A stretch of DNA of 64,000 nt from Azospirillum brasilense. Its GTDB lineage: Bacteria > Pseudomonadota > Alphaproteobacteria > Azospirillales > Azospirillaceae. Below are positions 1-64,000 of this stretch, piece after piece. The notes under the pieces were generated by a model. That model saw nothing but the letters and a program-made list of their open reading frames with translations, had not been told where the DNA came from and made no database searches. The first letter of the stretch is position 1; each line of letters begins with the position of its first letter. The translations under genes and the position numbers were made by a program. The stretch spans positions 372,001 to 436,000 of the forward strand of contig NZ_CP032349.1 of NCBI RefSeq assembly GCF_005222205.1. Reading direction: 5' to 3'.

Positions 1-356
1 CGCGTGTTCATCTCGATGCCGAGGAGGCCGACCGGCGCGCCGTCGATCAGGCCGGCCGCCGCGGGATCGCCGGCGTTCGGACGCGCGGCGATGTCGAGAA
101 GGGTCGGCGACGGCGAGGACAGGAAGCCGGGCCGGCCTTCCAGCACGGTCGCCCAGGCATCGCCGTCCGGGTCGGCGCTGCCGATCACGAGGAAGGGGAG
201 TTGGGCGTAGAAGTCGCGGTGCTGGTCGGGCATGAAGTCGCGGATGACCCGCTGCCCCACCATCGCCATCCGTTCGGCGACGCCGGCGCCGACCTTCTGC
301 TGCAGGAACGTTTCGCCCTCATGCCAGATCGGCAGCGTCTTCGTGGTCTCGCCCAT
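1..356 (-). CDS. Pyridoxamine 5'-phosphate oxidase family protein, 3' part missing
   Basis: Only the N-terminal ~118 residues are in the window; the rest lies beyond the left edge. The protein opens MGETTKTLPIWHEGETFLQQ and continues with a segment 'RDFYAQLPFLVIGSADPDG' typical of the split-barrel flavin-binding fold of the PNPOx-like family, where the stretch before 'G.AD..G' forms the first strands around FMN. Enzymes of this shape bind FMN or handle a nucleotide; the true substrate is unknown. The ATG at 356 has a GAGGAG ribosome site about 8 nt upstream. It lies 72 bp downstream of the glutathione S-transferase gene on the same strand, so the two are probably cotranscribed, perhaps for redox or xenobiotic stress. 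The family call is by eye from a partial sequence. Confidence 0.6.
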   Translation of the reverse strand, partial: MGETTKTLPIWHEGETFLQQKVGAGVAERMAMVGQRVIRDFMPDQHRDFYAQLPFLVIGSADPDGDAWATVLEGRPGFLSSPSPTLLDIAARPNAGDPAAAGLIDGAPVGLLGIEMNT

Positions 357-396
357 ATTCCGTCTCCTCGGTACCCGTCTCCCCGGTAGAAGAAGC

Positions 397-418
397 GGGC
401 GCGCCGGATCGCGCGCCC
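397..418 (-). other. Perfect hairpin between the GST and PNPOx-like genes
   Basis: Arms GGGCGCGC (397-404) and GCGCGCCC (411-418) pair perfectly around a 6-nt loop. No T-run follows on either strand, so it is not a standard intrinsic terminator. It could stabilise or attenuate the GST transcript before the downstream gene. Confidence 0.35.
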
Positions 419-428
419 GGGCAGCGCG

Positions 429-1043
429 TCACGCGGCGGTGAGCCCGGCCGGCGTCTGGGCGAAGGGGACGAAGCCCGGCAGCCCCTCGACCCGGCGGAG
501 GAAGGCGTTGACGGCCGGATAGCCCGACAGATCGACGTTGCCTTCCGGAGCGCGGGCGACGTAGCTGTAGATGGCGACATCGGCGATCGTCGGCTGGACG
601 CCGACCAGCCAGTCGCGGCCGGACAGGTGGCTGTCGAGCCGCTTCAGCAGGGTGTGTGCGCGGCCGATGACCTCGTCGGGGTTGAAGCCCGCGCCGAACA
701 CCGTGACCAGCCGCGCCGCCGCCGGGCCGTAGGCGACCTCGCCGGCCGCGACCGACAGCCAGCGCTGGACGGCCGCCGCGTTCCGGGCGTCCTCGGGCAG
801 CCAATCGCTGCGGCCGGCCTTCTTCGCCAGATAGACCAGGATGGCGTTCGAGTCCGAAACGACCACGCCGTCGTCCTCCAGCACGGGCACCTGACCGAAC
901 GGGTTCAGCGCCAGGAATTCGGGCGTCTTGTGCGCACCCGCCTTCAGGTCGACCTCGACCAGCTCGTGCGGCAGTCCGAGCAGGGACACGAACAGGCGGG
1001 CGCGGTGCGCGTGGCCCGACAGCGGGTGATGATAGAGCTTCAT
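429..1043 (-). CDS. Glutathione S-transferase
   Basis: 204 residues, the usual length of a soluble GST. The thioredoxin-like N-terminal domain (about 1-80) begins [20 protein letters not shown], with a likely catalytic Ser at the end of strand 1 (Ser9 in 'HPLSGHAHR'). It also has the glutathione-binding signature '[12 protein letters not shown]' followed by 'VSDSNAIL', which binds the gamma-glutamyl part. The C-terminal helical domain (about 88-200) carries the '[11 protein letters not shown]' N-capping motif. The enzyme would conjugate glutathione to electrophiles or reduce peroxides in the cytoplasm. The ATG at 1043 is preferred over upstream alternatives because AGGAG lies 7-8 nt before it. 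The flavin-binding protein gene follows on the same strand. The particular GST class and substrate cannot be read from the sequence. Confidence 0.9.
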
Positions 1044-1207
1044 GGCTGACTCCTGCGATGCCGGCCGGGACCGTCCCGATCCGCACACAGAGAGTGCGCC
1101 CTTCAGTCGATCATCGGAATGACCCGGTTTGGCAGTTCATCATTACAGCCAGTGCAATAATGCCGGTCGAAGAGGGGCGCTTAGGGTGATTGCGTTTGGC
1201 GCTTAAT

Positions 1208-1350
1208 CCCTCTCCCGCCCCGGGAGAGGGTGCCCGCGGAGCGGGCGGATGAGGGTAAAGCCAAGGATCAAGGCGCTTGCCGATTGCCGGGACCCTCGCC
1301 CTTCCCGCGCTTCGCGCGGGCCCCTCCTCCTCCCGGGGCGGGAGAGGGGG
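1208..1350. repeat. 143-bp palindromic repeat element, copy 1
   Basis: An interrupted palindrome. The left end (1208-1230) reads CCCTCTCCCGCCCCGGGAG and so on, and it returns inverted at the right end (about 1330-1350). G/C-rich sub-arms lie inside, built on 'GCCCGCGGAGCGGGC' and 'CCCGCGCTTCGCGCGGG'. A second copy of exactly the same length lies at 43504-43646. Together with the operator and promoter at 1387-1426 this explains most of the 418-bp gap between the GST and GntR genes (1044-1461). There is no open frame with coding character. It looks like an intergenic REP/BIME-like family; I see no transposase nearby. Confidence 0.8.
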
Positions 1351-1386
1351 TGATTGCAACAGTTCCGTTTGACCGCTCAGGCCGCC

Positions 1387-1415
1387 TTGACCTTCGGCCG
1401 CGTCCACGGCATTAT
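1387..1415 (+). promoter_or_regulatory. Putative sigma-70 promoter of the GntR gene
   Basis: TTGACC (1387-1392) lies 17 bp before CATTAT (1410-1415), which is four of six matches to the -10 consensus. The -10 box overlaps the operator palindrome that starts at 1413, as expected for autorepression. The promoter is inferred from spacing only. Confidence 0.35.
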
Positions 1416-1426
1416 GATGCATCATA
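1413..1426. promoter_or_regulatory. GntR operator 1, perfect 14-bp palindrome
   Basis: TATGATGCATCATA is a perfect palindrome 36 bp upstream of the GntR start. Thirteen of its 14 bases recur at 2191-2204, just upstream of the next gene. Paired sites before the regulator and before its likely target are the classical layout for a GntR-family autorepressor. Confidence 0.65.
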
Positions 1427-1461
1427 CATCGGATGACCGGCAGCGGCGGGAAGGGCGGAGG

Positions 1462-2145
1462 ATGAGCGGGTTCGATCTCACCCTTCTCGAACACGACAAT
1501 CTCGGCGGCACGATTTACCAGAAATTGTGCGAGGCCCTGATGAAGGGCGCCTTCAAGCCGAACGACCGCCTCAAGATCCGCGATCTGGCCGACCGGCTGG
1601 GGACGAGCGTCACGCCGGTGCGCGACGCCATCCTGCGGCTGGTGCAGGATCAGGCCCTGGTGCTGCGCTCGCCGCGCGACATCCGCGTCCCGATGCTGAC
1701 CCGGGCCACCTACCTGGAGATCCGCGACATCCGGGTCAATCTGGAGGGGCTGGCCGCCGCCCGCGCCGCCGAACAGGCCACGCCCGTCCAGATCGAAGCC
1801 CTGGAATCGCTGCTCAAGCGCAACGAGGAGGCGATGGCCGCCGGCAACACCGCGCTGGCCACCGAGCTCAACCAGATCTTCCATTTCAAGGTGTCCGAGT
1901 TCGCGGACATGCCGGTGCTCGGCGACATTCTGCGGCGGCTCTGGCTCCAGATGGGACCGTTGATCGCCGACGTCTACGGCGGCGCCGGGCGCACGATGAT
2001 CGACCATCACTACCCGCTGATGGACGCCATCCGCGGCCACGACGGTCCCGCCGCCGCCCGCGCCATCCAGGCCGACATCCTGCTGGCCAGCGGCCCGATC
2101 CTGGAGAGGATCGACGGCGTGCATCCCGAGCCGCTCGCCGTCTGA
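1462..2145 (+). CDS. GntR family transcriptional regulator (FCD/FadR type)
   Basis: 227 residues. The N-terminal winged helix-turn-helix (about 12-80) has the GntR signature 'LKIRDLADRLGTSVTPVRDA', where 'TSVTPVRDAILRL' is the recognition helix. It is followed by a wing and an all-helical FCD ligand-binding domain (about 90-220) with 'EIRDIRVNLEGLAA' and a His-rich helix 'MIDHHYPLMDAI' that would hold metal or an acid ligand. The ATG at 1462 is preceded by GGGCGGAGG. The gene sits between two copies of the operator palindrome and reads into the kinase/phospho-lyase pair at 2240-4612, so it most likely represses itself and that pair until the substrate or an intermediate is present. The ligand is not known. 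Confidence 0.88.
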   Translation: MSGFDLTLLEHDNLGGTIYQKLCEALMKGAFKPNDRLKIRDLADRLGTSVTPVRDAILRLVQDQALVLRSPRDIRVPMLTRATYLEIRDIRVNLEGLAAARAAEQATPVQIEALESLLKRNEEAMAAGNTALATELNQIFHFKVSEFADMPVLGDILRRLWLQMGPLIADVYGGAGRTMIDHHYPLMDAIRGHDGPAAARAIQADILLASGPILERIDGVHPEPLAV

Positions 2146-2190
2146 TTCCCCGCCGATCCCATCCGCTCCCTCAGCCGATCCACCCGCCAC

Positions 2191-2204
2191 TATGATGCAT
2201 CAAA
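2191..2204. promoter_or_regulatory. GntR operator 2
   Basis: TATGATGCATCAAA matches operator 1 at 13 of 14 positions. It lies 35 bp upstream of the start of the kinase gene, in the 94-bp gap after the GntR stop, suggesting a separately repressed promoter for the kinase/phospho-lyase pair. Confidence 0.6.
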
Positions 2205-2239
2205 CATTGACCGCTTCGAACCACGAGGAGACACCGGCG

Positions 2240-3289
2240 ATGACACCGGCCCCGACCCAGGGTGACGTTCTGACCACCGCCGCGCCGGCAATCTCCACGG
2301 AGGAGGCCGGCGCCATCCTGCAGCGCTGGTTCGGCGTGACCGGCACCGTCCGCGAGCTGAGCAGCGAGCGCGACCGAAATTTCCACATCGCTGCCCCGGA
2401 TGGGCAGGGCTATGTGCTGAAGTTCACCAACCCGGCGGAGCCTCAACCCGTCACAAGCTTCCAGACCGGGGCCATGCAGCATGTGGCCGTCCGCGACCCC
2501 GCCCTGCCGGTGCCGCGGGTCGTGCCGACGCTGGACGGGGAGGTCCAGGCGATCGTCCGGATCGACGGCAGCGCCATGGTCCTTCGGCTGCTGACCTATC
2601 TCGAAGGAACGCCGCTCCACGCCGCGCCGCCCTCGCCGGGGCTGATGCGGGCGTTGGGAACGACTCTGGCCCGGCTGGACCGGGCGCTGGCCGACTACGA
2701 GCATCCCGGCTCGGAGCGCGACCTGCTGTGGGACATCAGCCGCACCGCCGGCGTCGCCGACCGGCTGCACTATGTGACCGACGACCGGCGGCGCCGGATG
2801 GTCGAGCGCTTCGTCGCCCGCTTCACCGACGAGATCGCCCCCCGGCTGCCCGCCCTGCGCCATCAGGTGATCCACAACGACCTGAACCCCCACAACGCGG
2901 TGGTCGATCCGGTCGGGCATGAGGCGGTCACCGGGATCATCGATTTCGGCGACGCGCTGCGGGCACCGCTGGTCAACGATCTGGCGACGGCGCTCGCCTA
3001 CCACGTCACCAGCGGCGAGACGCCCTTCGGCTCGGTGGTCGAGATGACCCGCGCCTACAACGCCGTGCTGCCGCTGACGGCGGACGAGGTGGAGTTGCTG
3101 CCCGATCTGGTGGCGGGCCGCCTCGCCCTGACCATCGGCATCACAAGCTGGCGGGCGGCCGAATACCCCGCCAACGCCGCCTACATCCTGCGCAACGCCG
3201 AACGCGCCTTCGCCGGCCTGGACCGGCTGACCGGCGACGAGGCCGCCACCGCCCGCCGCCTGCTCCATCTCGCCTGCCAGAAAGTGTGA
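2240..3289 (+). CDS. Aminoglycoside-phosphotransferase-fold kinase, hydroxylysine-kinase-like
   Basis: 349 residues with the APH (choline-kinase-like) fold. The nucleotide-binding lobe is N-terminal and contains 'GYVLKFTNP', which supplies the ATP-binding Lys. The catalytic loop is 'HQVIHNDLNPHNAVV', with the Asp of HxD and the metal-binding Asn, and it is followed by 'IIDFGDA', the metal-chelating Asp. The ATG at 2240 is preferred because GAGGAG lies just upstream; a farther ATG at 2192 would overlap the operator. The next gene, 6 bp away, is a class III PLP enzyme. This pairing matches the hydroxylysine kinase / phospho-hydroxylysine lyase and ethanolamine-phosphate lyase families. The enzyme probably phosphorylates the hydroxyl of a small amino alcohol; hydroxylysine is one candidate. 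Antibiotic resistance is unlikely in this setting. Confidence 0.75.
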   Translation: MTPAPTQGDVLTTAAPAISTEEAGAILQRWFGVTGTVRELSSERDRNFHIAAPDGQGYVLKFTNPAEPQPVTSFQTGAMQHVAVRDPALPVPRVVPTLDGEVQAIVRIDGSAMVLRLLTYLEGTPLHAAPPSPGLMRALGTTLARLDRALADYEHPGSERDLLWDISRTAGVADRLHYVTDDRRRRMVERFVARFTDEIAPRLPALRHQVIHNDLNPHNAVVDPVGHEAVTGIIDFGDALRAPLVNDLATALAYHVTSGETPFGSVVEMTRAYNAVLPLTADEVELLPDLVAGRLALTIGITSWRAAEYPANAAYILRNAERAFAGLDRLTGDEAATARRLLHLACQKV

Positions 3290-3295
3290 ACCGCC

Positions 3296-4612
3296 ATGAC
3301 CATGATCAACGCCTACGCGCCCGACTCCGCCGGGACCCTGCCGGAGCGCGAGCGCGCCCTGATCGCCCGCCGCGAGAAGCTGCTCGGCCCGGCCTACCGG
3401 CTGTTCTACGCCGACCCGATCCATGTCGTGCGCGGGGAGGGCTCATCCCTCTATGACGCCGAGGGCAACCGCTATCTGGACGCCTACAACAACGTCGCCT
3501 CGGTCGGGCATTCGCGGCCGGAGGTGGTGGAGGCGATGGCCCGGCAGGCGGCCGTGCTGAACACCCACACGCGCTACCTGACGGACGGCATCCTCGACTT
3601 CGCCGAAGCCTTCCTGGCGGAGTTCCCGGCGGAACTGTCGCACCTGATGCTGACCTGCACCGGCAGCGAGGCCAACGATCTGGCCCTGCGCGTCGCCCGC
3701 GTCCACACCGGCGGCACCGGCGTCGTCATCGCGCACAACGCCTACCACGGCGTGACCTCGGCGCTGGCCGAGATGTCGCCCTCGCTGGGGGCTGCCGTGA
3801 AGTTGGGCGACCATGTCCGCGTGGTGCCGGCGCCCGACGGTTACCGCATGCCGGAGACCGAGGTCGGCGCCGCCTTCGCGCGCTCCGTGGAGGCGGCCAT
3901 TGCCGACCTGCGCGAGAAGGGGATCGCCCCGGCGGCGCTGCTGGTCGACACCATCTTCTCCAGCAGCGGCGTCTTCACCGATCCGGCCGGCTTCCTCGCC
4001 CCGGCGGTGGAGGTGATGCGCAAGGCCGGCGGCCTCTTCATCGCCGACGAGGTGCAGCCGGGCTTCGGCCGGCTCGGCACCCACATGTGGGGCTTCGCGC
4101 GCCACGGGCTGGTGCCCGACATCGTGACGGTCGGCAAGCCGATGGGCAACGGCCACCCGGTGGCGGGCGCGGTGTTCCGGCCGGAGGTGATCGAGGCGTT
4201 CGGCAAGAGCCAGCGCTATTTCAACACCTTCGGTGGCAACCCGGTGTCCTGCGCGGTGGCGCTCGCGGTGCTGCGCGTGATCAAGGCGGACCGCCTGCAG
4301 GAGAACGCCCTGACCGTCGGCACGGAAATGATCGACGGCCTGCGCGGGCTCGCCGCCAAGCACGAGCTGATCGGCGACGTGCGCGGCAGCGGTCTGTTCA
4401 TCGGCGTCGAGATGGTGCGCGACCGCAAGCTGAAGACCCCGGCGTCGGAGGAAACGGCCCGCGTGGTGAACGGGATGCGCCGGCGCCGGGTGCTGATCAG
4501 CGCGACCGGACAGGAGGGGCACATCCTGAAGATCCGCCCGCCGCTGGTCTTCTCGTCCGAGGACGCGAAGCTGTTCCTCGCCACGCTCGACGACGTGCTG
4601 ACGACGCTGTGA
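3296..4612 (+). CDS. Class III PLP enzyme, aminotransferase or amino-alcohol phosphate phospho-lyase
   Basis: 438 residues, normal for fold-type I class III enzymes. The PLP lysine is Lys281 in 'DIVTVGKPMGNGHPVAGA'. The cofactor Asp lies in 'LFIADEVQPGFGRLG', and the phosphate-binding 'CTGSEAND' is upstream. The 'VGKPMGNGHP' version of the lysine loop is the one I associate with AGXT2L-type phospho-lyases, which eliminate phosphate and ammonia from phosphoethanolamine or 5-phosphohydroxylysine, rather than with plain transaminases. The kinase gene 6 bp upstream would supply such a phosphate ester. The pair would convert a hydroxy-amine to an aldehyde plus ammonia and phosphate in the cytoplasm. 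A conventional aminotransferase cannot be excluded from sequence alone. Confidence 0.78.
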   Translation: MTMINAYAPDSAGTLPERERALIARREKLLGPAYRLFYADPIHVVRGEGSSLYDAEGNRYLDAYNNVASVGHSRPEVVEAMARQAAVLNTHTRYLTDGILDFAEAFLAEFPAELSHLMLTCTGSEANDLALRVARVHTGGTGVVIAHNAYHGVTSALAEMSPSLGAAVKLGDHVRVVPAPDGYRMPETEVGAAFARSVEAAIADLREKGIAPAALLVDTIFSSSGVFTDPAGFLAPAVEVMRKAGGLFIADEVQPGFGRLGTHMWGFARHGLVPDIVTVGKPMGNGHPVAGAVFRPEVIEAFGKSQRYFNTFGGNPVSCAVALAVLRVIKADRLQENALTVGTEMIDGLRGLAAKHELIGDVRGSGLFIGVEMVRDRKLKTPASEETARVVNGMRRRRVLISATGQEGHILKIRPPLVFSSEDAKLFLATLDDVLTTL

Positions 4613-4746
4613 GTGACGGCGCTTTAAGCCGCGCCGCCCCGCTGAGCCCCTTCAGCCGAGCGGTGTCCGTCCGGTAAGGGTCCCCGGCCTCCTCCCTCGG
4701 GCGGACGTCGCCCGAACAGGCGAAGCTCCGCCCGCCGGCCTTGCCG

Positions 4747-5367
4747 TCACCAGTCGGTCGGGCAGGAACGGCAGTCGGTCATCAGCGCATCCTGGAAGAT
4801 GGCAAAGCGGATCTTCGCGCCCTCCAGGTTGGCCTGCGACAGGTTGGTCAGGGACAGCTTGGCTTCCTGGAGGTTGGCGCCCTCCAGGTTGGCGCCGGTG
4901 AGGTCGGCCTTGTCGGCGCGCAGCGCCTCAAGATTGGCGGCGGTCAGGTCGGCCTGCCGCAGGTCGGCGCCGTTGGCGCGGGCGAATTCCAGGTTGGCGC
5001 CGCGCAGGCGGGCGCCGGACAGGCGCGTGCCCTGGAGGAAGGCGGTGCGCAGATCGGCGCCGTCGAGGATCGCCCCGCTGAGGTCGGCCCCGCGCAGATC
5101 GGCGTGGCGCAGGTCGGCCCGCATCAGGTTGGCGCCGCGCAGGTCGGCGCCGGCCAGCGACAGGCTGCGCAGGTTGCGATGGCGCAGGTCGATGCCGGGG
5201 CAGACGGTCTTGGCCGTGAGGACGCAGCCGGCGACCTCGGTGACGCGCTCCTCCTCGCCGCCGCCGAGGCTGGCGGTTTCCACCTCCGCCGCGAGCGGGG
5301 CGGTGAGCGGGCCGGACAGGGACAGCAGGGCGCACAGGGCGAAGGCGGGCCGGAAGAGGCGGTTCAT
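4747..5367 (-). CDS. Secreted pentapeptide-repeat protein
   Basis: 206 residues. A Sec signal peptide (about 1-27, ending in LAAEVE) is followed by a short linker with two cysteines. From about residue 65 to 190 there are continuous A(D/N)LxX pentapeptides, such as 'GADLRGANLMRADLRHADL', which form a right-handed quadrilateral beta-helix. The C-terminus 'DCRSCPTDW' adds two more cysteines, so disulfides in the periplasm are plausible. The ATG at 5367 is preferred over one at 5382 because GGGAG lies before it. It is 99 bp downstream of the PQQ dehydrogenase on the same strand. From memory, with moderate confidence, pentapeptide-repeat genes also neighbour PQQ alcohol dehydrogenases in Pseudomonas, suggesting an accessory role. 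No enzymatic function can be assigned. Confidence 0.82.
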   Translation of the reverse strand: MNRLFRPAFALCALLSLSGPLTAPLAAEVETASLGGGEEERVTEVAGCVLTAKTVCPGIDLRHRNLRSLSLAGADLRGANLMRADLRHADLRGADLSGAILDGADLRTAFLQGTRLSGARLRGANLEFARANGADLRQADLTAANLEALRADKADLTGANLEGANLQEAKLSLTNLSQANLEGAKIRFAIFQDALMTDCRSCPTDW

Positions 5368-5466
5368 GGGGAGAACTCCCATCGCTGCAAGGCATGAGGG
5401 TCGGGGCGGGGAAACGAACCGGTCGAGCCCGCTTCCCCGCCCCGCCGGGCGTTCATTTGGTGGCGG

Positions 5467-7377
5467 TCACTTGGCGCTGGAGACCTTCACGTCGGCCAGC
5501 TTGAACACCCAGAAGGAGCCGCCCTGGGTCACGCGGGTGGTCAGGTCGGCGAGGTCGCCACCCCACAGCGGCACGGCGCCGCCATAGCCGGTGGTGATGC
5601 CGACATACTGCACCCCGTCCAGCTCCCAGGTGACCGGGGAGGAGATGATGCCGGAGCCGGTCTGGAACTTCCAAAGCTCCGCCCCGGACTTGGCGTCGAA
5701 CGCCTTGACGTAGCCGTCGCCGGTCCCGGTGAAGACCAGCCCGCCGGCGGTCGCCAGCGTGCCGGACCACAGCGGCAGCTCCTCCTTGTGCTCCCAGGCG
5801 ACCTTGCCGGTCGTCGGGTCGATGGCGCGCAGGACGCCGACATGGTCCTCGAACATCTTGTGGATGCGGAAGCCCATGCCGAGATAGGCGGAGCCGGGGT
5901 TGTAGCCGACATGCTCCGTCCAATAGTCCTCCTTCCAGTGGTTGGCGGCGATGTAGAACAGGCCGGTGTCCTCGCTGTAGGACATCGGGTTCCAGTTCTT
6001 GCCGCCGAGGAAGGGCGGGGAGACCTCGACCGCCTTGCCGCGCTTCTCGCCCTCGGCGGGGGGCGGCGGGCGCTGGCCCTCGACCTCGATGGGGCGGCCG
6101 GTCTTCAGGTCGATGCCCTTGGCCCAGGTGATGCCGTCCACGAAGGGGAAGGCCGCCAGCACGCTGTTCGGCTTGTTCGCTTCGCCGCCCGCCGTCGCCA
6201 GCTTCGTCCGGTCGGTGACGTAGAAGAAGCCGTTGCGGTCGGCGTGGGCGGTCGCCTTCACCGTCTTGCCCGACGCGTCCTTGTAGTCGAACAGCACCAG
6301 CTCGTTGTTGCCGGAGAAGTCCCAGGTGTCGTTGGGGGTGTGCTGGTAGAAGCCCTTCAGCTCGCCCGTGGTCGGATCGACGTAGGCCTGGCCGGAGGTG
6401 TAGAGGCTGTCGCCGGGCCAGCGCGCCCAGCCGTTCCACGGCGCCGGGTTGCCGGTGCCGATGACGATGGTGTTGGTCTCCACGTCGAAGGTGGCGCTCT
6501 GCCAGGGCGCGCCGCCGCCGTGGTTCCAGGCCTCGACGAGCTGCCCGTCCTTGTCGCGCGGCCAGGACGGCGCCTTGGCGTTGCCGGTCGGGGTGCTGTC
6601 CTTGCCGTCGAGCCGGCCCATGTGGCCCTCGACCAGCGGCCGCATCCAGATCTCCTCGCCGGTGTCGGGGTCGCGGGCGAACAGGCGCCCGACCACGCCG
6701 AACTCGTCGCCCGACGAGCCGTGGATCAGCAGCATGCGCCCGGTCTTCTGGTCCTTCACGACGGTCGGCGCGCCGGTCATGGTGTAGCCGACCTTGTGAT
6801 CGGCGAACTTCTTGCGCCAGACGACCTTGCCGGTGTCCTTGTTCAGCGCGACGAGGGAAGCGTCGAGCGTGCCGAAGAACACCTTGTCGCCGTAGATCGC
6901 CGCCCCGCGGTTGACCACGTCGCAGCAGGGCCGGATGTCGTCGGGCAGGCGGTGGGCGTAGGTCCACAGCCGCTTGCCGGTGCGGGCGTCCAGCGCGAAC
7001 ATCCGCGAGTAGGAGGCGGTGACGTAGATCACCCCGTCATGCACCAGCGCCTGCGTCTCCTGCCCGCGCTGCTTCTCGTCGCCGAAGGAGAAGGACCAGG
7101 CGGGGACCAGCCGCGACACGCTGGTGGTGTCGATCTGCTTCAGCGGGCTGAAGCGCTTGCCCTCCACCCCCATGCCGTACATCAGCACGTCGCCGGCCGA
7201 TTTGGCGTCGTTGGCGATGTCGTCCCAGGTGACGTCCGCCGCCTGGGCGCTTCCCCAGGCCACCGGAGCGGTGGAGGCCAGGAAGCCGGCGACCACCGCG
7301 GTGACGATCCGCCGCCGGATTCGTCCGGCCCCGGTGTCCGCCTTGGGTCCCGGCTTGGTGTGCAAGGATGAAGTCAT
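5467..7377 (-). CDS. PQQ-dependent methanol/ethanol-family alcohol dehydrogenase, calcium type
   Basis: 636 residues. An N-terminal signal peptide (to about 45, 'GSAQA-ADVTW') is followed by an eight-bladed propeller without a cytochrome domain. The vicinal cysteines that form the disulfide over PQQ are Cys151-Cys152 in 'DIRPCCDVVNRG'. The catalytic Asp is Asp353 in 'NDTWDFSGNNE'. Lanthanide-dependent XoxF/PedH enzymes have a second Asp two residues later, but here that residue is Ser355, so a Ca2+-dependent ExaA/PedE-like enzyme is predicted. It would oxidise primary alcohols in the periplasm and pass electrons to a cytochrome c not encoded nearby. The ATG at 7377 follows GGGGGAAA. It is divergent from a sensor/regulator pair that probably controls it. 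Confidence 0.92.
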   Translation of the reverse strand: MTSSLHTKPGPKADTGAGRIRRRIVTAVVAGFLASTAPVAWGSAQAADVTWDDIANDAKSAGDVLMYGMGVEGKRFSPLKQIDTTSVSRLVPAWSFSFGDEKQRGQETQALVHDGVIYVTASYSRMFALDARTGKRLWTYAHRLPDDIRPCCDVVNRGAAIYGDKVFFGTLDASLVALNKDTGKVVWRKKFADHKVGYTMTGAPTVVKDQKTGRMLLIHGSSGDEFGVVGRLFARDPDTGEEIWMRPLVEGHMGRLDGKDSTPTGNAKAPSWPRDKDGQLVEAWNHGGGAPWQSATFDVETNTIVIGTGNPAPWNGWARWPGDSLYTSGQAYVDPTTGELKGFYQHTPNDTWDFSGNNELVLFDYKDASGKTVKATAHADRNGFFYVTDRTKLATAGGEANKPNSVLAAFPFVDGITWAKGIDLKTGRPIEVEGQRPPPPAEGEKRGKAVEVSPPFLGGKNWNPMSYSEDTGLFYIAANHWKEDYWTEHVGYNPGSAYLGMGFRIHKMFEDHVGVLRAIDPTTGKVAWEHKEELPLWSGTLATAGGLVFTGTGDGYVKAFDAKSGAELWKFQTGSGIISSPVTWELDGVQYVGITTGYGGAVPLWGGDLADLTTRVTQGGSFWVFKLADVKVSSAK

Positions 7378-7691
7378 GCGTTTCCCCCGTGAAAGGCCGA
7401 TTTTTGCCGGGGCGGATCGTCCGCCCGATCCGCCCCGGTTCCGGCACCGCGTCTTACGCCCCCAATGTTCGTCTTGGCGGTTCTTCGGTTCCATTGGACG
7501 ATACGGGGACGAAACTCTGGCAATGGGCGCGTGACAGTGTCCCGGAGGGGGCGGGAAAAAATCCCGGCGCCGCGGCAAAAGGCCCGGCCGCCCGCCGCGT
7601 CTTGGTCGAAGGACGCATGGCGGGGAGACCGGTTGTTTCGCTAACATTCCGCCGATGGTCCTATGGGGCGTGTCGGAAGGATCAGACGGCG
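7378..7691. other. Divergent regulatory gap between the alcohol dehydrogenase and the sensor kinase
   Basis: 314 bp with no frame of coding character. It must hold both divergent promoters and probably response-regulator sites. I did not find a convincing -35/-10 pair or a clean palindrome. A GGAAGG ribosome site about 9 nt before 7692 serves the kinase. Confidence 0.5.
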
Positions 7692-9068
7692 ATGTCGTTG
7701 CGAATGCGCATGCTGGCCCTGATCGGGCTGTTCCTGGCGCTGCTGGCGGTGGCCGGCGCAGCGGTGATGATTGCCAACGCGCGCGACGCCGTCCGGGCGG
7801 AAATGGCCTCCGCCCTCGATCTCGGCATCGCTGTCGGGTGGGCGGAGGCCGGGCGCGGGACGAGTCCGGACGCCGTCGCGGCGCTCGACCGGTTGGGGCT
7901 GCGCCATCTGCGCTTCATCGCGGGCGCCGCGCCTGCCGGACCGCCCGGTGACCGCGATGCCGGACATGCGTCCGCGCCCGGCTGGTTTGCGGCGCTGATC
8001 GGCGTGGCGCCGCAGGCTCATTTGCTGACCGGTGCCGACGGGCGCGTCCTTCTGACGGTGATCGCCGAACCGGAGGACGAGGTGGCCGAGGTCTGGGAGG
8101 ATATGCGGGACCTCGCCCTGGCGATGCTGGTGGCGGGGCTGCTGCTGCTGGGAGCGGCCTGGGTGGCGGTGGGCCGGGCGCTTGCCCCCCTCGCCCGCAT
8201 CGAGGCGGCGGTGCAGCGCCTGCGCGAAGGGGTTTACGAACCCGGACCGCGGGACGGGCTTGCCGGAGGCGGCGTGCCGGAACTGGCCCGGCTGGGCACC
8301 GGCATCGCCGCCCTGGCCGAGGAGCTGGCGGCGGCGGGACGGGAGAACCGCCGGCTCGGCCAGAGGCTGATCGAGGCGCAGGACCGCGAGCGCCGCGACA
8401 TCGCCCGCGAAATCCACGATGAGCTGGGGGCGGCGCTGTTCGCCATCAAGGTGGACGCCGGGCGCATCCTGCGCCTGAGCGAGGAACCGAAGCCGGAGGC
8501 CACCATCAGCGAGCGGGTGGAGATCGCCGGACGCGCCCGCGCCGTGCTGTCCATGGCCGCGGACGTGCACCGGTTGAGCCGGCGCATCCTGGTCCGCCTG
8601 CGCCCGGCCCTGCTCGACCAGTTGCCGCTGGGCGAGGCGCTGTCCGGGCTGATCGACGAATGGGCGCGGCGGGAGCCGGCGGTGCGCTGGTCGCTGGACA
8701 TCGCCGAGGACGGGGCGCCGGACGGCCTCGACGGGCTGGACGAGGTGCTGAGCCTGACGGTCTTCCGGCTGGCGCAGGAATCGCTGGTCAACGCGCTCCG
8801 CCACGCCCGGCCGACCAACGTGTCGGTGACGGTGCGGCGTCTTCCCGACCGGGTGGAGGTTCTGGTGACCGACGATGGGCCGGGGTTCGGGCCGGGGTTC
8901 AGGGAAGGGCCGGGCACGGCGGAGCAGGGTGGATTGGGCATCGCCGGGATGGCGGAGCGGGTGAGGGCGCTGGGCGGCACGCTGCGCATCGGATCGGACG
9001 GCGGGCAGGGCACCCGCGTGGCCGCCTGCCTTCCCTGTGTCCCGGCCGGGCTGGAAGGCGTGGCATGA
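7692..9068 (+). CDS. Membrane sensor histidine kinase, NarX/HisKA_3 type
   Basis: 458 residues. Two membrane segments (about 7-28 and 137-160) bracket a ~105-residue periplasmic sensing domain and are followed by a HAMP-like linker. The HisKA_3 dimerisation box 'DIAREIHDELGAALFAIK' carries the phospho-acceptor His242. The ATPase domain has 'QESLVNALRHA' (N box), 'VTDDGPGFG' (G1) and 'GGLGIAGMAERV' (G2). This is the architecture of NarX, DegS and the ExaD/alcohol-sensing kinases. The response-regulator gene overlaps the end by 4 bp (ATGA). Divergence from the PQQ alcohol dehydrogenase suggests it senses an alcohol, an aldehyde or quinone redox state; that is inference. Confidence 0.9.
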   Translation: MSLRMRMLALIGLFLALLAVAGAAVMIANARDAVRAEMASALDLGIAVGWAEAGRGTSPDAVAALDRLGLRHLRFIAGAAPAGPPGDRDAGHASAPGWFAALIGVAPQAHLLTGADGRVLLTVIAEPEDEVAEVWEDMRDLALAMLVAGLLLLGAAWVAVGRALAPLARIEAAVQRLREGVYEPGPRDGLAGGGVPELARLGTGIAALAEELAAAGRENRRLGQRLIEAQDRERRDIAREIHDELGAALFAIKVDAGRILRLSEEPKPEATISERVEIAGRARAVLSMAADVHRLSRRILVRLRPALLDQLPLGEALSGLIDEWARREPAVRWSLDIAEDGAPDGLDGLDEVLSLTVFRLAQESLVNALRHARPTNVSVTVRRLPDRVEVLVTDDGPGFGPGFREGPGTAEQGGLGIAGMAERVRALGGTLRIGSDGGQGTRVAACLPCVPAGLEGVA

Positions 9069-9712
9069 CCTTGACCATCCTCCTGGTGGACGACCATCCG
9101 GTGGTGCGCGCCGGTTGCCAGAGCCTGCTCGCCGAAGCCGGGCTCGGCCGTGTCGTCGAGGCCGCCGACGTGGCGACGGCGCTGGCGCTGTGGCGCTCTG
9201 AGCGGCCGGACGTGGTCATTCTCGACCTCAACCTGCCGGGTGGCGCCGGGGGGAGGGATGGCGGCGGGATGGAGGTGCTGCGGGCGATCCGGGCGGAAAA
9301 CCCGGCGGTGCCGGTGCTGATCTTCAGCATGCACGAGGACCCGGCCATCGCCGCGCGGGCGCTGAAGGCCGGCGCCAAGGGCTACGTCACCAAGAACGAT
9401 GCGCCCGAGACGCTGGTGACGGCGGTGCGCTGCGTGCTGGCGGGGCGGGTCCATCTCGATCACGCGCTGGCGCGCGAACTGGCGCTGATGGCGCTGACCC
9501 CGACCGACGACCCGCTGGCGGTGCTGACCCAGCGCGAGCGGGAAATCCTGGCGCTGGTGGGGCGCGGCCTGACCGCGGCGGCCATCGCCGAGGCGCTGGG
9601 CATCAGCCAGAAGACCGTCGCCAACGCCTGCACCCAGATCAAGGACAAGCTGGGCGCCGACAGCACGCGCGCCCTGATCCGCATCGCCATCGACCACGGG
9701 CTGGCCGCCTGA
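9065..9712 (+). CDS. NarL/LuxR-family response regulator
   Basis: 215 residues. The receiver domain (1-125) has the acidic pair Asp9-Asp10, the phospho-acceptor Asp54 in 'DVVILDLNLP', and the switch Lys in 'GAKGYVTKND'. A short insertion 'GGAGGRDGGG' follows Asp54 where most family members are tighter. The C-terminal LuxR-type helix-turn-helix (about 150-210) reads 'LTQREREILALVGRGLTAAA' and then 'ISQKTVANA'. It overlaps the kinase gene by 4 bp, so it is the cognate partner. The likely target is the divergent promoter region at 7378-7691 and possibly PQQ-related genes elsewhere. Confidence 0.92.
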   Translation: MTLTILLVDDHPVVRAGCQSLLAEAGLGRVVEAADVATALALWRSERPDVVILDLNLPGGAGGRDGGGMEVLRAIRAENPAVPVLIFSMHEDPAIAARALKAGAKGYVTKNDAPETLVTAVRCVLAGRVHLDHALARELALMALTPTDDPLAVLTQREREILALVGRGLTAAAIAEALGISQKTVANACTQIKDKLGADSTRALIRIAIDHGLAA

Positions 9713-9773
9713 CGGCGCAAGAGCACACCCCGTCCTGACGACCGGGTGCACCCCGCCGATCAGGCTCCGGCGA

Positions 9774-11837
9774 TCAAGCCTTGTGGACCCCGGCGATGAA
9801 GTGGTCGATTTCGCGGGCCAGCTCCTTGGACTGGCTGGCCACCCCGGCGGCGGCGGCGAGGAGCTGGTCGGCGGCGGCGCCCGTGTCGCCCGCCCCGGCC
9901 CGGATCTCCCCCATGCCGCCGCTGACCTCGCGGGCGCCGTCGGCGGCCTGCAGGACGCTGCGGGCGATGTCGCGGGTGGCGGAGGACTGCTGGTCCACGG
10001 CCGCCGCGATGCCGGACGCGATGCGGCTGACCTGGGCGATCGTCTGGCTGATTCCCCGCACCGCATCGACCGCATCGCCCGTCGCGTCGCGGATGCCGTT
10101 GATCTGGCCGACGATGTCCTCGGTCGCGCGGGCGGTCTGATTGGCCAGGCTCTTGACCTCGCCGGCGACCACCGCGAAACCCTTTCCGGCCTCGCCCGCG
10201 CGGGCCGCCTCGATGGTGGCGTTCAGCGCCAGCAGGTTGGTCTGGCCGGCGATGTCGCTGATCAGGCCGACGACGGCGCCGATCCGCTCCGCGCTGTCGG
10301 CCAGAACGGCGACGGCGGCGTCGGCGCGCTTCACGTCGGCCACCGCCGCCTCGGCGATGCGGGCGGACTCGCCGACCTGCTGCCCGATCTCCTCCACCGA
10401 GGCCGACAGCTCCTCGGTCGCGGCGGCGGCGGTCTGCACGTTGTCCGCGGCGGAGTGGGCGGACAGCGTCATCCGCTCCGACCGGCCATGGGTCTGCTCG
10501 GCAATGCCGGTGAGGGCGCGGGCGGTGGATTCGAGCTGCTGCGCCGCCGAGGCCAGAGCCCCGGTCAGGCCGCCCGCCCGCCCCTCGAACCCGCGCTGCA
10601 GGTCGAGCAGGGCGGCGGTCCGCGCCTCCCTGGCGCGCCATTCCGCCTCCTGCTGGCGGCCCAGATCGCGGGCCTGCACCAGCCCCTGCTTGAACACCCC
10701 GACCGCGCGGGCCATGGCGCCCGCCTCGTCCTTGCGGTCGGCGCCGGGAATGGCGGTGTCCAGATCACCGGCGGCCAGCCGGTCCATGGCGACGGTCAGC
10801 CCGGCGACCGGCCGGGCGATGCCGTCACCCACCCGCCACGCCACCAGACCGCCGAGCAGGATGCAGCCCACCCCGACCAGAACGGTCAGCAGGGTCAGCC
10901 GGTTGGCACCGGCCATCACGCTGGCCTGCGGTGCGGCGACCAGGAACGACCACGCGCCGTCGGCACCGGTGAAGCGCACCGGCGACAGGCGCAGGTAATG
11001 AGGGGCGCCGCCGAGCGTGACGACGCCGTCGTACGCCCGCCCCTCGGCGATGGCGCGGCGCGCGTCCGCCGGCAGGTCGTCGGCGGGATGGGAGAGGCGG
11101 CCGGCGTCGGGATGGGCCACATAGACCCCGGCGCCGGTGAGCACCGCCGCGTGGCCGTCGCCGTAGGGCTTCACGCGGCGGACCAGATCGGTCAGGCCGC
11201 TCAGCGTCAGGTCGACGCCGGCAACGCCGATCACCCGGTCGCCGTCCTTCACCGGTGCGGCGGCGCTGGTCATCAGCGCCTTGGTCAGATCGTCCAGATA
11301 GGGTTCGGTCAGCACCGGTTTCCCGGCCGCGGCGGCGGCCCGGTAATATTCCTTCTCCTTCACGTCGGAGAAGGGATAGCCCTCGCTGTCGTCGGCCTTC
11401 GGGCCGGGCAGCCACAGCAGGCTCATCCGCCCGGTGCCGGGCAGGCCCAGGATCTCCCCGGCGCGGTCCAGACCGGCGACTTCGCGGTCGCGGCCGTCGA
11501 ACCCGTCGTCGGCCATGTCCACCCACACGCCGGCGTAGAGCGGACCGACCGCCATGAGGCGGTTGAGGTAACGGTTGACGGTCTCCCGGCGCGGGGAGCC
11601 CGTGGAGCGCTCCACCTCCACCAGCGCGGCGGCGGAGCGGGCGTCGGCCAGGGCGGCGGAGATGTCGGCGGCCACACGCGCGCCGTGGTGGTCGGCGGTT
11701 TCGGCCACCAGGGTGGTGACCGCACGCTCCGCCGCGTCGCGCGACAGGAGCAGGGAAACGGAGGTGACTGCGGCCGCTCCGACGGCCAGGACGGCGGTCA
11801 TGCCGATGATGATCTTGGTTCTGAAACGCCCCTTCAT
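9774..11837 (-). CDS. Methyl-accepting chemotaxis protein with a periplasmic Cache-type sensor
   Basis: 687 residues. The first membrane helix is at about 8-30 and the second at about 310-332, with a ~275-residue periplasmic region between them that resembles a double Cache domain ('[20 protein letters not shown]' and '[11 protein letters not shown]'). A HAMP domain with '[21 protein letters not shown]' follows, then a long signalling hairpin. Its tip '[20 protein letters not shown]' is the invariant CheA/CheW contact. The amino-acid-binding signature of dCache_1AA receptors (Arg and Trp-Tyr before the Asp) is not evident, so the ligand is open. It stands alone between two transcription units and lies convergent with the response regulator. 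Confidence 0.92.
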
Positions 11838-12022
11838 GCCCCCACCCTGTCCCCAAGCCGCCGCCCTGGATCAGGGGCGGTTGATCATTTTGGCACAGCG
11901 CAAGCCGGACGGCCACTTCTGCCGGGTGCGATCACCCGCCGGTTTCGATGCCGAGCGGGATTTCCCCCGAATCCCGCACAGTCGGGCAAGCGCCCCCACC
12001 GGTTCGGGACACCGGGACCGCC

Positions 12023-13051
12023 TCACGTCACGCCGCCCTTGCCCTTGCGGGCCCGGCTGGGCATCTCGCCGAACTGGGTCTTGAAATCGCGCGAGAAATG
12101 GGCGGCGTCGGCGAAGCCGCAGTCGAAGGCGATCTCGGTGATGGTGCGGCGCGTGTGCTCCAGAAGCCAGCGCCCGTAATCCAGCCGCAGCCGGCGCTGG
12201 AAGGCCGACGGCGAGATGCCCAGCGCCGCCTGGAAGGAGCGTTCGAGCTGCCGGGCGCTGACCCCGACGTAGCGGGCGATGGCCTCGACGGAGGGCGGGG
12301 AGTCCAGCCGCTGCTCGATGAAATGCGTCGCCTGACGGACGCGGGCGTCGGTCACGCCGTCGAGGTTGGCGTAGAAATGCGCCTGCGGCAGCGCGCCGGG
12401 GCGGATGTCCTGAAGCATCATGTGGCGGACGGCCTGCCGCGCCTTCTGCCCGCCGCAGTGCCGCGCGACGAGGTAGAGGCCGAGGTCGATGGCCGCCGTC
12501 GATCCGGCGCAGGTGATCAGGTCGCCCTCGTCGATGAAGAGATGGTCCACCGAGGCGTTGGCGGCCGGGAAACGCTCGCGGAAGGTGTCCAGAACGTTCC
12601 AGTGGACGCAGACGCGGCGCGTGCCGACGAGGCCGGCGCGCGCGATGGCGAAGGTGCCGGTGCAGATGCCGAGAAGCCGCACCCGCTGCGCCGCCACCGT
12701 GCGCAGATAGGCGGTCACCGGCCCCGGCACCTCGTTCCGGTAATCGTTGCCCCCGCACACCGCCACGTAATCGAAGGGCGCCGGGGCAAGCAGGTCGCTG
12801 TTGGGCGTCACCAGCACGCCGCAGCTCGACCGGCGCGGCTGCGCGCCGACGCTCATCACCGTCCAGCTCGCGTCGATCTGCCGGCTGCGTCCGCCGAGGT
12901 CGGCGGCGAGCCGCACGGCGTCGATCAACCCGGAGAAGGCCGTCAGCGTGAACTGGTCGAGAAGCACGAAGCCGATGCGCAACCGGGGATCGGTGGGGGA
13001 CGAGGCGTCGCGGACGGGGGCGTCCGGCATGTCGGGTCTGGGCGTCGGCAT
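12023..13051 (-). CDS. GlxA-family AraC regulator (DJ-1/PfpI-like sensor plus AraC domain)
   Basis: About 342 residues. The N-terminal domain (about 25-195) is DJ-1/PfpI-like, with a nucleophile-elbow motif 'GICTGTFAIARAGLV'. The C-terminal AraC domain (about 235-335) carries both helix-turn-helix units, 'VEAIARYVGVSARQLERSF' and 'ITEIAFDCGFADAAHFSR'. This architecture includes GbdR, CdhR and ArgR, which sense glycine betaine, carnitine and arginine. The start is uncertain: an in-frame TTG at 13066 is possible, but neither start has a strong ribosome site, and ATG 13051 is taken here. It is divergent from the polyamine-type ABC operon and proline-racemase-like gene at 13171-18092, so it probably activates them in response to a quaternary amine or amino acid. 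Confidence 0.85.
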   Translation of the reverse strand: MPTPRPDMPDAPVRDASSPTDPRLRIGFVLLDQFTLTAFSGLIDAVRLAADLGGRSRQIDASWTVMSVGAQPRRSSCGVLVTPNSDLLAPAPFDYVAVCGGNDYRNEVPGPVTAYLRTVAAQRVRLLGICTGTFAIARAGLVGTRRVCVHWNVLDTFRERFPAANASVDHLFIDEGDLITCAGSTAAIDLGLYLVARHCGGQKARQAVRHMMLQDIRPGALPQAHFYANLDGVTDARVRQATHFIEQRLDSPPSVEAIARYVGVSARQLERSFQAALGISPSAFQRRLRLDYGRWLLEHTRRTITEIAFDCGFADAAHFSRDFKTQFGEMPSRARKGKGGVT

Positions 13052-13170
13052 GTCGGAAATATTCAAGGATTCGGCAGCATTCTTCTATCGGAAAATACGT
13101 CGGAACAATTAGCTTTCGAACGAACCACGGCTCTGACGCCCGCTGGACCGACACCACGAAGGAACCGGTC

Positions 13171-14241
13171 ATGACCCATACGCGCGCCGCCACCCGCACC
13201 GTCTCACGCTTTGCCGCCCTGACCGCCGTCCTGGCGGCCGGGGTCTCCCTGTACGCCCTGCCGGCCGCGGCCCAGGGCGAGATCCGCGTCGCCTGGTACG
13301 GCGGCAACTGGGGCGAGGCGTTCCGCACCTGCGTCGCGGAGCCCTTCACCAAGGCGACCGGCGTCCGCGTCGTGCCGGAGATCGGCACCTCGACCGTGAC
13401 CTTCGCCAAGCTGCAGCAGCAGAAGGACGCGCCGACGCTCGACGTCGCCTACATGGACGGCGGCATCAGCGAGATGGCGCAGGCGGCGGGCGTGCTGGAC
13501 GCCATCGACCCGACGGGCGTGCCGAACCTGGCGAAGGCGTTGCCGGAGGCGATCTACAAGGCGGACGGGTCGATCTTCGCCGCCGGTTCCGGCTACTACT
13601 CGCTGGGCCTGACCTACAACACCAAGGAGATCAAGACCCCGCCGACCTCGTGGAACGACCTGTGGAAGCCGGAGTTCGCGGACACGGTGACGATCCCGTC
13701 GCCGGCCAACTCCTCCGGCGTGCCCTTTGTCATGTTCCTGAACCGCATGTGGGGCAACCCGCCGGGCGACCTGTCGAAGACCTTCGAGAAGCTGAAGACG
13801 CTGAAGGCGGCGCTCTACTTCGACAGCTCGGGGGCGGCGAGCAACGCCTACCAGAGCGGCGAGGCGATCATCGGCGCGCATTTCAACGTCGGCGCCTGGG
13901 ATCTGGCCGACAAGGGCCTGCCCATCGGCTTCGTCGTTCCGAAGGAAGGCGTCTGGGCCACCGACGCGCGCCTGCATCTGGTCAAGAACGCGCCGCACAA
14001 GGCCGACGCCCAGCGCTTCATCGACACCGCGCTGACCCCGGAGGCGTCGGCCTGTCTGGCGGAGAAGCTCTATCTCGGCCCGGCGGTGCAGAACGTGTCG
14101 GTGTCGCCGGACGTCGAGCGCAAGCTGCCCTGGGGCGTCGGCGGGTCGGTCAAGAACCTCAAGCTCTTCAACTGGGCGGACATCAACCGGGACCGCGCGG
14201 CGATCACCGACGCCTGGAACCGCGAACTCGCCCGCCAGTGA
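13171..14241 (+). CDS. ABC transporter periplasmic binding protein, PotD (polyamine/opine) family
   Basis: 356 residues with a Sec signal peptide (about 1-35, 'ALPAAAQ-GEIRV'). The mature domain starts with 'VAWYGGNWGEAFRTC' and has hinge-type features of cluster D binding proteins, including 'PTLDVAYMDGG' and 'PPTSWNDLWKPEF'. This family binds spermidine, putrescine, opines or related cationic amines. The ATG is preceded by AAGGA. It is the first gene of a five-gene operon (binding protein, ATPase, two permeases, proline-racemase-like enzyme), so the ligand is likely the precursor of the racemase-family substrate, such as a proline or hydroxyproline derivative. That specificity is inferred from context. 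Confidence 0.88.
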   Translation: MTHTRAATRTVSRFAALTAVLAAGVSLYALPAAAQGEIRVAWYGGNWGEAFRTCVAEPFTKATGVRVVPEIGTSTVTFAKLQQQKDAPTLDVAYMDGGISEMAQAAGVLDAIDPTGVPNLAKALPEAIYKADGSIFAAGSGYYSLGLTYNTKEIKTPPTSWNDLWKPEFADTVTIPSPANSSGVPFVMFLNRMWGNPPGDLSKTFEKLKTLKAALYFDSSGAASNAYQSGEAIIGAHFNVGAWDLADKGLPIGFVVPKEGVWATDARLHLVKNAPHKADAQRFIDTALTPEASACLAEKLYLGPAVQNVSVSPDVERKLPWGVGGSVKNLKLFNWADINRDRAAITDAWNRELARQ

Positions 14242-14267
14242 ACCGCAGCCAGCCGGGGAGCCCCTCC

Positions 14268-15365
14268 ATGTCCGCGACGCCCAAGCCCGACGCCCTGCTC
14301 TCCATCCGCTCCATCGACAAGCATTTCGGCACATACCATGCGCTGAGGGACGTGTCGCTGGATGTGGCCCATGGCGAGTTCGTCGCCCTGCTGGGGCCGA
14401 GCGGCTGCGGCAAGACGACCCTGCTGCGCTGCATCGCCGGCTTCCTCTCCCCCGATTCCGGGACCATCCGGATCGGCGGGGAGGACGTGACGCGGCTGCC
14501 GCCGCACCGGCGCCCGCTGAACACGGTGTTCCAGCATTACGCCTTGTTCCCGCATCTGAGCATCCTCGACAACGTGGCCTACGGGCCGCGCCGTCACGGG
14601 GTGCCGCGGGGCGAGGCGGTGGAGCGCGCCCGCGAGGCGCTGGAGCTGGTCGGGCTGGACTCCGCGGCGGGCCGCTACCCGCGGGAGCTGTCGGGCGGCC
14701 AGCAGCAGCGCGTCGCCCTGGCGCGGGCCTTCGTCAACCGCCCGAAGCTCCTCCTGCTCGACGAGCCGCTGAGCGCGCTCGACCTGAAGCTGCGCAAGCG
14801 GATGCAGATCGAGCTGAAGCATCTCCAGGAGAAGCTCGGCATCGCCTTCGTGTTCGTGACCCACGACCAGGAGGAGGCGATGAGCATGGCGAACCGCATC
14901 GTCGTCATGAACCGCGGCGTGATCGAGCAGGTGGGCGACGGGCGGGCCATCTACACCCGCCCGGCCAGCCGCTTCGTCGCCGACTTCATCGGCGAGGCCA
15001 ACCTGCTGCCGGGAACGGCGGAGGGCGACGCCGGGGTGCGTCTGGCGGTGGGGTCGGCGCTGCTGCCCCACCTCGGCGCCGACACGCGGCAACAATACAC
15101 CGCGGTGCTGCGGCCCGAGCATGTCGAGCTGCTGAACCAGCCGGAGGCGCCGGGCCTGATCACCGACCAGGGCTTCGTCGAGGACGTCATCGACACCGGC
15201 GGGCAGACCGTCGTGACGGTGCGCGTCGGCGAGCATCTGCTGGCCAGCCGCCGGCTGGGCATGGCGGGGGAGGGGCTGAATCCGGGGGCGCCGGTCTTCG
15301 TCGGCTTCCGTCCGGGGCACGTCCACATCATCGCCGAGCCGGCCACCCACCGGTCCGGACCATGA
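14268..15365 (+). CDS. ABC transporter ATPase, PotA type
   Basis: 365 residues. The nucleotide-binding domain (about 10-245) has Walker A 'GPSGCGKTT', the Q-loop 'NTVFQHYALFPH', signature 'LSGGQQQR', Walker B '[12 protein letters not shown]' and the switch His in '[10 protein letters not shown]'. The C-terminal TOBE/OB domain (about 270-365, 'VLRPEHVELLNQ') marks the CUT/PotA subfamily that also binds regulators. The gene follows the binding-protein gene by 26 bp and overlaps the first permease by ATGA. Confidence 0.93.
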   Translation: MSATPKPDALLSIRSIDKHFGTYHALRDVSLDVAHGEFVALLGPSGCGKTTLLRCIAGFLSPDSGTIRIGGEDVTRLPPHRRPLNTVFQHYALFPHLSILDNVAYGPRRHGVPRGEAVERAREALELVGLDSAAGRYPRELSGGQQQRVALARAFVNRPKLLLLDEPLSALDLKLRKRMQIELKHLQEKLGIAFVFVTHDQEEAMSMANRIVVMNRGVIEQVGDGRAIYTRPASRFVADFIGEANLLPGTAEGDAGVRLAVGSALLPHLGADTRQQYTAVLRPEHVELLNQPEAPGLITDQGFVEDVIDTGGQTVVTVRVGEHLLASRRLGMAGEGLNPGAPVFVGFRPGHVHIIAEPATHRSGP

Positions 15366-16225
15366 GCACGACCATGAGCGCCGCCATGAACCGAGCCTTG
15401 CCCCTGCTGGCGGCCCCGGTCGCCTTCTTCGCCGCCTTCTTCGCTGTCCCGATGATCGTGGTCGTGTCGTCCAGCCTGATGGCGGGCGGCGTGCCGTCCC
15501 TCGGCAACTACGCGCGGGTGCTGTTCGACCAGTATCACTGGGACGTGCTGGCGGCGACCTTCCGCATCGCCGGGCTGACCACGGTGGCCTGCGCGCTGCT
15601 CGGCTATCCGCTGGCCTATTATCTGGTGCGGGTGGTCAAGTCGCGGGCGCTGCGGCGGACCTGCGTCATCCTGCTGGTGCTGCCGCTGTTCACCAGCAAC
15701 ATCGTCCGCTCCTTCGGCTGGATGGTGCTGCTGGGACGCAACGGCCTCGTCAACGACGCGCTGGTCGGGGTCGGCATCCTGGACCGCCCGATGCGCTTCC
15801 TCGGCACCGAGCTGGGCATCGTGATCGGGCTGGTCTACATCCTGCTGCCCTTCATCGTGCTGGCGGTCGGCAACGCTCTGGCCGCGGTGGACCCGGCGCT
15901 GGAGGACGCCTCCTCCGACCTCGGCGCCACGCCCTTCGACACCTTCCGGACGGTCACCTTTCCGCTCTGCCTGCCGGGGCTGATGTCGGGGATCATCATG
16001 GTCTTCACCCTGGCGGTCAGCGCCTACGTCACGCCGGCCCTGCTCAGCGGCGGCAAGATCACGGTCTTCCCCATGCTGATCTTCCAGCAGTACAGCACGG
16101 TCTTCGACGTGAACTACGGCGGCGCGCTCAGCATGACGCTGCTGGTCATGACGCTGGTCCTGGTCGGTCTGGCCGGCTGGATCGGCAACGCCGGGGCCAG
16201 CGCAACGGGGAGGAAAGCCCAATGA
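15362..16225 (+). CDS. ABC transporter permease, PotB type
   Basis: 287 residues, mostly hydrophobic, with about six membrane helices. The EAA loop, which contacts the ATPase, reads 'VDPALEDASSDLGATPFDTF' followed by 'FPLCLPGLMSG'. The start overlaps the ATPase stop by 4 bp and the end overlaps the next permease by 4 bp, so translation is coupled. It would form a heterodimer with the next gene product in the inner membrane. Confidence 0.92.
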   Translation: MSTTMSAAMNRALPLLAAPVAFFAAFFAVPMIVVVSSSLMAGGVPSLGNYARVLFDQYHWDVLAATFRIAGLTTVACALLGYPLAYYLVRVVKSRALRRTCVILLVLPLFTSNIVRSFGWMVLLGRNGLVNDALVGVGILDRPMRFLGTELGIVIGLVYILLPFIVLAVGNALAAVDPALEDASSDLGATPFDTFRTVTFPLCLPGLMSGIIMVFTLAVSAYVTPALLSGGKITVFPMLIFQQYSTVFDVNYGGALSMTLLVMTLVLVGLAGWIGNAGASATGRKAQ

Positions 16226-17010
16226 TCGCACGGCTTCTTCTGCGGGTGGTGTCCTGGTCGGTCATGGCCTACCTGATCCTGCCGCTTCTGGTCATCGTCG
16301 GTTCCTCCTTCACCGCCACCAGCTACCTCGCCTTCCCGCCGCAGGGGCTGACGCTCGACTGGTACGGGCGGATGCTCGGCGACACCTCCTATCTGGCGGC
16401 TTTCGGCACCAGCACCCTGCTGGCCCTGGTCGCCACGGCGGCGGCCCTGCTGCTCGGCGTTCCGGCGGCGCTGGCCATCGCCCGCTGCGAGTTTCCGGGC
16501 AAGAAGTTCCTGCTGTCGCTGCTGATGTCGCCGCTGGTCCTGCCGCACGTCGTGCTGGGTGCCGCCCTGCTGCAATACTGCGCGGCGCTGGGGCTGATGC
16601 GAAGCTTCACGGCGCTGCTGGTCGGGCACATCGTCATCATCATGCCCTTCGTCCTGCGCTCCGTCCTGCCGCAGCTGACGCCGGAGCAGCGGGCGCTGGA
16701 GGAGGCCTCCGCCGACCTGGGCGCCCGCCCGATGGAGACCTTCTTCCTGGTCACGCTGCCGCAGATCCGCAGCGGCCTGGCGAGCGGCGCGATCTTCGCC
16801 TTCATCTCCTCCTGGATCAACGTCGAGCTGAGCATCTTCAACACCACGGCGGAGATGACGACCATCCCGGTCAAGCTCTTCAACTACGTCCAGTACACGA
16901 TCGACCCGGTCATCGCCGCGGTGTCCTCCATCACCATCGGCGTGGCGGCCCTGGCGATCATCATCCTCGACCTCACCGTCGGGCTGCATCTTCTGTCGGA
17001 CCGGCGCTGA
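16222..17010 (+). CDS. ABC transporter permease, PotC type
   Basis: 262 residues with about six membrane helices. The EAA loop is 'LEEASADLGARPMETFFLVT' and then 'LPQIRSGLASG'. ATG overlaps the previous stop. It ends 68 bp before the proline-racemase-like gene, with no evident terminator in between, so that gene probably shares the transcript. Confidence 0.92.
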   Translation: MIARLLLRVVSWSVMAYLILPLLVIVGSSFTATSYLAFPPQGLTLDWYGRMLGDTSYLAAFGTSTLLALVATAAALLLGVPAALAIARCEFPGKKFLLSLLMSPLVLPHVVLGAALLQYCAALGLMRSFTALLVGHIVIIMPFVLRSVLPQLTPEQRALEEASADLGARPMETFFLVTLPQIRSGLASGAIFAFISSWINVELSIFNTTAEMTTIPVKLFNYVQYTIDPVIAAVSSITIGVAALAIIILDLTVGLHLLSDRR

Positions 17011-17078
17011 CCGGTCCCGACACCCCCCGCTTCATCCCCCGATCCAACACTGAATCCGATCCACGAAAGGGTCCTTCC

Positions 17079-18092
17079 ATGCGCATGCAAGACGCATTCG
17101 ATGTCCTGTACACCCACACCGAGGGCGAGCCGCTCTGCATCATCCACAGCGGCATCCCCTATCCGGCCGGTTCCAGCATCCTGGAGAAGCGCCAGTTCCT
17201 GGAAACCCATTACGACTGGCTGCGCGAAGCCCTGATGCGCGAGCCGCGCGGCCACAAGGACATGTTCGGCGTCTTCCTGACCCCGCCGTCCGGCCCGGAC
17301 TACGACGCCGGCCTGATCTACATCGACGGCACCCAGTATTCGCACATGTGCGGCCACGGCACGATCGCCGTCGCCATGGCGATGGTCGCCAACGGCCTCG
17401 TCCGCCGCGGCGAGAACGGACGCACCACCATCCGCTTCGAGACCACCGCCGGCCTCGTCGTCGCCGAGGTGGCCCATGAGGGCGACCGGGTGCTGTGGAC
17501 CAAGTTCGAGAACGTCCCGGCCTACGTCGCCGCGCAGGACGTGGAGTTCGAGCTGCCGGAGATCGGCCCGCTGAAGGCCGACATCGTGTGGGGCGGCAAC
17601 TACTTCGGCATCATCGACCTGACCGGCACCTCGCTGCGCATCGGGGCGGAGAACGGCACCGCCCTGTCGCATTACGGCATCCTGGCGCGCGAGCAGCTCC
17701 GCCAGAAGGTGGCGATCCAGCACCCGGCGTCGGCGCACATCAACAACTTCAACTTCGTGACCTTCTGGCACGAGCCGACCATCGAGGGCGCCTTCTACAA
17801 GAACGTCCACGTCTTCAGCGCCGGCCAGCTCGACCGTTCGCCGGGCGGCACCGGCACCAGCGCGATGATGGCGATGTTCGAGGCGCGCGGGAAGATGGCG
17901 ATCGGCGACACCATCCGCTCCGAGGGCCTGCTCGGCACCGGCACCTTCGAGGGCAGCCTGCTCGGCGAGACCCGCCTGAACGGCGTGCGCGCCGTGCGCC
18001 CGACCGTCAAGGGCACGGCCAGCATTCTCGGCACCGCCCGCTGGGTCATCGACCGCAACGATCCGGTCGGCGCCGGCTTCCTGGTCGCCTGA
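17079..18092 (+). CDS. Proline racemase family protein with an altered second catalytic position
   Basis: 337 residues, the family's normal length. The first catalytic cysteine is present: Cys91 in 'SHMCGHGTIAVA'. The second half-site of proline racemases and 4-hydroxyproline epimerases is DRSPCGTGT; here codons 252-259 read DRSPGGTG, so the second cysteine is Gly256 (ggc at 17844-17846). The family's trans-3-hydroxyproline dehydratases have Thr at this place, so a one-base enzyme that does not racemise is plausible. AAGGG lies upstream of the ATG. It is the last gene of the PotD-type transporter operon, pointing to catabolism of an imported proline-like or betaine-like amine. A racemase activity should not be assumed. 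Confidence 0.85.
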   Translation: MRMQDAFDVLYTHTEGEPLCIIHSGIPYPAGSSILEKRQFLETHYDWLREALMREPRGHKDMFGVFLTPPSGPDYDAGLIYIDGTQYSHMCGHGTIAVAMAMVANGLVRRGENGRTTIRFETTAGLVVAEVAHEGDRVLWTKFENVPAYVAAQDVEFELPEIGPLKADIVWGGNYFGIIDLTGTSLRIGAENGTALSHYGILAREQLRQKVAIQHPASAHINNFNFVTFWHEPTIEGAFYKNVHVFSAGQLDRSPGGTGTSAMMAMFEARGKMAIGDTIRSEGLLGTGTFEGSLLGETRLNGVRAVRPTVKGTASILGTARWVIDRNDPVGAGFLVA

Positions 18093-18122
18093 TCGGTCCT
18101 TAGCGGCAGCGTCCTGAACTTT

Positions 18123-18151
18123 GTCCCGGCGTCCCCTCAGGGCGCCGGGAC
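18123..18151 (+). terminator. Possible terminator between convergent genes
   Basis: Arms GTCCCGGCG (18123-18131) and CGCCGGGAC (18143-18151) are perfectly complementary around an 11-nt loop, 31 bp after the proline-racemase-like stop. Only a weak T-poor tail (CATTGTG) follows, so termination is plausible but not certain. Confidence 0.45.
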
Positions 18152-18204
18152 CATTGTGCTGCGCCGATCAGGGCGATCCACCTGCCCATACCGGCGCGCC
18201 ATCG

Positions 18205-18214
18205 TTGTATACAA
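18205..18214. promoter_or_regulatory. TTGTATACAA palindrome next to the GntR stop codon
   Basis: TTGTATACAA is flanked as CG-palindrome-TGA, the same flanks as the copy at 18971-18980 in the GntR promoter. It lies 6 bp beyond the 3' end of the GntR gene, between two convergent genes, which is an unusual position for an operator. Confidence 0.5.
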
Positions 18215-18220
18215 TGATGC

Positions 18221-18922
18221 TCACTCGGTTTTCGGGACCGTGAAGACGGCCCGCCCGGCGCGCACATGGGCGCGCATCACCGACGACGCCCATTCCCCGT
18301 CGCGGGCGGTCAGGGCTTCGACGATCTCGCGGTGGTGGTTCATGCTGCGGGCGAGGTCGCGCCGGCTGTAGCGGGCGAAGGTCCGCAGAACCAGCGGCAT
18401 CTCCACCACCTGCCGGATCATCTGGCCCAGGCGCCGATCCCCGGCGATGTCGATCAGCAGGCCGTGGAAGCGGTCGTTCAGCGGCGTGATGCGTGAGAAA
18501 TCCACCGCCTCGCCGTCCCCCACCACCGCCTCCATCGCGTCGCACAGCGCCCCCAGCTCGACAAGATGGTGCGGCTCCGCGCGGCTGGCGGCGAGGCCGG
18601 CCACCTGGCTTTCCAGCGTCGCGCGCAGCCCGAAAATCTCGTCGAGGTCCTGAATCGTCCAGGCGTTCACCTTGGCGCCGAGGTTGGGGACGAGCTGCAG
18701 CAGCCCGTCGGCGGACAGGCGGCGCAGGGCCTCCCGCACCGGGGTGCGGCTGACCCCGGTCAGCTCGGCCAGCTCCTGCTCGCGCAGATGGGCGCCCGGC
18801 GGCCAGCGGCTGGCCAGGATGCCTTCCCGAATGAAGCGATAAGCGCGGTCGGCGGCGCGGTTCGAGCCGCCACCAAGGCCGTTGTCCCATTGGGGCGCCA
18901 GAGCCCCGGCGCTCTCCGCCAT
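18221..18922 (-). CDS. GntR family transcriptional regulator (FCD/FadR type)
   Basis: 233 residues. The winged helix-turn-helix (about 20-85) contains 'LREQELAELTGVSRTPVREA', the canonical GntR recognition region. The FCD domain (about 95-225) has 'EIFGLRATLESQVAGLAA', 'NDRFHGLLIDIAG' and 'SMNHHREIVEAL', whose Asp/His residues usually bind a metal and a carboxylate ligand. The ATG near 18922 is preceded by GGGAGG; longer GTG/ATG starts would run through the operator at 18971. It is divergent from the lyase/LeuCD/ABC operon, with an operator in between, and is therefore the likely repressor of that operon, released by an organic acid. Confidence 0.9.
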   Translation of the reverse strand: MAESAGALAPQWDNGLGGGSNRAADRAYRFIREGILASRWPPGAHLREQELAELTGVSRTPVREALRRLSADGLLQLVPNLGAKVNAWTIQDLDEIFGLRATLESQVAGLAASRAEPHHLVELGALCDAMEAVVGDGEAVDFSRITPLNDRFHGLLIDIAGDRRLGQMIRQVVEMPLVLRTFARYSRRDLARSMNHHREIVEALTARDGEWASSVMRAHVRAGRAVFTVPKTE

Positions 18923-18970
18923 GCTGACCTCCCTTGCGCTTCGCCCGACGCCTGAACTTTTCGGGTTGCG

Positions 18971-18980
18971 TTGTATACAA
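18971..18980. promoter_or_regulatory. GntR operator in the divergent promoter region
   Basis: TTGTATACAA is a perfect palindrome of the VanR/FCD GntR type, located in the 159-bp region between the GntR gene and the lyase operon. Its TATACA core could also overlap a -10 element on either strand. Confidence 0.65.
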
Positions 18981-19081
18981 TGACGCATTATGTTCGTGGG
19001 CACAACAAATCAATCGCCCGCTTCCGGTGCGCCCTGTTGGATGCCGCCGGCGGACGCGGCGGCGAGGGAGGGATACAACCG

Positions 19082-19954
19082 GTGACGACACCCGCACAAC
19101 GCCTGAAAACGGCGCTAGAGGCTCCCGGCCTTCACCTGATGCCCTGCTGTTTCGACGCGCTGTCGGCACGGCTGATCGAGCAGGCCGGTTTCCGCGTCAG
19201 CCTGATGAGCGGCTTCGCCGTCTCGGCCACCCGGCTGGGGATGCCGGACACCGGGCTGATCTCCTTCGCCGAGATGCTGGACCAGCTCCGCAACGTCTGT
19301 CAGGCGGCCCCCGGCCTGCTGGTGATCGGCGACGGCGATACCGGCTACGGCAACGCCATGAACGTGCAGCGCACCGTGCGCGACTACGCCCGCGCCGGGG
19401 CCGCCGCCGTCCTGATCGAGGATCAGGTCAGCCCCAAGCGTTGCGGCCACACCAAGGGCAAGCAGGTCGTCGGGCGGGCCGAGGCGCGCATGAAGATCCG
19501 CGCCGCCGTCGACGCCGCCCGGTCGGGCTCCGACGACATCCTGATCCTGGCGCGGACGGACGCGCGCGCCGTGCACGGCTTCGACGCGGCGCTGGAGCGC
19601 TGCCAGGATTTCGTGGAGGAGGGCGCCGACATCATCTTCATGGAGGCCCCCTACGACGCGGCGGAGATGGCCGCCTTCTGCGCCGGGATCGACCGGCCGG
19701 CCATGGCGAACATGGTGCGCGGCGGCCAGACGCCGATTCTGCCGCCGCGCGAGCTGGAGGCGCTCGGCTTCAAGCTCGCCGCCTATCCGCTGACCCTGAT
19801 GTCGGCGGCCATCGACGCTATGCGCACCGCCCTGGCCGCGGTGGCGGACGGGCGGGAGAGCCAGGTGGCCCAGGCCGATTTCGAGGCGCTGAAGTCCCTT
19901 GTCGGCTTCCCCGACTATTACGAGCGGGAACAGGCCTACCGGGCCGCCGAATGA
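19082..19954 (+). CDS. Isocitrate lyase / PEP mutase family enzyme, copy 1
   Basis: 290 residues of the short TIM-barrel isocitrate lyase family, which includes methylisocitrate lyase, 2,3-dimethylmalate lyase and oxaloacetate decarboxylase. Mg2+-binding '[19 protein letters not shown]' and 'ARTDARA' are present. The catalytic loop is '[10 protein letters not shown]', with Cys121. The GTG start at 19082 follows GAGGGAGG. The enzyme should cleave a 2-hydroxy (or 3-alkyl-2-hydroxy) dicarboxylate to an oxo-acid and a second acid. It is the first gene of the cluster that also encodes a LeuCD-like pair, an importer and a second lyase. It is not the classical glyoxylate-cycle isocitrate lyase, which is much longer. 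Confidence 0.85.
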
Positions 19955-19980
19955 TGGGCCGAGTAAGGGGAGGCAACGCC

Positions 19981-21396
19981 ATGACCACGCCGCGTTCCAT
20001 CATCGACAAGATCTGGGACCAGCACGTCGTCGCCGATCTGGGCGACGGGCGGGTGCTGCTCCACATCGACCGCCACATGCTGCACGAGGTCACCAGCCCG
20101 CAGGCTTACGCCGGGCTGGCCGCCGCCGGGCGCCGGCTGCGCCGCCCCGACCTGACCTTCGCAACGGCGGACCACATCGTCTCCACCGAGAACGGCCGCA
20201 CCGACGACACGGTGCCCGGCGGGCCGGAAATGATCCGCGCCCTGCGCGCCAACGCCGAATCCACCGGCGTCGCGCTGTTCGACCTGGGCGACATCCGCCA
20301 GGGCATCGTGCATGTGATCGCGCCGGAACTGGGGATCGCCCTGCCGGGCGCCACCCTGGTCTGCGGCGACAGCCACACCAGCACGGTCGGCGCTCTGGGC
20401 GCCATGGCCTGGGGCATCGGCACGTCGGAGGTCGAGCATGTCATGGCGACGCAGACCGCCATCCTGCGCCGCCCGCCGACCATGCGCATCACCTTCACCG
20501 GCACCCGCCCGGCGGGCGTGTCGGCCAAGGACATGGTGCTGAAGCTGATCGCCACCATCGGCACCGCCGGGGCGACGGGCTACGGCGTCGAATACGCCGG
20601 ACCGGCCATCCGCGCGCTCTCCATGGAGGAGCGGATGACCGTCTGCAACATGTCGGTGGAGCTGGGCGCGCGCTTCGGCCTGATCGCGCCCGACGCGGTG
20701 ACCTTCGCCTATCTCCAGGGGCGACCCTTCGCCCCGGCGGGCGACCTGTGGGAGCGGGCGGTTGAGGCGTGGCGCGCCCTGGCGAGCGATCCCGGCGCCC
20801 GCTTCGACGCCGAGATCGAACTGGACGTCTCTAGCCTCACGCCGCAGGTGTCCTGGGGCACCAGCCCGCAGGACTGCATCGGCGTCGGCGAGACCGTTCC
20901 CGATCCGGAGCGCGAGGCCGACCCCAAGCGCCGGCAGGCGATGCGCCGGGCGCTCGACTACATCGGGCTGGAGCCGGGAACGCCGATCCGCGATCTGCCG
21001 GTGGACATGGTCTTCATCGGCTCCTGCACCAACAGCCGCATCGAGGATTTGCGGGCCGCCGCCGCCGTGCTGAAGGGCCGGCGGGTCGCCGCCGGCCTGC
21101 GCGCGCTGGTCGTGCCGGGCTCGGGCCAAGTGCGCCGGCAGGCCGAGGCGGAGGGGCTGGACCGCGTGTTCACCGCCGCCGGCTTCGAATGGCGGGAGCC
21201 GGGCTGTTCCATGTGCGCCGGAATGAACGCCGACCGGGTGCCGCCGGGCAAGCGCTGCGTCGCCACCTCGAACCGCAATTTCGAAGGCCGCCAGGGGCCG
21301 GGCGCGCGCACCCACCTCGCCAGCCCGGCCACCGCCGCCGCGGCCGCCGTGGCCGGCCGCATCGTCGATGTCCGCAGCTTCGAAGGAGGCGCCTGA
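19981..21396 (+). CDS. LeuC-like large subunit of an isopropylmalate-dehydratase-family hydro-lyase
   Basis: 471 residues, the length of LeuC. It has the 4Fe-4S ligand cysteines in '[14 protein letters not shown]' and '[13 protein letters not shown]', and LeuC-like motifs '[16 protein letters not shown]' and '[20 protein letters not shown]'. The ATG at 19981 has AGGGGAGG before it. With the small subunit encoded 1 bp after its stop, it should isomerise or hydrate/dehydrate a malate-like acid (2-alkylmalate to 3-alkylmalate, or an alkylmaleate to a malate). Although the sequence is very LeuC-like, the lyase genes on both sides and the GntR/ABC context point to catabolism rather than leucine synthesis; no leuB or leuA is present. 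Confidence 0.88.
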
Positions 21397-21397
21397 C

Positions 21398-22024
21398 ATG
21401 CCGGAACCCGTTAACCGCATCACCGGAATCGCCGCACCGCTGCCGCGCGCCAACGTCGACACCGACGCGATCATCCCCAAGGCGCATCTGCTGACCATTC
21501 ACCGCAGCGGGCTGGGCGCCGGCCTCTTCTCCGAATGGCGGTTCGACGACGACGGCCGGGAACGGCCGGACTCCGTCCTCAACCAAGTCCCCTGGCGGGA
21601 GGCGAAGATCCTGCTGGCCGGCGAGAATTTCGGCTGCGGCTCGTCGCGCGAGCACGCGGTGTGGAGCCTGATGGACTTCGGCATCCGCTGCGTCATCGCG
21701 CCGAGCTTCGCCAGCATCTTCCACGAGAATTGCCAGAAGAACGGTCTGGCCGCGGTGACTCTGGACGAGGCCGTGCTCGCCCATCTCGTCGCCGTCGTCC
21801 AGGCAACGCCGGCCGCCACCATGACGGTGGACATCGAGGCTTGCCGCGTCACCGCCCCGGACGGGCGGGAGTTTCCCTTCACGATGGACGCGGCGCGGCG
21901 GCAGGCGCTTCTGGAGGGGCTGGACGAGATCGGGGCTAGCCTGCGCCACGACGCCGCCATGGCGGCGTTCGAGGCGCGCGACCGGGCGCAGCGCCCGTGG
22001 ATTCACGCCCTGCCCACTGCCTGA
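21398..22024 (+). CDS. LeuD-like small subunit of the same hydro-lyase
   Basis: 208 residues, the LeuD length, with the swivelling-domain motifs 'PRANVDTDAIIPKAHL', 'LLAGENFGCGSSREHAVWSL' and 'FASIFHENCQKNGL'. The GCGSSREHA loop binds the substrate carboxylate. GAAGGAGG at 21381 precedes the ATG. It must pair with the preceding large subunit. The substrate-recognition stretch 'TIHRSGLGAGLFSEWRF' resembles LeuD more than aconitase, favouring a non-polar substituent on the malate skeleton. Confidence 0.9.
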   Translation: MPEPVNRITGIAAPLPRANVDTDAIIPKAHLLTIHRSGLGAGLFSEWRFDDDGRERPDSVLNQVPWREAKILLAGENFGCGSSREHAVWSLMDFGIRCVIAPSFASIFHENCQKNGLAAVTLDEAVLAHLVAVVQATPAATMTVDIEACRVTAPDGREFPFTMDAARRQALLEGLDEIGASLRHDAAMAAFEARDRAQRPWIHALPTA

Positions 22025-22081
22025 CGGGTCCGGATCAACGCGCATGGCCGGAAAGGCCAGCGGCTATTGGGAGGAACAGCG

Positions 22082-23041
22082 ATGTCGTTCATGACCACGA
22101 TGAAGCGCAAGGCGGTCCTTGGGGCGGCGGCCATGGGAGTGGCGCTCGCCACCCTGGTCCCGGCGCAGGCCGAGGAGATCACCGTCACCCACTGGGGTGT
22201 GCTGATGTACGGCGCTCCCTACGCCGTCGCCATGGAGAAGGGCTACTACAAGGAGCAGGGGCTGGACATCACCGGCGTCCTGACCTCCAAGGGCGGCGGC
22301 ACGACCATGCGCAACGTCATGGCGGCGCCAATGCCCTACGGCGAGGTCGCCCTGTCGGCGGCGGTGGCGGCGATCAACCAGGGGCTGGACGTGAAGATCA
22401 TCCACACCGGCGTCCGTACGGCGGGCGAGATCCTGTGGGTGACCAAGCCGGACTCCCCGGTGAAGACCGCCAAGGACCTGGACGGCAAGAAGGTCGCCTT
22501 CACCAGCCCGAAGTCGGTCACCGACATGCTGCTGACCATGGTGAAGGACAAGCACGGCATCACGGTGGACGGCGTGTCGGCGGGCGGCATCGGCGGCGGC
22601 CTGACCATGCTGGAGCAGGGCGCAGTGGCCGCCGCCCCGGTGATGGACCCGATCTGGGCGCGTGTGCAGAACAAGTACCGCATGGTCTTCGCGGTCGAGA
22701 CCGAGCTGCCGACCATGGTTCAGACCGTGGGGGTCACCACCTCGGAGTTCGCCGCGAAGAACGGCGACAAGCTGAGGAAGCTGATCGAGGCGCGGCGCAA
22801 GGGGGTGGACTTCGTCTACGCCAACCCCGAGGAGACCGCCAAGATCATGACCAAATACTACGACATCGACGAGGCGGTGGCGCTGCAGGCGCTGAAGAAT
22901 CTGGCGACGATCAAGTACTGGAGCGCCGGCGACTTCGAATATGACGGGATGAACAGTCTGATCAAAGGCCTGCAGATCATCGGCGAGGTCAAGGGCGAGG
23001 TCGACTGGTCGAAGCACTCTGACGCCTCGTTTCTGAAATAA
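22082..23041 (+). CDS. ABC transporter substrate-binding protein, NMT1/SsuA-like
   Basis: 319 residues with a signal peptide (about 1-31, 'LVPAQAEEITV') and the NMT1/THI5-like fold. The start 'VTHWGVLMYGAPYAVAMEKG' is followed by 'YYKEQGLDITGVL', the 'ITPA/PYGEVALSAAVAAI' region, and 'KVAFTSPKSVTDMLL'. GGGAGGA lies before the ATG. It is encoded between the LeuD-like gene and its ATPase, so it most likely captures the organic acid that the LeuCD/lyase enzymes process. This family classically binds sulfonates, nitrate or pyrimidines, so an alkyl-dicarboxylate ligand would be new. Confidence 0.85.
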   Translation: MSFMTTMKRKAVLGAAAMGVALATLVPAQAEEITVTHWGVLMYGAPYAVAMEKGYYKEQGLDITGVLTSKGGGTTMRNVMAAPMPYGEVALSAAVAAINQGLDVKIIHTGVRTAGEILWVTKPDSPVKTAKDLDGKKVAFTSPKSVTDMLLTMVKDKHGITVDGVSAGGIGGGLTMLEQGAVAAAPVMDPIWARVQNKYRMVFAVETELPTMVQTVGVTTSEFAAKNGDKLRKLIEARRKGVDFVYANPEETAKIMTKYYDIDEAVALQALKNLATIKYWSAGDFEYDGMNSLIKGLQIIGEVKGEVDWSKHSDASFLK

Positions 23042-23095
23042 CCGCTCCGAAGAAAATCCGTCTGAAGACATCCGATGACCGGGAGGAAGCCCCCG

Positions 23096-23956
23096 ATGAA
23101 AGCCAACGTCGCCGCCAAGCGCGACCTGCACGAGGAGGCGGGGGCATACCCCGCCCCGGCCGCCCATGCCGAACTGAAGGGGGTCAGCCGCATCTACGGC
23201 GTTCCCGGCCACGGCGGGGTGCACGCGCTGGGACCCGTCGACCTGACCTTGCGGCAGGGGGAGTTCTTCTCCGTCGTCGGGCCGTCGGGCTGCGGCAAGT
23301 CCACGCTGCTCGACGTGCTGTCCGGCCTGTCCGTGCCGACCGAGGGGTCGGTGAGCTTCGAAGGCAAGCCGGTGGCCGGCAAGGTCCCGGACGGCGTCGG
23401 GGTGGTGTTTCAGGAGGACGCCACCTTCCCCTGGCTGACCGTGTGGGACAACATCGCCTTCGGCCTGCGCCGGGCGGGCGTCGATCCGGCGGAGATCGAG
23501 CGCCGGGTCACCTACGCCGTCGGCTTCGTTGGGCTGAAGGACTTCGCCAAGGCCTATCCGGTGCAACTGTCCGGCGGCATGCGCCAGCGCGTCTGCATCG
23601 CCCGCACGCTGGTGATGCGCCCGCGCCTGATCCTGCTGGACGAGCCGTTCGGCGCGCTTGACGCGCAGACCCGCCTGATCATGGGCGACGAGCTGCTGAA
23701 GCTGTGGCGCGAGACCGGCGCCACGGTGATGCTGATCACCCACGCGCTGGATGAAGCGGCCATGCTGTCGGACCGCATCGGCGTCATGTCGTCCCGGCCC
23801 GGGCGGATCATCGAGGAGATCGCGACGGGCTGGCCGCGCGAGCGCGATTCCCGCATCGCCAGCGAGGACGCTTTCGGCCAGATCACCGCCCGGCTGTGGC
23901 GGCTGCTACGCGAGGAGAGCCTGAAGGCGGCGGGCCTCGCCGGGGGTGGATCGTGA
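23096..23956 (+). CDS. ABC transporter ATPase, SsuB/TauB type
   Basis: 286 residues. Walker A 'GPSGCGKSTLLDVLSG', Q-loop 'VVFQEDATFPWLTV', signature 'LSGGMRQR', Walker B 'LILLDEPFGALD' and H-loop 'MLITHALDEA' are all intact. The 'FPWLTVWDNIAFGL' segment is typical of the nitrate/sulfonate/taurine subfamily. The ATG at 23096 is chosen for GGGAGGAAG just upstream. The stop overlaps the GTG start of the first permease. Confidence 0.93.
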   Translation: MKANVAAKRDLHEEAGAYPAPAAHAELKGVSRIYGVPGHGGVHALGPVDLTLRQGEFFSVVGPSGCGKSTLLDVLSGLSVPTEGSVSFEGKPVAGKVPDGVGVVFQEDATFPWLTVWDNIAFGLRRAGVDPAEIERRVTYAVGFVGLKDFAKAYPVQLSGGMRQRVCIARTLVMRPRLILLDEPFGALDAQTRLIMGDELLKLWRETGATVMLITHALDEAAMLSDRIGVMSSRPGRIIEEIATGWPRERDSRIASEDAFGQITARLWRLLREESLKAAGLAGGGS

Positions 23957-24702
23957 GTTGGGCGGGCTGGCTCCGGCTGATCGTGGTGGGCGGCGCCGTC
24001 CTGCTGCTGGAGGTGCTGTGCCGGGCCGGCGTCATCGCCAAGACGGTTCTGCCGGCACCCAGCGTCATGGCCGGCGATCTCTACCGCCTTCTCGCCTCGG
24101 GGGCGGCCAGCGCCGACATCGGCGAGACGCTGGGCAACGTCGCCATGGCGGTGATCGCCTCGATCCTGCTCGGCTTCGTCGCCGGGGTGGCGATCCACGC
24201 CATGCCGCGGGTGCGCCGGGCGCTCGATCCCTTCCTGGCGACCTATTACGCGGTGCCCTTCTTCGTCTTTTACCCGGTGCTGATCGTCATCTTCGGGCTG
24301 GGGGCGGCGCCCATCGTGGTGATCGGCACGCTGTTCGGCGTGGTGGCGATGCTGATCAACACGCTGAACGGGCTGGACCGCATTCCCCGCGTCCTGCTGA
24401 AGACCGCGCGCGTCCACGGCATGGACCCGGTGCGCACGGCGCTGATGGTCAAGCTGCCCAGCGCCGCGCCCTTCCTGTTCACCGGGGCCAAGCTCGCCAT
24501 CGCCTACTGCTTCATCGGCGTCATCGCGGCGGAGTTCATCATGTCCTCCTCGGGCATCGGCTACAGCATCGCCTATGCCTTCAACAACTTCGACAATGCG
24601 CGGATGTACGCGCTGATGCTGTTCATCATCGTCCTGGTGACGGTGCTCAACGCGGTGCTCTTCACCTGGGAGCGCCGGATCATGCAGCGGCGGAGGCGCT
24701 GA
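23953..24702 (+). CDS. ABC transporter permease, SsuC-like, first of two
   Basis: 249 residues with about six membrane helices. The loop 'LDRIPRVLLKTARVHGMDPV' is the EAA-type ATPase contact. The GTG start (23953) overlaps the ATPase TGA as GTGA. It is paired with the next gene; two different permease genes are less common than a homodimeric SsuC. Confidence 0.9.
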   Translation: MSWAGWLRLIVVGGAVLLLEVLCRAGVIAKTVLPAPSVMAGDLYRLLASGAASADIGETLGNVAMAVIASILLGFVAGVAIHAMPRVRRALDPFLATYYAVPFFVFYPVLIVIFGLGAAPIVVIGTLFGVVAMLINTLNGLDRIPRVLLKTARVHGMDPVRTALMVKLPSAAPFLFTGAKLAIAYCFIGVIAAEFIMSSSGIGYSIAYAFNNFDNARMYALMLFIIVLVTVLNAVLFTWERRIMQRRRR

Positions 24703-24707
24703 CGGCC

Positions 24708-25445
24708 ATGCGCAGAAAGACCGATACGCTCCTCGTCATCGTCGCGCTGGTGGCCCTGTGGCAGGTCCTGCACTGGATCGTCGGCAGCGTCGCCCTGACC
24801 TCGCCCGCCGACACGCTGGCCCGCGCGGTGGAACTGCTGGGCTCCGCCACCTTCTGGCCGCACGTCGCGGAGACCGGCGTGGCGCTGCTCTATTCGCTGC
24901 TGCTGGCGGTGCTCGGCGGGCTGACCATCGGCATCGCTCTCGGCATCAACCGGCTGGCCGGCGAGGTGGCGGAGCCGATCCTGGTGTCGCTCTACTCGCT
25001 GCCCAAGATCACCCTCTACCCGGTGATCCTGCTGGCCTTCGGGCTGGGCCTGTCGGCCAAGGTGGCCTTCGGGACGATCCACGGCATCATCCCGGTGATC
25101 ATCTTCACGATGAACGCGGTCCGCACCATCCCGCCGGTGATGCTGCGCAGCGCGCGGGTGATGCGCCTGTCGCCGCCCCAGCTCGTCTCCACCATCATCC
25201 TGCCCGCCGCCCTGCCGGAGCTGGTGTCCGGCCTGCGGGTGGGCTTCTCGCTGACCCTGTTGGGCGTGCTGATCGGCGAGATGTTCGCCTCGCAGCGCGG
25301 CCTCGGCTACCTCGTCATGAACGCCATCGGCGGCCACGACGTGCGCACCATGATGGCCGTGGTGCTGATCCTCGCCACCACCGCCGTGCTCATCAGCGCC
25401 GGCCTGCTGCACATCGACCGGCGCATGCACCGGCGGGCCTCGTAA
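24708..25445 (+). CDS. ABC transporter permease, SsuC-like, second of two
   Basis: 245 residues with about six membrane helices. The EAA-type loop is 'IPPVMLRSARVMRLSPPQLV' followed by 'ALPELVSGLRVG'. It begins 5 bp after the first permease, so the transporter is probably a heterodimer of the two products. Confidence 0.9.
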   Translation: MRRKTDTLLVIVALVALWQVLHWIVGSVALTSPADTLARAVELLGSATFWPHVAETGVALLYSLLLAVLGGLTIGIALGINRLAGEVAEPILVSLYSLPKITLYPVILLAFGLGLSAKVAFGTIHGIIPVIIFTMNAVRTIPPVMLRSARVMRLSPPQLVSTIILPAALPELVSGLRVGFSLTLLGVLIGEMFASQRGLGYLVMNAIGGHDVRTMMAVVLILATTAVLISAGLLHIDRRMHRRAS

Positions 25446-25468
25446 AGACTTCCGGAGATTCCACAGAC

Positions 25469-26332
25469 ATGACCATTTCCCTCAAGCAGCGCCTGTCGCA
25501 GCCGGGCCTGATCTCGGCCCCCGGCGTGTTCGACATGATCTCGGCCAAGGTGGCGGACGGCATGGGGTTCGACGCGCTGTACATGACCGGCTACGGCACC
25601 GTCGCCAGCCATCTCGGCCTGCCGGACGCCGGGCTCGCCACCTACAGCGACATGGTGGGCCGGGTGCGGGCGATCGCGCACGGCACCGCGACGCCGCTGA
25701 TCGCCGACGGCGACACCGGCTATGGCGGCCTGCTGAACGTCGATTTCACCGTCCGCGGCTACGAGGAGGCCGGGGCCGCCGCCATCCAGCTCGAAGACCA
25801 GGAATTCCCGAAGAAGTGCGGCCACACGCCGGGCCGCCGGGTCATTCCCATGGCCGACATGGTGCGCAAGATCCGCGTCGCCTGCGAGGCGCGCTCGTCG
25901 AGCGACTTCCTGATCATCGCCCGCACCGACGCCCGCACGACGCTCGGCCTCGACGAGGCGCTGCGCCGCGCCGACGCCTACGCCGAGGCCGGGGCCGACA
26001 TCATCTTCGTGGAGAGCCCGGAGAGCGAGGCGGAGATGGAGCGGATCTGCCGGACCATCGGCAAGCCGCTGATCGCCAACATGGTGGAAGGCGGGCGCAC
26101 GCCGGTGATGACCGGGGCGCGGCTGGAGGAGCTGGGCTACCGCATCGCCATCTTCCCGGCCACCGGCTTTCTGGCGATGGCCGCGGCGCTGCGCAGCGCC
26201 TACGGCGAAATCCTCGCCAAGGGGTCGAGCGCCGAGTATCGGGGAGAGCTTTACCCCTTCCCCGATTTCACCCGCCTGATGGGCTTCGAGCGCGTCTGGG
26301 CGTTCGAGAAGCGCCACCCCGAGACGGAGTAA
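25469..26332 (+). CDS. Isocitrate lyase / PEP mutase family enzyme, copy 2
   Basis: 287 residues. It has the same family motifs as copy 1: 'LIADGDTGYGGLLNVDFTV', catalytic 'PKKCGHTPGRRV' with Cys117, and 'IIARTDARTT'. By eye the two copies are clear paralogues but not recent duplicates, so they probably act on different substrates, for example one on the LeuCD product and one on its precursor, or one as an oxaloacetate-type decarboxylase. It is the last gene of the operon, 23 bp after the second permease, and ends 12 bp from the convergent kinase gene. Confidence 0.85.
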   Translation: MTISLKQRLSQPGLISAPGVFDMISAKVADGMGFDALYMTGYGTVASHLGLPDAGLATYSDMVGRVRAIAHGTATPLIADGDTGYGGLLNVDFTVRGYEEAGAAAIQLEDQEFPKKCGHTPGRRVIPMADMVRKIRVACEARSSSDFLIIARTDARTTLGLDEALRRADAYAEAGADIIFVESPESEAEMERICRTIGKPLIANMVEGGRTPVMTGARLEELGYRIAIFPATGFLAMAAALRSAYGEILAKGSSAEYRGELYPFPDFTRLMGFERVWAFEKRHPETE

Positions 26333-26344
26333 CCGTCCGCCATC

Positions 26345-29300
26345 TCAGGTCTGCGGCGCCTTTCCGGGGGCACGGCAGGGGAACTCGACGGTGAATCGCG
26401 TTCCCTCGCCGGGCTGGCTGTCCAGCTGGATGGTGCCGCCGAGCTGGCCGGTGATCAGGTTGAAGACGATGTGCAGGCCGAGCCCGGTCGAGCCGGTGCC
26501 CCGCCGCGTCGTGAAGAAGGGCTCGAACACCTTGCCGTGGTTTTCCGCTGGGATGCCGCAGCCGTTGTCCCGGTAGACCAGCCGCACCCCATCATTCTCC
26601 AGCGCCTCCGCCGTGATGGCGATCCGGCCCTTCTCGCCCTCCCGGTAGGCGTGGTTGACCGAGTTGGTGATGAGATTCGTCACGATCTGGGCGATCACGC
26701 CGGGGTAGCTGTCCAGCTCGATGCCCTTGGGGCAGTCCAGACTCACCTCGTGGCCCGGGCGGTGCCAGGTCGGGCGCAGGCTGACCAGAACCTCCTCCAG
26801 ATAGCCGCGCAGGTCGAACCGGCGGCGGTCGCTGCGCGTCTGGTCGGAGGCGACCTGCTTGAAGCTCTGCACCAGATCGGCGGCGCGGGTGGCGTTGCTG
26901 ATCATGAGCGTCGCGGCGTCGCGCGCGGCCTGCATGAAGTCCTGGAAGTCGGCCCGGCGCATCTTGCCGGTGTCGGACAGCGTTTCGAGCGCGCTGATCT
27001 TCTCGCCGAGATAGGAGGCGCTGGTCATCACGATGCCGATGGGCGTGTTGATCTCATGCGCCACCCCGGCGACGAGCTGACCCAGCGAGGCCATCTTCTC
27101 CGCCTGGACGAGCTGCTGCTGGGCGGCCTTGAGCTGGGCATGGGCGGCATGGAGCTGCTCGTGGGCGTCGCGCAGCTCGCTTTCGCGGCTGCGGTCCACC
27201 GTCACGTCCACATAGACCTGCACCATGCCGCCGTCCGGCATGGGATTGCTGCGGATCTGGATGACCCGGCCGTCGGCGAACTCGATCTCGCTGGGGCTGC
27301 TGACCAGGGGCGAGGGCACCAGCGCCGTCAGAAGCTGTCCGGACGCGTTCACCGCGGCGCTCAGCTCCCGATAAGGAACGCCGACCCGGCGCAGCGTGTC
27401 CGGCAGGCTGAAAAGCGCCATGGCGCGCTCGTTCCAGACGCGCAGCCGCTCCTCGGCGTCGAAGGCCGCCAAGCCGTCGTACATGCTGGCGAGCGTGGCG
27501 CGCAGCAGCTGCGACTGCTCCGCCACTTCGCGCGTCCGCTCGGCGACCTGGGCTTCCAGCGTGCGGTTCAGCCGCTCCAGCCCGTCGTAGAGGCGGGCAT
27601 TCTCGATGGAGATGGCGATCTGAACGGACAAGAGGTCGAGCAGCTCCAGCCGCTCCGGGCTGAAGATGTCGGCGGCGAGGTTGTTCTCCAGATAGAGGAT
27701 GCCGACCATCTGGTTGCGGTTGCGCAGGGGCAGGCACAGCACGGAGCGCGGCTGCGCCATCCGCGTGTAGGGGTCGTACTGGAAATCGCCGTCGTTCACG
27801 GCGTCGGCCAGGACGACCGGCTCCCCGGTCTGGATGACCGCATCGACGACACCGCGCACCAGGATCGGGGCCGCATCGTCGAGGGGGCGGGATTGCAACA
27901 CCTCCGCGGCATCGCCCTCGCTCGTCGCGTCGGCCTCGATCCGCCACACGCCGTCGGTCGGCAGCAGCAGGCAGCCCCGCGTTGCCCCGGCGTTGGTGAT
28001 GACCAGCTTCATGAGGGTCCACAGCAGGTCGCCGAGCCGGATGTCCTGCGCCAGCGCCCGCGAGGTGCGGATCACCGTCTCCACATCCACCATGTGCGAG
28101 CTGGACCCGGAGGAGGAGCGGCGCCGCGACGTCGCGGTGACCGGGCGTTGCGGCGGGAGGCCGTCGTCGGCGGGACTTTGGTCCGCCGCCGTCTCGCCGA
28201 ACAGTTCCGCCAGCCGGGCGTCCAGCGCCCGGACCTTCGCCAGCGCGTCCCAACGCCGGTAGGCGTGGCGAGCCTGGAACAGCATCGCCTTCGCCGTGAA
28301 GCGGTCGCCGCGCGCCAACGCGGCCTCGCCAGCCCGCTCGCAGGCGAAGGCCTCGTCGTGGGTGAAGCCCTGCTCGCGGGCGCTCTCGGCGGCGGTCTGG
28401 TAATGACGGTGCGCCTTGTCCAGCCGCCCCGTGGCGCGCAGCCGCTCGGCCACCACGAGCGCCAGCAGATGCCGGAAATTGGTCGGCGCGTGGCGGACCG
28501 CGCCGCGGAGCCGGCGCTCCAGACCGAGCGCCGCGGCCCGTGCGCGGAGCCGCTCGGCGGGGCGGAGGCGGTCCCAGGCGGCGAAGTCGATCAGGGCGGC
28601 GACCACCCGCATGCGCAGGTTCATCACCATGCCCATGGAGGCATCGGCGAAGGGGCGGCGCTTCGCCATGCAGCGCCGCGCCTCGTCGATCCGGCCGAAC
28701 AGCAGGTTCAGATAGGCCAGATGGCTGTGCATCGTGTCCAGGGCGAGGCGGTTGCCGCTGGCGGCCAGGGCCGGGACGTCGCTTGCTTCCGTGACGTGGG
28801 GTCCGGCGAAGACGGTGGGGTCCTCGGACTCGCCAAGCAGATTGGCGATGAGCTGCTGGTGGGGCCGCAGCACGCCGGCCGCGGTCTGCTGGTTCAGGCG
28901 CGCGATGGCGGCGGCGTGGCCCGCGGCGGTCTGCTGGAGCTGCCGCAGGGGATGGCCGAGAAACAGCCCTTGCGCGACGGCGTTGTTCAGGCAATAGGCG
29001 GCGTACTCGATGTCGCCGGTTTCCAGGCCGATCCGGTGGGCGTCGAGAAGGCCGGCCAGTGATTTGGCCACCGGCTGGTGCCAGACCTCGATGAACAGAT
29101 GGACGACGAACAGCGTCTGGGCGCGGCCCTGGTTGGCGTTCAGCCGGTCGAGCACGCGCAGCGCCACCCGCCCGTACATGGCGCCCGCCGGAACGTCGCC
29201 GAGCATCGCGCAGTGCAGCAGCCCGTAGGTGGCGTAGGTGATGCCGGAGGCCGGCAGGATTCCCTCGGTCGCCGACAGGCGGACCATGCGCAGCAGCAGC

Positions 29301-32104
29301 ACCGTGTAGAGGTTGGTGTCGTGCAGATAGGCGCTGGCCAGCACGCGCGACACGATGCGCCCGATCGTCAGCAGACGCGGGTCCGTCAGCGGCGGGCGGT
29401 TCACGAGATCCTCCTCGCCCTTGCCGCGCAGCGCCAGCTTGGTCTTGGCGAGTTCCTTGAGCACATGGCGGGTGTCCGCCCGCTCCGGGATCGGGCTGCC
29501 GAGCTGGCCCAGGGCGGTGCGGCAGGCATCGAGCGCCGCGGGCAGGTTCTGCCGCGACACGTGCATCTGGATCTGCGTCTCGTAGGCCAGCGCGCGGTCG
29601 AGGACGGTGCGGGCGTTGGCCTCGATGGCCTCGGCCAGCGGCGTCGCCGCGGCGACGTCGCCGTTCACCGCCGCGATCTCCGCCGCTTCGGCGTGTAGGC
29701 TGAGCGTCAGCTCGTACAGGCGCGACCAGCCGTCCGCGGGGAGCAGCCCGACCCCGGTGATGAGATAGTCGAAGGCCGGCCCCAGCGCCGCCGAGGCGCG
29801 CGCCGCCTGTCCGGCCAGCAGGTTGTAACGGGCCAGCCGCTCCCTCTGCTCCGGCGACAGCAGGGGCAGGGCGCGGTTCAGCTGGTTGGTGATCGCGAAC
29901 AGCCGGTCGGTCGTCCGGTCGCCCGTCAGGCCCTGGCTGCGTTCCAGCACGAGGCCGACGGCGAGATGGCAGGCCAGGGCGTCGGCGTCCGGCAGCATGC
30001 TGTAGGCGGCCTGCTGCACCCGGTCATGGACGAAACGGTAGGTGGCGCGCGGCGACACGCTGTCCATGTCGGCGTAGCGGTAGGCGTCGCCCACCGGGAC
30101 CACCAGCCCGCTGCGCAGGGCCGGCCACAGCGCCGCCGCCGTCGCGGCGGAGGTCCGCCGGCTCGCGTCGGCCAGAGTGGCGAGATCGAAGGCGCTGCCG
30201 ATGCAGGCGGCGGTCTGGATGACGGTCAGCGTCTCGGCGGGCAGCTCGCGGATGCGGCGGACGACGAAGGTGACGACGTCGTCGACCATCCGTTCCATCC
30301 GCTGGGACTCGATGGCCTCCAGGTTCCAGTTCCACACACCGGCGAGGCCGTCATAGGCGATCAGCCCGCTCTGCTCCAGCGACTCCAGGAACTGGCCCAG
30401 GAAGAAGGGGTTGCCCAGCGTGTTGGCGATCAGCCGTTCGGCCAGAGGGCGCACCTCGTCGGGGGCCGCGTGCAGCGTGTCGGACAGCAGGGCGACCACC
30501 GCGTCGGCGTCGAGCCCGCCGAGAGAGACCTCGCGCACCGGCACGCCGCGCTCGCCGAAGGTCTGGATCGTGTGGCGCAGCGGGTGGGCGGCATCGACCT
30601 CGGTGTCGCGGCAGGTGCCGACCAGCAGGAAGTGGCCGAGGTCCGGATCGCCGGCCAGCCCTTCCAGGAGCTTCAGCGTGGCGAGGTCGGCCCATTGCAG
30701 GTCGTCCAGGAACAGCACCAGCGGGTGCCCCGCCCCGGCGAAGGCGCGGACGAAGTTGCGGAAGACGTAGATGAAGCGCTCATGCGCCTCCACCGGACCC
30801 AGTTCCGGGACCGGCGGCTGGGGGCCGATCAGCCGTTCGACGTGCGGAATGACGTCGGTGATGACCCGCCCGTTGGGACCGAGCGCGGCGAGCAGCCGGG
30901 CGCGCCAGCGCGCCAGCGACTCCGGACCGGTGGCGAAGGTCTGCCGCACCAGGGTCTTGAAGGCCTCGATCACCGGGGCGTAGGGGATGTCGCGCTTCAG
31001 CGGCTCGAACTTGCCGGTGATGAAGAAGCCGCGGCGGGCGATCACCGGCTTGTGCAGCTCGCGGACCAGCGCCGACTTGCCGACACCGGAATAGCCGGAG
31101 ATCAGCAGGGTTTCGAACCCGCCCGCGGCGGCCCGCCCGAAAGCGTCGAGAAGGGCGCGGAACTGCGCGGTGCGGCCGTAGAGCTTCTGCGGGATGCGCA
31201 GCACCGGACGGACGTCCCGGCTGGCCAGCGTGAAGGGCTCGACGCGGCCGTGGCCGCGCCATTCGGTCAGGCAGCGTTCAAGATCGGCGCGCAGGCCGAA
31301 GGCGCTCTGGTAGCGCTCCTCCGGGTTCTTCGCCATCAGCCGGGCCACGATGGCGGCCAGCGGCTCGGGCACCAGCGGGTTGAGCTTGTGCACCGGGACG
31401 GGCGTCCGCGCGATGTGGCAATGCACCAGTTCCAGCGGGTCGCCCGATGGGAAGGGGGGCTGCCCGGTCAGGAACTCGTGGAAGGTGGCGCCCAGAGCGT
31501 AGAAGTCGGCGCGGTAATCCACCGACCGGTTCATCCGCCCGGTCTGCTCCGGCGCCATGTAGGCGAGCGTGCCCTCCATGGTGCCGACGTCCGGGTCGCC
31601 CGCCTCTTCCCGCGATAATTCCGACGCGATGCCGAAATCGATCAAGTTGAACTGGCCGGTCGCCGGGTTCCAGATCAGGTTGCCGGGGCTGATGTCCTTG
31701 TGGACGACCCCGGCGTCGTGCACGGCGGCCAGCGCGTCGACGGCCTGGAGCGCCATCCGCAGGAAGACCGCGACGTCCTCCGTCCGCACGTCCGGGAGCC
31801 CGTCCAGGGCGGTGCCACCGATGTCGCGGAACACCATCATCAGCCCGTTGCCGTGGGGGACGCAGTCCAGCGCCTCCACGATCCCGGCGTGGCGCAACCG
31901 GCGGGTGATGGCGAATTCACGCAGGAAGGCCGCCTTGTCCTCGCCGCCGATGTCCGCGCCGGACAGGAATTTGCAGATGACGGGCAGGCCGTCGTCGCGG
32001 CGGATGGCGCGCAGCACGGTGGAGCGCGACCCCACATGCAGCGTCTCGACAACGCGGAAGCCCGGTAACGCCGGCACGGTTGCGGTGGGGATGGCCCCGA
32101 TCAC
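26345..32104 (-). CDS. Giant hybrid: Ser/Thr kinase, AAA ATPase, TPR-like, GAF, PAS and histidine kinase
   Basis: 1,919 residues. Order: Hanks-type kinase (about 15-290; Lys45, catalytic loop 'VVHKDISPGNL' and 'LIDFGIA'); AAA_16 ATPase (about 305-700; Walker A 'SGYSGVGKSALV', Walker B 'LVLFLDDLQWAD'); a long alpha-helical TPR-like region (about 720-1300); GAF (about 1350-1500); PAS (about 1550-1660); histidine kinase with His1683 in 'QLVAGVAHEINTP' and ATPase motifs 'NLITNSVNHA', 'DNGCGIP' and 'GLGLHIV'. The HRD arginine of the Ser/Thr kinase is Lys. The GTG start at 32104 has AAGGA about 10 nt upstream. No response regulator is adjacent. It resembles the trifunctional kinases found in cyanobacteria and Azospirillum-like bacteria; the signal is unknown. 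It is divergent from the flavoprotein gene at 32370. Confidence 0.9.
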   Translation of the reverse strand: MIGAIPTATVPALPGFRVVETLHVGSRSTVLRAIRRDDGLPVICKFLSGADIGGEDKAAFLREFAITRRLRHAGIVEALDCVPHGNGLMMVFRDIGGTALDGLPDVRTEDVAVFLRMALQAVDALAAVHDAGVVHKDISPGNLIWNPATGQFNLIDFGIASELSREEAGDPDVGTMEGTLAYMAPEQTGRMNRSVDYRADFYALGATFHEFLTGQPPFPSGDPLELVHCHIARTPVPVHKLNPLVPEPLAAIVARLMAKNPEERYQSAFGLRADLERCLTEWRGHGRVEPFTLASRDVRPVLRIPQKLYGRTAQFRALLDAFGRAAAGGFETLLISGYSGVGKSALVRELHKPVIARRGFFITGKFEPLKRDIPYAPVIEAFKTLVRQTFATGPESLARWRARLLAALGPNGRVITDVIPHVERLIGPQPPVPELGPVEAHERFIYVFRNFVRAFAGAGHPLVLFLDDLQWADLATLKLLEGLAGDPDLGHFLLVGTCRDTEVDAAHPLRHTIQTFGERGVPVREVSLGGLDADAVVALLSDTLHAAPDEVRPLAERLIANTLGNPFFLGQFLESLEQSGLIAYDGLAGVWNWNLEAIESQRMERMVDDVVTFVVRRIRELPAETLTVIQTAACIGSAFDLATLADASRRTSAATAAALWPALRSGLVVPVGDAYRYADMDSVSPRATYRFVHDRVQQAAYSMLPDADALACHLAVGLVLERSQGLTGDRTTDRLFAITNQLNRALPLLSPEQRERLARYNLLAGQAARASAALGPAFDYLITGVGLLPADGWSRLYELTLSLHAEAAEIAAVNGDVAAATPLAEAIEANARTVLDRALAYETQIQMHVSRQNLPAALDACRTALGQLGSPIPERADTRHVLKELAKTKLALRGKGEEDLVNRPPLTDPRLLTIGRIVSRVLASAYLHDTNLYTVLLLRMVRLSATEGILPASGITYATYGLLHCAMLGDVPAGAMYGRVALRVLDRLNANQGRAQTLFVVHLFIEVWHQPVAKSLAGLLDAHRIGLETGDIEYAAYCLNNAVAQGLFLGHPLRQLQQTAAGHAAAIARLNQQTAAGVLRPHQQLIANLLGESEDPTVFAGPHVTEASDVPALAASGNRLALDTMHSHLAYLNLLFGRIDEARRCMAKRRPFADASMGMVMNLRMRVVAALIDFAAWDRLRPAERLRARAAALGLERRLRGAVRHAPTNFRHLLALVVAERLRATGRLDKAHRHYQTAAESAREQGFTHDEAFACERAGEAALARGDRFTAKAMLFQARHAYRRWDALAKVRALDARLAELFGETAADQSPADDGLPPQRPVTATSRRRSSSGSSSHMVDVETVIRTSRALAQDIRLGDLLWTLMKLVITNAGATRGCLLLPTDGVWRIEADATSEGDAAEVLQSRPLDDAAPILVRGVVDAVIQTGEPVVLADAVNDGDFQYDPYTRMAQPRSVLCLPLRNRNQMVGILYLENNLAADIFSPERLELLDLLSVQIAISIENARLYDGLERLNRTLEAQVAERTREVAEQSQLLRATLASMYDGLAAFDAEERLRVWNERAMALFSLPDTLRRVGVPYRELSAAVNASGQLLTALVPSPLVSSPSEIEFADGRVIQIRSNPMPDGGMVQVYVDVTVDRSRESELRDAHEQLHAAHAQLKAAQQQLVQAEKMASLGQLVAGVAHEINTPIGIVMTSASYLGEKISALETLSDTGKMRRADFQDFMQAARDAATLMISNATRAADLVQSFKQVASDQTRSDRRRFDLRGYLEEVLVSLRPTWHRPGHEVSLDCPKGIELDSYPGVIAQIVTNLITNSVNHAYREGEKGRIAITAEALENDGVRLVYRDNGCGIPAENHGKVFEPFFTTRRGTGSTGLGLHIVFNLITGQLGGTIQLDSQPGEGTRFTVEFPCRAPGKAPQT

Positions 32105-32369
32105 GACGCAGCATCCTTATGTCGCGTGGTTGCGGTATCCGTTATAGAAGGTCGCGCCACGGTGGAGCAAGCGCAGGGCGTGCCGGCCGGGGTTTTGCAC
32201 GATTTTTGCTTTGCGATCGCACGGGTCATAGGCCTGTAGCATCGGCGAAACGGCGTAATAGTTCAATTGCGGTAAGACAATTTATGCTAATCTCCCCCGC
32301 AATTTCCGACGAGTGCCACGAAATTCCGCGGTGCTGTCGTGAGGATGCCGGATCGGTCGGGGGGAGAGC

Positions 32370-34664
32370 ATGGCGAAGATGAGGGTTGCAATTCTAGGTG
32401 GTGGCGTCGGCGCCCTCACCACGGCGCATTTCCTGTCCGACACGGATGAGAAGCGGGCGCGCTACGACGTCACCATCTATCAGATGGGCTGGCGGCTGGG
32501 CGGCAAGGGCGCCACCGGGCGCGACCAGTGGAACCGCATCCAGGAACACGGCCTGCACGTCTGGTTCGGCTTCTACAACAACGCCTTCAAGATGCTCCAG
32601 GACGTCTTCGACGTCTGGAAGCGCTCGCCGGACAACACCTTCCAGTCCTGGCGGGACGTGCTGAAGCCGCAGCGCTTCACCCCCATCGGCATGGTGCTGG
32701 ACGGCGGAAAGCCGGCCTACTGGCCGCTGACCTGGCCAGTGCTGGGCGGCGAGCCAGGCTCGGCCAACGTCATGCCGACCCTGCCGCAGGCCATCGCGTC
32801 GCTGGTCGGCGTGGTGCGCGATGTCTTCGAGAACTGGGACGAGCTGAGCGGCCTGATCGTCGACGGCAAGCTGGTCCACATCGACGGCCGCACCGTCGCG
32901 CCGATGCCGGTCCTGCCGCCCGACCAGCAGGTCCTTCCGGCGCCGCTGGCCACCCGCTTCGCCGACGCGATCCGCGGCTGGAAGGACCGGGAGGTCCGCC
33001 ATCTGGCGCAGGCCGAGGCGCTGGTGAAGGGCGCCGCCGTGACCACTGCGAAGGACGCCGCCATCGCCGCCCACCGGCTGATCCGGGCGCTGGCGGACGG
33101 GCCGCAGAATGGGCCTGGGTCCAACCCGTCGGCGGCCCCGCCGGTCGAGCATTTCCACGACCTGATGAAACTGTTGCGGCTGATCGAAGCCGCGGCGGCC
33201 ACCCTGCCCAGCAACCATGTGGCCCGCGACCTGCTGGCCTTCGTGCTTCCCTTCACCATCGGCGTCATCGCCGATTTCGGGATCGAGAAGCGCACCGCCG
33301 ACTCGCTGGACGAGCTGGAATTCACCGACTGGCTGATCCGCCACGGCGGCGACGCCGAAGCGCTGAAGCAGAGCTGTTCGCTGCGCACCTGCTACGACAC
33401 CTTCATGCAGTACAAGGACGGCGACTACCGGCAGCCCAACTGGGGCGCCGGCGTCGCGGCGCAGTCCTGCGTGCGCATGTTCGCCACCTGCCGCGAGTCG
33501 GTGATGTGGAACATGGAAGCGGGCATGGGCGAGGTCATCATCGCGCCCATCTACCAGACCCTGCTGCAGAACGGCGTGAAGGTGAAGTTCTTCCGCCGCG
33601 TCGAGGACATCGGCCTGTCCGACGACCGCGCGCTGGTCGAGACCGTGCGTCTCGCCCGGCAGGTCGATCTGGCCGACGGCGGGGACGACTACCAGCCGCT
33701 GATCACCGTGCCGCTGGAGGACAAGAAGTTCCTGCTGGCCTGGCCGCTGGAGCCGCTGTGGGACCAGGTCAAGGACGCCGACAAGGTCCAGGCGGCTCTC
33801 GCCACCAACAACTCCTCGCTGGAATCGCACTGGTGCGCGTGGGAGCCGGTCGGGACCGAGACGCTGCAGCGCGGCCGCGACTTCGACGTCGCCGTCCTCG
33901 GCATCTCCATGGGCGGCTTCAAGGCGATGAACGACCAGCCGACCCTGGCGGCGGAGCTGCAGGCGGCCTCGCCGGCCTTCAACGCGATGACCAGCAACAT
34001 CGGCATCATCCCGACGCTGTCCATGCAGCTGTGGTGCGGTCCCGACCTCCAGGGGCTGGGCTGGGAGCCGGGGCAGCCGGCCGCCGTCGCCGGGCCGGAG
34101 CCCTGGTCGATCTGGGCGGAGATGGGGCAGACGCTGCCCTACGAGTTCCGCCCCGACGAGACCGGCGCGCCGAAGTCGGTGCATTACATCTGCGGCGTTT
34201 GGCAGACCGGTCTGGTCGCCCGTCCGACCACCGACCTCGCGGTGCCGAAGGAGGCGCTGGACAACGTCACGAACAGCGCGGCGGAGTGGCTGGACGCCTA
34301 TATGGGCAATTTCTGGCCCAAGGCGACGGTCTCCGGCCAGGGCGGCGTCGGCTTCAACTGGAACGTCCTCTACGATCCGTGGAACGGCACCGGGCGGGAG
34401 CGGCTGTCGCACCAGATCATCCGCGCCAACGTCGATCCGACCGAAACGCTGCCGGGCAGCGCCGCCGGCTCCACCAAGTTCCGGCTGCGCACCGACGCGA
34501 GCGGGTTCTACAACCTGTTCCTGGCCGGCTGCTGGGTTCGCACCGGCTTCAACACCTCCTGCATCGAGGCGACGGTGATGTCCGGCATGCAGGCGGCGCG
34601 GGCCATCTCCGGAACGCCATTGTTCATCTCCGGCGAGAACTTCCTGAACGGGGCGCCGTCGTGA
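32370..34664 (+). CDS. Large FAD-dependent oxidoreductase, phytoene-desaturase-like, paralogue 1
   Basis: 764 residues. The N-terminal Rossmann motif is 'VAILGGGVGALTTAHFLS', followed by the second FAD motif 'MGWRLGGKGATGR' and then 'RIQEHGLHVWFGFYNNAF'. The latter recurs in the divergent paralogue at 37078-39087. The C-terminal flavin motif, usually LAGDW, is 'FLAGCWVRTGFNTS', with Cys721 in place of Asp. Large insertions (about 170-290 and 430-500) separate these motifs, making it much longer than carotenoid desaturases (about 500). It overlaps the acetoacetate-decarboxylase-like gene by GTGA. The substrate is unknown, probably hydrophobic given the FadL-type porin nearby. Upstream, 32105-32369 is AT-richer and probably holds the divergent promoters. 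Confidence 0.72.
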   Translation: MAKMRVAILGGGVGALTTAHFLSDTDEKRARYDVTIYQMGWRLGGKGATGRDQWNRIQEHGLHVWFGFYNNAFKMLQDVFDVWKRSPDNTFQSWRDVLKPQRFTPIGMVLDGGKPAYWPLTWPVLGGEPGSANVMPTLPQAIASLVGVVRDVFENWDELSGLIVDGKLVHIDGRTVAPMPVLPPDQQVLPAPLATRFADAIRGWKDREVRHLAQAEALVKGAAVTTAKDAAIAAHRLIRALADGPQNGPGSNPSAAPPVEHFHDLMKLLRLIEAAAATLPSNHVARDLLAFVLPFTIGVIADFGIEKRTADSLDELEFTDWLIRHGGDAEALKQSCSLRTCYDTFMQYKDGDYRQPNWGAGVAAQSCVRMFATCRESVMWNMEAGMGEVIIAPIYQTLLQNGVKVKFFRRVEDIGLSDDRALVETVRLARQVDLADGGDDYQPLITVPLEDKKFLLAWPLEPLWDQVKDADKVQAALATNNSSLESHWCAWEPVGTETLQRGRDFDVAVLGISMGGFKAMNDQPTLAAELQAASPAFNAMTSNIGIIPTLSMQLWCGPDLQGLGWEPGQPAAVAGPEPWSIWAEMGQTLPYEFRPDETGAPKSVHYICGVWQTGLVARPTTDLAVPKEALDNVTNSAAEWLDAYMGNFWPKATVSGQGGVGFNWNVLYDPWNGTGRERLSHQIIRANVDPTETLPGSAAGSTKFRLRTDASGFYNLFLAGCWVRTGFNTSCIEATVMSGMQAARAISGTPLFISGENFLNGAPS

Positions 34665-35626
34665 CCGCCCCCCGCTACGTCTCCTTCGCCGGGCACGGCG
34701 AGGTGTCGATCGCCGCACCCGGCGTCTTCACCGACAGCCTCGCCACCGCCTTCATCGTGCGCAGCAACCCGGTGAACACCCAGGCGCTGGTGGATAAGCT
34801 GCTCAACGCGGCGCCTGCCGGGGCGGTGCGCTACGAGGTGGCCGGTCCGGTGGCTCTGTGCACCTTCCTGTCGGTGGGGCGCTGCACCAGCCCGACCGAG
34901 CCGTTCGGCTGGATTCCCTACCGGGAGGCCTCGCTGTGGCTGCCGCTGATCGAGCATCGGCCCGGCCACTGGCCGCGGCTGGTGCTGTGGATGCCGTACG
35001 TCTTCCCGGACGCGACCATTCCGCTGGTCTGCGGGCGCGAGGGCTGGGGCTTCGCCAAGTCGCTCGGCCGCATCACGCTGCCGGAGGAGGGCGCCGAGGC
35101 GCCGCGCTTCGTCTGCGAGACGACGCTGTTCCGCACCATGTCCTCCGACTGCGAGGGGGTGTTCGCCCCGCTGCTGACGGTGGAAGGCGGGCCGTGGACC
35201 CCCGGCTCGGCGTGGCAGAGCCTCGAGGATCTCGCCGCCGACCTCGGCGACGCGCTGAAGGCCCTGCTACGCCCCGGCGGTCTGGTCGAAGGGGTGGAAG
35301 TCGCTGTCAAGGCGGTGGAATCGCTGCTGGCCGGCACGGTGCCGGTCATCAACCTGAAGCAGTTCCGCGACGCCCCGGACAGCGAACGGGCCTGTTACCA
35401 AGCGCTGATCGACTGCCCGATGCACGTCGACCGCTTCCGCGGGGCGTGGCCGATGCGGGGCGACTGGACGCTGCGGGTGGCCGACTACGCCAGCCATCAG
35501 GTCATCTCGGACTTCGGCTTCGCGGCCGGGCCGGATGGCAGCGCCACCGTCCATGTGGATTTCGCCATGCAGATCCACATGGACTTCCGCGCCAACCCCG
35601 GCCGGGTGGTCTGGCAGGCGGAGTGA
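34661..35626 (+). CDS. Acetoacetate decarboxylase family protein
   Basis: 321 residues. The ADC-like barrel motif 'PLVCGREGWGFAKSLGRI' holds the likely Schiff-base Lys133. In true acetoacetate decarboxylase the catalytic Lys is followed by a second Lys that lowers its pKa; here the next residue is Ser, so the chemistry may be aldolase/dehydratase-like or different. The GTG start at 34661 overlaps the stop of the flavoprotein gene, so the two are translationally coupled and likely act in sequence on one substrate. The C-terminal half (about 190-320) departs from short ADC sequences. It ends 6 bp before a strong terminator. Confidence 0.7.
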   Translation: MTAPRYVSFAGHGEVSIAAPGVFTDSLATAFIVRSNPVNTQALVDKLLNAAPAGAVRYEVAGPVALCTFLSVGRCTSPTEPFGWIPYREASLWLPLIEHRPGHWPRLVLWMPYVFPDATIPLVCGREGWGFAKSLGRITLPEEGAEAPRFVCETTLFRTMSSDCEGVFAPLLTVEGGPWTPGSAWQSLEDLAADLGDALKALLRPGGLVEGVEVAVKAVESLLAGTVPVINLKQFRDAPDSERACYQALIDCPMHVDRFRGAWPMRGDWTLRVADYASHQVISDFGFAAGPDGSATVHVDFAMQIHMDFRANPGRVVWQAE

Positions 35627-35632
35627 GGAAAG

Positions 35633-35668
35633 GGGCGCCGGCCCGACGGAAGGCCGGCGCCCGTTTTT
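35633..35668 (+). terminator. Rho-independent terminator, strong, between convergent units
   Basis: A perfect 11-bp stem GGGCGCCGGCC / GGCCGGCGCCC with an 8-nt loop is followed by TTTTT at 35664-35668. It ends the flavoprotein/ADC transcript. Read on the other strand, the same stem lies just beyond the porin stop and is followed by CTTTCC, so it may work both ways. Confidence 0.85.
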
Positions 35669-35684
35669 CAGATATGGGAGACCG

Positions 35685-37064
35685 TCAGAACGAGGCGCTG
35701 AGGCTCAGCGCCACGATGTCGGTGCCGTTGCAGAACTTCCCCGGGTTGACGGCGGAGCCGTTGGGCGGCGTGCCGTTGCTCACGCATTCCTGGAAGCCGT
35801 GGGAAAAGGCGCCGTCCAGCCGCAGCGTCTCGGAGAAGGCGTAGCCGACGCCGACGCTGGCGTGCTTGGTGATGACCACCGGGATGACCGAGACGATGTC
35901 CTCCGCCGGAGAGGTCTTGTCGGCCCAGCGGAAGCCGGCGCGCAGGGTCAGCGCGTCGGTCACTTGGTAGGCACCGCCGACGGCGAAGATGTTGATGTCG
36001 CGGTAGCGCTGCGGCAGCGTCTCCCACACCGTGCCGAGGCCTGGCACGTCGACGCGGATGTTGTACTGGCGCAGCGCCTGCGCCCAGAAGGCCCGCCGGT
36101 AGTCGAAGGCGACGGTCAGGTCGGGCCGCAGCCGGTGGCTGACGCCGATGCCGAACTCGGCGGGGAGCTGGAAATTGCCCAGCGTGTACTTCGCGGGCTG
36201 GGTCAGCCGCGAGCCGTCCGGCGCCAGCACGATCACCGAACCGTCGCCGGTCAGGTTGTTGAGCGCCGTGCGGAACTGGTAGAAGGCGCCGACGGTGGTC
36301 TCGGCCTGCGGCTTCCAGGTCAGGCCGAGCCGGCCGCTGACCCCGTCGCCCTCCACGCCGGCGCGGGCGATCGACGGGTCGAAGATGTCGAAATAGACGC
36401 CGCCGCCCATCCCGACCATGGCGCTGGCCGCGCCCAGCATCGGCCCCTGTCCGGTCAGCCGCCCGGTGGCGGCCAGCGCGCCGAGCTGGTCGGCCCCCTG
36501 AAGGACGCGGAAGCCGAGCCCCGCCCGCACATAGTCGATGGCGCCCGCCACCGTGACCTTCGGCGTCACGTCCCAGGCGGCGGCCAGCGGGACGCGCATG
36601 AACATCGCCTCGCTGCTGGTGCGCAGTCCGCTGTCGACGCCGGACGGCAGGCGGGCCATGAAGCTGCCCTCGCCGTAATCGGTGCCGAAGCCGCCCTGGG
36701 CGTAGGCGCCCAGCCCCAGCGCCAGGGTCTCATGCCGCCAGACGAAGCCGCCCTGGGGGATGTAGTAGCCCTGGAAGGGGAAGGTGTCCTTGCCGTGCGC
36801 CACCTCGCCGGTCCGCGTCTGCGTGGCGCGCAGCCCGGTCGGGGCGGCGACGACCAGTCCGCCTTCCAGATAGGAGGAGGAGCGCTGGGTCAGGGTCGCC
36901 GGGTTGAAGATCATGGCGGCGCCGCCGATGTCGGACGCCGCGCCGGTGCCGCCCATGCCCATGGACACGGCCCCGAATCCTTCGAAGGTGTAGACGTCGG
37001 TGGCATGGGACGGAAACGCGGCGGCCAGGGTGGCCGCCGCGGCAAACGCTGCGATTACGCGCAT
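35685..37064 (-). CDS. FadL/OmpP1/TodX-family outer membrane protein
   Basis: 459 residues. A signal peptide (about 1-21, 'AAFPSHA-TDVY') is followed by the FadL-type hatch start 'GFGAVSMGMGGTGAA' and 'AAMIFNPATL', matching the family's NPA motif. A beta-barrel with alternating hydrophobic strands follows and ends in a terminal Phe (LSLSASF), as expected for Bam-assembled porins. Such proteins pass hydrophobic compounds, fatty acids or aromatics through the outer membrane. It begins 13 bp after flavoprotein paralogue 2 on the same strand, indicating that the enzyme and porin share a hydrophobic substrate. Confidence 0.88.
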   Translation of the reverse strand: MRVIAAFAAAATLAAAFPSHATDVYTFEGFGAVSMGMGGTGAASDIGGAAMIFNPATLTQRSSSYLEGGLVVAAPTGLRATQTRTGEVAHGKDTFPFQGYYIPQGGFVWRHETLALGLGAYAQGGFGTDYGEGSFMARLPSGVDSGLRTSSEAMFMRVPLAAAWDVTPKVTVAGAIDYVRAGLGFRVLQGADQLGALAATGRLTGQGPMLGAASAMVGMGGGVYFDIFDPSIARAGVEGDGVSGRLGLTWKPQAETTVGAFYQFRTALNNLTGDGSVIVLAPDGSRLTQPAKYTLGNFQLPAEFGIGVSHRLRPDLTVAFDYRRAFWAQALRQYNIRVDVPGLGTVWETLPQRYRDINIFAVGGAYQVTDALTLRAGFRWADKTSPAEDIVSVIPVVITKHASVGVGYAFSETLRLDGAFSHGFQECVSNGTPPNGSAVNPGKFCNGTDIVALSLSASF

Positions 37065-37077
37065 TGAATCAGGATTC

Positions 37078-39087
37078 TCAATCGGACGGGGTGAGGTCGA
37101 TGGTCTGGCGGGCGATGGCCTCGGCGGCCTGCTTTCCGGAGAGGACGGCGATCTCGGCGCTGCCCGCGCTGAACCAGGTCCGCGTCCAGTCCCCCGCCAG
37201 GAAGGCGTTGACGAAGCCGCTGTCGCCCGGCGTCAGCCGGGTCTCCACCGTCGCCGGGAAGCACTGCACGTAAAGCTCCGACGGGTCGAGGTTGTAGCGG
37301 TAGTAGGAGGAATGGACCTGGCTCTGGTCGAACACGCCGTCCTTGACCGTGTTGGGCCACAGAACCCCGATGTTGGCGTTCAGCCACTCCGTGGCATCCC
37401 GGCGGACGTCCGCGGCCATCCGCTGCGGCAGGCCGCAGGCGTAGGGCGGGGCGCCGGCCGGCCAGCGGGCGGTGCCGCAGAAATACTCCACGGCCTTGAC
37501 GGTGCCGGGCGGCCAGGATTCGGCGGGGATGAGGTGGCTCATCTCGCCCCAGCTGTCCAGTTCCTCGACATAGCTGGTCATGGCGGTCGGGCCGGCCTTC
37601 CAGCCCATCTCCTCGATGCTCGGCGTCATCCAGAGCTGGACCGCCTGGGTCGGCACCGCCGGGGTGACCTCGACCATCTGCTTGAAGCGCAAGTCGGCCT
37701 GCATCAGTTCCGCCGCCGGCTCGGCCAGCGCGGCGGGCGGCATCGCCAGGACGACGAGGTCGAAATCCTTGCCGACCTCCAGCACCGATTCCCCGGCGGT
37801 GCAGTGGCAGAACACGGATTCCAGATTGATGCCGGCGTCGCGGATCTTGTCGCCGTCGACGATCTGGCTCCAGTCCGGCTCGGACGGCCAGCAGTAGAGC
37901 CACTTCCCATCGTCGCCGTAGCCGACCTTGACGAACGGGTCATAGGCGCCGTTGACGAGATCGACCTGCCGGTTCAGGCGCACCCGCTCCACCCAGGCGC
38001 CGTTCTCCGAGGTTTCCAGCTTGGTCAGGCGGTGGAACAGCTTGATGTCCACCCCGCGCTGCTTCAGCACGAACCAGGCGGGCGTGAAGACGGTGTCGCC
38101 CATGCCGGCGTTCATCTTCCACAGCGGCGCGCCCTTGTAGGCGAAGCCCATCAGCAGAAGGATCTCCGCCGCCGCACCGGCGGCGAAGCGCGCGTTCTCC
38201 GGCCCGTCGGTCGCTTCGCCGTTCTTGTAGGAGAAGCACATGTCGTAGAGCAGGCGCACCGGGGCCGACCACGCGAAGGTGTCGGAGATGCCGTTCTTCT
38301 GCAGCCACTCGCGGAAGTCCTCGCCGTTGATGCGGTCGAAGCCGTCCTTGCCGTAGGGCAGCACGTCGGCGAAGCAGCCGATGGCGAAGGCGAGGCCGAA
38401 ATCGGCGAAGCAGGCGAACTCCCAGCCCTCGTCCGACAGCTTCAGCAGCGGCTCCAGGACCGCCTGGAAGCCCTTCTGGACGAGCTTGAGCAGATCGACG
38501 ATCAGCCCGTGGTCCAGGGCGCCGTCGCCGGCCTCCTCGATGTGGGCCCGCGCCTTGTCGAGGGCGTCCAGGCCGAGCTTGGCGGTGAGGTGGCCGGGCA
38601 GATGGTCGTGCTTGGCGACCAGATTCTGCAGCGCGCCGATCAGGAAGGCGGCGAAGCCGTTCGGGCCGAGCGACCGCGGGTCGCCGGGCGTGCCGGGGCG
38701 CTCGGGGAAGTCGAGGTTCCAGGAGTGCCAGCGGGTCTTGCCGAAGCGCGGGATGTCCTGCATCAGCGTCACCTGATACAGCGGGCGGAAGGCGTCGGTC
38801 CAGGTCTGGAAGGCGTAGTCGGCGGGCTTGTCCCACTCCGCGTAGGCGCCGCGCACCATCCGGAAGGCGTTGTCGTAGAAGCCCAGGAAGATGTGCAGCC
38901 CGTGCTCCTCGATGCGCTGGCCCTGCTTGGCGTTGCGGCCGCTGGCCCCCTTGCCGCCCAGCCGCCAGCCGTGGCTGACCAGAGTCACGTCGAACGTCTC
39001 GCGCAACGCCTCGGTCGCCGTGAGAGTCAGCGCGGCGGACACGCCCCCAAGCCCGCCGCCCAGCACCAGCACACGCGTCTTTCCCAT
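37078..39087 (-). CDS. Large FAD-dependent oxidoreductase, phytoene-desaturase-like, paralogue 2
   Basis: 669 residues. It has Rossmann motif 'VLVLGGGLGGVSAALTLT', then 'HGWRLGGKGASGR' and 'RIEEHGLHIFLGFYDNAF', closely matching paralogue 1 at 32370. The C-terminal motif here is the intact 'FLAGDWTRTWFSAG', with Asp633. The ATG at 39087 is used; an in-frame GTG 3 codons upstream is possible. It is preceded by eutC (116-bp gap) and followed 13 bp later by the FadL-type porin. Known relatives desaturate or isomerise long isoprenoids, or are amine-oxidase-like; I cannot name the substrate. Pairing of two such enzymes, one with and one without the FAD-binding Asp, suggests a heteromeric or two-step system. 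Confidence 0.72.
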   Translation of the reverse strand: MGKTRVLVLGGGLGGVSAALTLTATEALRETFDVTLVSHGWRLGGKGASGRNAKQGQRIEEHGLHIFLGFYDNAFRMVRGAYAEWDKPADYAFQTWTDAFRPLYQVTLMQDIPRFGKTRWHSWNLDFPERPGTPGDPRSLGPNGFAAFLIGALQNLVAKHDHLPGHLTAKLGLDALDKARAHIEEAGDGALDHGLIVDLLKLVQKGFQAVLEPLLKLSDEGWEFACFADFGLAFAIGCFADVLPYGKDGFDRINGEDFREWLQKNGISDTFAWSAPVRLLYDMCFSYKNGEATDGPENARFAAGAAAEILLLMGFAYKGAPLWKMNAGMGDTVFTPAWFVLKQRGVDIKLFHRLTKLETSENGAWVERVRLNRQVDLVNGAYDPFVKVGYGDDGKWLYCWPSEPDWSQIVDGDKIRDAGINLESVFCHCTAGESVLEVGKDFDLVVLAMPPAALAEPAAELMQADLRFKQMVEVTPAVPTQAVQLWMTPSIEEMGWKAGPTAMTSYVEELDSWGEMSHLIPAESWPPGTVKAVEYFCGTARWPAGAPPYACGLPQRMAADVRRDATEWLNANIGVLWPNTVKDGVFDQSQVHSSYYRYNLDPSELYVQCFPATVETRLTPGDSGFVNAFLAGDWTRTWFSAGSAEIAVLSGKQAAEAIARQTIDLTPSD

Positions 39088-39203
39088 CGCAGCCACCCCG
39101 AGCCCCCGGTTGTTTTGCCGGGGGATTGTGCTTGGCATCGCCGGATGTCGCAATGGGATTAAGACGAATGCGAACATTCCGTCGCCGCACCGATGCGAAT
39201 CGG

Positions 39204-40016
39204 TTACGGGGCGTTGGCGTCCGGCAGTTCCGGCGGGGTGGCGGGAGCTGCGGCGTCGAGCATGATTCCCGACCGGCGCTGGGCGAACATTGCGATGAGC
39301 AGGGCCGCTGCCTGGGCGGCGGCGGCGGTGGGGGCGAGGCCGCCGACTCGGACGTTGGAGATGCAGTTGCGCTCGCTGTCCACCCGGCCGGGTCGCGGTT
39401 CCCAGGTCAGATAGAGGCCCAATGAATCGGCGGCGCTCAGCCCCGGCCGCTCGCCGATCAGGACGACGCTCGCCCGCGCCTGGAGCAGCGCGCCGACCGG
39501 GTCGCCCAGCGCCACCCGCGCCTGCTCCGCCACCACCACCGGCCCGACCCGCAGCCCGGCCGCCTGGAGCTTCGGGATCAGGGCCTCCAGCACCGCGACG
39601 GCGTTGGCCTGCACGGCGGTGCCGCTCAGCCCGTCGCCGACCACCAGAACCACGTCGGGGGCGCGGACCGGCTCCGACAGGCGGCGCTGCGACTCCTCCG
39701 ACAATTGCCGGCCGAGGTCCGGGCGCTTCAGGTAGGCGGCGCGGTCGGGCGCCGCGCTGGTCACCGCGACCGCCGGCCAGCCGCGCTCCGCCAGGGCCGC
39801 CAGAAGCGCCGCGGCGTCGAGCGGCGTGTGCACGGCGTCGCGCGCCCGGGCGTGGGCGGCCTGGAAGGCGAGGTGGGCGGCGGTGGGCAGGCCGCTCCCG
39901 GCGTGGCCCAGCGCGATCCGCGCGTCGGTGTGGCGGCGCAGATGCGCCCAGCGATCGGGCTGGACCGGGTCGGGTTGGGCCTGGGAGGGAAGGGGCACCG
40001 GTTCGGACTCCGTCAT
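39204..40016 (-). CDS. eutC: Ethanolamine ammonia-lyase small subunit
   Basis: 270 residues with the EutC core 'HTDARIALGHAGSGLPTAAH' (B12-contacting loop), 'DVVLVVGDGLSGTAVQANAV' and 'ADSLGLYLTWEPRPGR', then 'ERNCISNVR'. With EutB it forms the cobalamin-dependent enzyme that splits ethanolamine to acetaldehyde and ammonia. ATG overlaps the eutB stop by 4 bp. No microcompartment shell, eutA reactivase or eutH permease genes are near, as is usual for the stand-alone eutBC of alphaproteobacteria. Confidence 0.96.
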   Translation of the reverse strand: MTESEPVPLPSQAQPDPVQPDRWAHLRRHTDARIALGHAGSGLPTAAHLAFQAAHARARDAVHTPLDAAALLAALAERGWPAVAVTSAAPDRAAYLKRPDLGRQLSEESQRRLSEPVRAPDVVLVVGDGLSGTAVQANAVAVLEALIPKLQAAGLRVGPVVVAEQARVALGDPVGALLQARASVVLIGERPGLSAADSLGLYLTWEPRPGRVDSERNCISNVRVGGLAPTAAAAQAAALLIAMFAQRRSGIMLDAAAPATPPELPDANAP

Positions 40017-41407
40017 GGCTGTTCCTCCGGCAGGGGCAGGGCGGGCAGAAGGCAGGACGCGGCGGGGTCGAAGCGCAGGCGCCCGGTGGAATCGGCGATG
40101 CCGGCGGCCTGCTGCCACGCCTCGAACTCCGGCGCGGGGCGGCGGCCGAGCACCTGACGCACATAGAGCGCGTCGTGGAAGGAGGTGCTCTGGTAGTTCA
40201 GCATGATGTCGTCGGCCCCCGGCACCCCCATGATGAAGGTGCAGCCGGCCACGCCGAGCAGGGTGAGCAGGGCGTCCATGTCGTCCTGGTCGGCCTCCGC
40301 GTGGTTGGTGTAGCAGACGTCGCAGCCCATCGGCAGGCCGAGCAGCTTGGCGCAGAAATGATCCTCCAGCCCGGCCCGCGTGATCTGCTTGCCGTCGTAG
40401 AGGTATTCCGGCCCGATGAAGCCGACCACCGTGTTGACCAGAAGCGGCCGGTAGCGGCGGGCGACGGCGTAGCAGCGCGCCTCCACCGTCTGCTGGTCCA
40501 CCCCCTCATGCGCGCCGGACGACAGCTCGCTGCCCTGGCCGGTCTCGAAATACATCAGGTTGTCGCCGACGGTGCCGCGGTTCAGCGCCCGTCCGGCCTC
40601 CCACGCCTCGTCCAGCAGGGCCAACGAGACGCCGAAGGCGCGGTTGGCGGCCTCCGTCCCGGCGATGGACTGGAAGACCAGATCGACCGGCGCCCCGCGC
40701 TCCATGGCCTTCAACGCCGTGGTCACATGGGCCAGCACGCAGGACTGGATCGGCGCGCCGGTGCGCAGGCGAAGCTCCTCCAGCATCTCCAGGAGGGTCG
40801 TCATCGCCTCCACGCTGTCGGTGGCCGGGTTGATGCCGATCACCGCGTCGCCGCTGCCGTACATCAGCCCGTCGAGGACACTGGCCGCGATGCCGCGCGG
40901 GTCGTCCACCGGGTGGTTGGGCTGCAGGCGCGTCGATAGGCGTCCCGGCAGACCGATGGTGTTGCGGAAGCGCGTGACGACGCGGGTCTTGGCGGCGACG
41001 GCGATCAGGTCCTGCAGCCGCATGATCTTTGACACCGCCGCGACCATCTCCGGCGTCAGGCCCGGGGCGAGCGCCGTCAGGGCCGCCGCGTCCGCCGCCT
41101 CCGACAGCAGCCAGTCACGGAAGCCGCCGACGGTCAGGTGGGCGACCGGGGCGAAGGCGGCGCCGTCGTGGCCGTCGACGATCAGCCGGGTCACCTCGTC
41201 CGTCTCGTAGGGGACGACCGCCTCGCTCAGGAAATGGCGCAGCGGCAGGTCGGCCAGGGCCATCTGCGCGGCCACCCGCTCCGCCGCGCTGGCGGCGATC
41301 AGCCCGGCCAGCGCGTCGCCCGAGCGTGGCGGCGAGGCGCGGGCGAGCAGAGTCTTCAGATCGGGAAACTGGTGCCGCGTCCCGGCCAGAGTGTGGGCGA
41401 ATGCCAT
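40013..41407 (-). CDS. eutB: Ethanolamine ammonia-lyase large subunit
   Basis: 464 residues, full length. The TIM-barrel substrate site 'TRLQPNHPVDDPRG' carries the Arg and Gln that bind ethanolamine, and 'FQSIAGTEAANRAFG' and 'NLMYFETGQGSELSSGAHEG' are hallmark EutB segments. GAGGGGAGAGGGG precedes the ATG. The gene is 33 bp downstream of the inositol-phosphatase-family gene on the same strand and is coupled to eutC. This order suggests that ethanolamine is released from a phosphate ester before cleavage. Confidence 0.97.
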   Translation of the reverse strand: MAFAHTLAGTRHQFPDLKTLLARASPPRSGDALAGLIAASAAERVAAQMALADLPLRHFLSEAVVPYETDEVTRLIVDGHDGAAFAPVAHLTVGGFRDWLLSEAADAAALTALAPGLTPEMVAAVSKIMRLQDLIAVAAKTRVVTRFRNTIGLPGRLSTRLQPNHPVDDPRGIAASVLDGLMYGSGDAVIGINPATDSVEAMTTLLEMLEELRLRTGAPIQSCVLAHVTTALKAMERGAPVDLVFQSIAGTEAANRAFGVSLALLDEAWEAGRALNRGTVGDNLMYFETGQGSELSSGAHEGVDQQTVEARCYAVARRYRPLLVNTVVGFIGPEYLYDGKQITRAGLEDHFCAKLLGLPMGCDVCYTNHAEADQDDMDALLTLLGVAGCTFIMGVPGADDIMLNYQSTSFHDALYVRQVLGRRPAPEFEAWQQAAGIADSTGRLRFDPAASCLLPALPLPEEQP

Positions 41408-41440
41408 GGCGTCCCCTCTCCCCCTCCTCGGTTCGTCCGC

Positions 41441-42310
41441 TCAACCCGCCGCCCGCGCGATGGCGGCGATGGTCTCGGCGTGCAGGTCGGCGGTGGCGGC
41501 GGCGACCACGCGCCCGTCGGAGTCCATGGTCAGCGGCTTGCCCTGCCAATCCGTGATGACCCCGCCGGCCCCCTCGATCACCGGCTGCATGGCCAGGTAA
41601 TCGTAAGGCTGGAGCCCGGCCTCGATCACCAGATCGATGTGGCCCGAGGCGACCAGCCCGTAGATGTAGCAGTCGCCGCCAAAGCGCCGCGTCCGCGCCT
41701 GCCGGCTGACCGTCTCGAACACCCGCAGCCCCGCCGCGTCGAAGGCGTCGGGCGAGGTGGTGTAGACCGTGGCGTCGGCCAGCCGGCGGCAGTCGCGCGT
41801 GCGGCAGGGCCGCTCCGCTCCCGTCCCGTCGCTGTAGAGTGTGGGGGCGCCGGCGCGTCCCGTCCAGCGTTCGCCCAGCACCGGCATGTCGATCAGCCCG
41901 ACCGCCGGGACCCCGCGCTCCAGCACCGCCAGCAGCGTGCCGTAGACCGGCCAGCCGCTGATGAAGCTGCGCGTGCCGTCGATGGGGTCGATCACCCAGA
42001 CGATCTCCGAGTCGAGCCGGTCGCGGCCATGCTCCTCCCCGAAGATTCCATGGTCCGGGAAGCGCTCGGCGATGCGGCGGCGCAGGGCGGCCTCCACCTC
42101 GCGGTCGGCGATGGTTACCGGGCTGTCGTCGGATTTGGTGTCGATGGCGACCGGCGTGCGGAACCAGCGGCGGGACAGGCCGCGTGCCTCGTCCGCCAGG
42201 GCGGCGGCGAAGCTGGCCAACTCCCCGGCCAACTCCCCGGTCGATTCGCCGGCCAGCTCCCCGGTCAACGCCGCACGGTCGATGGTCGCGTCCTTGGTGA
42301 TGGGGCTCAT
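41441..42310 (-). CDS. Inositol-monophosphatase-family phosphatase, histidinol-phosphatase-like
   Basis: 289 residues. The Mg2+-binding motifs are all present: 'GIFGEEHG', 'VWVIDPIDGTRSF' and 'PYDYLAMQPVIEGAGG'. 'GTRSFISGWPVYGTLLAV' is closest to the HisN-type histidinol phosphatases of this fold, but many relatives hydrolyse inositol, fructose or PAP phosphates. The N-terminus has a short imperfect repeat 'LTGELAGESTGELAGELA'. It is first in a run IMPase-eutB-eutC-flavoprotein-porin and divergent from an aminoethylphosphonate-type importer, so hydrolysis of an imported phosphate ester, for instance phosphoethanolamine, is a reasonable alternative to a histidine-pathway role; no his genes are here. 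Confidence 0.8.
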   Translation of the reverse strand: MSPITKDATIDRAALTGELAGESTGELAGELASFAAALADEARGLSRRWFRTPVAIDTKSDDSPVTIADREVEAALRRRIAERFPDHGIFGEEHGRDRLDSEIVWVIDPIDGTRSFISGWPVYGTLLAVLERGVPAVGLIDMPVLGERWTGRAGAPTLYSDGTGAERPCRTRDCRRLADATVYTTSPDAFDAAGLRVFETVSRQARTRRFGGDCYIYGLVASGHIDLVIEAGLQPYDYLAMQPVIEGAGGVITDWQGKPLTMDSDGRVVAAATADLHAETIAAIARAAG

Positions 42311-42323
42311 GATCTGCCTTGTT

Positions 42324-42341
42324 TTTGTGCGGCTGCGCAAA
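42324..42341. promoter_or_regulatory. Candidate DeoR operator in the divergent phosphatase/ABC promoter region
   Basis: TTTGTGC-GGCT-GCGCAAA is an imperfect 18-bp inverted repeat, with six of seven arm bases matching. Related half-sites TGTGCAAT (42353-42360) and AGTGCAAA (42384-42391) follow within the 163-bp gap. The motif was found by eye. The DeoR regulator encoded at the end of the ABC operon is the obvious candidate to bind it. Confidence 0.35.
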
Positions 42342-42473
42342 TGCACGCCAACTGTGCAATCATGGTAGACACAAACGCACAGAAGTGCAAACCTCCACTT
42401 AAATCCACGGCGGGCACGGGCTCGCCACCGGCCGGGGCGCCGGGAAAGGGCATGCGGAACAGAGGGGTTGGCG

Positions 42474-43493
42474 ATGGTGGAGTTTGCTGGGAAGTCGCTG
42501 CTGGCCGGCGTGGTGCTCATGGGCGCGGCGGTGCTGCCGGCCGTCGTGCAGGCGGGGACGCTGACCGTCTACACGGCGCTGGAGGAGGACGAGATCGCCG
42601 ACTATGTGGCGGCGGCGAAGAAGGACCTGCCGGACATCGACCTGAAGGTGCTGCGCCTGTCCACCGGCGACCTCGGCGCCCGCATGCTGGCCGAGGCGTC
42701 CAACCCGCAGCACGACGTGATCTGGGGCTGGGCCGTCACCAACATGCTCGACCCGCGCGTCATGGCGCTGGTCGAGCCCTACGCCGCCAAGGGCTCCGAC
42801 GCGCTGCCGGCCGCCTACAAGGGGGCGGACGCGAGCTGGTTCGCCGCCACCGGCTACATGGCCGCCTTCTGCGTGAACACGGAGCTTCTGAAGGCCAAGA
42901 ACCTGCCGGTCCCGACCTCCTGGAAGGACCTGACCAACCCGGTCTACAAGGGCGAGGTGGTGATGCCGAACCCGGTTTCCTCGGGCACCGGCTATCTCCA
43001 GATCGCCGCCATCCTGCAGAGCCAGGGCAACGAGAAGGGCTGGCAGTTCCTGAAGACGCTGGACGGCAACATCGCCCAATACATCAAGTCCGGCTCCAAG
43101 CCCTGCAAGTCGGCCCGCTCGGGCGAGTTCGCCATCGGCGCCTCGCTGGCCTTCGCCGCCATCAAGTCGGTCGAGGAGGGCTTCCCGCTCAAGATGGTCA
43201 TCCCGACCGACGGCGCCGGCTACGAGCTTGAGGCGTCGGCTCTGATGAAGACGTCGAAGAACAAGGACGACGCCAAGCGCTTCCTCGACTGGACCCTGTC
43301 GCCGAAGGCCGCCGCGCTCTACACCAAGTACAAGGAAATCGTGACGATCCCCGGCGCCCCGGTCGCCAAGGCGGCGGAAGAGGCCGGTCTGCCGGCGGAC
43401 GTCCAGAAGGTCCTCTACCCGATGGACTTCGCCAAGTCCGCGGCGGAGCGCGACGCCATCCTGAAGACCTGGCAGGGCAGCATCGGCCGCTGA
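42474..43493 (+). CDS. ABC transporter binding protein, 2-aminoethylphosphonate (PhnS2-like) family
   Basis: 339 residues. A signal peptide (about 1-29) precedes the mature start '[19 protein letters not shown]', which is typical of the Fbp-like family annotated for 2-aminoethylphosphonate uptake. Further marks are '[16 protein letters not shown]' and '[17 protein letters not shown]', where the Ser/Thr/Gly loop would hold a phospho- or phosphono-group. The ATG at 42474 follows GAGGGG. Related transporters (AfuABC) carry hexose phosphates, so a phosphate ester such as phosphoethanolamine is as likely as a phosphonate; no phosphonatase genes (phnW, phnX, phnA) are nearby. Confidence 0.82.
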
Positions 43494-43503
43494 GGCCCGG
43501 TTT

Positions 43504-43646
43504 CCCTCTCCCGCTCCGGGAGAGGGTGCCCGCGAAAGCGGGCGGGTGAGGGTCGCGCGAGAATCGAAGCACGCTTTCTTGGCGGCACCCTCACCCTTCC
43601 CGCGCTTTCGCGCGGGCCCCTTCCTTCTCCCGCGGCGGGAGAGGGA
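43504..43646. repeat. 143-bp palindromic repeat element, copy 2
   Basis: Same length and layout as the copy at 1208-1350. Ends CCCTCTCCCGCTCCGGGAG and GCGGCGGGAGAGGGA are inverted, and the inner arms are built on 'GCCCGCGAAAGCGGGC' and 'CCCGCGCTTTCGCGCGGG'. It fills most of the 181-bp gap between the binding-protein and ATPase genes of one operon, where folded RNA could protect the upstream message and lower transport of ribosomes into the ATPase gene. Confidence 0.8.
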
Positions 43647-43674
43647 GTCATCCCCCGCTCCAGATGGCCGCGCC

Positions 43675-44682
43675 ATGGATTTGCAGATCAAGAACCTCCT
43701 GAAGACCTTCGACGGCTTCGTCGCCCTCGACCGCATCAACCTGACCGTGGAGGAGCGGGAATTCGTCTGCCTGCTGGGGCCGAGCGGCTGCGGCAAGACC
43801 ACGCTGCTGCGCATCGTCGCCGGGCTGATGCCCTACGACACCGGCGAGCTGCTGATGGGCGGGCGGGACCTCGGCGCCGTGCCGGCGCGCGACCGCGGCT
43901 TCGGCATCGTCTTCCAGTCCTACTCGCTGTTCCCCAACATGACGGTGGCCGAGAACATCGGCTACGGCCTGAAGATCCGCAAGGCGCCCGGCGACCGCAT
44001 CGCGGCGCGGGTGAAGGAGCTTCTGGAGCTGATCAAGCTGCCGCAGGTCGCCGACCGCTATCCCTGGCAGCTCTCCGGCGGGCAGCAGCAGCGCGTGGCG
44101 CTGGCCCGCGCCCTGGCCGTCGATCCGTCGCTGATCCTGCTGGACGAGCCGCTGTCGGCGCTCGACGCCCGGGTGCGCGCCGACCTGCGGGCGGAGATCC
44201 GCGACGTGCAGCGCCGGCTGGGCATCCCCACCATCATGGTCACCCACGACCAGGAGGAGGCGCTGACCCTGGCCGACAAGGTGGTCTGCATGAACCACGG
44301 GCTGATCGAGCAGGTCGGCACGCCGCAGGACCTCTACCTGCGCCCGCGCACCCGCTTCGTCGCCGACTTCATGGGCAGCAGCAACCTGCTGCCGACCGGC
44401 TGGGTGCGCGACGCCATGCCCCACCTGCTGCCCGGCCGTCCGGACGGGGCGGAGAACGCCTATGAGGCCTGCGTCCGGCCGGAGCGGATCGCCGTCGCCC
44501 CGGCGGCGGACGGGGAGGGGCGGGTGATCGACCTGACCTTCCTCGGCAACATCCGCCGGCTGCGCCTGTCCTGGCGGGGGCGGGAACTGCTGGCCGAAAC
44601 CCACCAGGACCCCGGCGTCGGGCCAGGTGCGGCGGTGGACGTGTCGGTTGCGGCGGACGCCTGCGCCTGGGTGCGCGCATGA
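43675..44682 (+). CDS. ABC transporter ATPase, PhnT/FbpC type
   Basis: 335 residues. Walker A 'GPSGCGKTT', '[13 protein letters not shown]', signature 'LSGGQQQR', Walker B '[12 protein letters not shown]' and 'MVTHDQEEA' are intact. A C-terminal TOBE domain follows (about 270-335, 'CVRPERIAV'). The ATG at 43675 has no good Shine-Dalgarno sequence and comes 28 bp after the palindromic repeat, suggesting lower translation than the binding protein. The stop overlaps the permease by ATGA. Confidence 0.92.
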
Positions 44683-46379
44683 CCATGCCCGCCCTGACCC
44701 TTCCCGGCAAGACGCCCAACGCCGCCCGGCCCCGCCGCCTGCACCGCCCGCTGGACGAGCGGCTGCTCTACGGCGCCTGCGTCCTGGTGCCGGTGGTGGC
44801 GCTGGTCCTGTTCTTCCTGCTGCCGCTGGGCACCATCGTCTGGCGGAGCGTCGTGGAGGAGGAGGGCGGCGTCGGCCTCGCCAACTATCTGGCCCTGTTC
44901 CGGACGCCGGGCATCCTGCGTGCGGTCGGCAACAGCCTGCTGGTCGGCGGCGCCACCACGGTGGTCTGCCTGCTGCTCGGCTTCATGGTCGCCTACGCCG
45001 TGCAGCGCACGCGCATCCCGGGCAAGCGCTTCGTCGCGGCGGCGCTGTCGCTGCCGCTGCTGGCGCCCTCGCTGGTGCTGGGCCTCGGCCTGATCTTCCT
45101 GCTGGGCCGCAACGGGCTGGTCAGCAACCTGATCGGCACGCGGCTGAACATCTACGGCTTTCCCGGCCTGCTGATCGCCAACGTGCTCTACGCGCTGCCC
45201 CAGGCGGTGCTGATCATCCAGGCGGCGCTGCGCCAGTCCGACGCCCGCTACTACGACGCGGCGGAGGTGATGGGGGCGACCCGGTTCCAGCAGTTCTTCG
45301 GCATCACCCTGCCCAACGTGAAGTTCGGCCTGCTCAGCGCCGGCTTCGTGGTCTTCACCGTGACGATCACCGATTTCGGCAACGCGGTGACCATCGGCGG
45401 CGACTTCTCCGTCCTGGCGACCGAGATCTACAACCAGGTCACCGGCCAGATGAAGTTCGGCATCGGCGCCGCGGTGGGCATCCTGCTGCTGCTGCCCACG
45501 GGCATCGCCGTCTACATCGAGCGGGTGGCCGCCCAGCGCCAGTTCGGCACCGCCTCGGAAAGCGCCCTGCCGCCGGTGCCCGATTACGTGCCGATGCGCG
45601 ACATCCCGCTGTTCCTCGCCACCATGACGCTGGCCCTGTCCATCGTGGCGGTGGTGGGGACGGTGGTCTTCGCCAGCTTCGTCCGGCTGTGGCCCTACCG
45701 GCTGGACCTCACGCTCAAGCATTACTCGATCACGCTCAGCGGCGGCTACGACCCGCTGTGGACCTCGCTCGCCGTGTCGGCGGGGGCGGCGGCGATCGGA
45801 ACGGCGCTGCTCTTCGCCCTGGTCCTGGGGCTGCGGCGGATGCCGCCGGGGGTGGCGAAGGCGGTCTATCTGCTGGCCGTCCTGCCGGTCGGCGTGCCCG
45901 GTCTGGTGCTTGGCCTGTCCTACATCTTCGCCTTCAACCTTGCGGGAACGCCGCTGCACATGCTGTATGGCACGGTGCTTCTGCTGGCGCTGTGCAACTT
46001 CTACCACTACCACACGCAGGGTTTCCTCACGATGGTCACCGGAATGCGCGCCGTGCCGCCGGCGCTGGAGGAGGCGGCGAGCTGCCTCGGCGGCGGCGTC
46101 CTGCGGGTGCTCGGCGACGTGGTGGTGCCGGTGATGGTGCCGACGCTGCTGTCGGTCTTCTTCTTCCTGTTCATGCGCTCCATGGTCACGCTGTCGGCGA
46201 TCATCTTCCTGGTCACCCCCTCGACCAACCTCGCCGCGGTGACGGTGATGCGGCTGGACGAGGCCGGGTTCGTGTCGCAGGCGGCGGCCTTCTCCACCTG
46301 CATCATGGCGGCGGTCGCGGCGGCGGCGCTGGCGATGCGCGGCGCCCTGTCGCTGGCGACCCGGCGCAAGGCGGCCTGA
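44679..46379 (+). CDS. ABC transporter permease, fused two-domain (PhnU2/FbpB type)
   Basis: 566 residues with about twelve membrane helices. Two permease domains are joined in one chain, each with its own EAA loop: '[20 protein letters not shown]' and '[20 protein letters not shown]'. This fused form is characteristic of iron, phosphonate and AfuB-type importers and removes the need for a second permease gene. ATG overlaps the ATPase stop by 4 bp. The DeoR gene starts 3 bp after its end. Confidence 0.92.
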
Positions 46380-46382
46380 GCG

Positions 46383-47138
46383 ATGCTTCAGGAGGAACGC
46401 CACCAGCGCATCCGCGCCCTGCTGACGGCGCTGCACCGGGTGTCCACCGACCGCATCGCCGGGGACCTCGGCGTGTCGCGCGAGACGGTGCGGCGCGACA
46501 TCGTGGAGCTGGAATCGCGCGGCGAACTGCGCCGCGTCCATGGCGGCGTCGTCGCCGTGGGGCCGGAGCCGGAACCCCCGATCGCCGTGCGCAGCCAGGT
46601 CCGCCTGAAGGAGAAGCGGGCCATCGCCAAGGCGGCGGCGCGGCTGGTCTCGCCCGGCCAGACGCTGTTCCTCGACTTCGGCAGCACGGTGTCGGCCCTG
46701 GCGGAGGAGCTGGCGAGCCTGCCCGGCCTGACCATCGTCACCAACTCCTTCGACGTGGCGCAGACCGTCGCCAACCAGAACCGCAGCCGGGTGGTCCTGC
46801 TGGGCGGCCGGGTGGACGAGGGGCTGCCCGCCACCTTCGGCGAGGGCACGGTGGCGGAGATCCACCGCTACCGTGCCGACATGGCGCTGCTGTCGCCGGT
46901 GGCGCTGCATCCCCGCTATGGCGCCACCAGCTTCGACCCGCGCGAGGCGGAGGTGGCCCGCGCCATGGTCGCCAACGCCGGCCGCACGGTGATCCTGGCC
47001 GACCACAGCAAGATCGGGCAGGCCAGCCGGGTCAGTTTCTGCCCGGTGGAGGGCATCGACACGCTGGTCACCGACGCCCGCTCCCGCGACCTGCCGGAGC
47101 TGGCCGCGCTGGCGGTGCCGGACATGGTGTTCGCTTAG
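46383..47138 (+). CDS. DeoR-family transcriptional regulator
   Basis: 251 residues. The DeoR winged helix-turn-helix is at the N-terminus ('ERHQRIRALLTALHRVSTDR' then 'LGVSRETVRRDIVELE'), and the sugar-phosphate-isomerase-like sensor domain follows, with 'LFLDFGSTVSALAEEL', 'IVTNSFDVAQTV' and 'GRVDEGLPATFGE'. DeoR proteins usually respond to phosphorylated metabolites, which fits an importer of a phosphate ester or phosphonate. AGGAGG precedes nothing obvious here; translation is probably coupled to the permease 3 bp upstream. It likely controls the divergent region 42311-42473. Confidence 0.9.
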   Translation: MLQEERHQRIRALLTALHRVSTDRIAGDLGVSRETVRRDIVELESRGELRRVHGGVVAVGPEPEPPIAVRSQVRLKEKRAIAKAAARLVSPGQTLFLDFGSTVSALAEELASLPGLTIVTNSFDVAQTVANQNRSRVVLLGGRVDEGLPATFGEGTVAEIHRYRADMALLSPVALHPRYGATSFDPREAEVARAMVANAGRTVILADHSKIGQASRVSFCPVEGIDTLVTDARSRDLPELAALAVPDMVFA

Positions 47139-47215
47139 CCCGGCTCCGGGGAGAAGAAAGGGCTTTACAAACAAAGGAAAATAATCCTTACTGACTGGCG
47201 TCAGCACCCGAATTG

Positions 47216-47243
47216 CGCCCGCCCGGCTCCGCCGTGGCGGGCG
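47216..47243 (+). terminator. Possible terminator after the DeoR gene
   Basis: Stem CGCCCGCC (47216-47223) / GGCGGGCG (47236-47243) with a 12-nt loop is followed by TCGTCGTTT. The T-tract is poor. The same 167-bp gap has an AT-rich stretch at 47164-47192 that may contain a promoter for the lysozyme gene. Confidence 0.35.
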
Positions 47244-47305
47244 TCGTCGTTTCTGGCCGTGCTCTCCGCCAGCGACACCCGTCCCGACCCTTCGCAGGAG
47301 CGACC

Positions 47306-48127
47306 ATGACCACCACCCTTCGGGCAGCACCGCCGCCCGCCGCGCTCGATCTGGCCCGCCATTTCGAGGGTTTGTCCCGAACCGCCTACCGTTGCCCCGC
47401 CGGCGTCTGGACCATCGGCTACGGCCACACCCGGGCGGTGGCTTCCGGCGACACCGTCACGACCGAACAGGCCGAGCGCCTGCTCGCCGACGATCTGGCC
47501 GAGGCCGCCGCAGTGGTGGATGGCGCCGTGACCGTGCCGCTGACCGACGGGCAGCGGGCCGCGCTGATCGATTTCGTCTTCAACGTCGGGGCCGGCCGGC
47601 CCGGGAAGGGCAAGGACCCGGGGAAGGACGGCTTCGTCCGGCTGCGCAGCGGAAAGCCCTCTACCCTGCTGCGCAAGCTGAACGCCGGCGACGCCGAGGG
47701 CGCCGCCGCCGAATTCGCCGCCTGGGTCTATGGCGGCGGCCGGCTGCTGCCCGGTCTGGTGCGGCGCCGGCGTGCCGAGGAGCTGCTGTTCCGCGGTGCG
47801 GACTGGCGGAGGGCCCTCGACGATGGGCCGATGGCCCAGCGGGTCGAGCCGGCGGCGCCGTCCGGCACGACCGGCGCCGTCCGCGCCGCCGCGGGGACGT
47901 TGGCCGTCGGCGGCTCGCTCGGCGTGGTGGCGGAGGCGCTGACGCCGGTGCTTCAGGTGACTCAGCAGGTGCAGGACCTCGCCGAGCGGGCACAGGACGT
48001 GTCCACGGGGATTCGGGGGCTGGCCGGATGGCTCGGGTGGGCGCCGTCGCCGGCGGTCGCCGTGCTGTTCACCGGTCTGGTGGTGACGCTGGCCCTGCTG
48101 TGGCGGGAGCGCCGCTCCGGCGGCTGA
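47306..48127 (+). CDS. Phage-type lysozyme (GH24) with a C-terminal membrane segment
   Basis: 273 residues. The GH24 core (about 13-165) has the catalytic spacing of T4 and P21 lysozymes: Glu21 in 'HFEGLSRTAY', Cys30 nine residues later (T4 has Asp), and Thr36 in 'VWTIGYGHT'; also 'LTDGQRAALIDFVFNVG'. No N-terminal signal or anchor is seen. The C-terminal ~100 residues are unrelated to the lysozyme, with a helical region 'VLQVTQQVQDLAERAQDV' and one hydrophobic helix (about 246-266) ending in Arg-rich 'WRERRSGG'. CAGGAG precedes the ATG. No other phage gene is nearby, so this is either a prophage remnant or a domesticated cell-wall hydrolase. It hydrolyses peptidoglycan. Confidence 0.85.
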   Translation: MTTTLRAAPPPAALDLARHFEGLSRTAYRCPAGVWTIGYGHTRAVASGDTVTTEQAERLLADDLAEAAAVVDGAVTVPLTDGQRAALIDFVFNVGAGRPGKGKDPGKDGFVRLRSGKPSTLLRKLNAGDAEGAAAEFAAWVYGGGRLLPGLVRRRRAEELLFRGADWRRALDDGPMAQRVEPAAPSGTTGAVRAAAGTLAVGGSLGVVAEALTPVLQVTQQVQDLAERAQDVSTGIRGLAGWLGWAPSPAVAVLFTGLVVTLALLWRERRSGG

Positions 48128-48246
48128 CCGCAGGGACGGCGCGTCCTGACGGGCGGCGGCGCGGCCCCGAAGTCGCGTGCGTTGGCGGTGGCGGATGTGC
48201 TGTACTCCTTCCGCTCAAACCCCGCGAGTTCCGACCCGCCGCCGCC

Positions 48247-51200
48247 ATGCCGACTTCCGCCGATCCCGGATATCCCGCCGCCCGTACCGCTCCCCAATCC
48301 GCGGAGTCCGTTCTGCGCGGCATCCTGGCCGTCGACGGAAGCAATGTGGAGGCGTGGCTCCGGCTGGGCGGCCTCGCGCTCAAGGAGGGGCGTCACAGCC
48401 GCGCTGCGCGCTGCTTCGCCCGCGTCATGCTGCTCGCCCCGGACCGGGCGCAGGCCATGCACAATCTGGCCGAGGCGCTGCGCCTGACCGGACGGAAGGG
48501 GCGGGCGTCCATCGCCTTCAGCCGGGCCTTGCGCCTGCGTCCGGACTATCCCAAGGCGCTGACGGCCTTCGCCATGATGATGCAGGACCAGGGTACGGGG
48601 CGCGCGGCGCGCCGTCTGGCCGTCCGTGCCCTGATCGCCGACCCGGCCTTCGCCATGGGATGGCGCAATCTGGCGATGCTGTTCCAGCCCCTGAACCAGC
48701 CGGACACCATGGTCCGGCTGCTGCGCCGGGCGGCGCTGTCCGATCCCGGCGACACAGGCGTCCAGGCCGCCTACGGCGTCGCGCTGTGCGAAACCAAGGA
48801 GACCCGCCGCGCCGTGGAGGCGCTGCACCGCGCCGTCGCGCTGGCTCCGGGTGAGTCCGAGCCTTTGGGCCACTTGGCTTACGGCCTGATGCATGCGGGC
48901 GATTGCGATGGGGCCCTGCTGGCGGCGTCGCGGTGCCGCCGCATCGACCCGATGGCGGCGGCGGCGGACGCGCAGGAATCCCTGGCCTGGATGATGATGG
49001 GCGACTTCCGGCGCGGCGACGCGGCCATCCGGCGCGCGGTCACGCTCGATCCCGGCAATTCCGGCATCCTGGTCAACGCGGCCCTGCTCCGGCACACGCT
49101 GGGCGACGGGGCGGCCAGCGTGCGCTGGAGCAAGCGCGCCCTGCGGCTGGACCCGGACAGCGGGGTCGGGCGCTTCAACCTGTCGCTGACTCTGCTCCGG
49201 CATGGCGATTTCCGCCATGGCTGGGCGCTCTACGAGGCGCGCTGGTCGCTGTGGGGCAACGCCTTTCCGCGCCACGCCCCGGCCTGGGACGGCGGACCGC
49301 TGAACGGGCGGAGCATCCTGCTGACCGCCGAGCAGGGGCACGGCGACACGCTGCAATTCGTGCGCTACGCCACCCTGCTGGCCGAGCGCGGCGGGCGTGT
49401 CGTCCTGCACGTCCAGCCGCTGCTGAAGCGGCTGCTCGCCAACACCCCCGGAGTCGCGGCGGTGTACGGGACGGACGAGGAACCGCCGGCCTGCGACCTG
49501 TGCGCGCCGCTGCTGAGCCTGCCCGGCCTCGTCGGAACCCGGCTGGACAGCGTTCCCGCCGCCATGCCCTATCTGCGGCCCGACGAGGCCGACCGTCCGG
49601 CGTGGCGGGCGCGGCTGGCCGGGGAGCGGCGGCTGAAGGTCGGTCTGGTCTGGGCGGGCGAGCCGCGCAAGGAGGACATCAAGGCCAACTCGGTCGACCG
49701 GCGGCGCAGCCTGACGCTGGCCGCCCTCGCGCCGCTGGCCGCCGCGACCGGCACCGTCTTCTACAGCCTGCAGGTCGGCGCGGCGGGCGCCCAGGCCAAG
49801 GCGCCGCCGCCGGGGATGGAGGTCATCGACTGGACCGGCCACATCCGCGACTTCGCCGACACGGCGGCCTTCATCGCCGAACTCGACCTCGTGGTGACGG
49901 TTGACACCTCGGTCTGTCATCTGGCGGGCGGGCTGGGCAAGCCGGTCTGGGTGCTGTCGCGGTTCGACGCCTGCTGGCGCTGGCTCGGCCATCGCGAGGA
50001 CAGCCCCTGGTACCCGACCATGCGCCTGTTCCACCAGGAGGAGCCGGGCGCCTGGGAGGCTCCCATCGCCCGGCTGGCCGCCGCGCTGACCACCCTGTCC
50101 GCCGGCCGCCGCGCCCTTCCGGGACCGGAGGCCCCGCGGGGTGCGGACCCGGCGCCGGACCCGCTGGGCGCTGGGCTCACCGCGGCGCTCGCCGCCCACC
50201 GCTCCGGTCGCTTGGCGGAGGCCGCCGCCGGCTACCGCCGGGCGCTCGCCGCCGATCCGGCGAAGGGCGACGCGCTGCATCTTCTCGGCCTGACGGGTCT
50301 GGCCGAGGGGGGCCGGGATGTGGCCGGGCGCTGGCTCGACCGCGCCGTCGCCGTCGAGCCGGGGCGCGCGGTCTTCCGCAATTCGCTGGGCGAGTGCCAG
50401 CGCTCCGCCGACCGGGTGGAGGCCGCCGGGCGGTCCTACCGGCAGGCCGTCGCGCTCGATCCCGCCTATGCCGAGCCGCAGGTCAACCTCGCCAAACTGT
50501 CGGTGGCCGCCGGTCGGGCAGGGACCGGGCTCCGGCAGGCCCGGCGAGCGCTGCGCCTGTCGCCCCTGTTGCCGGACGCGTGGCGCAGCCTGGGCCACGC
50601 GGCTCTGGAGCACGGCGAGGCCGTGGTGGCCGAGCGGGCCGTCCAACGGACGCTGGCGCTCCTCCCCACCGATGGGGAAGCGCTGGGCCATGCCGCGCGC
50701 TTGGCCGGACGGCGCGGCGACCGGGATCTGGCGGAGCGGCTGCTCGGGCGCGTCCTGCGCCTCGGCCCGGACACGGCGGCGGCGTGGCGCGAGCGCGCCG
50801 ATCCGTGCCTGAAGAGGGGTGACCACGCCGTCGCCCTGCCCATGCTGCAGCGGGCGGTCGCCCTCGCCCCCGCTTTTCCGGAGGCGCTCAACAACCTCGG
50901 CGGCGCGCTGCTCGGGCTGCGGCGCCGCGAGGAGGCGGGGCGCCAGTACCGCCGGGCCATCCAGCTCCGCCCCGGCTATCCCGACCCCTGGAACAACGCC
51001 GGCAGCGCCTTGCAGGAGCGTGGCGAGACCGCCCTCGCGCTGGATCATTACCGGCGCGCGGTGGCGCTGTCCCCCGATCACCCCGTGGCCTACGCGAACA
51101 TGGGCGAGACGATCCGGTCATCGGCGGCCGGGCTGGCGGACTTCCGGACGGCGGAGGCGCTGTGCCGCCGCGCCCTGACGCTGGTGCCGGATCATGGCGC

Positions 51201-52266
51201 CGCCCTTAACGCGCTGTCCGTGCTGTGCCTGGACCTGCGGCGCCTGGAGGAGGCGGAGGCCGGCTTCCGCACCCTCATCGGACGGGACCCGGAGAGCGCC
51301 CAGGCCCGCTTCAACCTGTCGCTGGTCCTGCTGACCAGCGGCCGCCTGCGCGAGGGGTGGGAGCATTACGAGGAGCGCTGGCGGATCGGCGAGATCCCGG
51401 TTCCCAAGGCGCCGGGCCGGCTGTGGACCGGCGAGCCGCTGGAGGGCCGCAGCGTCCTTCTGCACGCCGAGCAGGGCCATGGCGACACGCTCCAGTTCGT
51501 GCGCTACGCCCCGCTGGTGGCGGCACGGGGCGGCCGGGTCCATCTGGCCGTCCACAACGGCCTGCGGCGCCTGATGGAGCGCATCCCCGGACTGGAAGGC
51601 GTGTACGACCTCTACGGCCGGTTGCCGGCGACGGAAGTCCACTGCCCGCTGCTCAGCCTGCCGCGGGCCTTCGGAACGGAGCTTGGCAGCATCCCCGCGG
51701 CGGTCCCCTACCTGACCGCCGATCCGGTCGAGGTGGAGCGGTGGCGGGCGCGCCTGCCCGCGGACGGGCGGCTCAAGGTCGGGCTCGTGTGGTCCGGCGA
51801 CCCGCGCCCGCACAGCCCCAAGGCCAACGCGGTCGACCGGCGGCGCAGCCTGACGCTGGCCGCCCTGGCCCCGCTGGCCGCCGCCGGGGACATTCTGTTC
51901 GTCAGCCTGCAGAAGGGCACCCCCGCCGTCCAGGCCAAGGACCCGCCGCCGGGCATGGCGCTGATCGATCCGATGGACGCGGTGACGGATTTCGCGGACA
52001 CCGCGGCGCTGATGCGCTGTCTCGACCTGATCGTCACCGTGGACACGTCGGTGGCCCATCTGGCGGGCGGGCTGGGCCTGCCGGTCTGGGTGCTGTCGCG
52101 GTTCTCCGGCTGCTGGCGCTGGCTCGAACACCGCACGGACAGCCCCTGGTACCCGACGCTCCGCCTGTTCCACCAGCCCGGCCCTGGCGACTGGGAGCCC
52201 GCCGTCGCCCAACTGGCAGAGGCGCTGGCCGAGCGGCGGCGCTCCCACGCGGCCCATCCGGCGTGA
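48247..52266 (+). CDS. Tandem-duplicated TPR / GT-B glycosyltransferase-like protein
   Basis: 1,339 residues built from two copies of one module. Module 1 (about 1-640) and module 2 (about 650-1339) each consist of TPR repeats followed by a GT9/GT41-like domain. The domain motifs recur almost unchanged: 'AEQGHGDTLQFVRYA' in both, 'AVDRRRSLTLAALAPLAAA' or its near match in both, and 'VTVDTSVxHLAGGLG' with 'PVWVLSRF' in both. There is no signal peptide. TPR-GT proteins of this kind modify proteins or glycans (flagellin, surface polysaccharide) in the cytoplasm; the acceptor is unknown. The ATG at 48247 has no clear ribosome site, so the start is provisional. It is convergent with the SDR gene at 52294. 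Confidence 0.82.
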   Translation: MPTSADPGYPAARTAPQSAESVLRGILAVDGSNVEAWLRLGGLALKEGRHSRAARCFARVMLLAPDRAQAMHNLAEALRLTGRKGRASIAFSRALRLRPDYPKALTAFAMMMQDQGTGRAARRLAVRALIADPAFAMGWRNLAMLFQPLNQPDTMVRLLRRAALSDPGDTGVQAAYGVALCETKETRRAVEALHRAVALAPGESEPLGHLAYGLMHAGDCDGALLAASRCRRIDPMAAAADAQESLAWMMMGDFRRGDAAIRRAVTLDPGNSGILVNAALLRHTLGDGAASVRWSKRALRLDPDSGVGRFNLSLTLLRHGDFRHGWALYEARWSLWGNAFPRHAPAWDGGPLNGRSILLTAEQGHGDTLQFVRYATLLAERGGRVVLHVQPLLKRLLANTPGVAAVYGTDEEPPACDLCAPLLSLPGLVGTRLDSVPAAMPYLRPDEADRPAWRARLAGERRLKVGLVWAGEPRKEDIKANSVDRRRSLTLAALAPLAAATGTVFYSLQVGAAGAQAKAPPPGMEVIDWTGHIRDFADTAAFIAELDLVVTVDTSVCHLAGGLGKPVWVLSRFDACWRWLGHREDSPWYPTMRLFHQEEPGAWEAPIARLAAALTTLSAGRRALPGPEAPRGADPAPDPLGAGLTAALAAHRSGRLAEAAAGYRRALAADPAKGDALHLLGLTGLAEGGRDVAGRWLDRAVAVEPGRAVFRNSLGECQRSADRVEAAGRSYRQAVALDPAYAEPQVNLAKLSVAAGRAGTGLRQARRALRLSPLLPDAWRSLGHAALEHGEAVVAERAVQRTLALLPTDGEALGHAARLAGRRGDRDLAERLLGRVLRLGPDTAAAWRERADPCLKRGDHAVALPMLQRAVALAPAFPEALNNLGGALLGLRRREEAGRQYRRAIQLRPGYPDPWNNAGSALQERGETALALDHYRRAVALSPDHPVAYANMGETIRSSAAGLADFRTAEALCRRALTLVPDHGAALNALSVLCLDLRRLEEAEAGFRTLIGRDPESAQARFNLSLVLLTSGRLREGWEHYEERWRIGEIPVPKAPGRLWTGEPLEGRSVLLHAEQGHGDTLQFVRYAPLVAARGGRVHLAVHNGLRRLMERIPGLEGVYDLYGRLPATEVHCPLLSLPRAFGTELGSIPAAVPYLTADPVEVERWRARLPADGRLKVGLVWSGDPRPHSPKANAVDRRRSLTLAALAPLAAAGDILFVSLQKGTPAVQAKDPPPGMALIDPMDAVTDFADTAALMRCLDLIVTVDTSVAHLAGGLGLPVWVLSRFSGCWRWLEHRTDSPWYPTLRLFHQPGPGDWEPAVAQLAEALAERRRSHAAHPA

Positions 52267-52293
52267 CCGGGGAGGGCCGTCGCGAGAACCGGT

Positions 52294-53064
52294 TCAGCGG
52301 AACCGTCCGCCGCCGTCCATGTCGACCACCGAGCCCGACAGGTAGGCGACGCGCGGCGAGCTGAGGAGCGTGACGAGGGAGGCGATCTCCGACGGTTCGG
52401 CGAGGCGCCCGAAGGGAAGATCGCCCAGGGCTTCGGCCCAGCGTTCCTCGTCGTCGAAGCGCGTCTTGGCGCGCTTGCGGTAGACCGCCGCGACCCGGTC
52501 GGTGCGCGTCGCCGAGGGGTTCACCCCGAAGACGCGGACGTTCCAGTCGGTGCTGCGGGCGCCCACCGCCTGGGTGAAGGCGATGAGCGCCGCGTTGCCC
52601 GCCGACCCGCAGGCGTAGTCCCAGCGCGGCGTCATGCCCATCATGCCGATGACGTTGACGATGGTGCCGCCGCCGCGCTCCCGCATCGCCTCAACGAAGA
52701 GCTTCGTCATGTGGATGTAGCCGAAGACCTTCAACTGCCACGCCGCCTCCCATTCGGCCATGCCGAGGTCGAGGACGCTGCCGCCGGGGATCGCCCCGGC
52801 GTTGTTGACCAGCACATCGATGCCGGGAAGCGCCGCGGCGAGGCGTTCGCGAGACGCCCCGTCGGCGAGGTCGGCGGCCATCGTCTCGACCGCCACGCCG
52901 TGACGCGCGCGGATGCCCGCCGCCGCCGTCTCCAGCGCCGCCGCGTCGCGGGCGACCAGGACGGGCAGGGCGCCCTCGGCGGCGAAGGCCTCGGCGCAGG
53001 CGAGGCCGATCCCCTTGGAGCCCCCGGTGACGAGGACCCGCTTGCCGGACAGGTTCAAGTCCAT
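52294..53064 (-). CDS. Short-chain dehydrogenase/reductase with a non-canonical active site
   Basis: 256 residues. The NAD(P)-binding 'VLVTGGSKGIGLACAEAF' and 'DVLVNNAGAIPGG' are normal, as is the C-terminal 'YLSGSVVDMDGGGR'. In place of the catalytic YxxxK the sequence reads 'WDYACGSAGNAALIAFTQA'. Aligned on the following AAL, the usual Tyr position is Gly and the Lys is Asn, with a Tyr displaced by three residues. The alignment is by eye. The enzyme may still act through another residue or may be a non-dehydrogenase. It is the last gene of the amidase/CoA-transferase operon, 3 bp after the deacetylase-family gene. Confidence 0.85.
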   Translation of the reverse strand: MDLNLSGKRVLVTGGSKGIGLACAEAFAAEGALPVLVARDAAALETAAAGIRARHGVAVETMAADLADGASRERLAAALPGIDVLVNNAGAIPGGSVLDLGMAEWEAAWQLKVFGYIHMTKLFVEAMRERGGGTIVNVIGMMGMTPRWDYACGSAGNAALIAFTQAVGARSTDWNVRVFGVNPSATRTDRVAAVYRKRAKTRFDDEERWAEALGDLPFGRLAEPSEIASLVTLLSSPRVAYLSGSVVDMDGGGRFR

Positions 53065-53067
53065 CGC

Positions 53068-53970
53068 TCAGCCCTCCGCTTGGTCGATTGCCGGCCCTGC
53101 TGTCGGTTCTGCCGCCGCGTACCAGTCGGCGATTTGCGGACCGGTGGCGAAGGCGACGTGCGGCGAGGCCTGCAGCAGGTCCAGCATGGCCTCCAGCTCG
53201 TGCAGCCGGTGCGGCACCGCGATCAGGTGCGGGTGCAGGCCGATGGCCAGGACGCGCGGGTTCGCCTCGCATTCCCGCTCGAACAGCCGCAGGGTGTGGC
53301 CGAGCCGGCTCAGCATCTCGCCCGTCGCGTGCTTCTCGATGGCGTAGACGATGGAGTCGTTGATCTCCAGGTTGTAGGGCATGGCGAGCAGCGGGCCATG
53401 CGCGGTGCGCATCCAGCTCGGCAGGTCGTCCACCACCCAGTCGAAGACATGGTCGACGCCCTGGCGGCGCAGCAGGTCGGGCGTCTGCACCGTCTCGCGC
53501 AGGCCGGGGCTCAGCCAGCCGCGCGGGCGCTTGCCGGTGAAGCGCTCGATGCGGTCCAGCGCCGCCTCGATCAGCGCCTCCTCGCCATCGCCGGCGTGGT
53601 TGATCGCCTTCTGGTGCATGCCGTGGCCGATGAACTCCCAGCCGGCGGCGAGCATGGCCTCGGCGGCCTGCGGGTAGGCGTCGATGACACCGGCGTTGAG
53701 GCTGGTCGAGGCCGGCACGCCGCGGTCGCGGAACAGCTTCAGGATGCGCGGCAGGCCGCTGCGCATGCCGTAGTCCGCCCAACTGAAGTTCGGCACGTCC
53801 GGCACCGTCTCCCGCCCGTGGGGCGGGGTGATGATGGTGCGCGGCATCGCCTCGTCGAAGCGCCAGTTCTCAACGTTGACGACCAGATGGGCGATGATCC
53901 GGCGCCCCTGGAAGTCGGGCAGCGCCGGCCGCGCGTCGGACAGGCGGTAGCTGATCCGGGGGTTGGTCAT
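53068..53970 (-). CDS. Polysaccharide deacetylase / PuuE-type amide hydrolase
   Basis: 300 residues with the NodB-fold topology of the PuuE (cofactor-free allantoinase-like) branch: 'HLVVNVENWRFDEAMPR', 'PDVPNFSWADYGMRSG' and 'EFIGHGMHQKAINHAG' with the HxxxH pair, then 'RGWLSPGLRET'. The first metal Asp of classical NodB enzymes is Asn-Val-Glu here, as in other PuuE-like members. Such enzymes hydrolyse cyclic amides, ureides or N-formyl groups rather than chitin. It overlaps the ATPase gene by 4 bp. With the amidase and CoA-transferase in the same operon, opening of a cyclic amide or imide is a reasonable guess. Confidence 0.78.
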   Translation of the reverse strand: MTNPRISYRLSDARPALPDFQGRRIIAHLVVNVENWRFDEAMPRTIITPPHGRETVPDVPNFSWADYGMRSGLPRILKLFRDRGVPASTSLNAGVIDAYPQAAEAMLAAGWEFIGHGMHQKAINHAGDGEEALIEAALDRIERFTGKRPRGWLSPGLRETVQTPDLLRRQGVDHVFDWVVDDLPSWMRTAHGPLLAMPYNLEINDSIVYAIEKHATGEMLSRLGHTLRLFERECEANPRVLAIGLHPHLIAVPHRLHELEAMLDLLQASPHVAFATGPQIADWYAAAEPTAGPAIDQAEG

Positions 53971-54734
53971 GCGTGTTCCTTCTGGGCTTCGCGCATCTCG
54001 GCCATGATGGCGGCCTTGTGCCGGATGAAGGCGGGGTCGGTGAGCTGATCGACGGAGCGGGGCCGCGGCAGGTCCACGGTGATCTCGCGGGTGATCCGCC
54101 CCGGCCGGGCCGACATGATGCAGATCCGGTCGGCGAGCAGGATCGCCTCGTCGATGTCGTGCGTGACGAACAGCACCGTGGTACCGAGCGACTGCCAGAC
54201 ATCGAGCAGCAACTGCTGCATGCTCATGCGCGTCTGGGCGTCGAGCGCGCCGAACGGCTCGTCCATCAGCAGCGCCTTGGGGTCCATGACCAGGGCGCGG
54301 GCGATGCCGACGCGCTGGCGCATGCCGCCGGAGAGCTGCGAGGGCAGGGAGTGGGCGAAGCGCTCCAGCCCGACGAGGCGGAGCAGCTCGCGGATCTTCG
54401 GCTCGTATTCGGCGCGCGGGCGCTTCTGGACGCTCGGCCCGAAGGCGATGTTCTGCTCCACCGTCAGCCAGGGCAGCAGGGCGGCCTCCTGGAAGACGAC
54501 GGCGCGTTCCGGGCCGGGGCTGTCGACCGTGCCGCCGTTGAAGGACAGCGCGCCGGAGGTCATGTCCTCGAAGCCGGCGATGAGGTTGAGCAGGGTGGAT
54601 TTCCCGCAGCCCGAGGGGCCGAGCAGGGCGACGAACTCGCCCTCGCCAATGTCGAGATTGACGCGGTCGAGCGCGATGACCGGCTGCTTGCCGGGGTAGG
54701 TCTTCACGACCTCGCGGAAACGTATGGTGCCCAT
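53967..54734 (-). CDS. ABC transporter ATPase, SsuB/TauB type
   Basis: 255 residues. Walker A 'GPSGCGKSTLLNLIAGF', Q-loop 'VVFQEAALLPWLTVEQN', signature 'LSGGMRQR', Walker B 'ALLMDEPFGALD' and H-loop 'LFVTHDIDEA' are intact. It is separated from the permease gene by 127 bp that hold four perfect hairpins, an unusual gap inside an ABC operon. The product would energise uptake with the permease and binding protein encoded upstream. Confidence 0.93.
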   Translation of the reverse strand: MGTIRFREVVKTYPGKQPVIALDRVNLDIGEGEFVALLGPSGCGKSTLLNLIAGFEDMTSGALSFNGGTVDSPGPERAVVFQEAALLPWLTVEQNIAFGPSVQKRPRAEYEPKIRELLRLVGLERFAHSLPSQLSGGMRQRVGIARALVMDPKALLMDEPFGALDAQTRMSMQQLLLDVWQSLGTTVLFVTHDIDEAILLADRICIMSARPGRITREITVDLPRPRSVDQLTDPAFIRHKAAIMAEMREAQKEHA

Positions 54735-54751
54735 GTGTGTCTCCGTCCTTT

Positions 54752-54809
54752 AAAGCGGATCGTGATCCGCTTTGGACCGCGACGGCGGTCCCGGCCGCCT
54801 GTGCGGCCG
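54752..54809. repeat. Three back-to-back perfect hairpins in an ABC operon gap
   Basis: Hairpin 1: AAAGCGGATC / GATCCGCTTT, 2-nt loop (54752-54773). Hairpin 2: GGACCGC / GCGGTCC, 4-nt loop (54774-54791). Hairpin 3: CGGCCGC / GCGGCCG, 4-nt loop (54792-54809). Each starts on the base after the last ends. All arms are perfect, which is far beyond chance for so short a stretch. Confidence 0.85.
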
Positions 54810-54841
54810 AAGCCCGCCGGCGAATGAGGCGATATCAGTGC

Positions 54842-54863
54842 GAGGCGAACCGGTGTTCGCCTC
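54842..54863. repeat. Fourth perfect hairpin at the permease stop codon
   Basis: GAGGCGAAC (54842-54850) and GTTCGCCTC (54855-54863) around CGGT. It overlaps the permease stop codon on the minus strand, so it would form just as ribosomes finish that gene. Confidence 0.8.
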
Positions 54864-55743
54864 AGCGCGAGGCGGATTGGAGCCGGCGCCAGCGCAGGGC
54901 CCAGTGCTCGACGGTGACGATCAGCCGGTCGCTCAGCAGGCCCATGGCCCCGATCGACAGCATGTCGGCGATGACCACGTCCATTCGCCCGACATAGTAG
55001 GCGTCCCACAGCACGTAGCCGAGCCCCGACTTGACCGCGACCATCTCGGAGACGATGACCGCCGTCCAGGCGATGCCCAGACCGATGCGCAGGCCCGTGA
55101 AGATCGCCGGCAGCGCCGCCGGCAGGACCACGCGCCGCAGCACGTCGAAGCGGCTGGCCCCCATCATCTCGGCCGCCCGGATCCAGTTGCGGTCGACGTC
55201 GCGGGCGCCGTGCGTGGCGTTCACCACGATCGGGTAGAAGCCGCCGAGAGCGATCAGGAAGATCGCGCCCATGTCCTGGATGCCGAACACGGCGATGGAG
55301 AAGGGCAGCCACGCGGTGATCGGGATGGGGCGCAGAAGCTGGATCGTCGGGTCCACCGTGCCGGACACGGCGCGGCTCCAGCCGATCATCACCCCCGCCG
55401 GGATGCCGATGGCCATGGCGAGCACGAAGCCCTGCGCGACGCGCATCGACGAGAACAGCACGTTGCTCAGCCAGGTGCCGCTGTAGGGGTTGAGGCCCAT
55501 GCCCTGCGGGCCGAAGGCCCAGACGACCCAGGCGTCCCACACCCGGTCCGGGGTCGGCAGGACACCGCCGGCCAGCGAACCGCCCGATCCGGCGAGCTGC
55601 CACGCCGCGATCACCAGGATGGGCAGCAGCGCCGCGCGCATCGCCGCCCCGGTCCGGCCCGCCGGGAACAGGCCCCGGCCCTTCACCTTGGGAGCCGCTG
55701 GCACGGGGGCCGCGTCCAGAGCTCTTGCGGGCGCGTCATTCAT
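54862..55743 (-). CDS. ABC transporter permease, SsuC/TauC type
   Basis: 293 residues with about six membrane helices after a 45-residue cytoplasmic lead rich in Ala and Pro. The EAA loop reads 'WIRAAEMMGASRFDVLRRVV' then 'LPAALPAIFTG'. The ATG at 55743 is used. Only one permease gene is present, so a homodimer is expected. It lies 79 bp after the binding-protein gene, with a UUCG-capped hairpin between. Confidence 0.9.
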   Translation of the reverse strand: MNDAPARALDAAPVPAAPKVKGRGLFPAGRTGAAMRAALLPILVIAAWQLAGSGGSLAGGVLPTPDRVWDAWVVWAFGPQGMGLNPYSGTWLSNVLFSSMRVAQGFVLAMAIGIPAGVMIGWSRAVSGTVDPTIQLLRPIPITAWLPFSIAVFGIQDMGAIFLIALGGFYPIVVNATHGARDVDRNWIRAAEMMGASRFDVLRRVVLPAALPAIFTGLRIGLGIAWTAVIVSEMVAVKSGLGYVLWDAYYVGRMDVVIADMLSIGAMGLLSDRLIVTVEHWALRWRRLQSASR

Positions 55744-55790
55744 CACTCCAGTCCTCCGCCATTCTTGTCGGCCGCCACGCTGTCGGAAGG

Positions 55791-55810
55791 CCGCCCGCCG
55801 AAGCGGGCGG
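55791..55810 (-). repeat. UUCG-tetraloop hairpin between binding-protein and permease genes
   Basis: On the transcribed (minus) strand the RNA reads CCGCCCGC-UUCG-GCGGGCGG: an 8-bp G/C stem capped by the very stable C(UUCG)G tetraloop. No U-tract follows, so a role in 3'-end protection of the binding-protein message is more likely than full termination. Confidence 0.75.
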
Positions 55811-55822
55811 CGGCTTGCCGTG

Positions 55823-56809
55823 TCACTGAGCCTTCTCGACGAAGGAGGCGTCCCAGTACTTCTCGATGTCGCCCGACACGTCCTTCGGGATGACGCCCAG
55901 CTCGTTGAAGGCCTTGGCCTGACGCTTGATCTGGTCGACGGTGGTGACGGAGCCAAGCTCGATCACCTTGGACGCCTCGGCGGCGAGCTTGGTGTCGAGG
56001 CCGGTCAGCGACGCGTAGGCCTTGGTGAACTCGTCCGGCGAGGCGGCGAGCTTCTTCTGCGCCTGCAGATAGGCCCAGACGAAGCGCTCCATGGCGGGGC
56101 GCTTCTCGGCCATCGACTTGCGGTTGGCGGCGAGCATGCCGAGCTCCGCGCCGACCGACTTGGACTGGCTGTATTCGAGATTCTTGGCGAAGAAGCCGTA
56201 GCCCTCCATCACGGGGATGGATTCGAAGGGCTCCCAGGTGACGATGGCGTCGACCTCGCCGCGCTGGAGGGCCTGGTCGAAGTTGGCGCCGCCGCCCTGG
56301 ATGTTCACGGCCTGGAAGCTGTTGTAGGGGATGTTCTTCTCGGTCAGGGTCGCGGCGAACTGGAACCACACCGCCGAGCCGGGGGCGATGGCGACCTTCT
56401 TGCCCTTCAGGTCGTCCCAGCTGTCGAGCTTCACGCCCTTGCGGCCGATCACGTATTTCGGGGAGCTGCCGACGCCCATCACGCCGACCATGTCGGTGGC
56501 GCCTTGGGCCAGCGAGATCGCGAGGTCGGCCGGTCCGACCGTGGCCATGTCGAGGGAGCCGGCGAGCAGCGCGGTGCGCGCGTCGGCGTAGCGGGCGAAC
56601 TCGACCGTCTTCAGCTCGACCCCGAGCTTCTTGAGGTCGTCGGTGATCATCACCACCGGGGCGAGATGGCCCACCTTCTGATAACCCACCGTCAGCTCGA
56701 CCGGCTTTGGCAGGGGAGCGGGTTCCGCCGCGCGCGCGGCGGGCGACAATGCCAGACATCCGGCGATGACCGCGCCGATGGTGTTGAGACCCAGATGCTT
56801 CCAGTTCAT
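55823..56809 (-). CDS. ABC transporter substrate-binding protein, SsuA/NMT1-like
   Basis: 328 residues. A signal peptide (about 1-27, 'LALSPAARA-AEPAP') is followed by 'VELTVGYQKVGHLAPVVMI' and 'LAGSLDMATVGPADLAISLA', the hallmark of the aliphatic sulfonate/taurine/nitrate family, then 'KVAIAPGSAVWFQFAA'. GGGAGA precedes the ATG. It lies between the crotonase and permease genes, so its ligand is probably the amide or acid that the operon's enzymes degrade rather than a sulfonate; no desulfonating monooxygenase is encoded here. Confidence 0.88.
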   Translation of the reverse strand: MNWKHLGLNTIGAVIAGCLALSPAARAAEPAPLPKPVELTVGYQKVGHLAPVVMITDDLKKLGVELKTVEFARYADARTALLAGSLDMATVGPADLAISLAQGATDMVGVMGVGSSPKYVIGRKGVKLDSWDDLKGKKVAIAPGSAVWFQFAATLTEKNIPYNSFQAVNIQGGGANFDQALQRGEVDAIVTWEPFESIPVMEGYGFFAKNLEYSQSKSVGAELGMLAANRKSMAEKRPAMERFVWAYLQAQKKLAASPDEFTKAYASLTGLDTKLAAEASKVIELGSVTTVDQIKRQAKAFNELGVIPKDVSGDIEKYWDASFVEKAQ

Positions 56810-56860
56810 GACTTGTCTCCCTGTTTATGGTTCGCCGCCCCGTGGGGCCGATCCTCCGCC

Positions 56861-57670
56861 TTACTCTCCCTTAAACCCGGGTTCTCTTTTTTGCGCGAAG
56901 GCGGCACGCCCCTCCGCGTAATCGGCGCTGGCGAAGCAGCGGGCGACGAGCGCGTCCACCGCTTCCACGTCGGCGGGACCGTCGGTCCGCAACGCCTCCA
57001 GCATGGCCCGTTTCGCCGCGCGCAGCGTCAGCGGCGCGTTTCCGGCGATCAGGCCGAGATAGTCCTCCACCGCGCCGTCGAAGGCGGACGCGGCGGCCAC
57101 GCGCTGGACGATGCCGAGGCTCGCCGCCTCGTCCGCCGTCACGATGCGCGCGCTGAACAGCAGGTCGGCGGCGGCGGCGGCGCCCATCCGCTGCACGACG
57201 AGGCGCACCAGGGGGAAGCCGTAGCCGAGGCCGAGCCGGGCGCCCGGCATGCGGAACCGCGCGCCGTCGTCGCTGAGCCGCAGGTCGCAGCACAGCGCCA
57301 GTTCCAGCCCACCGCCGAAGCAGATGCCGCGGATGGCCGCGACCGTGGGCACCGGGGCGTTGAGGAGGGCCTCGGTCGCCGCCGACACCGCCTCCTCGTA
57401 AGCGGCGGCCTGGGCGGCGTCGGCGCGGACGGTGCCGAATTCGGAAATGTCGGCCCCGGCGGAGAAGGCGCGTTCCCCGGCGCCCCGGACCAGCAGGACG
57501 CGGACCGCCGGGTCGGCCACGGCGCGGCCGATGCGTTCGGGCAGGGAGCGCCACATCTCCAGCGTCATCGCGTTCAGCCGCCGGGGCTGGTCGAGCGTCA
57601 GGCGGGCGATCCCGCCGGACACGTCGAGCCCCACCACACCCCCAACCGCGCCCGGCTCCTGCTCGCTCAT
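56861..57670 (-). CDS. Enoyl-CoA hydratase/isomerase family protein
   Basis: 269 residues of the crotonase fold. The oxyanion-hole segments are 'AFSAGADISEFG' and 'IRGICFGGGLELALCCDLRL'. The first catalytic Glu is present in 'GLEL'; at the second (QPE in classical hydratases) the sequence is 'MPGARLGLGYG', so that Glu is Gly. Loss of one Glu is seen in isomerases and in some dehydratases of this family, so simple hydration should not be assumed. It starts on the overlapping TGATG with the CoA-transferase gene, a CaiB/CaiD-like pairing, and is the third gene of the operon. Confidence 0.85.
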   Translation of the reverse strand: MSEQEPGAVGGVVGLDVSGGIARLTLDQPRRLNAMTLEMWRSLPERIGRAVADPAVRVLLVRGAGERAFSAGADISEFGTVRADAAQAAAYEEAVSAATEALLNAPVPTVAAIRGICFGGGLELALCCDLRLSDDGARFRMPGARLGLGYGFPLVRLVVQRMGAAAAADLLFSARIVTADEAASLGIVQRVAAASAFDGAVEDYLGLIAGNAPLTLRAAKRAMLEALRTDGPADVEAVDALVARCFASADYAEGRAAFAQKREPGFKGE

Positions 57671-58863
57671 CAGACGATCCCCTGCGCCTTGAGGGCGGCG
57701 ACGTCCGCTGGGGACAGGCCGATGGCGCCCAGCACCTCCGCCGTGTGTTCGCCCGCGTCGGGAGCGGGCCGCTCGATGCGGGCGGGCGTGCGCGACAGGC
57801 CGACCGGCTGGCCGACGAGGCGCATGGCGCCGCGCGCGGGATGCTCGCAGGGAACGGCGATGCCGAGATGCCCGACCTGCGGGTCGGCAAAGACCTCGTC
57901 CATGCGGTAGATCGGTCCCGCCGGAACCCCTTCCTCCTCCAGCCGCGCCAGCCAGTCCGCGGTCTTGCGGGTGCGGAACACCTCCTCCAGCAGCGGCTTG
58001 AGCGTCGGGCGGTTGCGGAAGCGCTGCTCCTGCGTGGCGAACTCGGGGGCGTTGGCGAGGTCCTCGCGCTCGATGGCCCGGCAGAAGGACTGCCACTGGC
58101 CGTCGCCGCCGACGCCGATGTTCAGGTGGCCGTCGGCCGTCGCCATCACGCCCATGGGGGTCGAGTAGGGGTGGTCGTTGCCCGCCGGTTGCGGCACCTC
58201 GCCCTCCACCAGATAGCGGGCGGCCTGGAAGTCCATCAGGGCGATCTGGGACTCCAGAAGCGAGGTCTGGACCCACTGCCCCTCGCCGGAGCGGTCGCGT
58301 TCCGACAGGGCGACCAGGATGCCGATGGCGGCGTAGAGGCCGGAGGCGCTGTCGGCGACCGCGATGCCCGCCCGGACCGGTCCCTGGCCGGGAAGGCCGG
58401 TGACGCTCATCAGGCCGCCCATGCCCTGGGCGATCTGGTCGAAGCCGGCGCGGTCGCGGTAGGGGCCGGTCTGGCCGTAGCCGGAGATCGAGGCCAGGAT
58501 GATCCGCGGATTCACCGCCCGCAGCGCGTCGTAGCCGATGCCGAGGCGGTCCTTCACGTCGGGCCGGTAGTTCTCGACCACCACGTCCGCCGTGCGCACC
58601 AGCTCCAGGAACAGGTCCCGGCCCCGCGGGGTGCGGAGGTTGAGCGACAGCGACCGCTTGTTGCGGTGCAGGTTCAGCATGTCGTAGCCGTGCCGGGGGC
58701 CGCTCATCCCCTCGTTGCGGTCGACGCCCGGCGGCGCCTCGACCTTGATGACGTCGGCCCCGAAGTCGGCGAGCACGCGGCAGCAGGTCGGGCCGGCGCG
58801 CACGCGCGTGAGATCCAGGACTCGGATGTGCTCAAGAGCTTTTGCGGGTTCGGATCGGGTCAT
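57670..58863 (-). CDS. Family III CoA-transferase (CaiB/BaiF)
   Basis: 397 residues. The N-terminal 'VLDLTRVRAGPTCCRVLADF' and 'GADVIKVEAPPGVDRNE' are family hallmarks. The likely catalytic Asp, which forms the acyl-anhydride, is Asp171 in 'AGIAVADSASGLYAA'. The enzyme transfers CoA between carboxylates. It overlaps the amidase gene by ATGA and the crotonase gene by 1 bp, so acid released by the amidase would be activated here and passed to the crotonase. Confidence 0.93.
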   Translation of the reverse strand: MTRSEPAKALEHIRVLDLTRVRAGPTCCRVLADFGADVIKVEAPPGVDRNEGMSGPRHGYDMLNLHRNKRSLSLNLRTPRGRDLFLELVRTADVVVENYRPDVKDRLGIGYDALRAVNPRIILASISGYGQTGPYRDRAGFDQIAQGMGGLMSVTGLPGQGPVRAGIAVADSASGLYAAIGILVALSERDRSGEGQWVQTSLLESQIALMDFQAARYLVEGEVPQPAGNDHPYSTPMGVMATADGHLNIGVGGDGQWQSFCRAIEREDLANAPEFATQEQRFRNRPTLKPLLEEVFRTRKTADWLARLEEEGVPAGPIYRMDEVFADPQVGHLGIAVPCEHPARGAMRLVGQPVGLSRTPARIERPAPDAGEHTAEVLGAIGLSPADVAALKAQGIV

Positions 58864-60233
58864 GAGCCACGCTGTGCAAGAGGGCTGGGAAAATCGGTGA
58901 TGTCGGTGGGCCGCCGCCGGTGCCAGCCGGTCCGCGCCTGCAGCGCCGTGGCCAGCGCCAGCAGCGGGCCGTCCGTCCCCGGACGGCCGACGATCTGGAG
59001 CGCCACCGGCATTCCGCGGTCGTCGAAGCCGGCCGGGACGGCAACCGCCGGCAGGCCGAGCGCGTTGACGAAACGGGTGTAGGCGCTGAGCTGGTAGAGC
59101 GTCGCCGCGCGGAAGTCCGGGGAGGCCGGGTCGGCCACGGCGACCGGCGGCGTGCGGATCGGCATGACCGGCAGCAGGAGGGCGCTGGCCGCGCCGAACA
59201 GGCTGTCCAGGATGGGCGCGGTGGCGCCGGACAGCGCCGCCTTCGCCGCGGCGAGGCGGTCGGGCGCGATGTCCAGGCCCTTGGCGAGCCGCCGGGCGAG
59301 GGTCGGGTCCCGCGCGGCGAGAGCGAGCCCGCCATGCTGGGCCGCCGCCTCGCCCTGAAGAATGAGAAAGAGGGGGTCGGACAGCGATTCGATGGTCGGC
59401 AGGCCCGGCCGCTGTTCCAGGGAGACGCCGCAGGCGGCGATGGCCTCCGCGCCGTCGCGGCAGGCCGCCTGGATCGGCGCTTCGGACGCCTCGACCGCGT
59501 CGGAGAGGAAAGCGACGCGGGCCGGCGGTTCGGATGGGAACTCCATACCCGTCGCCAGAACGGGCGCCAGGAGCTGGATATCGCGCGCGCTGCGCGCCAG
59601 AAGCCCGATGGTGTCGAGGCTGGGGGCCAGCGTCATCGCTCCGGCGACCGGCACCGCGCCGTAGGTCGGCTTCCAGGCGGTGACCCCGCAGGCCTGCGCC
59701 GGAATGCGCAGCGACCCCGCGGTGTCCGATCCCAGAGCGGCGAACACCGCGCCGGCCGCCACCGCCACCGCCGATCCGGAGGACGAGCCGCCGGGGACGA
59801 TGTCGCGGTTCCAGGGGTTGAGCGCCTTGCCCACGCCGGAGGGCTCGTAGGCCAGCGCCGTCATGGTGGTGAAGCCGATCCGCCGCGCCCCGGCTCCGTC
59901 GAGCCGTTCCAGCACCGCCGCCGCCCGCTGCGGGGCATGGCCGGATGCGTCGTCCGCGGCAGCGGGGAGGCCACAGCCGGGCGAGCGGCCCACGCTGTCG
60001 AACATGTCCTTGGCGGCGTAGGGCAGCCCGGCCAGCGGGCCGGCGGTGTCCGTTTCGGCGGTGCCGATCTCGACGAAGCAGCCGAAGCGGGCCTGAACCT
60101 CCGGCGCCCAGGCCGCGCAGGCCGCGGCGGCCTCCACGCGGGCCGCCGACGGGAGCCCGCTCCAGTCCGCGAAACCGGCATCGGCCCCGCGGGGGTCGTC
60201 AGGAACATCGGGGTTCTGGATGGTCCAGGACAT
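58860..60233 (-). CDS. Amidase (amidase-signature family)
   Basis: 457 residues. The catalytic Lys75 in 'LPYAAKDMFDSVG' and the Ser-rich loop 'PGGSSSGSAVAVAAGAV' (150-154) of the Ser-cisSer-Lys triad are clear; the cis-Ser itself is harder to place. It hydrolyses a carboxylic amide or related bond in the cytoplasm. The ATG at 60233 is used. It is the first structural gene of the operon, 95 bp after the LysR gene, and overlaps the CoA-transferase by 4 bp. The natural amide is unknown; GatA is excluded by the absence of gatB/gatC and by context. Confidence 0.9.
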   Translation of the reverse strand: MSWTIQNPDVPDDPRGADAGFADWSGLPSAARVEAAAACAAWAPEVQARFGCFVEIGTAETDTAGPLAGLPYAAKDMFDSVGRSPGCGLPAAADDASGHAPQRAAAVLERLDGAGARRIGFTTMTALAYEPSGVGKALNPWNRDIVPGGSSSGSAVAVAAGAVFAALGSDTAGSLRIPAQACGVTAWKPTYGAVPVAGAMTLAPSLDTIGLLARSARDIQLLAPVLATGMEFPSEPPARVAFLSDAVEASEAPIQAACRDGAEAIAACGVSLEQRPGLPTIESLSDPLFLILQGEAAAQHGGLALAARDPTLARRLAKGLDIAPDRLAAAKAALSGATAPILDSLFGAASALLLPVMPIRTPPVAVADPASPDFRAATLYQLSAYTRFVNALGLPAVAVPAGFDDRGMPVALQIVGRPGTDGPLLALATALQARTGWHRRRPTDITDFPSPLAQRGS

Positions 60234-60309
60234 TCGGCCCACTCCCTCATCGCCGGACCTGATGATGAGGGTCTGCACAGTTGCCTAGAAGAACAATTGC
60301 GACACACCT

Positions 60310-60330
60310 GATTTCGAATTTCTCGAAATC
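60310..60330. promoter_or_regulatory. Perfect 21-bp interrupted palindrome between LysR and amidase genes
   Basis: GATTTCGA-ATTTC-TCGAAATC, perfect 8-bp arms, overlaps the LysR stop codon and lies about 77 bp upstream of the amidase start. It could be a LysR binding site for the amidase operon or a weak terminator of the regulator. Confidence 0.45.
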
Positions 60331-61240
60331 ACGGCTTCGGGACGGCCTGCTCCCGCAGGAAATCCAGAAGCCGTTGGCTCGGCGCATCCAGCGCATCGGG
60401 TGAACGAACGCAAATCTCGAAGCTGCGTTCCGCCCAGTCCTCGTCGAGGGCGACCAGTTCGACGCCGAGCGCGTTGGACAGCGGCAGCACGGCGCGCTTC
60501 GGCAGAACGCCGACGCCCAGCCCCAGGCTGATCATCTGGCACATCACCTCGAAGCTGCGGACCTGGACGCGCACCTTGATGAAGCGGCCCTCCGCCCGCG
60601 CCCGCTCGGCGAGCAGGCCGTGCACGGCGGTCCCGCCCTCCAGCGCCACATGTTCCTCGTCCAGAAGCTCGGCGAAGCGCAGGCTGGGCCGGCCGGCCAG
60701 CCGGTGCCCGCGCGGCAGCGCCACCCACAGCCGGTCCTTGGCGTAGGGGTAGCGGACCAGCCCCTCGGTCCCCCGGCCGCCGACGATGACCCCGATGTCG
60801 GCCTTCTTGCGATAGAGCGCGTCCAGCGTGTCGGCGCTGGGGCGTTCCTCCAGCTCCAGCTTGATGCCGGGATTCTCGGCGGCGAAGCGCGAGAGGTCGG
60901 CGGCGAGGCATTCCACCAGCGCCGAGGACGACGCGTAGACCCGCACATGGCCGCGCACGCCGGACCGGTATTCGGCGAGCATCGCCTCCAGCTGCGCCCC
61001 CAGATAGACCATGTCGTGGGCGTAGCGGAGCACGAGCAGCCCGGCCGGGGTCGGCTCGATGCCGTGCGGGCGCCGCTTCAGCAGCGGCATGCCGGCGTCG
61101 TGCTCCAGCAGCCGGATGCGCCGGCTGGCCGCGGACACCGCGAGATTCAAAGCCTCGCTGGCGCGGCTCAGGCTTTTCAGCTCGCAGGCTTTCACGAACA
61201 GCCGAAGCGTTGCCAAGTCATGGTGAAGCACGGTCCACAC
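60329..61240 (-). CDS. LysR-family transcriptional regulator
   Basis: About 303 residues. The N-terminal helix-turn-helix reads 'DLATLRLFVKACELKSLSRA' and 'LNLAVSAASRRIRLLEHDAG', and the substrate-binding domain follows (about 95-300, 'GHVRVYASSSALVECLAADL', 'GIKLELEERPSADTLDAL'). A GTG at 61240 after GGATGG is taken as the start; an in-frame GTG at 61231 is possible. It is unusual in lying upstream of, and in the same direction as, the operon it probably controls (amidase to SDR), rather than divergent from it. Confidence 0.87.
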   Translation of the reverse strand: MWTVLHHDLATLRLFVKACELKSLSRASEALNLAVSAASRRIRLLEHDAGMPLLKRRPHGIEPTPAGLLVLRYAHDMVYLGAQLEAMLAEYRSGVRGHVRVYASSSALVECLAADLSRFAAENPGIKLELEERPSADTLDALYRKKADIGVIVGGRGTEGLVRYPYAKDRLWVALPRGHRLAGRPSLRFAELLDEEHVALEGGTAVHGLLAERARAEGRFIKVRVQVRSFEVMCQMISLGLGVGVLPKRAVLPLSNALGVELVALDEDWAERSFEICVRSPDALDAPSQRLLDFLREQAVPKP

Positions 61241-61352
61241 ACCCCATCCGCAGTTCACCGGCCATCCGCAATCCGCCGGTCCCAACAGAGTGCCATTCCG
61301 GGCGCGGGCGGGCGAGTGCGTTGACGGGGGGAGGGGATTCAGGATGCCCGGA

Positions 61353-62135
61353 TCACAGGGACAGGTCGAGCACCCGTCCCTCGAACACGCGGTCGCGCGA
61401 CCCTTCCAGATGCCGGCGCATCCGCGCCCGCGCGGTGTCGGCGTCGCGGTCGCGGATGGCTTCGAAAATGCCCCGATGCTCCTCCAGAACATGGGACAGC
61501 CCGCCGCTCGGTCCCAGCAGCGACGAGCCGTGGAACTTCATGCCGACGGCGATGTGGTCCTTCAGCGCCTGCATCGACGACGCGTAATAGTGGTTGTTCG
61601 CGGCGTCCGCGATGGCGGCGTGGAAGGCGAAATCCGCGTCGTCGCGGTGGCGGTGGGCGCGGGTCGCGTCGGCCATCAGGTCGAGCGCCGCCACGATGTT
61701 GGACAGGGCCGCGTCGTTCCGGCGCAGGGCGGCGTGATAGGCGTGGTCGGGCTCGATAGTCAGGCGGAATTCGTAGCAGCGCTGGATGTCGGCGATGGTT
61801 TCCACCGGCGCGTAGCCGAGCAGCGGCCGGCTTTCCTCCACCGTCGCCCGCACGAAGCTGCCGGCGCCCTGGCGCGAGTAGATCATCCCCTCGTCGCGCA
61901 GCCGGCGCAGCGCCTCGCGCACGATGGGGCGCGACACCTGGAAGCGCGTGGCGAGCTCGTTTTCCCCCGGCAACCGCTCGTTCGGCTGGTAGTCGCCGGC
62001 GCTGATCTGGGTCAGCAGAAGCTGGTAGACGCGCTGGACGAGAGGCGTGTGGCGCCCCCGCGCCGCGGTGTGGCCCTCGCCATCCCCGGGCATTGGCGAC
62101 GTGCCGTCCTCCAGCCCCCGTTCGCGTGACTCCAT
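61353..62135 (-). CDS. GntR family transcriptional regulator (FadR/FCD type)
   Basis: 260 residues. After a 25-residue variable lead, the winged helix-turn-helix (about 30-100) reads 'LPGENELATRFQVSRPIVRE' and 'ALRRLRDEGMIYSRQGAGSF'. The FCD domain follows, with 'CYEFRLTIEPDHAYHAA' and 'DADFAFHAAIADAANNHYYA'. AGGAGAAGG precedes the ATG at 62135. It is divergent from the acid-sugar kinase gene and most likely represses the kinase/PdxA2 operon until a four-carbon acid sugar or its phosphate is present. Confidence 0.9.
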   Translation of the reverse strand: MESRERGLEDGTSPMPGDGEGHTAARGRHTPLVQRVYQLLLTQISAGDYQPNERLPGENELATRFQVSRPIVREALRRLRDEGMIYSRQGAGSFVRATVEESRPLLGYAPVETIADIQRCYEFRLTIEPDHAYHAALRRNDAALSNIVAALDLMADATRAHRHRDDADFAFHAAIADAANNHYYASSMQALKDHIAVGMKFHGSSLLGPSGGLSHVLEEHRGIFEAIRDRDADTARARMRRHLEGSRDRVFEGRVLDLSL

Positions 62136-62225
62136 GCGGCCTTCTCCTGCGACGTCCTGCCAACTTGTAAAGATGTAAACCCATTCTGGCGGGTGGTTCA
62201 AGCAGAAAAGCAGCAATCAACCTTA

Positions 62226-62235
62226 CAACATGTTG
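62226..62235. promoter_or_regulatory. Candidate GntR operator CAACATGTTG
   Basis: A perfect 10-bp palindrome in the 157-bp gap between the divergent GntR and kinase genes, set in TTACAACATGTTGACA. A related TTGTTGTATG lies 15 bp downstream. It fits FCD-type GntR operators in position and symmetry. Confidence 0.45.
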
Positions 62236-62292
62236 ACAGGTGATTTGTTGTATGCCTCAATGATCCGGCCTTGAACAACGGGTCGGAACGTC

Positions 62293-63483
62293 ATGCCGCC
62301 GCTTCACCTGATCGCCGACGACCTGACTGGCGCGCTGGACAGCGCGGCGGCCTTCGCCGGCCCGGCCCGGCCCGTCGCGGTCCATTGGGAGGGGATTCCC
62401 GCCGGTCTGGCGGCGGGCGCCTCGGTGGCGCTCGACACCGGCACGCGGGACATCGGCGACGCGGCGGCGGCGCGGCGGCGGGTGACGGGGTTGGCAACCC
62501 GGCTGCCGGCCGACCGTGGAGCGCTGCGCTTCGCCAAGCTGGACAGCCTGCTGCGCGGCCATGGCGCGGCGGAAATCGCCGCCTGGATGGCGGCGGACCG
62601 GCCGGACCATTGCATCGTCGCGCCGGCCTTCCCCTTCCAGGGGCGGGTGACGCGCGACGGTCGCCAGCGCGTCAAGGGCGCGGGTGGCTGGACGGCCGTC
62701 GCCACGGATCTGACGGCCGCATTGGCGGCAGAGGGCGAGCGGGTGCGGCTGTGCCGCCCCGGCGACCCGGTGCCGCCGGGCGTCAGCCTGTGGGACGCCG
62801 AGACCGACGCCGACCTCGCCGCCATCGCGGCCTCCGGGCTGGCCTTGTCCGGCCGGGTGCTGTGGTGCGGCAGCGGTGGCTTGGCGGCGGCCCTGGCGGT
62901 GGCGATGGGAGCTGAGCGCGAACCGGCGCCGTCGTTCGCCTCCACTCCGTTGCCCCGGCCCTTGCTGGGACTGTTCGGCACCGACCATCCGGTGACGATG
63001 GCGCAGCTCACGGCCTGCGGGGACGATGTTCTGGTCCTGCCGGACGGCGGAACCGCATCTGCGGCGCGCGTGGCCGCGCGTCTGGCGGAGCGCGGCGCCG
63101 CGCTGGTCCGCCTCGGCCTGCCCGACGGGCTGACGCGCGACGTGGCGGCCGAGCGCATCGGTCGGGAGCTGGGCGCGCTGGCCCGCCGCCTCGTCCCGCC
63201 GGCGACCCTGCTGGTGTCGGGCGGCGAGACGCTGCGCGCGCTCTGCCAAGCGCTCGGCGCCGGTCGTCTCGACCTCGACGGCGCCCTGCTGCCCGGCGTG
63301 CCCTGCTCGACCCTGCGCGGCGGCGGTTGGAACGGGGTGCGCGTCGTCTCCAAATCGGGCGCCTTCGGCGACCCCTCGCTTTTGCGCCGGCTGATCCGCG
63401 GGGACGCCCCCGACGCGGACCGGGCGGCACCGGAACCAACGCGCCACGGCACGCCCTGGCCGCATCGAGGAGAAGAAGCATGA
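62293..63483 (+). CDS. dtnK: Four-carbon acid sugar kinase (DUF1537/OtnK-DtnK family)
   Basis: 396 residues. The N-terminal domain opens 'LHLIADDLTGALDSAAAFAG', the invariant D-D-x-T-G-A motif of the family. The middle has 'FAKLDSLLRGHGAAEIAAWM', and the C-terminal nucleotide-binding domain has 'LLVSGGETLRAL' and 'GAFGDPSLL'. The family phosphorylates D-threonate, D-erythronate or related acids at O4. The start of the pdxA2-type gene overlaps the stop by ATGA. The kinase followed by PdxA2, without an aldolase in view, is the D-threonate-type arrangement (kinase, then dehydrogenase/decarboxylase to dihydroxyacetone phosphate). The precise substrate depends on genes beyond the window. Confidence 0.88.
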   Translation: MPPLHLIADDLTGALDSAAAFAGPARPVAVHWEGIPAGLAAGASVALDTGTRDIGDAAAARRRVTGLATRLPADRGALRFAKLDSLLRGHGAAEIAAWMAADRPDHCIVAPAFPFQGRVTRDGRQRVKGAGGWTAVATDLTAALAAEGERVRLCRPGDPVPPGVSLWDAETDADLAAIAASGLALSGRVLWCGSGGLAAALAVAMGAEREPAPSFASTPLPRPLLGLFGTDHPVTMAQLTACGDDVLVLPDGGTASAARVAARLAERGAALVRLGLPDGLTRDVAAERIGRELGALARRLVPPATLLVSGGETLRALCQALGAGRLDLDGALLPGVPCSTLRGGGWNGVRVVSKSGAFGDPSLLRRLIRGDAPDADRAAPEPTRHGTPWPHRGEEA

Positions 63484-64000
63484 CCCCCCATCTGGCCATC
63501 ACCATGGGTGATCCGGCCGGCGTCGGACCCGAGATCATCGTGAAGGCCTGCGCCCGCCTGAAGGAGCGGCTGGACGCCGGAAGCCTGCGGCTTCTGGTGA
63601 TCGGCAGCAACCCGGCGCTGATGGCGGCGCGCGCGGCCCTGGGCAGCGACCTCGCCTTCCCCGAGGTGACGGCGGACGAGGAGTGGCCGGCGCTCGCCTG
63701 CCTCCAGGCCGGGCCGGAGGGCGAACCGATCCGCCCCGGCGAGCTGTCGGTGGACGGCGGCCGCTTCGCCTATCTGGCGGTGGAGCGCGCGGTGCGGCTG
63801 GCCGAGGCCGGGCGCATCCACGGGCTGGTCACGGCGCCGCTGAACAAGGAGGCGATGAACAAGGCCGGCTACCACTTCGCCGGCCACACCGACCTGCTGG
63901 CCGAGCTGACCGGCGCCCGCGGCTCGGTGATGATGCTGGCCCACGGCAACATGCGGGTCAGCCACGTCACCACCCACATCGCGCTGGAGGACGTGCCGAA
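63480..64000 (+). CDS. pdxA2: PdxA2-type 4-phosphoerythronate/threonate dehydrogenase, 3' part missing
   Basis: Only about 173 N-terminal residues lie in the window. 'AITMGDPAGVGPEIIVKA' is the PdxA-family start, 'LVTAPLNKEAMNKAGYHFAG' and 'GHTDLLAELTG' supply substrate- and metal-binding residues including the conserved His. The partner kinase gene overlapping it identifies it as the catabolic PdxA2 form, which oxidises and decarboxylates 4-phospho-D-threonate or -erythronate with NAD, rather than the vitamin B6 enzyme. GAGGAGAAG lies just before the ATG. Confidence 0.88.
   Translation, partial: MTPHLAITMGDPAGVGPEIIVKACARLKERLDAGSLRLLVIGSNPALMAARAALGSDLAFPEVTADEEWPALACLQAGPEGEPIRPGELSVDGGRFAYLAVERAVRLAEAGRIHGLVTAPLNKEAMNKAGYHFAGHTDLLAELTGARGSVMMLAHGNMRVSHVTTHIALEDVP

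Follow-up and report, generated by a model that had tools for sequence, protein, structure and literature searches.

The flavoprotein genes desA and desB and an acetoacetate-decarboxylase-like (ADC-like) gene belong together, as supported by sequence comparison, in the window, i.e., the whole 64,000-nucleotide stretch of Azospirillum brasilense DNA analyzed here. Their products are tentatively regarded, at somewhat less than even chances, as one enzyme system which feeds a co-encoded STAND-like sensor as its chemical input. According to this proposal, the three proteins would be parts of a system that elsewhere often consists of a single polypeptide. They would oxidize a hydrophobic substrate, most likely an isoprenoid or polyene, in two flavin-dependent steps, and the resulting carbonyl compound would then undergo one lysine (Schiff-base) step. 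The product, or the presence of the substrate, would be read by the STAND-like protein, the output of which would depend on the lineage: Ser/Thr and histidine kinase in the window, adenylate/guanylate cyclase together with Crp in some lineages, and TIR or DNA-binding TPR proteins in others. The chances of an isoprenoid substrate are about even, and the placement of the enzyme at the input rather than the output of the signaling protein is possible but slightly doubtful, as adjacency alone cannot separate the two. An earlier note on this DNA, which had proposed an outer-membrane-to-cytoplasm route for a hydrophobic compound, is partly supported as a whole.

All four genes named in the earlier note, i.e., desA, the ADC-like, the FadL-type gene and desB, were recovered at their place by coordinates and Pfam matches. 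On the plus strand, the stop codon of desA (32370..34664, 764 aa, A-type long carotenoid-desaturase-like flavoprotein; Pfam, NCBIfam, motifs, trees) overlaps by 4 bases with the GTG start of the ADC-like gene (34661..35626, 321 aa; Pfam, profile alignment). On the minus strand, desB (37078..39087, 669 aa, B-type long carotenoid-desaturase-like flavoprotein; Pfam, comparison with desA, trees) is followed, 13 bases past its end, by the start of a gene for a FadL/TodX-type outer-membrane protein (35685..37064, 459 aa; Pfam, neighborhood survey), and the coupling within both pairs is thus as described before. A terminator-like hairpin (35633..35662, plus strand) with an all-G/C stem of 11 pairs, a loop of 8 and a subsequent GTTTTT lies between the convergent stop codons of the ADC-like and the FadL gene. 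It had been taken for a terminator shared by both units. Since the terminator scan showed a T-run on the plus strand only, and terminator-like sites are overall not commoner than in shuffles (4 found versus a mean of 3.1), its predicted function is supported for the desA-ADC side only. Divergently from desA, and separated by 265 bases, runs the gene of a giant STAND-like signaling protein (26345..32104, minus strand, 1919 aa), recognized by its Pfam domains and by look-alikes near other genes of the flavoprotein family, hereafter the D family. This giant kinase lies outside the coordinates of the earlier note and was missed by it. EutBC was considered as a member of the unit and dropped, as it was not found in L009, a locus carrying the trio, FadL and the kinase; locus L010 is uninformative in this regard, its contig ending about 250 bases past desB.

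The neighborhood survey comprised 37 loci, among which the window stands for all Azospirillum loci. L051, L052 and L049, which shares its contig with L010, were omitted, and L048 with L059 as well as L056 with L057 were each treated as one locus. The ORF calls at the loci were mechanical and the small home-made profiles under-detect, e.g., at L039, where they did not flag a diguanylate cyclase or, about 5 kb away, a histidine kinase and a response regulator present in the annotation. For whole genomes, 31 were taken from 41 with a D gene, omitting G099, G777 and eight other Azospirillum genomes. The genome profile search scored the best few candidates per genome, and its hit counts are lower bounds.

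Both flavoproteins match NAD_binding_8 (PF13450) and Amino_oxidase (PF01593) above the Pfam cut-offs. They are indeed paralogues, with 38% identity over 170 N-terminal and 32% over 465 C-terminal columns, and have the motifs GWRLGGKGA and EHGLH...GFY in common, most positions of which show no variation in two selected sets of family members (26 and 53). The D family shares with PDS, ZDS and HpnE an FAD-binding N-terminus, GLHxxFGxY and a C-terminal LAG...SG...A (family profile aligned to PDB 5mog), and the top NCBIfam matches of desA and desB are ZDS and HpnE, respectively. However, these matches reach only 51.1 bits against an equivalog cut-off of 622 and 66.2 bits against 283, and the D proteins stay far under every equivalog cut-off. 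With 669-764 aa compared to profiles of 430 (HpnE), 453 and 474 positions, i.e., about 200-300 aa more, desA and desB are also longer than carotenoid desaturases, as stated previously. By curated cut-offs, they are not ordinary squalene or carotenoid desaturases. The D family further differs from those enzymes by two pairing and fusing subtypes, the ADC-like fusion and the signaling neighbors. Its JGI name is 'uncharacterized protein with NAD-binding domain and iron-sulfur cluster', which we take to correspond to COG3349.

The flavoprotein (D) and ADC-like (A) parts are joined in numerous relatives. Among 120 listed homologues, all 24 exceeding 850 aa are flavoprotein-ADC fusions, with the ADC part C-terminal in 21 and N-terminal in 3, and 208 sorted proteins included the orders D-A (54), A-D (5), D-D (16), D-D-A (1) and D-A-D (1). 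Fusions in several orders, together with consecutive separate D-A-D genes in L056, are the grounds for assigning desA, desB and the ADC-like gene to one set, as the earlier note had done. Two subtypes of D part exist. The B-type forms a single clade (SH-aLRT 99; IQ-TREE, 50-row chosen subset), and in 13 of 17 chains with two D parts one half is of the desA type and the other of the desB type, in both orders (FastTree). Two D genes at one locus occur only in the window, L010 and L056 (37 loci), and the tree assigns those of L056 to neither subtype. Apart from the window's group, the only surveyed locus to combine the A and B subtypes is L010, which has the nearest trio beyond the Azospirillum group. 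Of the 37 loci, 29 have an ADC-like gene or domain. At the other eight (L041, L043, L044, L045, L048, L088, L094, L105), our own profiles did not find one; L044 lies on a short contig, and three of the eight have a STAND neighbor. The main reading is weakened by these eight loci and by the restriction of the A/B pair to two kinds of locus.

The ADC-like protein matches PF06314 with 41.3 bits (cut-off 29.8) over profile positions 26-121 of 238. A single-sequence phmmer search against solved structures gave nothing at E 0.1, and alignment to solved ADCs required a profile from 29 relatives (E 0.007-0.012). In this alignment, Lys133, invariant in all 29 unfused ADC-like rows, coincides with the first Lys of PKK in PDB 3c8w, 3bgt and 6eej, presumably the Schiff-base lysine. 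The second Lys of the pair occurs in none of the 29 rows, position 134 being S, V, G, T, A, E, D or C. The Schiff-base step suggested in the earlier note is consistent with the conserved lysine, and a lysine-based reaction in the window's protein is somewhat more likely than not. Compared with the ADC superfamily (PF06314; PDB 3c8w, 3bgt, 4zbo, 6eej), the protein carries the GRExWGxxK motif and the aligned lysine, but differs in the missing second Lys, its length (about 320 versus 246-265 aa), the weak similarity outside the motif and the link to a flavoprotein. The lysine motif was not found in L047, L104 and the second ADC-like copies of L046, L083 and L084. The ADC part of the f23 family is weak, exceeding the Pfam cut-off in L040, L047 and L104 and reaching 25-28 of the required 29.8 bits in L095, L098, L101, L102 and L103. 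The proteome table of Anabaena lipid droplets includes, as possible members of this family, a FAD-dependent oxidoreductase and a protein of the ADC family (PMC12923008).

Signaling genes are recurrent neighbors of the D family. The 1919-aa protein comprises, in order, Pkinase, AAA_16, GAF, PAS and HATPase domains (Pfam) and is of the STAND type in that an AAA_16/NACHT-like ATPase is joined to effector domains; as to helical repeats, weak TPR-type matches, each below the curated cut-off, were obtained in L040, L047 and L092, and none was reported in the window protein. L010, L041, L045, L050 and L094 each have a protein of similar domain order close to a D gene, and AAA_16 'STAND-like' kinases or cyclases in general accompany one at 20 of the 37 loci, with Crp-like genes adjoining the cyclases in L040 and L098-L102. 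Loci without STAND feature TIR-TPR proteins (7) or DNA-binding Trans_reg_C-TPR proteins (2), a histidine kinase is the sole signaling neighbor at four, and at another four no signaling neighbor was found by our own profiles. In the 31 genomes, 18 of 41 STAND giants (AAA_16 E <= 1e-11, frame >= 900 aa; a rule chosen after viewing the table and tallied by eye) are located within 10 kb of a D gene, compared to 0.225 expected, with one family supplying 10 of the 18; the corresponding Poisson value of 3e-28 ignores kinship and is indicative only. In G1443, one more giant lies at a distance of 12.5 kb and was excluded from this count. Nine giants were counted as the only one in their genome. As the other surveyed D genes in the tree, apart from desA and L010, all fall on the opposite side from desA, the signaling link is family-wide, yet for the A-type seen only in the window's own family. 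The window giant resembles in its domain order the HstK-like giants, which combine Ser/Thr and His kinase with AAA and GAF domains, and the giants of relatives resemble cyclase-AAA-TPR proteins in their cyclase-AAA_16 order. In contrast to both, the proteins considered here are genetically associated with a single enzyme family, across seven Pseudomonadota families and a Bacteroidota plasmid.

It is very improbable that desA and desB serve the usual synthesis of pigments or membrane lipids as ordinary carotenoid or squalene/hopanoid desaturases; in the case of carotenoids, such a role would refute the earlier note by its own criterion. Such a role would agree with the FAD motifs and the sequence family common to phytoene/zeta-carotene desaturase and HpnE, and with the isoprenoid-type genes adjoining 9 of the 37 loci (prenyl diphosphate synthase at 5, CruF-like at 3, RPE65-family oxygenase at 1), all of which are under the NCBIfam equivalog cut-offs and the last of which could be a stilbene cleaver. 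These neighbor genes equally speak for the isoprenoid substrate of the main reading. Moreover, cyanobacterial COG3349 proteins beside a phytoene/squalene synthase, possibly members of this long family, have been termed phytoene desaturases (PMC4558948). It is contradicted by the low ZDS and HpnE scores, by the rare and patchy occurrence of the D family (found in 5 of 398 genomes sampled within the phylum) and by the source genome itself, which has its own HpnE above the cut-off, adjoining three squalene/phytoene-synthase genes on another contig (C2:589616-593628) and none near desA. The window's own locus has no isoprenoid-type neighbor gene. Likewise improbable is the route in which a hydrophobic compound is imported by FadL and degraded or converted in the cytoplasm by the flavoproteins and the ADC-like enzyme. 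The FadL-type protein (Toluene_X/FadL, PF03349, 110.9 bits, cut-off 29.7) matches the FadL/TodX transporters near full length, with nothing unusual, and its gene, on the strand of desB and close to it, is retained in 5/5 close-relative loci and 7/7 Azospirillum plasmid records; plasmid tblastn with two more distant queries returned the same ten records. Nevertheless, a recognizable homologue was detected at the Azospirillum locus only and was absent from the other 36 of 37 loci (phmmer E 1e-4, where very distant FadL proteins could escape), and in L010 desB follows the ADC part without FadL in between. A fixed place of FadL in the enzyme set is not supported, and hence neither is an outer-membrane-to-cytoplasm route; FadL looks like a local addition, which, in Azospirillum alone, may import the hydrophobic compound.

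A further explanation, rather doubtful but well conceivable, regards the enzymes as the output, i.e., as biosynthesis or catabolism of a hydrophobic compound switched by an adjacent kinase or cyclase that senses something else. The divergent kinase and enzyme genes in the window, L010, L041, L045 and L094 are typical of a regulator beside its target, and the clusters at L046, L083 and L084, comprising a prenyl synthase, an unassigned protein, a saccharopine-dehydrogenase-like protein and two ADC-like genes, appear biosynthetic. However, at 14 of the 20 STAND loci the giant lies on the strand of the D gene, in many cases overlapping or 0-50 bases apart in an operon-like manner, and a constant enzyme part is accompanied by diverse outputs, most of which do not bind DNA. 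An immunity or conflict system is hardly probable. STAND, cyclase, TIR and a weak SLATT-like neighbor are parts known from anti-phage systems, and the TIR-TPR loci as well as neighbor family F5 (SLATT_1, 26.2 bits versus a cut-off of 41) would suit it, but the PADLOC models match the kinase, cyclase, TIR and TPR parts only, with no family matching desA, the ADC-like protein or desB at E 0.001, and carotenoid-type enzyme neighbors do not fit. Anti-phage defense was dropped as the leading explanation after this PADLOC result.

The reading of the enzymes as chemical input of the sensor recalls pairs of signal synthase and receptor, of which LuxI/LuxR is an example. Here, too, enzyme and sensor genes lie side by side, but the proteins are unrelated and the signal is hypothetical. 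Beyond the single locus, it is conceivable though unlikely that the system represents an undescribed, widespread signaling class, in which a paired flavoprotein/ADC-like machine would make or consume an isoprenoid-derived messenger for a genetically coupled STAND-like receptor with swappable outputs (kinase, cyclase, TIR, DNA-binding), and thus a bacterial terpenoid-hormone system. Term searches of open-licence PubMed Central papers, among which most subscription papers are not included, yielded no description of the system. If the enzymes do feed the sensor, bacteria would own a hydrophobic, probably terpenoid signal with receptors resembling immunity receptors of plants and animals. A D family without an assigned function gains partners by the multi-order fusion, the repeatedly pairing subtypes and the recurrent signaling neighbor. 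Accordingly, testable pairs can be named, i.e., desA with the ADC-like protein, desA with desB, and the enzyme with the kinase or cyclase. The window's host group, Azospirillum brasilense and its relatives, is plant-associated and easily manipulated.

The window's two long carotenoid-desaturase-like flavoprotein genes, desA (32370-34664, +) and desB (37078-39087, -), converge, with an acetoacetate-decarboxylase-like (ADC-like) gene (34661-35626, +) sharing a GTGA overlap with desA and a FadL gene (35685-37064, -) which, like desB, is convergent to desA-ADC. Both this four-gene arrangement and the paralogy of desA and desB (32-38% identity) were confirmed as described in the earlier note, while the shared terminator proposed there held for the desA-ADC strand but not for the opposite one, as a G/C-rich hairpin at 35633-35662 is terminator-like on the + strand only. 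NAD_binding_8 and Amino_oxidase exceed the Pfam cut-offs in both flavoproteins. Their best likeness is to zeta-carotene desaturase and HpnE, yet at 51/622 and 66/283 bits (NCBIfam), and a profile built from 26 chosen relatives retrieved phytoene desaturase 5mog, in which GLHxxFGxY and, at the C-terminal end, LAG...SG recur. The ordinary squalene enzymes of the genome sit away from this locus, its HpnE (over cut-off) being encoded at C2:592402-593628 beside three SQS_PSY genes. Directly upstream of desB and on the same strand, EutC and EutB (ethanolamine ammonia-lyase; 39204-41407, -) were observed; as they were not found at locus L009, which has all the other parts, they are probably unrelated to the unit.

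A search of 5.8 billion proteins with desA revealed 1181 homologues, and among the best 120 of these an ADC-like domain was present in all 24 proteins longer than 850 aa, C-terminally in 21 and N-terminally in three. A second search, with one fusion as query, led to a set of 208 proteins (two being the window's own), which represents the nearest relatives of two queries and no random sample; with D for the long flavoprotein domain and A for the ADC-like one, it featured 130 D alone, 1 A alone, 54 D-A, 5 A-D, 16 D-D, 1 D-D-A and 1 D-A-D, the first D of the latter being incompletely matched. Unfused neighbours occur as well, namely the consecutively tagged COCOR_06776 (ADC-like) and COCOR_06777 (D) of Corallococcus and three consecutive separate genes (D, A, D) at L056. 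Moreover, 37 distinct loci were mapped and scored by our own profiles, and an ADC-like gene or domain was present at 29 of them and not found at eight (L041, L043, L044, L045, L048, L088, L094, L105). The proposed linkage of ADC-like proteins to long flavoproteins was supported by the fusions in several orders and the consecutive genes of L056. ADC parts score weakly in family f23 and in L040, which is related to it: three of eight tested proteins pass the Pfam cut-off (L040, L047, L104), and the other five reach 25-28 bits versus 29.8. Judged from sequence, parts of the desA, ADC-like and desB types belong together.

In a FastTree phylogeny of 129 D domains, 63 rows fell on the desA side (A-type), with desB on the opposite side. 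Two full D domains occur in 17 proteins, 13 of which pair a desA-side half with one from a desB clade of 15 rows (B-type), ordered B-A in five and A-B in eight, with one A-B followed by ADC; in the remaining four (P0154, P0158, P0161, P0168) both halves lie off the desA side and outside the desB clade. An IQ-TREE run on a chosen subset of 50 rows, P0087 not among them, recovered nine B-type rows as a single clade (SH-aLRT 99), and the A-type halves stayed with desA. The convergent desA and desB of the window are thus a heterologous pair, recurrent among the two-domain chains, in unfused form. At the loci surveyed, this A/B pair was found in the window's group and L010 only, the two D genes of L056 being neither A- nor B-type.

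Concerning the ADC-like protein, E89, R126, E127, G130 and K133 are invariant in 29 unfused rows, none of which has lysine at position 134. By profile (weak overall scores, E 0.007-0.012), K133 aligns with the first lysine of PKK in solved ADCs, the residue that forms the Schiff base there. A lysine reaction by the window's protein is likely; it would not extend to all ADC-like relatives, because L047 and L104 lack the motif in their ADC part, as do the second ADC-like genes of L046, L083 and L084. FadL, previously regarded as part of the set, was not supported as such by the survey: no homologue was detected in the other 36 of 37 loci at E 1e-4, and L010, featuring kinase, desA-ADC fusion and desB, has none between ADC part and desB. 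It is kept in all five close-relative loci (four named Azospirillum, one Roseomonas genomospecies 6) and in 7/7 Azospirillum plasmid records, and seems to have been added locally. With a threshold of E 1e-40, and counting the own genome wherever the draw contained it, the D gene occurs in 3/289 genomes drawn from the class, 5/398 of the phylum, 3/321 of another class, 7/196, 6/194 and 12/195 of three orders and 11/82 of the family, nine of these 11 belonging to the window's genus, which contributed 45 genomes; it is further found on ten plasmid records, seven from Azospirillum. This rare, patchy spread suits an accessory, transferable trait.

Signalling genes recur around the D genes. At 20 of 37 loci, the D gene has a giant AAA_16 protein nearby that also carries Ser/Thr kinase, cyclase and/or histidine-kinase domains (window, L010, L040 on a Qingshengfaniella plasmid, L041 on a Rufibacter plasmid (Bacteroidota), L045, L047, L050, L056, L092-L096, L098-L104), mostly as the very next gene (two genes between in L096, one in L056) and sharing the strand of the D gene in 14 cases, with five divergent and one convergent; the cyclase genes of L040 and L098-L102 each precede a Crp-like regulator. 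A TIR-TPR protein occurs at seven further loci, all of family f13, as an adjacent gene in L085-L088 and some 5 kb off, where the cluster ends, in L046, L083 and L084, and a protein with DNA-binding domain plus TPR adjoins the D gene in L048 and L105. An adjacent histidine kinase is the sole signalling neighbour in four loci (L044, L089-L091), a weak sign as such kinases are common, and our profiles revealed none in four of 37 (L039, L043, L058 on a short contig, L097). PF13191 was searched in 31 of 41 genomes with a known D gene, and under a rule chosen with the tabulated hits already in view (E <= 1e-11, frame >= 900 aa) 41 giants were obtained, 18 of them no more than 10 kb from a D gene versus 0.225 expected from random placing. 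The 18 span seven families; as ten come from f23, there are fewer independent events than 18. In nine genomes the neighbour is the sole such giant, 11 of the 31 have no giant at all, and in G1461 and G1495 giants are present with none near the D gene. Those D genes from the survey that are represented in the tree lie opposite desA, with desA itself and L010 as exceptions, so the signalling link holds across the D family as a whole but, where the A-type is concerned, is confined to the window's own family.

Isoprenoid-type neighbours were found at nine of 37 loci from three families. Two genes downstream of D, a prenyl diphosphate synthase (PF00348) is encoded in L046, L083, L084, L096 and L097, in L085-L087 a CruF-like gene (PF04240) lies next to the D-A gene or overlaps it, and an RPE65-family oxygenase follows 23 bases after the second D of L056, matching carotenoid-cleaving and lignostilbene-cleaving models alike; all those scanned are under NCBIfam equivalog cut-offs. 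Single-sequence searches for these gene types revealed none directly beside D at the remaining 28 loci, the window among them, and a weak RPE65-type match lies ~7.6 kb away in L088. Between D and prenyl synthase, a 256-309-aa protein that passes no Pfam cut-off is encoded (L084:11201-12130, L083:10840-11730, L046:11131-11901, L096:11071-11883), whose helical part, phasin-like by eye, would suggest a lipid granule. According to PMC12923008, nitrogen starvation raises the abundance of both ADC-family all0736 and the FAD-dependent oxidoreductase alr1788 in the lipid droplets of Anabaena, a possible parallel to the D/ADC-like pair.

In the mechanism considered most likely, a compound that is hydrophobic and probably isoprenoid would undergo two flavin oxidations by the A/B flavoprotein pair and a lysine step in the ADC-like part, and this enzyme unit would be coupled to a sensor of varying output. 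That the enzyme part is constant while the output varies suggests the enzymes as the input of the signalling unit; the main rival is the reverse direction, with the kinase regulating a pathway made by the enzymes. An enzyme plus co-encoded sensor is an already known kind of arrangement. A terpenoid signal, as a hypothetical reading, would if true be categorically new. No paper joining these parts was found in the open-licence literature searched, and among the listed homologues the source naming the D family most often calls it 'uncharacterized'.

Some loci showed further features. In L050 (2128-7961), two extra large histidine kinases directly precede the ADC-D fusion, which the giant kinase follows, so that three signalling proteins surround one enzyme gene. 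An ABC transporter with cyclic-nucleotide-binding domain comes after the cyclase that follows the D gene in L095 (15132-18287), and in L056 the D-A-D genes are flanked by an MTTB-type methyltransferase gene before them (8988-10544) and the RPE65-family oxygenase just after (17363-18820). For L045 (G693:C2:84115-86205), one TGA was reported within a 1173-codon frame around the D gene. Finally, a 600-aa family without Pfam match, F5 (L087:14003-15805; also L046, L083, L085, L086, L088), recurs near the enzyme and TIR-TPR genes, with a weak SLATT_1 match of 26.2 bits versus a cut-off of 41.
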